26,398 bases of DNA, taken from positions 1 to 26,398 of IMG/VR virus record IMGVR_UViG_3300047317_000283; one strand, written 5' to 3'. A program made the translations under genes and the position numbers. Shown here in pieces: positions 1 to 26,398 of this stretch. The DNA is from a virus. How positions within the stretch are numbered: position 1 is the first letter of the stretch; the number at the start of each line of letters is the position of its first letter. Below the pieces are notes generated by a model, which did no database searches, was not told the origin of the DNA, and was given only the letters and a program-made list of their open reading frames with translations.

Positions 1-576
1 CTCACGAGTGTAACGGCTGCGCCTGGTTCAACCGTAATCCTTGACGGCAACGCCTATCAGGGAGGGCTTGCCCTCGCAGGTACGTTTTCTCAACTGTCCG
101 TATCCGGCCAGGTTACTGGGGCGTACTCGAACACCGCATCAGGAACGCTGCAAATCAACCTGGCTACACAGGCGCTAATTAAGTACGGTGGAGCAGTCCT
201 TACGGTGGATGGCAGCGCAGCTGGGCAGACTGTCGGCTATGGATGGTCGGACAACGGCGCAACTGCATGGCTGTTCACGAAGGGAACGACTAACAACCTA
301 AACCTGAATCGCTATGTGAGCGGCGCGTTCACGGATACCCCTTTCGCTATCAATAACGGGACGGGGGTGGCTACCTTTGGCAAGCAACCTACCGCGCCAA
401 GCTACGCAGTTGCGGGTAATCAGGTCATCGGGGCGCGTATTCCTGGCTACGGTACGCCTACTGGAAACGTGCAGACAGCGAGTTTCCCCGGCGCGTCAGC
501 AACGCTCGCGCAGACATCGGCACAGCTTGCGCAGCTAATCGTTGACCTGAAAACGCATGGCTTGCTCGGCGCCTGA
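1..576 (+). CDS. Tail fibre / tail spike protein, C-terminal part (5' end outside window)
   Basis: The frame is open from the first base, with no stop until TGA at 574-576, so this is the last 191 residues of a longer gene. The fragment is rich in Gly, Thr, Ser, Ala and Asn with short alternating hydrophobic stretches, as in beta-structured fibres. It ends in a helical tail (TLAQTSAQLAQLIVDLKTHG) of the kind found at the C-terminus of many phage fibre and spike proteins, where a short coil closes the trimer. The phrase NQVIGARIPGYGTPTGN just before it is also typical of such ends. Third codon positions are clearly less G/C-biased than in the genes after 1750, which suggests that this receptor-binding module was exchanged horizontally. 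Another virion surface protein is possible. The fibre class is fairly safe, but the receptor cannot be inferred. Confidence 0.6.
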   Translation, partial: LTSVTAAPGSTVILDGNAYQGGLALAGTFSQLSVSGQVTGAYSNTASGTLQINLATQALIKYGGAVLTVDGSAAGQTVGYGWSDNGATAWLFTKGTTNNLNLNRYVSGAFTDTPFAINNGTGVATFGKQPTAPSYAVAGNQVIGARIPGYGTPTGNVQTASFPGASATLAQTSAQLAQLIVDLKTHGLLGA

Positions 577-620
577 CCTCGAATAGCTCCCGCCTTCATA
601 GAATCGGCACAACTGTAAGA

Positions 621-656
621 ACCGGCTTTTCCGCGCCCTCGGTTACGGGCGCCGGT
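621..656 (+). other. GC-rich hairpin in the fibre-scaffold intergenic gap
   Basis: The 123-base gap between the fibre gene and the scaffold gene contains GCGCCC (633-638) and GGGCGC (647-652), a perfect 6-bp stem with an 8-nt loop. An alternative pairing, ACCGGC (621-626) with GCCGGT (651-656), shares the right arm. No U-tract follows directly, although TCTTTTCC occurs at 665-672, so this is at best a weak terminator or an mRNA processing/stability structure. A similar phrase, CGG(c/tc)TTTTCCGC, occurs on both sides of the stem. No promoter is obvious in the gap. Confidence 0.3.
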
Positions 657-699
657 CCTCACGGTCTTTTCCGCAACCAACGCGATACGTGGAGTGGCA

Positions 700-1734
700 A
701 TGGCAACTGAAGGTTTTGAGATCGACCTGAACAACATCCCGCAGGACCCGGCTGAAGCTTTGAAGCTCCTCGAACAGATCGAGCGCCAAGGCAACGAGCC
801 CGAGGCACCCGCAGCAGCGGAAGCGCCCAAGGCACCGGAAACCCCCGTCGCGGAAGTAAAGGCCGCATCCGAGCCGAGTACTGAAGCGCAGACCCCGACT
901 GAACCCGAACCGGCAGGCGTCGCCACGAAAGATGGCAAGCACGTCATTCCGTACTCGGTCCTGCAGAGCGAACGTGAGCAAAAGCAGCGCGCTAACGAAC
1001 TCGCTACGCAGATGGCCGAGCGCGTCGCCGCTCTGGAGAAGTCGCTCGCTGCAGTAGCAAACGGGGCGAATCCCGCCGCCGCCCGGGCAGCTACGAATGT
1101 GACTGCGGACGCACCCGCAATGTCGGATGCGGATCTGGAAGCTCTGAAAGAGGACTTTCCGACTGTCTACAAAGCGCTTCAAGCGTCGATGCAACGCGCC
1201 GACCGTCTTGAGTCGCAATTGCAAGAACAGGCGGGATTCAAGCAAGAGATTGAAGCTGCAAGTCAGCGCAGCGTCGAAGAGTCGGTGCAAGACGCGATCG
1301 ACTCCAATCCCAAGCTCGCCCACATTCAGGCCAACGATCCCGACGCATTCGCGCTTGCAAGCCAGTTCGATGACACCTTGAAGGGACTGCCGGGTTGGGC
1401 GAACAAGCCCATGTCCGAGCGCTTCGCGAAGGTGATCGAGATGGTCGAGCAGGCAAACGGTGCGATTGACGTACCCGGCAGCAAATCGAACCAGAAGGAA
1501 ACCGCCGCTAACGCAACGGACTTGAAGGCGCAGGCGAAGGCAGCAGCAACGGCAGCGGCGAAAGCCAACACCGCGGCGAACGTGCCGACCTCGCTCTCCG
1601 AGTTCCCCGTCGGCGAACCCGCCGCGCAATCGGAACATCAAGCGCTTGAAGCGATGACGCATGCACAGCTTGCCGAGAAGCTCAACCGCATGACCCCGGC
1701 GCAGCAGGAAGCCTATTTCGCTTCTCTCGGATAA
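700..1734 (+). CDS. Head scaffolding protein
   Basis: This 344-residue protein is highly charged and rich in Ala and Glu. It has an acidic low-complexity N-terminal third, then the phrase KDGKHVIPYSVLQSERE followed by a long predicted coiled coil (about residues 90-130) and a further Gln/Glu-rich helical region. The C-terminus (LAEKLNRMTPAQQEAYFASL) is short and helical. This architecture, placed directly before the major capsid gene, is that of podovirus scaffolding proteins, which fill the procapsid and leave before packaging; the 'H.IPY.vLq.ER' phrase recurs in that family. I chose ATG 700 because GGAG lies at 691-694 with a 5-nt spacer; GTG 694 would sit inside that Shine-Dalgarno. The assignment rests on composition, position and the short motif, so a minor head protein cannot be excluded. 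Confidence 0.75.
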   Translation: MATEGFEIDLNNIPQDPAEALKLLEQIERQGNEPEAPAAAEAPKAPETPVAEVKAASEPSTEAQTPTEPEPAGVATKDGKHVIPYSVLQSEREQKQRANELATQMAERVAALEKSLAAVANGANPAAARAATNVTADAPAMSDADLEALKEDFPTVYKALQASMQRADRLESQLQEQAGFKQEIEAASQRSVEESVQDAIDSNPKLAHIQANDPDAFALASQFDDTLKGLPGWANKPMSERFAKVIEMVEQANGAIDVPGSKSNQKETAANATDLKAQAKAAATAAAKANTAANVPTSLSEFPVGEPAAQSEHQALEAMTHAQLAEKLNRMTPAQQEAYFASLG

Positions 1735-1749
1735 ACGGACTCTTAGACC

Positions 1750-3024
1750 ATGTCGACCAGCATTCCAATTGGCTCGCCCCTCGCCCGGAAAGTGTATTCC
1801 GTGGGGCTCTTCACCCGTGTGCAGACCGCGCCGGGCTTCATGAACCTGATCTCCGGCGAAATGCCGCAGGAAGGTTCGTTCGCGGCGAAAGCCAAAGGCC
1901 AAACCAGCGCCGATTACCCGATCGTCAAGACGGGCGATCTCGCGAAGGGCGCCGGCGACTCTGTCTCCGTCGACCTCTTCAACGTGCTGCAAGGCAAGCC
2001 GACGATGGGCGATCGCCGCATCCAAGGCCGCATGATGGCGCTTACCTCGTCCAGCATGGACGTGCGTATCGACCAGATGCGCGGCGGTGCGGACGGCGGC
2101 GGCAAGATGTCGCAAAAGCGTACGGTGCACAACCTGCGCAATATCGCGATGTCGGGCCTGCAGGCGTGGATGACGCGCTGCGAAGATCAGATCACGCTCG
2201 TGCAGCTCGCGGGCGCGCGCGGCTCGCAGAGCACCACGGACTGGGTTCTGCCCTTCCAGACGGACAACGACTTCAACGACATCGTCGTGAACAAGGTGCT
2301 CGCACCGACGAAGAACCGCTACTTCGGTGCAGGCGGCGCTTCGGATCCGTCGCAGATCGGCACGGCCAACGCGCTCACGCTGCAGGACATCGACGCGATC
2401 GTCGCGCAACTTCGCGAGACGCCGGTCCCGCTCCAGTCGGTCAAGATCAAGGGCGACGACAAGGCATGGAATGATCCGCTGTGGGTCATGTTCGTGACCG
2501 AGCGCCAGTGGCTTTACCTGCAGGCGCGCACGGGTCAAACGCAATGGCGCACCGCCGTGCAGATGGCGTTCGAGCGTAAGAGCGCGAACGGCGCGACGAA
2601 GCACCCGCTGTTCGACGCGTACGAAACGATCATGTGGAACGGCGTGCTGATCAAGCGCCTGAACCGCTACGCGATCCGCTTCAATACGGGTGACGTCGTC
2701 ACGGTCGACACGGGCGGCTCCGACGGCGCGACCTACACGGAATCGACCGTGCAGACCGCACAACCGGTTGACCGCGCGATCATCCTCGGTGCGCAAGCAC
2801 TCGCGAAGGCGTACGGCAAGTCGAAGAGCGACTACTTCTACGACTGGTCGGAAGAGGAAGTCGACCACGGCAACAGCGTGGAACTGGTCGCGGGCGCGAT
2901 GAACGGTTCGGCCAAGATCCGCTTCAAGATCGACGGCGCCGACACCGACTTCGGCGTGGCCGTAGTGGACTCGTACGCACCGGCCGTGAACTCGGCTGCG
3001 GGCCGTACGCTGCTCAACTCGTAA
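1750..3024 (+). CDS. Major capsid protein, N4-gp56 / DUF4043 family
   Basis: This 424-residue protein builds the icosahedral head. The opening (SPLARKVYSVGLFTRVQTAP), the phrase DRRIQGRMMALTSSSMDVRIDQ, the central FVTERQWLYLQARTGQTQWR and the near-C-terminal region with YFYDWSEEEVDHGN all fit the N4-gp56/DUF4043 capsid family used by N4-like and BPP-1-like podoviruses. Its length is normal for the family. Codon use is the most strongly G/C3-biased of the head genes, as expected for a highly expressed gene. GGA at 1737-1739 is the only Shine-Dalgarno-like sequence before ATG 1750. It sits directly after the scaffold gene, and hairpins follow it. Recognition is from the protein sequence; the capsid role is well supported by family and context. 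Confidence 0.9.
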   Translation: MSTSIPIGSPLARKVYSVGLFTRVQTAPGFMNLISGEMPQEGSFAAKAKGQTSADYPIVKTGDLAKGAGDSVSVDLFNVLQGKPTMGDRRIQGRMMALTSSSMDVRIDQMRGGADGGGKMSQKRTVHNLRNIAMSGLQAWMTRCEDQITLVQLAGARGSQSTTDWVLPFQTDNDFNDIVVNKVLAPTKNRYFGAGGASDPSQIGTANALTLQDIDAIVAQLRETPVPLQSVKIKGDDKAWNDPLWVMFVTERQWLYLQARTGQTQWRTAVQMAFERKSANGATKHPLFDAYETIMWNGVLIKRLNRYAIRFNTGDVVTVDTGGSDGATYTESTVQTAQPVDRAIILGAQALAKAYGKSKSDYFYDWSEEEVDHGNSVELVAGAMNGSAKIRFKIDGADTDFGVAVVDSYAPAVNSAAGRTLLNS

Positions 3025-3042
3025 CCTCGAAATCGAGTTTTA

Positions 3043-3066
3043 CTCACTTCCTGAAAAGGGAGTGAG
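3043..3066 (+). other. Strong mRNA hairpin between capsid and decoration genes
   Basis: CTCACTTCC (3043-3051) pairs with GGGAGTGAG (3058-3066) through nine pairs, one of them G-U, around the loop TGAAAA. A smaller CTCG/CGAG hairpin (3026-3037) followed by TTTT lies just upstream. There is no U-tract after the large stem, so I read it as an mRNA stabilising or processing structure behind the capsid gene rather than a full terminator. The ribosome binding site of the next gene (AGGAG, 3076-3080) starts 10 nt after the stem and stays free. Confidence 0.5.
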
Positions 3067-3086
3067 CGACGCTCCAGGAGAATTTG

Positions 3087-3494
3087 ATGACCACGTACGT
3101 TGCAAACCAGTTCCTGTCGCCCGCCTATTCCGGCGACGACGCCTATGCAGTGGCACACGGCTCGTTCGTGCTCGCCAACGCACAACCCGGCGACAAGGTG
3201 CGGCTGCGCACCCTCTACGCCGGCACGTTCGTCGCCGAGTCGAAGCTGATCAATGCGGCACTCGGCGCGGGCTCGACCGTCTCGCTCGGCTTCGAGTACA
3301 CCGACGGCTCGGACACGACGGTCGACGATGCCGCGCTGATCCCGGCGACCTCGACGGCGGCTGCGGCCTGCACGCGCATGCCGGGCGCTCCGATCAAGCT
3401 GCTCAAGGATGCCTACCTCGTTGCCGTCATCGGCGGCGCAGCGGCAACCGGCCAGATCGACGCGGTTGTGGGCTACGAGTTCCGAGGCATCTAA
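3087..3494 (+). CDS. Probable head decoration (cement) protein
   Basis: This is a 135-residue protein without Cys clusters, signal peptide or membrane segment apart from a mildly hydrophobic C-terminal stretch. Alternating hydrophobic and polar residues, with many Gly, Thr and Asp turns (PGDKVRLRTLYAGTF, AGSTVSLGFEYTDGSDTT), indicate an all-beta fold. In podoviruses with this capsid type, the gene directly after the major capsid protein usually encodes a small beta-rich cement protein that clamps capsomers from outside; BPP-1 has such a jelly-roll cement protein. I use that as the basis for the call. The ATG at 3087 is preceded by AGGAG (3076-3080) at a 6-nt spacing; the TTG three bases earlier is not a sensible start. 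Hairpins on both sides isolate it as a small transcript unit with the capsid gene. Family recognition is weak and position is the main evidence. Confidence 0.55.
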   Translation: MTTYVANQFLSPAYSGDDAYAVAHGSFVLANAQPGDKVRLRTLYAGTFVAESKLINAALGAGSTVSLGFEYTDGSDTTVDDAALIPATSTAAAACTRMPGAPIKLLKDAYLVAVIGGAAATGQIDAVVGYEFRGI

Positions 3495-3521
3495 GCCCCG
3501 GATCCAGTAGCGCGTAAAGAC

Positions 3522-3552
3522 AAAACGGGGCGGCCGCGTGTCGTCCCGTTTT
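3522..3552 (+). terminator. Intrinsic-terminator-like hairpin after the decoration gene
   Basis: AAAACGGG (3522-3529) and CCCGTTTT (3545-3552) form a perfect 8-bp inverted repeat. The stem has an A-tract on the left and a T-tract on the right, and G3530 can add a G-U pair. The loop is 13-15 nt and contains the palindrome GCGGCCGC. The T-run is only four bases, so termination is probably partial. It lies 27 bases after the decoration stop and just before the next ribosome binding site, which suits attenuation of the downstream tail genes relative to the capsid. Confidence 0.5.
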
Positions 3553-3569
3553 CACATGAGGAACGAGAA

Positions 3570-4007
3570 ATGATCGAACTTCGCTATATCGGCCGCAAGG
3601 CTTGGGCCATCGACCCGGTCGGCGGCACCGGCACGGTGTGGGATGGCAACGGCGATGTGCAAGCTGTCACCGTGGGCGCCGCGCGCAAGATCCTGAAGCA
3701 CCCCGACGAGTGGGAACTCGCCAATCCCGACGACGCCTCGCGGCTCGAAGTGAACACGCTGCATCACACGATCGACGAGGACGGCAAGCCGACGGAAGTC
3801 GACGACGCAGACCTCGCCAAGCCCGTCGAAAGGATGACGCGCGCCGAGCTCAAGGTGTTCGCCAAGCTGAAGTTCGGCCGCGATATCCCGGCGACCATGT
3901 CGCGCGCGCACATGATCGATCAGATCGAAGAGTTCGAAAAGACCGTCAACCCGGTGAACGCGCTCTTGCCTGACCTCGACGAGACGCCCCAGGTGCCGCA
4001 AGCATGA
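3570..4007 (+). CDS. Small head/connector-associated protein, function not recognised
   Basis: This 145-residue protein opens with a short beta-rich part (MIELRYIGRKAWAIDPVGGT, then GTVWDGNGDVQAV and a helix ending at the phrase KHPDEWEL). The C-terminal half is charged and helical; residues about 90-120 (MTRAELKVFAKLKFGRDIP, then SRAHMIDQIEEFE) resemble the small SAP/HeH/LEM-like helix-extension-helix modules seen in several phage head-completion proteins. That resemblance is weak. GAGGA at 3558-3562, with a 7-nt spacer, supports ATG 3570. The gene overlaps the next one by ATGA at 4004-4007, so the two are probably made in fixed proportion. Between capsid and adaptor genes, a role in head completion is the obvious guess, but I do not recognise the family. 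Confidence 0.6.
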   Translation: MIELRYIGRKAWAIDPVGGTGTVWDGNGDVQAVTVGAARKILKHPDEWELANPDDASRLEVNTLHHTIDEDGKPTEVDDADLAKPVERMTRAELKVFAKLKFGRDIPATMSRAHMIDQIEEFEKTVNPVNALLPDLDETPQVPQA

Positions 4008-4336
4008 CGACCTGCCAAAGCGTAATCGACCGCGCGCGCGTGCCGCTCAACGATGCGGACAAGTCGCGCTATACCGACCCCGAGTTGCTCGGCTACCTGT
4101 GCGACGGCCTCGCCGAAGCCTACGCGCTGCGGCCCGATCTGCGCTTTGGCAGCTTCAACACCGCCCCCGTCACATTGTTCGCGACGACCGATACTTTTCC
4201 CTTGTCGGCGCAACACGAAGTCGCGCTTCAGCACTACGTGATCTATCGCGCCGAGAACAAGGACGACGAGAACGTGAACGCCGCGCGCGAAGCGCAGAGC
4301 TATCAGCGGTTCCAGAACGGCATCCTCAAGACATGA
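4004..4336 (+). CDS. Head-tail adaptor protein, DUF6682-like
   Basis: This 110-residue protein is mostly alpha-helical. The phrases VIDRARVPLNDADKSRYTDP, ELLGYLCDGLAEAYALRPDL and the later ALQHYVIYRAENKDDENVN match the general pattern of small phage adaptors (DUF6682 type), in which an N-terminal helix with 'D...tRwtD.eLl.yin.g..e...lrPdl' is followed by a core helix that packs on the portal ring. Such proteins extend the portal to make the connector on which the tail assembles. The start overlaps the previous stop (ATGA, 4004-4007), and its own stop overlaps the next start (ATGA, 4333-4336). The length is normal for the family. The family name is recalled from sequence pattern and was not searched. 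Confidence 0.65.
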   Translation: MTTCQSVIDRARVPLNDADKSRYTDPELLGYLCDGLAEAYALRPDLRFGSFNTAPVTLFATTDTFPLSAQHEVALQHYVIYRAENKDDENVNAAREAQSYQRFQNGILKT

Positions 4337-4968
4337 GCACGACCAAGTACACCGACCTGCTCGACGAAGTGATGCCCGAACTGCCCGGCGCGCAGACGGC
4401 GCTCGTCACGAACCAGATCCGCAATGCCGTGATCGCCTTCTGTGGCGGCTCGGACATCTGGCGCGCGTGGCTCGACCCGATCGACGTCGTCGCGGCGCAG
4501 AACACGTACGACGTCACCGTCGACGCGGGCACCGATCTCGTGCGGCTGCTGTCTCTGAAGTTCGACGGCTTTCTGCTCACGCCGCGCAGCGAAGACGCGC
4601 TTGACGCGTGGCGCCCGCGCTGGCGCACCGAAGAGCGACGTCCCGAGCATTACATGCAGCAGGATCAGGACACCGTCACGCTCGCGTGCGTGCCGCCGTG
4701 CTCGCTCGCAGGCGGCTTGCTCCTGTCCGTGTCCATGCAGCCTGACCGGAACTCCAAAGGCTTCCCGGGCTGGATCTACAGCCAGTACTGGGAAGGCATC
4801 ACCGCAGGCGCGAAGGCGCGAATGATGTTGATGCCCGGCAAGCCGTGGAGCAACCCGAAGCAGGCCATCCTCTACGCGCAGATGTTCGAGAACGAAACCG
4901 CAGCCGCGCGCGCGGACGCGTCGAAATCCCTCGTTCGATCGCGCTCCGTGTCGCGCTCGACTCATTGA
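4333..4968 (+). CDS. Adaptor / tail tubular protein A-like
   Basis: This 211-residue protein begins with MSTTKYTDLLDEVMPELPGA, followed by a helix (ALVTNQIRNAVIAFCGGSDI) and a beta-rich middle with alternating Asp, Val and Leu. The C-terminus is helical and basic (AKARMMLMPGKPWSNPK, then a Lys/Arg/Ser-rich end). A helical N-terminal part that 'counts' subunits of the connector, a beta insertion and a C-terminal helix fit the tail tubular A/gp4-type adaptor of podoviruses, and so does the position right after a DUF6682-like adaptor. I chose ATG 4333 because it makes an ATGA coupling with the previous gene; an upstream in-frame start at 4099 would lie far inside that gene and would add an arginine-rich shadow sequence. 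Function is by context and fold guess. Confidence 0.6.
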   Translation: MSTTKYTDLLDEVMPELPGAQTALVTNQIRNAVIAFCGGSDIWRAWLDPIDVVAAQNTYDVTVDAGTDLVRLLSLKFDGFLLTPRSEDALDAWRPRWRTEERRPEHYMQQDQDTVTLACVPPCSLAGGLLLSVSMQPDRNSKGFPGWIYSQYWEGITAGAKARMMLMPGKPWSNPKQAILYAQMFENETAAARADASKSLVRSRSVSRSTH

Positions 4969-4978
4969 CGGAATCACC

Positions 4979-5398
4979 ATGTCGAACACCTCCACCTACC
5001 TCCAGACGGCCCGCTTGAATCAGGCGCTTCGCGGCATGGTCTTCGCCCCGCCGACGAATACGTATCTCGCGCTCTTCACCGCGGACCCGACCGACGCCGG
5101 TAGCACGGTCAATGAACAGCCGATTGCCGGATGGTACGCGCGGCTGCCGATCGGCCTCGCCACCGGCTGGAGCGCGCCCGCAGCGGCAAGCGGCGCCGGC
5201 ATGCAGTGCACGAACCTGAATCAGCTTTCGTTCGGCGCGGTCACGGGCGCGCAGGTCGCGATCACGCACGCGGCGATCATGGACGCGTCAAACGGCGGCA
5301 ATCTGCTCTATCACGTCCAACTCGCGCAGGCGAAGATCCTGCAGATCGGCGACGTGATGCAGTTCCAGCCGGGTGATCTGACCGTCGTTGAGGCGTAA
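4979..5398 (+). CDS. Small tail protein, phage tail-fibre-like (Gp80 type)
   Basis: This 139-residue protein shows the pattern of a widespread family of small phage tail proteins. An N-terminal helix (TARLNQALRGMVFAPPTNTY) leads into LALFTADPTDAG, then a 'Neq.iaGWYARLPI' phrase and a compact beta domain ending with QIGDVMQFQPGDLTV. In other phages these proteins, often annotated as tail fibre protein or Gp80-like, lie beside fibre-tail adaptors, as here. The protein probably forms a beta-barrel ring or collar where fibres attach. Ten bases separate it from the previous gene; GGAA (4971-4974) before ATG 4979 is a modest ribosome site. The next gene starts immediately after its stop. Family recognition is moderate; the exact place in the tail is inferred. 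Confidence 0.6.
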   Translation: MSNTSTYLQTARLNQALRGMVFAPPTNTYLALFTADPTDAGSTVNEQPIAGWYARLPIGLATGWSAPAAASGAGMQCTNLNQLSFGAVTGAQVAITHAAIMDASNGGNLLYHVQLAQAKILQIGDVMQFQPGDLTVVEA

Positions 5399-5695
5399 AT
5401 GATCGTCAACGCGCCGACCACGTTCCACGGCAGCGCGACGCTCGTCGCGAGCCCGAAACAGATTCAGCGCGTGCGCACGACGCTGCGCACCGCCCCCGCA
5501 ATGTCGGTGCGGCAACGCGGCGCGCTACGCGGCTCGCACGTCGTCTTCACCGGCGCGCGCACGTTCTCGGCCGTGCCGCACATCAACGGCCAACTCGCCG
5601 ACACCAACGAGCGCGCGATGTCGCGCCCCTTCGTCGATCGCACGATGCGACGCCCCTTTATTGACCGCACGATGACGCGGCCCGCCACGGAGTGA
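5399..5695 (+). CDS. Small basic protein with nonapeptide repeats, function unknown
   Basis: This 98-residue protein is very basic and Arg/Thr-rich. It starts directly after the stop of the previous gene (TAA-ATG) with GAGG at 5390-5393, five bases before the ATG, so the ribosome site lies inside the upstream gene. The C-terminus carries tandem nine-residue repeats, MSRPFVDRT, MRRPFIDRT and a partial MTRP. I see no known domain, signal peptide or membrane segment. The repeat and the charge would suit a nucleic-acid or protein-surface contact, for example in the connector, but nothing in the sequence proves it. Its place inside a tightly packed tail operon and its strong ribosome site support it as a real gene. 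Confidence 0.6.
   Translation: MIVNAPTTFHGSATLVASPKQIQRVRTTLRTAPAMSVRQRGALRGSHVVFTGARTFSAVPHINGQLADTNERAMSRPFVDRTMRRPFIDRTMTRPATE
5618..5683 (+). repeat. 27-bp tandem repeat in the small basic gene
   Basis: Two in-frame 27-base units (5618-5644 and 5645-5671) and a partial third encode the nonapeptide M(S/R)RPF(V/I)DRT. The units differ mainly at synonymous or conservative positions, so the protein repeat is better kept than the DNA repeat. That argues for selection on the peptide. Confidence 0.7.
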
Positions 5696-5698
5696 TGC

Positions 5699-5992
5699 GT
5701 GAACAAACTCGGCCGTTTCAACCTCGCGCCCGGCGAATCGACGCCGTACACGATTTTCTATAGCGACGATCTCGACTCGGGCGAAGTCGTCAATGCGACC
5801 ACGGCCACTGCAAACGGCGACGGGCTGCTCACGATCGTCTATGCGATCTACACGAACGACACCCTCATGGGACCGTACGCGAAGGTCATGGTCACAGGCG
5901 GGACACCCGGCGCGGCCTACACCGTCACCGTCACGTCGACCACAACCGACGGCCGCAAGATGATTGACACCTTCACCGTGACGATCAAGTAA
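5699..5992 (+). CDS. Phage fibre-tail adaptor-like protein
   Basis: This 97-residue protein has an all-beta, immunoglobulin-like pattern. The opening FNLAPGESTPYTIFYSDDLD is followed by a GLLTIVYAIYTND strand pair and the phrase VTGGTPGAAYTVTVTSTTTD with GRK and a final strand. The last part ('sGGTpGt.Y.Vtvt..Ts.GR....s..v.v') is characteristic of proteins annotated as phage fibre-tail adaptors, which join the tail tube to fibres. The start is GTG at 5699, supported by GGAG (5689-5692) with a 6-nt spacer; no ATG is available nearby. Its stop overlaps the start of the next gene in TAATG. It sits next to a Gp80-like protein, the usual neighbour of this family. Fold call is good, role is by family. 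Confidence 0.7.
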   Translation: MNKLGRFNLAPGESTPYTIFYSDDLDSGEVVNATTATANGDGLLTIVYAIYTNDTLMGPYAKVMVTGGTPGAAYTVTVTSTTTDGRKMIDTFTVTIK

Positions 5993-7962
5993 TGCCGACG
6001 CCGCCGATCAAACTCGACCAGTTCTCGGGGCTGATCCCGAAGACGCCGGCCTCGCTCCTGCCGGGCAATGCCGCGACCGTCGCGCAGAACTGCGACTTCG
6101 GCTACGGCGAGCTGCGCAACACGAACGACGGCGCAGCGCTCACCGCGCTCGCGAACGCCGCACAGAGCATCTACACCGAAGACGGCCTGCTCTTCTTCTC
6201 GTGGCCGACCGACGTGAACGCCGCGCGATCGCCGATCGCCGCTGACCAGTGGAACCGGCTCTACTACACGAACGGTTCGGACTTTCGCGTCGCCTCGCGC
6301 GACCTGATGACGACCACGGGCGGCGCACCGGCCGCGAGCTATCGTGTGGGCGTGCCGCGGCCGACCGTTGCGCCGACGCTCTCCGCAGTTCAGCCGCCAA
6401 ACCCGGCAACGGCCAGCTTCACGGCGAGCTTCTTCTATGAGTCGGGCGGCATCAAGTACCAGGGCACGAACGTTGCGCTCAATACGATCACGGCTGGCTC
6501 CCAGTGGACGTTCGTCTTGCCGTCGATTCAGACCGGCACGCCGTCGGGCGCACTGCCGCAGATCGAGCTCGTCGCGCGCGACGGGAGCGGCAATATCACG
6601 TTTGACATCTACACCGAGGCTTCGAGCTTCACCGGCACGAGCGACAACGCAGCCGACTGGAATCTGTCGCTCTCGGCGCCTACGTCCGGCAGCACCTATA
6701 CCCTGAACCTCACCGCCTCCGCGCAGCAAGGCGCGAATCAGGAAGCCGTTGCGTTCACTTATACGTACGTGAATATCTACGGCGAGGAAGGCCCGCCGTC
6801 GGATCCGACCATCATCACGCACGAGATCGGCCTCGAAATCGACGTGACCGTGCGCCTTGACGCGTTCAGCGCGGACTATGCGCAGGTTTCCCAGATCCGC
6901 ATCTACAAGACGCCGAGCGGATCGTCGACGGCTGCGTACTTCTATAGCGGCAGCGTGAGCATTCTCGCGCTCGGCGGCGGCCCGACATGGGTGTTCAAGG
7001 ATACGACCAAGTCCGCCGATCTCGGCGAGCAGCTTGTATCGACTGGCTATTACCCGCCCCCGGCGAACCTCACTGGCCTGATGTCCCTTCCCAACGGCAT
7101 CTTGGCCGGATGGGTCGATAACGCGCTCTACTTCTGCGTCGCCTATAAGCCGTGGGCGTGGAACCCGGCCTACGAGCTCACGTTTCCGAATCGCATCATC
7201 GGCGCGATGGCGATGGGTTCGGGCATGGTGCTCAACACGACCGCGCAACCCTATGTCATCTCGGGCACAACGCCCGACGCGATGACCGCCGCGCCCCTGA
7301 ACATCACGCATGCGGGCGTCTCGAAATGGGGCATCGCGAACGTGAACGGCCAAGTGATGTATGCGTCGCATGAGGGCATCGTCGTCGTCGTGGGCGCGCT
7401 CGGCTCGATGACCTACTCCGACCGCTTCTTCACGCGCGACGTCTGGAAGCAGAAATACGAGGCGGGGTTCGCCTCAATGCGCTTCGCGCACTGGGATGGG
7501 CGGCTGCTCGTCTATTCGTCGACGAACGCCTTCACCGCCTTCATGCTGAAGTTCGACGAGGCAGGCGGCACGATGACCGAACTGCCGAACTTCAACGCCG
7601 CATGCACGTTCATCTCCCCGATCTCCGACGGCCTCTATTACGTGAACGGCTCGACTGCCTATCAGTTCAATGGCGGCGCCGCGCTCGCCGCGACGTGGAA
7701 GTCGCGCGAGGCGGTCATACCCGGCACCGTGAATTTTGGCGCGGCCGAAGTGCTGTGCACCGGCTCGTGGACGCTCACGATGTTCACCGACAACGAGGAC
7801 GGCGTGCTGGTGCAGCGCTGGCAGCGTACCGTCAGCGGAAACCAGCGCTTCAAGCTTCCGAGCGGCTACCGTTCGCGGCGCATGCAGCTTTCCATCTCGG
7901 GCACCGGGCGCTTTCGTGAATTCCGCATGGGCGAGTCATTCCGCACGGTGGGGGTGACTTGA
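5992..7962 (+). CDS. Tail nozzle / tail tubular protein B-like
   Basis: This 656-residue protein is rich in beta strands, Thr, Ser and Gly. The N-terminus (IKLDQFSGLIPKTPASLLPG, then NAATVAQNCDFGYGELR) is the phrase that opens many podovirus 'phage tail/nozzle' proteins: the protein names a set of values, and the chain folds into a multi-bladed, propeller-like tube end. The middle contains the fibronectin-like TYTYVNIYGEEGPPSDPT and the C-terminal third has LPNGILAGWVDNALYFC and further WD-like blades. A role as the hub or nozzle below the adaptors is consistent with length and position. The start is in TAATG overlap with the adaptor and the stop in TGATG overlap with the tail tip gene. Homology was recognised only by pattern. 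Confidence 0.65.
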   Translation: MPTPPIKLDQFSGLIPKTPASLLPGNAATVAQNCDFGYGELRNTNDGAALTALANAAQSIYTEDGLLFFSWPTDVNAARSPIAADQWNRLYYTNGSDFRVASRDLMTTTGGAPAASYRVGVPRPTVAPTLSAVQPPNPATASFTASFFYESGGIKYQGTNVALNTITAGSQWTFVLPSIQTGTPSGALPQIELVARDGSGNITFDIYTEASSFTGTSDNAADWNLSLSAPTSGSTYTLNLTASAQQGANQEAVAFTYTYVNIYGEEGPPSDPTIITHEIGLEIDVTVRLDAFSADYAQVSQIRIYKTPSGSSTAAYFYSGSVSILALGGGPTWVFKDTTKSADLGEQLVSTGYYPPPANLTGLMSLPNGILAGWVDNALYFCVAYKPWAWNPAYELTFPNRIIGAMAMGSGMVLNTTAQPYVISGTTPDAMTAAPLNITHAGVSKWGIANVNGQVMYASHEGIVVVVGALGSMTYSDRFFTRDVWKQKYEAGFASMRFAHWDGRLLVYSSTNAFTAFMLKFDEAGGTMTELPNFNAACTFISPISDGLYYVNGSTAYQFNGGAALAATWKSREAVIPGTVNFGAAEVLCTGSWTLTMFTDNEDGVLVQRWQRTVSGNQRFKLPSGYRSRRMQLSISGTGRFREFRMGESFRTVGVT

Positions 7963-9128
7963 TGGCGAACATCACGCAACAGACGGCCGTCGTTCCGGGC
8001 GTCACGCAGCAAGCGCTCGACGCGATCGCCGACCAGAACGTGCGCACGGTGCTGCAGCAGGTTGTCACCGGCTGGCAAGTGCGCAACGGCGCGGCCGGCG
8101 ACGGCTCGAACGCGTTCGTCACGCGCGGCGACCTTGGTCTGGCGCAATCGTCGAGCGGCGGCTCGGGTGCAGGCGGATCGTCCCTCTCCGCTGATTCGAT
8201 CCTGCTGACCCCCGGCGCGGTCACGGCGCTTGTCAACGCGGTGCAGGCGTCGATTCTTGCGTCGCCCTTCTTCCAGTCGTTGGGCACGTCATTCAACGCG
8301 CCGTCGGGCATCACGAAGAAGCAGACGATTCTCTCGAACAGCGTCGGCCAGCTTTCGCAGGACGTCACGACGCTCGGCTCGTCTGTCGGCAATCTGAACG
8401 CGTCGCTGATTCAGGAAGCCGAGACGCGCGCGAACGCCGACGGTCAGCTTGAGGCGCAGTGGTTCGTCAAGACGGATGTCAACGGGTATATCTCGGGCTT
8501 CGGTCTCTACAGCACCGCGAAGAACGGCACGCCGACATCCCAGTTCTTCATTCGTGCGGACGCGTTTGCGATCGGCAGCCCGAGCGGGCCCGGCATCGCG
8601 CCGTCGGTGCCGTTCGTCGTCTATACGACGCCGCAGAACATCGGCGGGCAAGTCGTGCAACCGGGCGTCTACATCGGGCGCGCGGTCATCGCCAACGGCA
8701 TGATCGACACCGCGGCGATCGCGAACGCCGCGATCACGCGCGCGCTGATCGGCGACGCGGCGATCGGTTCCGCGCAAATCGGACATGCCGAGATCCAGAC
8801 TGCTCACATCGGCGAAGCGCAGATCGACACGCTGCGCATCGGTGCGAACGCGGTCACGACGATGGCGAACACCACCGGCACGACCAGTGCCGCCATCACG
8901 TATGCCTCATCGGGCGGAGCCGTACTGATCATTGCAGCCACCAGCATGGCAATTCTTGATATCTACGTGGATGGCGTGCGTATGACGAATACTAATAACC
9001 CTGCGATAACGTGGTGTGGCGTGTTGGGCGTAGGCGGTTTTTCCATCACGGTATCGACGGACCGGGATCCTAATCCCCCTTCCACGGATTCCTCGGTGAC
9101 GCTGACAGTTTTTGAGGCAAAGCGATGA
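7962..9128 (+). CDS. Tail tip / J-like fibre protein with pentapeptide repeats (DUF1983-like)
   Basis: This 388-residue protein has a helical N-terminus (residues about 15-45, ALDAIADQNVRTVLQQVVTG), a Ser/Gly linker, then a stretch reminiscent of the C-terminal (DUF1983) part of lambda J-like tail tip proteins: helical coils with 'ASLIQEAETRANADGQLEAQ', then WFVKTDVNGYISGFGL and a beta domain with FFIRADAFAIGSPSG. Residues about 239-298 are twelve pentapeptides of the form xxAxI. The last about 70 residues form a separate beta domain with lower G/C at third positions. ATG 7962 overlaps the previous stop (TGATG); the TTG at 7959 is in frame but is less likely to be the start. It probably contacts the host surface or carries the fibre. 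The stop overlaps the next gene in ATGA. Confidence 0.65.
   Translation: MANITQQTAVVPGVTQQALDAIADQNVRTVLQQVVTGWQVRNGAAGDGSNAFVTRGDLGLAQSSSGGSGAGGSSLSADSILLTPGAVTALVNAVQASILASPFFQSLGTSFNAPSGITKKQTILSNSVGQLSQDVTTLGSSVGNLNASLIQEAETRANADGQLEAQWFVKTDVNGYISGFGLYSTAKNGTPTSQFFIRADAFAIGSPSGPGIAPSVPFVVYTTPQNIGGQVVQPGVYIGRAVIANGMIDTAAIANAAITRALIGDAAIGSAQIGHAEIQTAHIGEAQIDTLRIGANAVTTMANTTGTTSAAITYASSGGAVLIIAATSMAILDIYVDGVRMTNTNNPAITWCGVLGVGGFSITVSTDRDPNPPSTDSSVTLTVFEAKR
8676..8855 (+). repeat. Twelve pentapeptide repeats in the tail tip protein
   Basis: Twelve consecutive 15-base units encode pentads ending in Ile (last one Val), mostly with Ala two residues before it: GRAVI, ANGMI, DTAAI, ANAAI, TRALI, GDAAI, GSAQI, GHAEI, QTAHI, GEAQI, DTLRI, GANAV. 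The five-residue period with small residue at i-2 and aliphatic at i is that of pentapeptide or fibre-type beta-helices. The DNA units have diverged, so the period is kept by the protein. Confidence 0.75.
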
Positions 9129-9520
9129 GCGACGACACCGAACAGACCATCGACGCCACCGTACACACGAAATGCGTCATCGCTGATTCAACCGGCCGCA
9201 TCACACAAAGGATGATGATGCCGGCCTCGATGGTCGAACTCCAGACGCCCCCCACAGGAGGAAGCGTCGTGATCGGCGATGGCGACTGGAACACGCATTA
9301 CGTCGTGAATGGCGCGATCGCGCCGCGCCCGACAAACCCGGCCGCGCAGAACGGCACCGTACTCTCGAACCTGCCAAGCGCGGCGACGGTCACGATCAAC
9401 GGCATCGCCTATACGGTCGACGACGGCACGCTCGAAATGACGTTCCCGAACGCGGGCACGTACGCGATCACCGTGTCGTGCTTCCCCTATCTCGACGCCG
9501 CCTTCACGCATACGCAATGA
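9125..9520 (+). CDS. Small beta-rich tail protein, function unknown
   Basis: This 131-residue protein has no membrane segment or signal peptide. It opens with an acidic stretch (MSDDTEQTIDATVHTKCVIA), has one strand-turn region with GSVVIGDGDWNTHYVVNGAI, and ends in an immunoglobulin-like piece (LPSAATVTINGIAYTVDDGT, then LEMTFPNAGTYAITVSCFPY). Short proteins of this shape, with a PxxxVxIxG phrase in their second half, commonly follow tail tip genes and are often called tail assembly or fibre proteins. Both ends overlap their neighbours in ATGA (9125-9128 and 9517-9520), so expression is tied to the tail genes. I do not recognise a named family. Confidence 0.6.
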   Translation: MSDDTEQTIDATVHTKCVIADSTGRITQRMMMPASMVELQTPPTGGSVVIGDGDWNTHYVVNGAIAPRPTNPAAQNGTVLSNLPSAATVTINGIAYTVDDGTLEMTFPNAGTYAITVSCFPYLDAAFTHTQ

Positions 9521-9708
9521 AGATCACCCACTACGACGACCACCGGCCCGAGCGCGCCGCAGCCTATCCGAGCGTCGGCGAGCAGCTCGACGCGATCTGG
9601 AAGTTCATCGAGCAATCCGGCGTGGCGATGCCCGTTCAGACGGCCGAAATGCTTGAGCGCATCAAGGCGGTCAAAGAGCGTTTCCCGAAGTCGCCCAACG
9701 TCAAATAG
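9517..9708 (+). CDS. Small tail-associated protein (XkdW-like pattern)
   Basis: This 63-residue protein contains RAAAYPSVGEQLDAIWKFIE, the short phrase ('YPsigeqLDaiwk') that marks small phage proteins placed after tail or fibre genes, including XkdW-type ones. The rest is a charged helix. I chose ATG 9517, which overlaps the previous stop in ATGA; the in-frame upstream start at 9478 lies inside the previous gene and has no better ribosome site. The function is unknown in the families I know, and a structural role in the tail fibre complex is only inferred from position. Confidence 0.65.
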   Translation: MKITHYDDHRPERAAAYPSVGEQLDAIWKFIEQSGVAMPVQTAEMLERIKAVKERFPKSPNVK

Positions 9709-9758
9709 AGCCCCGGCCCCTATCCTTGTGCGTGGGTCATTGTGTCTATAGAGCGCTC

Positions 9759-10610
9759 GTGAACAACACCATTGTCTTGCCGGATGCGGGAGTCGACCGC
9801 GAAAAAGTGCTTCAGCTAGAGCGGGAGATTCAAAAGCTCCCGCAAGTCGACTGCCCCGTGCGTCATTACTTCGCGCCGGGCATGGCGGCTCGCGAGATGA
9901 CCATCCCGGCAGGCGTCGTGATCACCGGCGCTGTGCACCGGCACGAACATCTCTGCACCGTTTCGAAGGGCCGCTTGCTCGTCTCGACCGACGACGGCAT
10001 GCGCGAGATCGCCGCGCCCTACACCTTCACCTCGAAGGCGGGCAGCAAGCGCGTCGGCTATGCGCTCGAAGAAACCGTGTGGACGACCTACCACGCGACC
10101 GACACGACCGATATCGACAAGCTGATCGAGGAAATCACCGAGTCGACGAACGCCGAACTGCTCGGCGGCAGCGATAACGCGCAACTGCGCAACGCCCGGA
10201 TAGCGGCCGATCGCGAGGACTATCAGCGCTTTCTCGCAGAGTACGGACTGTCGCAGGACGTAGTCACGCGCTTGGTCGAGAACGAAGCCGATCAGGTGCC
10301 GATGCCCGAGGGCTTCGACTCACTTGAACTGCGCGCATCGGATATCGCCGGTAAGGGCATGTTTGCCACCCGCGATATTGAACCGGGTGAGCGCATCTCC
10401 CCGGTGCGTATCGATGGCAAGCGCACGCCCGCGGGGCGCTTCATCAATCATTCGGCACAGCCAAACACGGTGTTCGTGCTGCTGGAAAACGGCGACCTCG
10501 TGCTAGAGGCGAAAGAGCGCATCGCCGCGGGCGCAGAGATAACCAACTGCTACCGGCAGGCCATGAGCGTGAACGGTAGTGGGTTCAAGCCAATCGGAGA
10601 GCACGCATGA
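9759..10610 (+). CDS. Cupin-SET domain fusion protein
   Basis: This 283-residue protein has two parts. Residues about 30-125 form a cupin-like beta barrel (HYFAPGMAAREMTIPAGVVI, then GAVHRHEHL and a strand ending in KGRLLV) with His60, His62 and His64 as candidate metal ligands. After a helical linker, residues about 188-270 show a small SET domain: GKGMFATRDIEPGE (198 on), RFINHSAQPN with NHS at 230-232, and GAEITNCY with the catalytic-type Tyr265. SET proteins usually methylate protein lysines with S-adenosylmethionine. GTG 9759 is my start because AGAG lies six bases upstream; TTG 9726 and GTG 9732 are in frame but lack a ribosome site. It lies between tail and ejection genes, with an ATGA link to the next gene. 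Substrate is unknown; the SET part could be an inactive structural module. Confidence 0.7.
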   Translation: MNNTIVLPDAGVDREKVLQLEREIQKLPQVDCPVRHYFAPGMAAREMTIPAGVVITGAVHRHEHLCTVSKGRLLVSTDDGMREIAAPYTFTSKAGSKRVGYALEETVWTTYHATDTTDIDKLIEEITESTNAELLGGSDNAQLRNARIAADREDYQRFLAEYGLSQDVVTRLVENEADQVPMPEGFDSLELRASDIAGKGMFATRDIEPGERISPVRIDGKRTPAGRFINHSAQPNTVFVLLENGDLVLEAKERIAAGAEITNCYRQAMSVNGSGFKPIGEHA

Positions 10611-11347
10611 GCGCAGGAATTTCAGCGGCAACGGCCGCACTCGTTGGAGGCGGACTGGCAGCGGCGGGCACGCTGGGCGCGGCAGCCATTGCCGCAGGGA
10701 GTCAGCCCGACACGAGCGCGATGAATGACGCGTCGGCGAACGCCTCGAACACGCAGGCGGGCATCGCGCAAGACCAGTGGAACGACTACAAGACGAATTT
10801 TCAGCCGCTTGAGGGCAAGTTCGTCGATCAGGCAAACAACTGGACGAGTCCGCAAAACTACGAGAAGGCGGCCGGCGCCGCGGCGGCCACCGTCGATTCT
10901 GCGTTCTCGTCCGCGAAAGATTCGCTTGCGCGTACCCCCGGCATGGATCCGTCGAGCGGCGCTTATCAGGCGGGCATGACCAATCTCGGCCTCTCGCAAG
11001 CGGCGACGAGCGCGACGCAGCAGAACACGGCGCGGCAGACCGTACAGAACCAAGGCATTGCGATGCAGGAAAACGCGCTCTCGCTCGGCAAGGGCTTGCC
11101 CGCGACCGCATCGTCGTCGGCTGGAAGCGCCGCATACGGCCTCTCGAACCTGTCGAACAACGTCTCGAACCAGAATGCGCGCTCGGCGTCGTCGATCGGC
11201 AGCGCCGTGAACAGCGTGGCAAACGGGGTGACGAGCTATCTGAACAACAACAGCACGAACCCAAGCGTCAACACCGGCCCGAACGGGTTCAACGCGAGCT
11301 ATCAAAGTTCCTACTCCGGCTTCGACAACCCGGACAACTACGGTTAA
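10607..11347 (+). CDS. Probable internal virion / ejection protein (small)
   Basis: This 246-residue protein starts with an Ala/Gly-rich hydrophobic stretch (residues about 5-30, SAATAALVGGGLAAAGTLGA) that could insert in a membrane. The rest is Ala/Gln/Asn/Ser-rich and helical, and the end is Asn/Ser/Gly-rich and likely disordered. Short hydrophobic-N-terminus, helical, low-complexity proteins directly before a transglycosylase-containing giant protein are typical of podovirus ejection proteins (compare T7 gp14), which leave the head with the DNA and build a channel through the envelope. Its start overlaps the cupin-SET stop in ATGA (10607-10610), and its stop TAA overlaps the AAGGA ribosome site of the next gene. 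Primary sequence identity to T7 proteins is not visible, so the role is by composition and place. Confidence 0.6.
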   Translation: MSAGISAATAALVGGGLAAAGTLGAAAIAAGSQPDTSAMNDASANASNTQAGIAQDQWNDYKTNFQPLEGKFVDQANNWTSPQNYEKAAGAAAATVDSAFSSAKDSLARTPGMDPSSGAYQAGMTNLGLSQAATSATQQNTARQTVQNQGIAMQENALSLGKGLPATASSSAGSAAYGLSNLSNNVSNQNARSASSIGSAVNSVANGVTSYLNNNSTNPSVNTGPNGFNASYQSSYSGFDNPDNYG

Positions 11348-11356
11348 GGATCAGCC

Positions 11357-12529
11357 ATGAGCGGACTTTCGACTTTCATCAATGCGGGTGCCGGCGCAAT
11401 CAACGGCTACCGCGATCAGCAGTATCAGCAGAACGCGCAAGACTACGCGCAGCAGGTTCGCGCGAACGACGAACTGAAGATGCAAGCGGCGCAGCAGACC
11501 TATCAGCCGCAGGCACAAGCACAGGTCGCGCAGGCGGGGCTCTCGACGGCACAAGCGAACGGCAATGCGAGCCTTGTGCCGCAACAGACACAGCTCGCCT
11601 CGTCCCAACTCGACGGCAAGATCGCGGCGCAGCCGTATATCAATGAGACGGGCACCAACACGGCGCAGATTCAAGCCGGCACGACGGGCACCCAGGCGAA
11701 ACTCCTGCCGCAGACGCAGACCAACATGAAGCTCGCGCAATTGTCGGCCGACCACCAGGCCAGCTTTGGCGCTGTGTCGGGTCTGTACACGGCGATGATG
11801 CAAGGCGCTCCGACCGCACAGGCGTATATGCAGAAGATGGCCGACTCGGGCGCCTATCCGAGCATTTCCGGGAAAAAGATCGGCACGGTTGGACTCACTC
11901 CCGACGGGCAGAACTTCGCCGCACAAGACGATCAAGGCAATACGCTCTTTACGCTGCCCACGCAGGCGATCCAGCAGGCTTACCAGATGTCCAAGCCGAC
12001 CGACTGGAAGGTTGCAGGCAACACACTGTTCGGCGTGCAAGGCGGTCGCGTCACGAGCCAGACGTCCGCACCGGAATTCAAGCCGCTGCGCCCGGGCGAG
12101 ACTGGCGTTACGGTGCAAGGCGGTCAGATCGTCAACTCCACGACGGCACCGGTACCGAAGGAGTTCTCGGACCAGCATCAAAGCGCGTTCGTGAAGAACG
12201 TCAGGTTCCTTGCCGACAACGTCACGAAGGGCGATTACAACTCGGCCGTGAAGATCGCGCAGCAGGCGAACTCGATGTCCAAGGCGCAATTCCTCGCGAT
12301 GACGCTGCCGAACATGATGACGCTCGGCAACATGAAGGCGGGCGACGCGGTGAGCAACCTGAGTCAAGCGTACGACATGATCCGCGGGCAAGACGGCGGC
12401 ACGCCGGGTTTGTCGAACATGCCGAACTCGAATACCAACCCGACTTCTACAATCGATTCGCTCATTGGCGGGCCGAACGCGACGAACCCCGCCAACACTG
12501 TCGCCAATCCATACGCAACGGATAACTAA
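11357..12529 (+). CDS. Probable internal virion / ejection protein (large)
   Basis: This 390-residue protein is Gln/Ala-rich and mainly helical. It opens with MSGLSTFINAGAGAINGYRD and a coiled-coil-like Gln-rich stretch (residues about 20-65, with repeats of QQ, QA and AQ), has a less biased middle (residues about 150-250, with several Gly-Thr turns) and ends in an Asn/Thr/Pro-rich tail. This composition and its place between another ejection-type gene and the transglycosylase giant match the second of the three internal core proteins of podoviruses (compare T7 gp15), but I see no residue-level match. AAGGA (11346-11350) lies six bases before ATG 11357. The stop (TAA, 12527-12529) is followed immediately by the giant ATG, so the two are likely translationally coupled. 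Confidence 0.6.
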   Translation: MSGLSTFINAGAGAINGYRDQQYQQNAQDYAQQVRANDELKMQAAQQTYQPQAQAQVAQAGLSTAQANGNASLVPQQTQLASSQLDGKIAAQPYINETGTNTAQIQAGTTGTQAKLLPQTQTNMKLAQLSADHQASFGAVSGLYTAMMQGAPTAQAYMQKMADSGAYPSISGKKIGTVGLTPDGQNFAAQDDQGNTLFTLPTQAIQQAYQMSKPTDWKVAGNTLFGVQGGRVTSQTSAPEFKPLRPGETGVTVQGGQIVNSTTAPVPKEFSDQHQSAFVKNVRFLADNVTKGDYNSAVKIAQQANSMSKAQFLAMTLPNMMTLGNMKAGDAVSNLSQAYDMIRGQDGGTPGLSNMPNSNTNPTSTIDSLIGGPNATNPANTVANPYATDN

Positions 12530-15500
12530 ATGGAACTGAACCAGGACTTTTCAGGCTTCTTCAACTCGAACAGTTCTGGTGCAGCAGCAACACCAGCAGC
12601 AACCCCGGCGACGCCTGCCCCCGCGGCACCGTCGTCGGGCGGTTTGAATCAGGACTTCAGCAGCTTCTTCCAGCAGGGATCGGCCAATCAGAACCCGGCC
12701 AGCAATCCCGCCACCGGCCGCAAGATCGACTCGGCCACGCTCGACAACATCCTCACGCAAGAGAACGCGACCGCGCTGCACCCGCTCGTCTCGGCGTTCA
12801 TGGGTCAGGAATCGAGCGGCGGCTCCAACGCCAAGACGAGCGTCGACAATGCGCACGGCGCGATGCAGATCCTGCCCGCGACGGCCGTGCCGTACATGAA
12901 GCCGGGCGAGCGGCTCGACGACACGAACAACAACATCGCGATCGGCACGCGCATCCTCGCGGACTACGCGAAGCGCTTCAACAACGATCCGGCGAAGATC
13001 GCCGTCGCGTACTTCAGCGGCCCGGGCAACGTCGCGACCAGCGGCGCCACGCCGTGGAAGCAGGACAAGGCCGACGGCAACGGCACGACCGTGTCGCAAT
13101 ACGTGAAGGGCATCCTCGGGCGCCTGGGCAATCAGCCCGCCGTCGCGCCGCAGCCGGCACCGGAAGTGCAGCCGCAAGCACCGGCCGCGCCCGATCTCTC
13201 GCAGGCACCGAAGTGGTCCGCCGTCGTTGCGAACCCGGATTTTCAGAAGCTCGACGCGAAGGGGCAGCAAGCTACGGCCGACGCCTACTTCCAGAAGTGG
13301 ATCGCGCCGAACGTCTCACCCGATCAGATGTCGGCCGCGCAATCGCAGTGGGCGCAAAAGAGCGCCGACGTGATGAAGAACGCGCAGCCGTCGACGTGGC
13401 AGAACATCAAGAACGGCGCCACGAACGCGCTCAACGCGCTCAATCAAGGCACGACGCCCGACGCGCAAGACGGCGTCGTTGGCCCGACGGTTGCCGCGCA
13501 GACGACGCAAGCCACGCCCCCCGAACAGACCGCGGGCGTGCTCGGCAACGGCAAGAATCTGCCGCAATCGCAGAATCTGCCGCCGATGCCGTTCGTCACG
13601 CCGCAGTTCCGCGATCAGGTGTTCAATCAGTACGACGCGGCCACGCCCGCGCAGCGCGCGCAGATGGTCAAGGAGCAGACCATTGGCGGCCAAGTCGCGC
13701 AGTATCGCGCGGCACAGTACGCGGCGAACCAGAACCCCGCTTCGGCTGACATCGGCACGAGCGTCGAGGACCGCACCGCGCGGCTCGTCGCCAATGGCGT
13801 CGCACCTGACGTCGCAGCCGCGCAGGCACAGCGCGAAGCCGCGAGCGGGCAGCCGACGGTCACGCCGAACTATATGAAGTCGACGGATTTCGACTTCGAC
13901 ACCGCCGCGCGCTTCCGCAATGGCAACCCGTTCGTGCGCGGCGTCGCGCAGGGCGTGGTCGGCGTCGGTCAGGCTGCCGTCGGCCTCGGCCGCTTCGAAG
14001 CGGACATGCTCGGCACGGACGTGCCCGGCGCGATGCTCGACAAGGCCGCGAAGTCGCTCTCGAACACATCGGCCGCGATCGGTCAGAGCGCGAATCCGTT
14101 CACGCGCAATCTCGAAGGCGCCGTGTCGGGCGTCACGCAGCTCGCGCCGGCGCTGCTCGGCGGCGCACTCGTTGAAGGCATGGATCTCGCGCCGCTCGCG
14201 CAGAATGCGCTTCAGATGTTCGGCCAGTCGTACAGCGAAGGGCGCGACGCCGGTCAAACGCCGGGCGAGGCGACGGTACGCGCCGGCATGATGGGCGCGT
14301 TCGCCGTGCTCGGCCATGCGTTCGGTCTGGATGCGAAGCTCGACGCGATCCGCAAGTCGGTCGCGGGCGCGTCGACCGACGATCTCGGTCAGGTCATTTG
14401 GCAGTCGATGATCCGCGATCTGCCGAGCACGCAGGCGATGGCGCTCGGCAACTTCGTCACGGACAAACTGCCGGGCGGCATCGGCCTCGCACCAGATGCG
14501 AAGTTCACGGACTGGCTGCATTCGGCCGGCGACATGTTCGTGCAGACGGCCATGATGAACGGCATGCTCGGCGCGGGCTTGGCCGGTAACGCGGGCCTCG
14601 CGCGCACGCTGCGCGGCGAATCGAAGCCGACGTTCGACGAGGACGGCGGCGTCATCACCGACAAGCACGGCAATCGCTGGAACGTCGAACCGGCTGCACA
14701 GTCGAGCGGACTCGGCGCACCGGGCACGAGCGCGAACCAGCCGCACGCGAGTTCGGTCGCGGCCGACAATGTCGTGCGCGAGATGGCGAAGGACGCCGGC
14801 ATGGATCCGGACGCACTCGTCGCGAAGCCGACGCCGGTACCGCCCGCGCCGCAAGCGCCGCAGAACATGGGCGACGGCCGCGTCGAGCCGACGATGCCGA
14901 CCGCCGCGCCGACATTCCATGCAGACGATTGGGTGACGGACGCGAACGGTACAACCCGCCTCTCGCCCGAAGCACAGGCGCGATATGAAGCGTGGGCCAA
15001 CAAATCGACTGTTGACACCGCCTCGCCAGTGGGTGCAACTGCAGCGCACGCACAGCAAGTCATGGAGTTCGCCGCGCAACGGTGGGACGCGCTGCACGCC
15101 AAGCAAGCCGGTTCGATCGAGACGGTAATGTCGCCGAGCGGCCAGGAGGATGTCTCCGTCGCGGGTGCGCAGCTCACGCCGGCCGAACGCATGGAATGGG
15201 AGACGCTCAACCGGTTCAAGAACGACCCGGCCGCCCTCGCCCACTTCTACGGCTTCGACGGCGCTCAGAACGAGCCGAGCGCGCCGAGCGCCGCGGACGT
15301 CGATGCAGCCGCGCATCAAGCCGCGACGTCGCCGAAGAACGATCTGCCCGAGCCGACGCAGGCGCAGAAGGAAGCCGGCAACTATCAGAAGGGCCACGTC
15401 GAGATTCACGGCCTCGACGTGTCCATCGAGAACCCGCAGGGCTCCAAGCGCAGCGGCGTGGATCCGGACGGCGTCGTGTGGGAAAACACGCTGCAGGACC

Positions 15501-18500
15501 ACTACGGCTACATCAAGCGCACCGTCGGCGCCGATGAAGAGCACATCGACACGTTCGTCGGCCCGAACCCGGCGAGCCGCAAGGTGTTCATCGTCGACCA
15601 GACCGACCCCGCAACGGGCAAGTTCGACGAGCACAAGGTGATGCTCGGCTATGACTCGGTCGCGGATGCCGATGCCGCGTATCACCGCAACTACGCCGAC
15701 GGCTGGAACGGTCGCGCGGCGATCAGCGAACTGCCGATCGGCATGTTCAAGGAATGGCTCGAAAAGGGCGACACGAAAGCGCCGTTCGCGCGCGAACTCA
15801 CGCCGTCGACGCGCGTGATCGCCAAGCCCAAGACCGAGAAGGAAGCGAAGGCCGCGCGTGAGAACGCGCCCGCGCAGGACACGGTTCGCATGTATCACGG
15901 CGGCGAGCCCGGCGACACGACGGGGCCGCTGTGGTTCTCGTCGAGCGAACGGTACGCGCGTGATTGGGGCAGCCGAGATGGCCGGAAGTCGCGCGTCTGG
16001 TACGTGGATCTGCCGCACGATCACCCGTCGCTCTTTAGCGAGTATCCCGAGCAGCACGCATCGCGCGGCTACACGACGAACCGTGAACTGCCGGCAGAAG
16101 ATTCAAGCCGTCGCAAGCTTTTGCCGGGCGAACCGGCGCAACCGTACGGCGCCGAAGACCCCCTCGGCGAAGTCGCGCAGCCGCCTGTCGCCAAACCGAA
16201 AACCGAACGCGAGGCCCAACAAGCCCGCAAACTGAAGGAGCAAACCGATGGCAGCAGCACCGAAGCACAAAGTCGCGCAGACGCACGCGAAGCACAAGAA
16301 GGGACCGCCCCCGGGCCTGTCGCAAGCACGCAAGGCGATGCCGCCCCCGCCGCCTCCGGGCGCAGCACCGGCACCGATGATGGCGCCGGGCGCAGCCCCG
16401 CAGCCGGGCGCGACGCCGCTGGCACCGGGCGTGGGGTACAACCCGGCGCAGACGGATCCGGGCGCGGTGCCGACGCCGGGAATGTAACGCCCGCGAGCGC
16501 CGCGCGCGATGCCGTGCTCGGTATGGTGAAGTCGGCCACGACCGAGCGCGACAAGAAAGCGCACCGCGCGCTTGCCGACTACATCACGAAGGCCGAAGGC
16601 GGCGACGCCGATGCGATCGCGCGCGTCACGAAGGCGGCCCGTGCGCTCGTGTACGACGACATCAAGCCGACGCTTGATGCGTTCGTGCGCTCGGTGAAGC
16701 CCGCCGAGCCGAAGCCGATCACCGTCACGAAGGCGGGAGAAGGCGCGCACGCGATCGTCATCGATCCGTCGGCGATGCGCGGCACGCCCAAGACCGAAGA
16801 AGCGCCGCGCGCCGAAGCGCAACCCGAACAGGAAGCCCCGAAGCGCGATAGCAGCTACGGCGCGGGCAACAAGACCTTCACGGCCGACGCCGCCGCGAAG
16901 GCGCGCGAGACGCTTCGCAAGAAGCTCGGCCAGTTGAACGCGGGCCTCGACCCCGAGATGATGCACGCGGGCCTGATGCTCGCGGGCTTTCACATCGAGG
17001 CGGGCGCACGCAAGTTCGCCGACTTCGCGAAGGCGATGGTCGAGGACATCGGCGAAAACATCCGCCCGTATCTGCGCGGCTTTTACGAGAACGTGCGCCA
17101 CTATCCGGGCTTCGACAACCACGGCATGACGCCGGGCCATGAACTCGATAGCGGCAAGGCGGAAGAGCCCGCGCAAAAAGTTGCCGAAAAGACGCAAGAA
17201 GTTGCGCGCGACGCCGCACCGAAGTCGCTCGTCGATCACTTCTATAGTGAGTTGACGGCCGGCCGTCTGCCGAAGGACAACGCCGAACTGCGCAAGGCCG
17301 TGGCGACGTTCGACGGCAAGCCCGCCGACAACGCGCGCCTGAAGCAAGCGCAGGAGGATCTCGAAGCGGCGATCGCGCACCGCGCGCGCGACATCGTGGC
17401 GCAAGGCAAGGACGAGCGCGCGACGTTCGAGACGCTTGTCGGCCTGTACAACGATCAGCCGAACCTGAACATCCGCACGAGCACGAGCATCGAGAATCAG
17501 GCGTACAGCACGCCTGCCCCGCTCGCGTACGTGGCGGCGAAGCTCGCGGGCATCGACCACGACACGAAGGTGTACGAGCCGACGGCCGGCAACGGCATGC
17601 TGCTGCTTACGGCAGACCCGAAGAACGTCACGGCGAACGAGCTCGAAGATCAGCGCTTCGGCAACCTGAAGGCGCAAGGCTTCGATGCGATTCAGGGCGA
17701 CGCGCTGCAGGCAGTCGAGTCGGGGGCGGTGCCGGTCGATTCGCAAGACGCCGTCATCACGAACCCGCCGTTCGGCTCGCTCAAGGACGACGCGGGCAAG
17801 GCGACGAAGGTCAGCTTCGACGGCTTCAAGATCGGCAAGATCGATCACCTGATCGCGGCCGAAGCGCTGCGCACGCTGAAGGACGACGGCAAGGCAACGC
17901 TCATCATCGGCGCGGACAAGGTCGCGGGCGGACTGAGCACGGACGACCGCATCTTCTTCAACTGGCTCTACGGCAATTACAACGTCACGTCGCACTTCGA
18001 AGTCGATGGGAAGCTGTACAGCCGCCAGGGCGCCGCGTGGCCGGTGCGCGTCATCACGCTCGACGGCCGCGAAAAATCGAAGCAAGTCAGCCCGCGCGCA
18101 GGTAGCATCGCACGTGTAGATAACTGGAACGATGTCTATGAACAATTCCGAAACGGTCTGGACGCCCAAAAGCCCGATGAACGAGTCGCAGAAGGCCGCA
18201 CTGACAGTGCCGGCAAGCCCGCGGCAGTGGATGACGCGAAGCCTGCTGATGTCGCTGCTGGAAAGCAAGCTGCGGGCAATGATCGACGCGGATCCGAAGG
18301 AAGCGCGCGCGGCGCTGGAGATGTCGCAGGAAAGCGCGCCGGATCTGTGGACGATCAGCGAGCAAAACCCGATGAAGGACTGGCCGACACTGATCGTGCA
18401 CAGCGACGGGATGACACGCCTGTTGAGTCTGATCGACTGGACGCTCGAAGCGAAGCCGGGTCCGAACCCGCCGAAGCCGGAAACGATGGATCTGCGCGCG

Positions 18501-21500
18501 CTGCTGGAAACGATCGCGTAAATAACGACCCGGACAATCAGTTCCAGGCGAAATACATCCCGCGCTCGGGCCGCAAGGACGAGGGCGTGCTCATTCCGGT
18601 CAACATGGCCGGGCCGACGCAGGACGCGCTCAACCGTCTTGAAGATCAAGTCGGCAACATCGATAAGTTCGCCGCGCGCGAACTCGGATACGACTCGGTC
18701 GAGCAGCTTCACGATGCGCTGATGGGCCTGCAGGTCGACTCGGTCGCGTCCGCCATTCACCAGATCAGCCGCGGCAAGGGCACCATCATCGCGGACCAGA
18801 CCGGCATCGGTAAGGGTCGGCAAGCCGCGTCGGTCATCCGGTGGGCGGCGAAGAACGGCCATATTCCGGTGTTCATCACGGTCAAGCCGCAACTCTTCAC
18901 GGACATGCACGGGGACTTGGCCGACATCGGCACGCACGACGTCGCGCCGTTCATCATGAACTCCGATGCGTGGATCTCGGGCCCGGGCGGCAACAAGCTC
19001 TTCGCCAACAAGCCCTCGCAGCACCGCAAGAACATCGATGCAATCGCGGCCACGGGCGAACTGCCCGAAGGCAGCAACGCCGTGTTCCTCACCTACTCGC
19101 AGATCAACACCGAGAATCGCCAGCGCGCGGCGCTCATGGCGCTCGCGCACCGCGCGATCTTCGTGCTCGACGAGTCGCACAATGCGGGCGGTGCATCGGC
19201 GACGGGCGAATTCGTGAAGGGCGCGCTCGACGGCGCGCGCGGCGCCGTGTACCTGTCGGCGACCTACGCGAAGCGCCCCGACAACATGCCGGTCTATTTC
19301 AAGACCGACATCGGCGACGCGATCGGCGACGACGAGCAGCTTCTGAACGCGATGACCGCGGGCGGCCTGCCGCTGCAGACGGTCGTGGCGAACAACCTCG
19401 TGAAAGCCGGGCAGATGTTCCGCCGCGAGCGCAGCTATGACGGCGTGAGCATCGAGACGCAGACCGACACCGCGCGCCGAGCCGAGCACGAGAAGCTGTC
19501 CGACCACGTCACCGAAGCACTGCGCGCGATCGTCGACGCCGACAAGGCGTTCCACGAAGGCCACGTCGCGAACATGAAGAAGGACGCCGAGCAACAAGGC
19601 GCGGCCATTCATGACATCGCGGGCAATCAGGCATCGTCGAGCGTCAACCACACCGAATTTTCGAGCGTGGTTCACAACTTCGTGCGTCAGATGTTGCTTG
19701 GCCTGAAAGCGGATGCGGCAGCCGACAAGGCGATCGAAGCGCTCAAGGCGAACAAGAAGCCGCTCATCGCCGTGGAAAACACGATGGGCTCGTTCCTCGC
19801 CGAGTATGCCGACAACAACGGCATCAAGGTGGGCGACCCGCTCGGCAAGTTCGACTATCGCACCGTGCTCTCGCGCGCGCTCGAACGCACGCGCTACGTG
19901 ATCGTGCAGAAGCCGAACGGCGACAAGGAAAAGGTCTATGTGCCGATCGAGGCGCTCGACGGCGGCACGCGCCGCGCGTACGCCGACGCGCAGGCCGTGA
20001 TCGACAAGCTGAAACTCGACATCCCGGTTTCGCCTATCGACTGGATGCGCCACCGGCTGGAGAAGGCAGGCTATAGCGTGGCGGAAATCACCGGCCGCAA
20101 TCTCGCCGTCGACTACTCGGGCGCCAAGCCCGCGCTCGGCCAGATCGCGCCGGAAGAACAGACGGACAAGGTCGGCACGACGCGCCGCTTCAACGCCGGC
20201 TCGCTCGACGCGCTCGTGCTGAACGTGGCCGGTTCGACCGGTATCAGCCTGCACGCGTCGGAGAAGTTCAAGGATCAGCGCCAACGCCATATGGTCGTCG
20301 CGCAACCGGCGCAGGACATCAACATCTTCATGCAGATGTTGGGCCGCATTCACCGCACCGGCCAAGTCGTGCTGCCCGAGTACTCCATCCTGAACGTCGA
20401 TCTGCCGGCCGAGAAGCGCCCGACGGCGCTCCTGTCGAAGAAGATGAAGTCGCTCAATGCGAACACGTCGAGCAACACCGAATCGGCGACGTCGATCAAG
20501 GCGCCGGACATGCTCAACAAGTACGGCGATCAGGTGATCACGCAATACCTGCTCGACAACGACGAGTTGCGCCGGCGCCTGGGCATCGACGCTCTGCCCG
20601 ACGACGGCAGCGCGGTCGATGACATCGCGCGCAAGGCAACCGGCCGTTTGGCACTGATGCCCGTCGAGACGCAGCACGCGTTCTACAACGAAGTGCAGGC
20701 GCAGTACGAATCGCTGATCGACTATCTGAACCGCACGAACCAGAACGAGCTCGAACCGCGCACGTTCGACTACGACGCGAAGGAAACGCGCGCCGAGCTG
20801 CTCCACCAGGGCGACAACCCGGAAACGCCTTTCGGCGAGGACGCTTACTACGGCGAGTACTCCATCAAGGCGCAGGGCAAGCCGATGACGCCGGACGAGA
20901 TCCGCGCGGAAGCCACCGAGAACCTCGGCGGCCAGACCCCGCAGGCGCACGCCGACGCGCTCGTCGCGAAGCTGCGCACGGAGTTCGAGGCAGGCGTGAA
21001 GCGCGATCGCGAGCGCAACGGGCTCGGCGCGACGTTCGACGAAGAGAAGTATCGCAAGGCGCTCAAGGCGACGAAAGTCAACGACGAGACGGCCGAGCGC
21101 ATGGTCGAAGAGCAAAAGCGCAACTATCAGCAGCACGGTATGCCGGCCGAGTTTGATGCGAGCGCCGCGGGCGCGATGGGCGCGACGGCCGACCGCGCGA
21201 CGTCCTTCATCAAGGATCACCGCATCGGCACGTTCTGGCGCGTCGAGATCAACGGCGAGCTGTATAACGCCGTCGTGACCGATCTGAAGAGCACGCACAA
21301 GGAAAGCGGCAACCCGTTCTCCATGAGCAAGCTGCAGGTTTCGCTCGCGCTGAACGGCTCGTTGCGCCACGTCACGTTGCCCGCGACGCAGTTCGGCAAG
21401 ATCGAAGTGTCGAGCCTCTCGGGCCGCGCTGATGATCTGTTCCGCGTGCGCCCGGGCAACGAGCGCGAGACGGCCAAGATCGTCACCGGCAACCTGCTCG

Positions 21501-24500
21501 CCGCGTACGGCGAAATGCAAGGCTCGTCGGGCACGATCATCAACTTCACGAAGTCGGACGGCACGACCGAGCAGGGCATTCTCCTGCCGAAGAAGTTCAA
21601 CTTCGAATCAAACGTGCGCGGCGACTATCGTCTGCGCACGGGCGCCGACGCGCTGAAGTTCCTGCAGGCGTCGCAGGACGAGAACATCGCCCGCTTCGGC
21701 ATCGCGAGCCGCGACGGCGTCGTGCGCGTGCGCCCGCAGGGCCGCGACATCACGATTCAGGTGCCGAAGTCGAAGGCAAAAGGCGGAAAGTACTTCCTCG
21801 ACCGCGCGCTGCTCGACCAGACGGGCGACTTCGTCTCGTCCTCGAAGTGGATGGAGGCGACCGTGCGCGGCGAGCGCGCGGAGAAGGCGCTCGACGTGCT
21901 GATGAACAAGTCGGCGCTCTACGCCCTGCCCTCGATGGCCGAGGAAGCGCGCACGATCCTGAACGACCCGAAGCCCGCAGCGCCGACCGAGGCAAAGAAG
22001 CCGGGCGAGCACTTCGACCTGCAGGACATGTCGGGCCTCGCGCGCGACAGCGCACTCGCCACCACGCCCGAGCCCGTGCGCACGTCCGCCCTCACGACGC
22101 TGCGCCGTCTGAACAAGAAGCTCGAAGCGGGCGAGATGACCGATGCGGAATTCCGCCTCGCGACGCAAAACCTGCTGTGGAAGCTGGAGAACAAGCGCGA
22201 CGGCCAAGTCGAGCGCAAGCTCGCGCGCGACGACCGCGAGCGCGGCGAACTCTATGTGCGCGAGCGCTTGCTGCGCGCCGCGCGCCAGGGCGACATCTCG
22301 CGCGATTCGGTCGACTTCGCGCAGTGGCTGCTCGATCAGAATCCGGCGATCGCCGACGATCTCGGTTTCTCGGTGCGCACGCCCGGCATGGATCAGAGTG
22401 GCACGGCCGGCATGTACAGCAGCATCGCGCGCGTCGTGCGTCTGTTCAAGGGAAGCACGAACGAGACGACGGCCGTGCACGAAATCCTGCACCACACCGA
22501 GCGCATGATGCCGGAAGACGTGCGGCACGCGATCTATAAGGCATGGTCGCGCGACTGGCAGGAAGCGTACAAGCGCGCGACGCCCGAGCAAAAGGCCGCG
22601 TTCGGCGACATGCTCGCCTCGTCGCTCGGCAGTCAGAGCGCATGGGCGCGCGTCGCGAAGGCATTCCGCGATGGCGTGCTCAACTACGACGATCACTACA
22701 AGCTGGTGAACCCGTCCGAATATTGGGCGGTCAAGGCAACCGACATCCTGAAGGACCGTTTCGATGCGAAGCGCACCGGATGGGTCGCGCGCGCCAAGCA
22801 GTGGCTGTCGGAACTGGTCGAAAAGGCGAAGGGACTCTTCGGCATGGCATCGGATTCGCCGATCCTGCGCGGCCTGAAAGACGTGCTCAAGGGCGACGCG
22901 ACGCTCAAGACCGACACGATGATGTCGGAAAAGGCGCCGATGGCCGATATCTCGAAGTCGGCAAGCGACGCCGCGGACGAGCGCTTCAAGAAAGTCGCCG
23001 ATACCCTGCTCGACAAGAACAAGTCGGTCAAGACCTTCGGCTGGTGGGACAAGACGCTCGGCACGCAGTTGCACAAGGCATTGAAGGACGAGCACTACGG
23101 CCGCGTGTTCGACACGGCGCGCAAGCTGCACAACACCGTCGCACTCGCCGCGGTCCGCCCGGCCGAGCACGCGCCGAATGTCGTGCCGCCGACGGCGAAC
23201 TTCCGCCAGAACGTGAAGAAGCTGTTCGCGGGCGCGCGCCAGACCGAGCAGATGCGCCGCGCCACGCAGGCGCTGCTCGACGGCACGCTCTCGGGCGACA
23301 ACGTCATGCAGGGCAAGATCTGGTCCGACCGGCATCTCGAAGAGAAGTACGGCCTGACCGAAGAAGGCAAGCGCGTCTATCAGCAAACGCGCGACGCCGT
23401 CGACGCGTCGCTCGACGAAGTCGCCGCGTCCGAGGCGTGGGGCATGGCACAAGGGTTCGTGCCGAAAGAAATGCGCGAACTGATCATCGACAAGCCGAGC
23501 GCGGCGCAGCGCCTGATCCGCGAATCGCTCGATGCGAAGATCAACATGCTGACGAAGGCCCTCGACGCCGCAGTCACGAAGGGCGAGACGGAACGCGCGA
23601 GCGGCCTGCAGGCAATGCTCACGCCGTACGAAGAGACGCGCGAGAAGGTCGAGGACATTTTCGAGCGCGCCGAAATGCTCAAGTCGGGCGGCTACCTGCC
23701 GCTGATGCGCTTCGGCAAGTACTCGGTCTACGCCTATCACATCGACCCGGAGACGGGCATGCGCGAGGTGGATCCGGAGACGGACCAGCCGATGACCGCC
23801 TACTTTGGCCTCTTCCCGACCGAAGCGGAAGCGCGATTCGAAGCCGAGCGGCAAGCGATGCTCTACAAGGACGACCCGAGCGTGCAGATTCAGCGCGGCG
23901 TGAAGAGCGAGAAGGCGCACCAGCTTTATGAAGGGCTCTCGCCTGAAACGCTCGCCCTCTTCGCGGACAAGGTCGGCGCGGACGAAGCCATGAAAACGGT
24001 CATCCAGCTTGCGATGTCCGAGCGCTCGGCATTGAAGCGCCGCCTTGAGCGTCAGGGCATCGCCGGTTTCAGCCAGGATTTGCCGCGCATCCTGTCGAAC
24101 TTCCTGACGAGCAACGCACGCTTCGCCGGCCAGCGCTATTACATGCGCGATCTGAACCGCGCGATCACGGACATTCCGCAGGCAAAGGGCGACGTGATTG
24201 ACGAGGCGATCGCGCTGAAGAAGTACATGTTCAACGGCGGGGCCGCGGGCAACAACGTCACGGCCGCAATGTTCGCGTGGTATCTGGCGGGCTCGCCGGT
24301 ATCGGCTGCGACGATCATCACGGAAATGCCGCTCAAGACGATTCCGTTCTTGGCGCAGCACGGCATCTCGCGCGCGATCGCCGCGGTCGCGAAGGCCATG
24401 CCGTACGCGCTCGGCAAGAAGGAAATCAAGGATCCGGAGTATCGCGCGGCCGTGCAGCGTGCGACGCGCGAAGGCATCGTGAAGTCGCAGGAGATTTTTC

Positions 24501-25765
24501 ACCTGTACGAACTCGGCTCGCAAAACGTCGCGACGTGGCTCTCGTCGCAGCTCTCCCGCCTGCCGCTGATCAAGGATCCCGTCGCGCGCAGCGCGGAAGG
24601 TCTGCGTACGCGCTTTACCGCCTTCATGACGCTCGCCGGCATGATGCACTCGGTCGCGGAAGCGTTTAACCGTCGCATGGCATTCCACGCGGCATGGCAC
24701 GTGGCGAAGTCGCTCGGCGTCGCGGATCCGTACCAGTTCGCGGCGAACGCCACCGACGAGACGAGCGGCATCTACGCGAAGTACAACCGCCCGAACGTCT
24801 CGCGCACGCTCACCGGCCGTGTGCTGATGGCGTTCAAGCACTGGGAAGTGACGTATCTCGAACTGATCGCGCGCATGATCAAGCGCGGCGGCCCGCAAGC
24901 CGCTCGCGTGCTCGGCATGCTCCTGCTCATGCAGACGTCAGCGGCTGGCGTGCAGGGTCTGCCGTTCATGCAGAACTTGGACGACGTCGTCGACACGATC
25001 GGCAACCTGATGGGCTACAACACCGACTTCGCGCGCTTCAAACGTGAACTCGCCGAGGGCGCGCTCGGCCACAAGTGGGGCGACGTCCTGATGCATGGGC
25101 TCACACGCCTGGGGCCGATCGATATGTCGAGCCATCTGGAAATGGGGCGCCTGATTCCGGGCACCGATATCGGCAAGCTCTCCAACGCGCGCGACAAGAT
25201 GAAGTCGGTCGCGGATGCCATCGGCCCGGCCGCAGGCATCATCTCGCAGTTGGGCGACGCGTACGACGCGGCAACGTCGGGCAGCATGGCGCGCACGCTC
25301 ATGGCGCTCGCACCGACCGCGCCCAAGCACATCGCGCAGGGCGTGCAGATGATGGGCTCGGGCCAATCGGTCGACTTCAAGGGTCGCAAGATCGCCGACG
25401 CCTCGCCGATCGACGCGGCCTCGCGCATGATCGGCGGGCGCTCGCCGGAAGTCGCACAAAATCAGGAACTGCGCACGGAGATTAATCAGGCAGTCAGCGC
25501 GACGAAGGTCAAGCAGGCGCAGGTTCTGAACATGTGGGCGCGCGGGCTCGCGCAGAACGATCCGGAGGCAGTGGATAAGGCACGGGCGAACATGCAGGAC
25601 TGGAACGAGAAGAACCCGGACACGAAGGTCATTATCACGCCGGGTGCTCTTCAGGATGCGGTACGTCAGATGCGCTTGGATGCAAACACGCGGACGCTGG
25701 TTGATTCACCGAAGGCAATGAAGGGCGCGGTTTCCAACGCCCTTCATAGTGGGGAGGGGCATTAA
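12530..25765 (+). CDS. Giant polyvalent virion protein: transglycosylase, methyltransferase, helicase, PLxRFG (4411 aa)
   Basis: One uninterrupted frame of 4411 codons, far longer than T7 gp16 or P1 DarB. N-terminal repeats LNQDFS(G/S)FF occur at residues 3-11 and 39-47. Domains in order: lytic transglycosylase (70-195), hydrophobic helical region (465-695), pyrophosphatase-like (950-1087), ADP-ribosyltransferase-like (1118-1205), DarB-like helical segment (1457-1533), N6-adenine methyltransferase (1640-1860), Strawberry-notch-like SF2 helicase (2008-2760), zincin HEILH (3317-3321), PLxRFG domain (3724-3729) and hydrophobic C-terminal segments. Such domain chains are known in 'polyvalent' proteins of phages and conjugative elements, thought to enter with the DNA and blunt host defences; here the transglycosylase adds cell-wall opening. 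The start follows the upstream stop directly. Two small genes are nested in its linkers. Whether the chain is later cleaved is unknown. Confidence 0.9.
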   Translation: MELNQDFSGFFNSNSSGAAATPAATPATPAPAAPSSGGLNQDFSSFFQQGSANQNPASNPATGRKIDSATLDNILTQENATALHPLVSAFMGQESSGGSNAKTSVDNAHGAMQILPATAVPYMKPGERLDDTNNNIAIGTRILADYAKRFNNDPAKIAVAYFSGPGNVATSGATPWKQDKADGNGTTVSQYVKGILGRLGNQPAVAPQPAPEVQPQAPAAPDLSQAPKWSAVVANPDFQKLDAKGQQATADAYFQKWIAPNVSPDQMSAAQSQWAQKSADVMKNAQPSTWQNIKNGATNALNALNQGTTPDAQDGVVGPTVAAQTTQATPPEQTAGVLGNGKNLPQSQNLPPMPFVTPQFRDQVFNQYDAATPAQRAQMVKEQTIGGQVAQYRAAQYAANQNPASADIGTSVEDRTARLVANGVAPDVAAAQAQREAASGQPTVTPNYMKSTDFDFDTAARFRNGNPFVRGVAQGVVGVGQAAVGLGRFEADMLGTDVPGAMLDKAAKSLSNTSAAIGQSANPFTRNLEGAVSGVTQLAPALLGGALVEGMDLAPLAQNALQMFGQSYSEGRDAGQTPGEATVRAGMMGAFAVLGHAFGLDAKLDAIRKSVAGASTDDLGQVIWQSMIRDLPSTQAMALGNFVTDKLPGGIGLAPDAKFTDWLHSAGDMFVQTAMMNGMLGAGLAGNAGLARTLRGESKPTFDEDGGVITDKHGNRWNVEPAAQSSGLGAPGTSANQPHASSVAADNVVREMAKDAGMDPDALVAKPTPVPPAPQAPQNMGDGRVEPTMPTAAPTFHADDWVTDANGTTRLSPEAQARYEAWANKSTVDTASPVGATAAHAQQVMEFAAQRWDALHAKQAGSIETVMSPSGQEDVSVAGAQLTPAERMEWETLNRFKNDPAALAHFYGFDGAQNEPSAPSAADVDAAAHQAATSPKNDLPEPTQAQKEAGNYQKGHVEIHGLDVSIENPQGSKRSGVDPDGVVWENTLQDHYGYIKRTVGADEEHIDTFVGPNPASRKVFIVDQTDPATGKFDEHKVMLGYDSVADADAAYHRNYADGWNGRAAISELPIGMFKEWLEKGDTKAPFARELTPSTRVIAKPKTEKEAKAARENAPAQDTVRMYHGGEPGDTTGPLWFSSSERYARDWGSRDGRKSRVWYVDLPHDHPSLFSEYPEQHASRGYTTNRELPAEDSSRRKLLPGEPAQPYGAEDPLGEVAQPPVAKPKTEREAQQARKLKEQTDGSSTEAQSRADAREAQEGTAPGPVASTQGDAAPAASGRSTGTDDGAGRSPAAGRDAAGTGRGVQPGADGSGRGADAGNVTPASAARDAVLGMVKSATTERDKKAHRALADYITKAEGGDADAIARVTKAARALVYDDIKPTLDAFVRSVKPAEPKPITVTKAGEGAHAIVIDPSAMRGTPKTEEAPRAEAQPEQEAPKRDSSYGAGNKTFTADAAAKARETLRKKLGQLNAGLDPEMMHAGLMLAGFHIEAGARKFADFAKAMVEDIGENIRPYLRGFYENVRHYPGFDNHGMTPGHELDSGKAEEPAQKVAEKTQEVARDAAPKSLVDHFYSELTAGRLPKDNAELRKAVATFDGKPADNARLKQAQEDLEAAIAHRARDIVAQGKDERATFETLVGLYNDQPNLNIRTSTSIENQAYSTPAPLAYVAAKLAGIDHDTKVYEPTAGNGMLLLTADPKNVTANELEDQRFGNLKAQGFDAIQGDALQAVESGAVPVDSQDAVITNPPFGSLKDDAGKATKVSFDGFKIGKIDHLIAAEALRTLKDDGKATLIIGADKVAGGLSTDDRIFFNWLYGNYNVTSHFEVDGKLYSRQGAAWPVRVITLDGREKSKQVSPRAGSIARVDNWNDVYEQFRNGLDAQKPDERVAEGRTDSAGKPAAVDDAKPADVAAGKQAAGNDRRGSEGSARGAGDVAGKRAGSVDDQRAKPDEGLADTDRAQRRDDTPVESDRLDARSEAGSEPAEAGNDGSARAAGNDRVNNDPDNQFQAKYIPRSGRKDEGVLIPVNMAGPTQDALNRLEDQVGNIDKFAARELGYDSVEQLHDALMGLQVDSVASAIHQISRGKGTIIADQTGIGKGRQAASVIRWAAKNGHIPVFITVKPQLFTDMHGDLADIGTHDVAPFIMNSDAWISGPGGNKLFANKPSQHRKNIDAIAATGELPEGSNAVFLTYSQINTENRQRAALMALAHRAIFVLDESHNAGGASATGEFVKGALDGARGAVYLSATYAKRPDNMPVYFKTDIGDAIGDDEQLLNAMTAGGLPLQTVVANNLVKAGQMFRRERSYDGVSIETQTDTARRAEHEKLSDHVTEALRAIVDADKAFHEGHVANMKKDAEQQGAAIHDIAGNQASSSVNHTEFSSVVHNFVRQMLLGLKADAAADKAIEALKANKKPLIAVENTMGSFLAEYADNNGIKVGDPLGKFDYRTVLSRALERTRYVIVQKPNGDKEKVYVPIEALDGGTRRAYADAQAVIDKLKLDIPVSPIDWMRHRLEKAGYSVAEITGRNLAVDYSGAKPALGQIAPEEQTDKVGTTRRFNAGSLDALVLNVAGSTGISLHASEKFKDQRQRHMVVAQPAQDINIFMQMLGRIHRTGQVVLPEYSILNVDLPAEKRPTALLSKKMKSLNANTSSNTESATSIKAPDMLNKYGDQVITQYLLDNDELRRRLGIDALPDDGSAVDDIARKATGRLALMPVETQHAFYNEVQAQYESLIDYLNRTNQNELEPRTFDYDAKETRAELLHQGDNPETPFGEDAYYGEYSIKAQGKPMTPDEIRAEATENLGGQTPQAHADALVAKLRTEFEAGVKRDRERNGLGATFDEEKYRKALKATKVNDETAERMVEEQKRNYQQHGMPAEFDASAAGAMGATADRATSFIKDHRIGTFWRVEINGELYNAVVTDLKSTHKESGNPFSMSKLQVSLALNGSLRHVTLPATQFGKIEVSSLSGRADDLFRVRPGNERETAKIVTGNLLAAYGEMQGSSGTIINFTKSDGTTEQGILLPKKFNFESNVRGDYRLRTGADALKFLQASQDENIARFGIASRDGVVRVRPQGRDITIQVPKSKAKGGKYFLDRALLDQTGDFVSSSKWMEATVRGERAEKALDVLMNKSALYALPSMAEEARTILNDPKPAAPTEAKKPGEHFDLQDMSGLARDSALATTPEPVRTSALTTLRRLNKKLEAGEMTDAEFRLATQNLLWKLENKRDGQVERKLARDDRERGELYVRERLLRAARQGDISRDSVDFAQWLLDQNPAIADDLGFSVRTPGMDQSGTAGMYSSIARVVRLFKGSTNETTAVHEILHHTERMMPEDVRHAIYKAWSRDWQEAYKRATPEQKAAFGDMLASSLGSQSAWARVAKAFRDGVLNYDDHYKLVNPSEYWAVKATDILKDRFDAKRTGWVARAKQWLSELVEKAKGLFGMASDSPILRGLKDVLKGDATLKTDTMMSEKAPMADISKSASDAADERFKKVADTLLDKNKSVKTFGWWDKTLGTQLHKALKDEHYGRVFDTARKLHNTVALAAVRPAEHAPNVVPPTANFRQNVKKLFAGARQTEQMRRATQALLDGTLSGDNVMQGKIWSDRHLEEKYGLTEEGKRVYQQTRDAVDASLDEVAASEAWGMAQGFVPKEMRELIIDKPSAAQRLIRESLDAKINMLTKALDAAVTKGETERASGLQAMLTPYEETREKVEDIFERAEMLKSGGYLPLMRFGKYSVYAYHIDPETGMREVDPETDQPMTAYFGLFPTEAEARFEAERQAMLYKDDPSVQIQRGVKSEKAHQLYEGLSPETLALFADKVGADEAMKTVIQLAMSERSALKRRLERQGIAGFSQDLPRILSNFLTSNARFAGQRYYMRDLNRAITDIPQAKGDVIDEAIALKKYMFNGGAAGNNVTAAMFAWYLAGSPVSAATIITEMPLKTIPFLAQHGISRAIAAVAKAMPYALGKKEIKDPEYRAAVQRATREGIVKSQEIFHLYELGSQNVATWLSSQLSRLPLIKDPVARSAEGLRTRFTAFMTLAGMMHSVAEAFNRRMAFHAAWHVAKSLGVADPYQFAANATDETSGIYAKYNRPNVSRTLTGRVLMAFKHWEVTYLELIARMIKRGGPQAARVLGMLLLMQTSAAGVQGLPFMQNLDDVVDTIGNLMGYNTDFARFKRELAEGALGHKWGDVLMHGLTRLGPIDMSSHLEMGRLIPGTDIGKLSNARDKMKSVADAIGPAAGIISQLGDAYDAATSGSMARTLMALAPTAPKHIAQGVQMMGSGQSVDFKGRKIADASPIDAASRMIGGRSPEVAQNQELRTEINQAVSATKVKQAQVLNMWARGLAQNDPEAVDKARANMQDWNEKNPDTKVIITPGALQDAVRQMRLDANTRTLVDSPKAMKGAVSNALHSGEGH
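12737..13114 (+). other. Domain: lytic transglycosylase (SLT fold) of the giant protein
   Basis: Residues 70-195 have the SLT signature: FMGQESSGGSN with catalytic-type Glu94, then GAMQILPATA at 110 on and the later ILADYAKRF...VAYFSGPGNV. These enzymes cut the glycan of peptidoglycan, which fits local opening of the wall during DNA ejection. Confidence 0.85.
13922..14614 (+). other. Domain: hydrophobic helical region of the giant protein
   Basis: Residues about 465-695 are rich in Ala, Gly, Leu, Met and Val, with long stretches of low charge (for example GVAQGVVGVGQAAVGLG, LAPALLGGALVEGMD, MGAFAVLGHAFG, MMNGMLGAGLAGNAG). This is what a membrane-inserting or channel-lining part of an ejection protein would look like. 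No enzyme motif is visible. Confidence 0.5.
15377..15790 (+). other. Domain: inorganic-pyrophosphatase-like (InPase) of the giant protein
   Basis: Residues 950-1087 contain KGHVEIHGLDVSIENPQGS, DGVVWENTLQDHYGYIKRT, EEHIDTFVGPNP and FDEHKVMLGY. This set of phrases marks the InPase domain that recurs in polyvalent proteins. The acidic residues for metal binding (for example in DEEHIDTFVG) are retained. Its substrate in infection is not established. Confidence 0.75.
15881..16144 (+). other. Domain: ADP-ribosyltransferase-like of the giant protein
   Basis: Residues 1118-1205 read VRMYHGGEPGDTTGPLWFSS, then SERYARDWGS and a strand RVWYVDLP. The 'YHGG ... LWFS.s..YArdwg' pattern is that of small ART-fold domains found in phage and toxin proteins. 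The catalytic Glu is not obvious, so activity is uncertain. Confidence 0.55.
16235..16240 (+). promoter_or_regulatory. Strong internal ribosome binding site for the first nested gene
   Basis: AAGGAG lies seven bases before ATG 16248, in the middle of the giant coding frame. It is as good as the best ribosome sites of free-standing genes in this window. An in-frame TGA (16233-16235) for the nested frame abuts it, so entry must be by internal initiation or by a frameshift within a few bases. Confidence 0.7.
16248..16487 (+). CDS. Nested +1-frame gene 1: proline-rich basic protein (79 aa)
   Basis: This 79-codon gene lies wholly within the giant gene in the +1 frame, over giant residues about 1240-1319, a Gly/Ala/Ser/Asp-rich linker between the ART-like domain and the next helical segment. 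The product has a basic N-terminus (MAAAPKHKVAQTHAKHKKGP) and a Pro/Ala/Gly/Met-rich remainder. AAGGAG lies seven bases upstream, and the frame is closed by TGA at 16233. By my hand count about 64 of 79 codons end in G or C, against about two thirds in the overlapping giant frame, so this frame carries the normal phage codon bias. No known domain; function unknown. An alternative is that the bias is accidental in a GC-rich linker, but the ribosome site and the match to the second nested gene argue against it. Confidence 0.7.
   Translation: MAAAPKHKVAQTHAKHKKGPPPGLSQARKAMPPPPPPGAAPAPMMAPGAAPQPGATPLAPGVGYNPAQTDPGAVPTPGM
16898..17128 (+). other. Domain: DarB-like helical segment of the giant protein
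   Basis: Residues 1457-1533 read KKLGQLNAGLDPEMMHAGLM, then LAGFHIEAGARKFADFAKAM and IRPYLRGFYENVRHYPGF. The same phrase precedes the methyltransferase in DarB-type and other polyvalent proteins. It is a structural helical module of unknown role. Confidence 0.6.
17447..18109 (+). other. Domain: N6-adenine DNA methyltransferase of the giant protein
   Basis: Residues 1640-1860 contain YSTPAPLAYVAAKLAG, S-adenosylmethionine motif I as EPTAGNGML (1683-1691) and catalytic motif IV as NPPF (1745-1748), the correct pair for an amino-methyltransferase acting on adenine. In DarB-like proteins this domain is coupled to a helicase and protects incoming DNA from restriction. All key residues are present. 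Confidence 0.85.
18138..18521 (+). CDS. Nested +1-frame gene 2: helical protein (127 aa)
   Basis: This gene lies inside the giant gene, again in the +1 frame, over the charged low-complexity linker (giant residues about 1870-1998) between methyltransferase and helicase. The predicted product has normal protein composition: PRQWMTRSLLMSLLESKLRA, then IDADPKEARAALEMSQESAP and MTRLLSLIDWTLEAKPG, i.e. a compact helical protein. From ATG 18132, by my hand count, 107 of 129 codons end in G/C, against 54 of 116 in the giant frame over almost the same bases, so this frame is the one with phage codon bias. GGAA (18126-18129) is well placed for ATG 18138 and too close for ATG 18132; the product has 127 residues from 18138 or 129 from 18132. 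The frame is closed by TAG at 18117. No recognised family; an anti-defence or regulatory role is possible but unsupported. Confidence 0.8.
   Translation: MNNSETVWTPKSPMNESQKAALTVPASPRQWMTRSLLMSLLESKLRAMIDADPKEARAALEMSQESAPDLWTISEQNPMKDWPTLIVHSDGMTRLLSLIDWTLEAKPGPNPPKPETMDLRALLETIA
18551..20809 (+). other. Domain: Strawberry-notch-type SF2 helicase of the giant protein
   Basis: Residues 2008-2760 contain Walker A as ADQTGIGKGRQA (Lys2095), Walker B as LDESH (2213-2217), motif III as LSATY (Ser2243-Thr2245) and motif VI as QMLGRIHRTGQ (2602-2612). The later KKMKSLNANTSSNTES and the following GDQVITQYLLDN are typical of the Strawberry-notch C-terminal part. All ATPase motifs are intact, so an active DNA translocase is likely. 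Confidence 0.85.
22313..22759 (+). other. Domain: zincin-like metalloprotease of the giant protein
   Basis: Residues 3262-3410 contain TTAVHEILHHTERM with the zinc motif HEILH (3317-3321) and, about 75 residues on, NPSEYWA with Glu3397 as the candidate third ligand. This is the arrangement of gluzincin-like domains in phage polyvalent proteins. It could process the giant chain itself or a host protein. Confidence 0.6.
23648..23848 (+). other. Domain: PLxRFG-motif domain of the giant protein
   Basis: Residues 3707-3773 contain SGGYLPLMRFGKYSVYAY with PLMRFG at 3724-3729, then a hairpin and YFGLFPTEAEARFEAE. The motif defines the 'PLxRFG domain-containing' class of large phage proteins. Its function is not known. 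Confidence 0.8.
24248..24364 (+). other. Hydrophobic segment near the C-terminus of the giant protein
   Basis: Residues 3907-3945 (NNVTAAMFAWYLAGSPVSAA, then TIITEMPLKTIPFLAQHG) form an uncharged, membrane-compatible stretch. Another follows at about 4124-4145 (VLGMLLLMQTSAAGVQGL). They sit in a mostly helical region that is common at the end of PLxRFG proteins and may help the protein enter the envelope. Confidence 0.45.
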
Positions 25766-26088
25766 CGGCGGTGGGAGAGGACTGCGGCGTGCGTGGAATC
25801 CACGCTCGCCAATTGGCGGGCAAGCTGGCGGTGCATCGTAAGGTGCGTCGCCAGCGTGCCTTTCAGCCGGTTCAGTTCGTCGAGCGCGCCGTCGATCGAA
25901 TGACCATCGTTCGCGAGCAGTTCGAGCATCGCGGAAAGTTCAGGCGTCGCGATAAGCGGATCGCCCTCTTCCACCGCCCCGGCGAGTGACGCGCGTGCGC
26001 GCACCCCGTAATCCACCGCCATCGGCAGCAAGCCGGCGTCGAGGTTGTTCTGTTCTTGTACTGCAACACCGCTTGCTGTTTGCGACAT
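25762..26088 (-). CDS. Small helical protein on the opposite strand, function unknown
   Basis: This 108-residue protein runs against the late operon. Codon use is typical for the window (many GCG, CTC, CTG, GAC). GAGG lies five bases before the ATG at 26088, within the sequence CACGAGGCAGTA. The product is mostly helical: a polar N-terminus (MSQTASGVAVQEQNN), then TPELSAMLELLANDGHSIDG and a basic C-terminal helix (LATHLTMHRQLARQL). No membrane segment, zinc motif or helix-turn-helix signature is clear. Its stop shares TTAA (25762-25765) with the giant stop, so late and opposing transcripts meet here. It may be the end of a leftward unit of early or accessory genes, but only this one gene is in view. 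Confidence 0.7.
   Translation of the reverse strand: MSQTASGVAVQEQNNLDAGLLPMAVDYGVRARASLAGAVEEGDPLIATPELSAMLELLANDGHSIDGALDELNRLKGTLATHLTMHRQLARQLASVDSTHAAVLSHRR
25791..25818. other. Back-to-back dyads just past the giant gene
   Basis: GCGTGG-AAT-CCACGC (25791-25805) is a perfect 6-bp hairpin, followed by the 12-bp palindrome CGCCAATTGGCG (25807-25818). Both lie inside the minus-strand gene, 26-53 bases after the giant stop. Without U-tracts they are not classic terminators, but they could slow or end transcription arriving from either side in this convergent layout. Chance is possible. Confidence 0.3.
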
Positions 26089-26153
26089 TACTGCCTCGTG
26101 GGAATTTTTACCGGGTTCGTGCGCTGTGCGCTTCTGCTTTTTCGTCTAACGGA

Positions 26154-26386
26154 AAGTACAGTAAAACTCACTTCTCGCCATCGGGGGACATTGTAACTAC
26201 ATGTAAAAGGAAATGGAGTGTCCGCCGAAGAATATTTTTGTCATACATATAATACTTTGTTTTCAATGACTTATGACATTTACAGCGATCGCGCCCCGTA
26301 ATGCTTCAGTAAGACAAACGTTGTCTTCCCCTGTGTTTTCGTACAGCTTTGAACTGACGAAAAACTACAGAAATACTCAACTTTCT
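26154..26386 (+). repeat. Degenerate direct repeat pair in the AT-rich region
   Basis: AA(g/c)TACAG(t/a)AA(a/t)ACTCA followed by (a)CTT occurs at 26154-26175 and again at 26363-26386. The phrase (g/c/t)TACAG alone occurs four times in the region, which may mark repeated binding sites. The match is imperfect and the evidence thin. Confidence 0.3.
26311..26327. promoter_or_regulatory. Candidate operator: 17-bp inverted repeat
   Basis: AAGACAA-ACG-TTGTCTT is a perfect 7-bp dyad with a 3-bp centre, the size and shape of a site for a dimeric helix-turn-helix repressor. It lies in the AT-rich non-coding region. No second copy is visible in the window, so it is a candidate only. Confidence 0.4.
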
Positions 26387-26398
26387 ACTACTTAAAAG

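Follow-up and report, generated by a model that had tools for sequence, protein, structure and literature searches.

A compact SET domain fused to a cupin barrel in a podovirus late operon: a candidate methyltransferase encoded directly ahead of the DNA-ejection genes

Why should a tailed phage encode a SET domain within its late operon, immediately before the genes for DNA ejection? This question is raised by a stretch of viral DNA of 26,398 nucleotides (IMG/VR record IMGVR_UViG_3300047317_000283, positions 1 to 26,398), hereafter referred to as the window. A preliminary description, prepared from the nucleotide sequence alone, had reported a SET domain fused to a cupin-like barrel, encoded between tail and ejection genes and translationally coupled to the latter. 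From this arrangement, the possibility was raised that a virion protein or a host protein is lysine-methylated.

Features of the locus are summarized in Table 1. The open reading frame extends from the GTG at 9759 to the TGA ending at 10610, and the conserved part of its product starts near residue 14. The gene order reported earlier was confirmed: the tail-tip gene (7959-9128), identified by its PF09327 match, is located upstream, separated from the cupin-SET gene by two small genes, and a gene of the P22 gp7 family, assigned by means of an iterated search, follows downstream. Translational coupling is likewise evident, since the ATG of the ejection gene at 10607 overlaps the cupin-SET stop codon (GCATGA, 10605-10610) and is preceded by GGAG at 10596-10599. 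For the 390-residue product of the subsequent gene, no family match was obtained in Pfam and PHROG searches. The giant protein encoded thereafter is likely an ejected polyvalent protein resembling that of phage BcepIL02; it also contains a domain that Pfam names InPase.

Table 1. Positions of the cupin-SET gene, its domains and neighbouring features within the window.
Feature	Position	Strand	Basis or remark
Tail tip / fibre protein	7959..9128	+	PF09327, E=2.7e-13; upstream of cupin-SET gene
Cupin-SET fusion gene, 283 aa	9759..10610	+	ORF call; GTG start likely, TTG at 9726 as alternative
Cupin (RmlC-like) barrel, residues about 29-129	9843..10145	+	AF2 and VIA-align, Z 11.6 to 5j4g; PHROG 12032
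Helical linker, residues 141-181, with invariant D154 and D178	10179..10301	+
Compact SET domain, residues 182-267, without SET-I insert; G198/G200, N230 H231, P235 N236, E260, Y265	10302..10559	+
GGAG (10596-10599) and ATGA overlap (10607-10610), translational coupling with next gene	10596..10610	+
P22 gp7-family DNA-ejection protein, 246 aa	10607..11347	+	jackhmmer, E=3.7e-08 to P22 gp7; PHROG 8003/611
Second ejection-type protein (gp20-like slot), 390 aa	11357..12529	+	position only
Giant protein, 4411 aa, gp16 slot	12530..25765	+	SLT transglycosylase, DarB-like region, methyltransferase-like region, Strawberry-notch helicase

The SET domain was recognized by Pfam at residues 225-265 (E=6.7e-11), and the family profile matched SET chains of the PDB with E=1.1e-10. 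All motifs named in the preliminary description are present, namely G198-K-G200-MFA, R227-F-I-N230-H231-S followed by P235-N236, and E260 followed by Y265. A full-length AlphaFold2 model, computed from a 62-sequence alignment (mean pLDDT 90.5), comprises a barrel (residues 29-129), helices up to residue 174 and the SET domain (residues 182-267); how cupin and SET are placed relative to each other is uncertain, since the full-chain pTM amounts to only 0.64. Linker and SET modelled alone reached a pLDDT of 93.4 and a pTM of 0.85. This partial model superposes on hSET8 with bound H4 peptide and AdoHcy at 1.2 Å over 76 residues (Z 10.1) and on vSET at 2.3 Å over 81 residues, and the full model matches MLL3 at 1.9 Å over 81 residues (Z 10.6, 32% identity). 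As judged through superposition statistics only, for the SAM pocket as well as the lysine channel, the domain fits AdoHcy-bound SET enzymes, and a loss of the cofactor pocket, which would speak against the earlier interpretation, was not seen at the level of the fold.

Conservation of what remains of the domain is strict. Little or no variation is seen at G198, G200, R222, G226, R227, N230, N236, E260 and Y265, and the complete catalytic set (G, G, N, H, N, E, Y) occurs in 85 of 87 distinct members; one exception carries Q in place of H231, the other lacks the Tyr column owing to a gap. Pooled pN/pS values of 0.26 for SET and 0.22 for cupin indicate purifying selection. Based on the strict catalytic set and the fold, a working SAM-dependent methyltransferase is argued for, and the protein is probably an active methyltransferase of some kind. 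Within the Burkholderiales clade that includes the window, SET has diverged at about four times the rate of the cupin, with the catalytic residues kept: for two pairs (window 10302-10559 versus L002, and L005 versus L093), SET dN values of 0.44 and 0.39 were obtained versus about 0.10 for the cupin.

The domain shares the fold, GxG, NH...PN, E and the catalytic Tyr with MLL/KMT2, EZH2, SET8 and PBCV-1 vSET, but differs from these enzymes in being cupin-fused, encoded by a tailed phage and devoid of the SET-I insert. Between the second Gly of GxG and the Asn of NHS, exactly 29 residues are found in 86/87 distinct members, and alignments show roughly double this length for MLL1. Compared to MLL or SET8, about 40 residues fewer are present due to the missing insert, and a stretch of 82 model residues corresponds to 124 residues of SET8 and to about 104 of vSET. 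In known enzymes, SET-I shapes the peptide groove, and we know of no characterised SET enzyme that lacks it entirely. Since SET-I is missing, we classify the window protein as a compact variant of the SET fold, probably a methyltransferase, and keep it apart from the classical SET KMTs. The missing insert and the constant 29-residue connection would also suit a dead SET domain, that is, a structural beta-clip domain for binding or oligomerisation that performs no methylation, and phages use beta-clip folds structurally. However, nearly all members, including those with as little as about 31% identity, retain the catalytic Tyr and N-H, and the domain is under purifying selection, which makes a dead domain unlikely.

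The fusion to a cupin-like barrel was also borne out. Structure matches of the full model fall into two sets, small cupins and SET enzymes, and the N-terminal part adopts the double-stranded beta-helix barrel of cupins in the model, with HP0902 as the best structural match (Z 11.6, 2.3 Å over 86 residues). A conserved set of the motif 1 metal ligands HxH...E was not found in alignment columns 56-71 of the 87 members, and a structural rather than a metalloenzyme cupin is therefore likely. The helical linker belongs with the SET domain, which it accompanies where SET is a separate gene.

A different role is suggested by database names. The first half of the protein is matched by PHROG 12032 (E=2e-60), named 'short tail fiber protein', and proteins of this family and of PHROG 24280 ('tail fiber adhesin') share the cupin domain and gene slot with the window protein but lack its SET domain. 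A short tail fibre or adhesin would be in line with these annotations, with a homologue in Shewanella phage X14 annotated as structural and with the tail genes upstream. However, small cupins are what the model resembles in this part, and the matches listed include neither a fibre nor a receptor-binding domain. Moreover, the gene is coupled to ejection rather than fibre genes, and a profile search found no chain of the cupin-SET family in any solved virion. A fibre function is thus very unlikely, and the label 'short tail fiber' is supported neither by fold nor by position.

The complete protein was assigned to PHROG 34170 by a full-length match (E=4.5e-63; residues 14-270 of 283 aligned to positions 17-280 of the 296-position profile), whose members have the same cupin-SET layout. 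The family is real, conserved and widespread, and no function is assigned to it. The SET signature is kept in 87 distinct full-length homologues representing about 48 clusters at 80% identity, far more than chance would produce. In the phage collection, 58 records with the cupin were found, of which 8 are full-length fusions (fewer distinct phages, as some records are duplicates); one scan of viral contigs yielded at least 358 relatives, and genomes contributed 23. Ralstonia phage Firinga, seen in the structure library, is among the nearest phage records, and cultured phages with the SET domain include Rhodoferax phage P26218 and Pseudoalteromonas phage PH1. SET proteins in virion operons had previously been considered unusual, a view that has to be revised given a common podovirus family with hundreds of loci in IMG/VR.

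The position of the gene is equally consistent. In P22-type and T7-type phages, the cupin gene is preceded by the last tail gene, which encodes a stabilisation protein, a needle or tail tubular B, and followed by the first ejection gene. The downstream gene starts within -28 to +39 bases of the cupin gene's stop in 90/90 loci with a readable downstream gene, mostly as ATGA, and encodes a gp7-family ejection protein in 83 of these 90 (P26218 as seed). The same tail-to-first-ejection slot is held by gene 14 in P22 and gene 13 in T7, but their products belong to different Pfam and PHROG families (P22 gp14 to DUF2824 and T7 gp13 to PF11090 as Pfam families), and at this level of family assignment no sequence relation to the cupin protein was seen. 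Based on slot and coupling, action during assembly is proposed, with the cupin as the presumed docking part.

The closest analogy, a positional one, is provided by the Lessievirus BcepIL02, whose gp65, a presumed modifying enzyme annotated as acyl-CoA N-acyltransferase, is encoded between virion genes in the same part of the operon, ahead of ejection and DarB-like giant genes. It represents a different enzyme class, further genes intervene, and the assignment is based on the depositors' annotation, with a weak Pfam match of E=0.16. BLAST of BcepIL02 gp68 against the window's ejection protein gave no match. Across gp65-gp67 of this phage (L271:14066-16224), an annotated GNAT acyltransferase and a PAPS reductase-like protein precede the ejection genes, and this Lessievirus region may possibly be a slot for assembly-time modifying enzymes.

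The SET domain is not a fixed part of the cupin protein. Among 270 loci, 181 were fused, 81 had the cupin only, three had separate cupin and SET genes and three had SET only. Some contigs are counted more than once because the scans overlap, and the proportion of fused to lone forms is biased by the search patterns used. Mapped onto a cupin tree with 84 fused and 60 lone proteins, the presence or absence of SET requires 10 changes, at least four of them forced by well-supported branches; SET has thus been gained and lost repeatedly and is an optional module. No relocated SET was detected elsewhere in 19 lone-cupin records, nor in T7 or P22, and the one match of this search (G013) is itself a fusion.

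Where SET occurs as its own gene, its neighbours are mostly of the virion type; portal-like and ejection-like neighbours were recognized by eye from sequence resemblance rather than by family search. Free-standing mini-SET genes are located directly beside portal-like genes at L202:4992-5420, L205:4334-4762 and L236:4593-4973, before the portal gene in L202 and L205 and after it in L236. In L111, SET is encoded two genes ahead of an ejection-like protein, and in L108 the separate SET gene adjoins the cupin gene. In L109, the SET gene, which may be a remnant, has replication and host genes as neighbours. These arrangements also bear on a self-directed function, in which SET would methylate the cupin domain or the linker of the same polypeptide. 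The fusion itself speaks for such an activity in cis, and a G-x-K motif is common in the cupin (76/87), but the free-standing SETs of L109, L111 and L236 have no detected cupin nearby, and we consider the likelihood of self-methylation to be slim, lower even than that of a fibre function.

Candidate acceptor lysines were searched for among virion proteins. Lysines are few in the coupled gp7-type ejection protein, and an alignment of 84 downstream proteins of this type contained no lysine column above 40%. Among gp4-, gp10-, gp20-, gp16- and coat-type flank proteins, no lysine was kept in SET-bearing but missing in SET-less phages, the portal and gp16 sets being too small to judge; a gp4-type lysine at 91% also occurs in SET-less relatives. 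For the window, this comparison is indirect because its own tail proteins lie outside those alignments. Since no conserved or SET-tied virion lysine emerged, room is left for a host substrate or a non-catalytic role.

An active SET methyltransferase with a host protein as main substrate, serving takeover or protection with an incidental position in the late operon, would agree with this result. It would also agree with an optional module that shifts between gene positions and with the SET dN of 0.44 versus 0.10 for the cupin, as expected for a varying target. Furthermore, changes in the methylation of host EF-Tu and other proteins accompany phage infection (PMC13288928). However, the free-standing SETs of L202, L205, L236 and L111 still lie by portal or ejection genes, the fused gene overlaps the ejection gene, and late expression leaves little time for takeover. 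A host target is therefore regarded as rather improbable.

For the cupin-SET gene, we instead propose an assembly-time protein-modifying factor, i.e., a SET methyltransferase docked by a morphogenesis-slot cupin and directed at a late virion substrate; this explanation is considered as apt to hold as to fail. In this view, a morphogenesis protein of podoviruses would have the cupin barrel as its conserved core; in the gene order it takes the place of P22 gene 14 and T7 gene 13, and it would be made together with the first ejection protein, with which its reading frame overlaps. The compact SET domain, a putative lysine methyltransferase, has been joined to it in many lineages or is encoded nearby as its own gene, and the cupin would most likely hold SET near its substrate during assembly of the head-tail junction or ejection core. 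SAM is predicted to be bound via GxG and N-H, and Tyr265 to serve in the methylation of one or more lysines, while the constant R-x-x-x-K-R-T-P-A-G-R loop, or a bound partner, might stand in for the missing SET-I groove. The missing groove, the dispensability of SET (0/19 lone-cupin records carry one) and the lack of a conserved acceptor lysine count against this explanation, and the chances that the substrate is a late virion protein are about even. It is conceivable, if on balance doubtful, that widespread phage minimal SET lysine methyltransferases without the SET-I groove, docked by cupins, methylate the DNA-ejection or portal machinery during assembly and thereby form a dedicated virion-methylation system.

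Methylation of virion proteins itself has precedent. In Cellulophaga baltica phages, methyl-lysine was found on virion structural proteins, which the 2026 paper reports as a first for phage virion protein methylation; these phages have no known methyltransferase of their own, and host enzymes were proposed (PMC13288928), whereas the window phage encodes its own candidate enzyme. A SET ORF was mentioned in passing for a myophage (PMC9025141), and a survey of polyvalent proteins of phages mentions neither a SET domain nor a cupin (PMC5512222). In the open full-text literature, no published description of phage cupin-SET proteins was found. The present family would add a large phage group with its own candidate enzyme, tied to ejection proteins by reading-frame overlap. 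If true, the proposal would illustrate to what size a functional SET methyltransferase can be reduced. It also suggests a common theme, modifying or assembly helpers, for the obscure gene slot ahead of the ejection proteins, which P22 gene 14 and T7 gene 13 occupy in their genomes.

Two further observations were made in the window. On the minus strand, an open frame of 1805 residues (16103-21520) runs antisense to the giant gene and is most likely an artefact of high-GC coding sequence. Moreover, the products of 4979-5398 and 5699-5992 are relatives of fibre I gp80 and the fibre-tail adaptor gp77 of Ralstonia podophage GP4 (PF23140, PF23148), the virion of which has been solved (PDB 8jou). Because of this relationship, the virion architecture of the window phage can be modelled on a solved relative.
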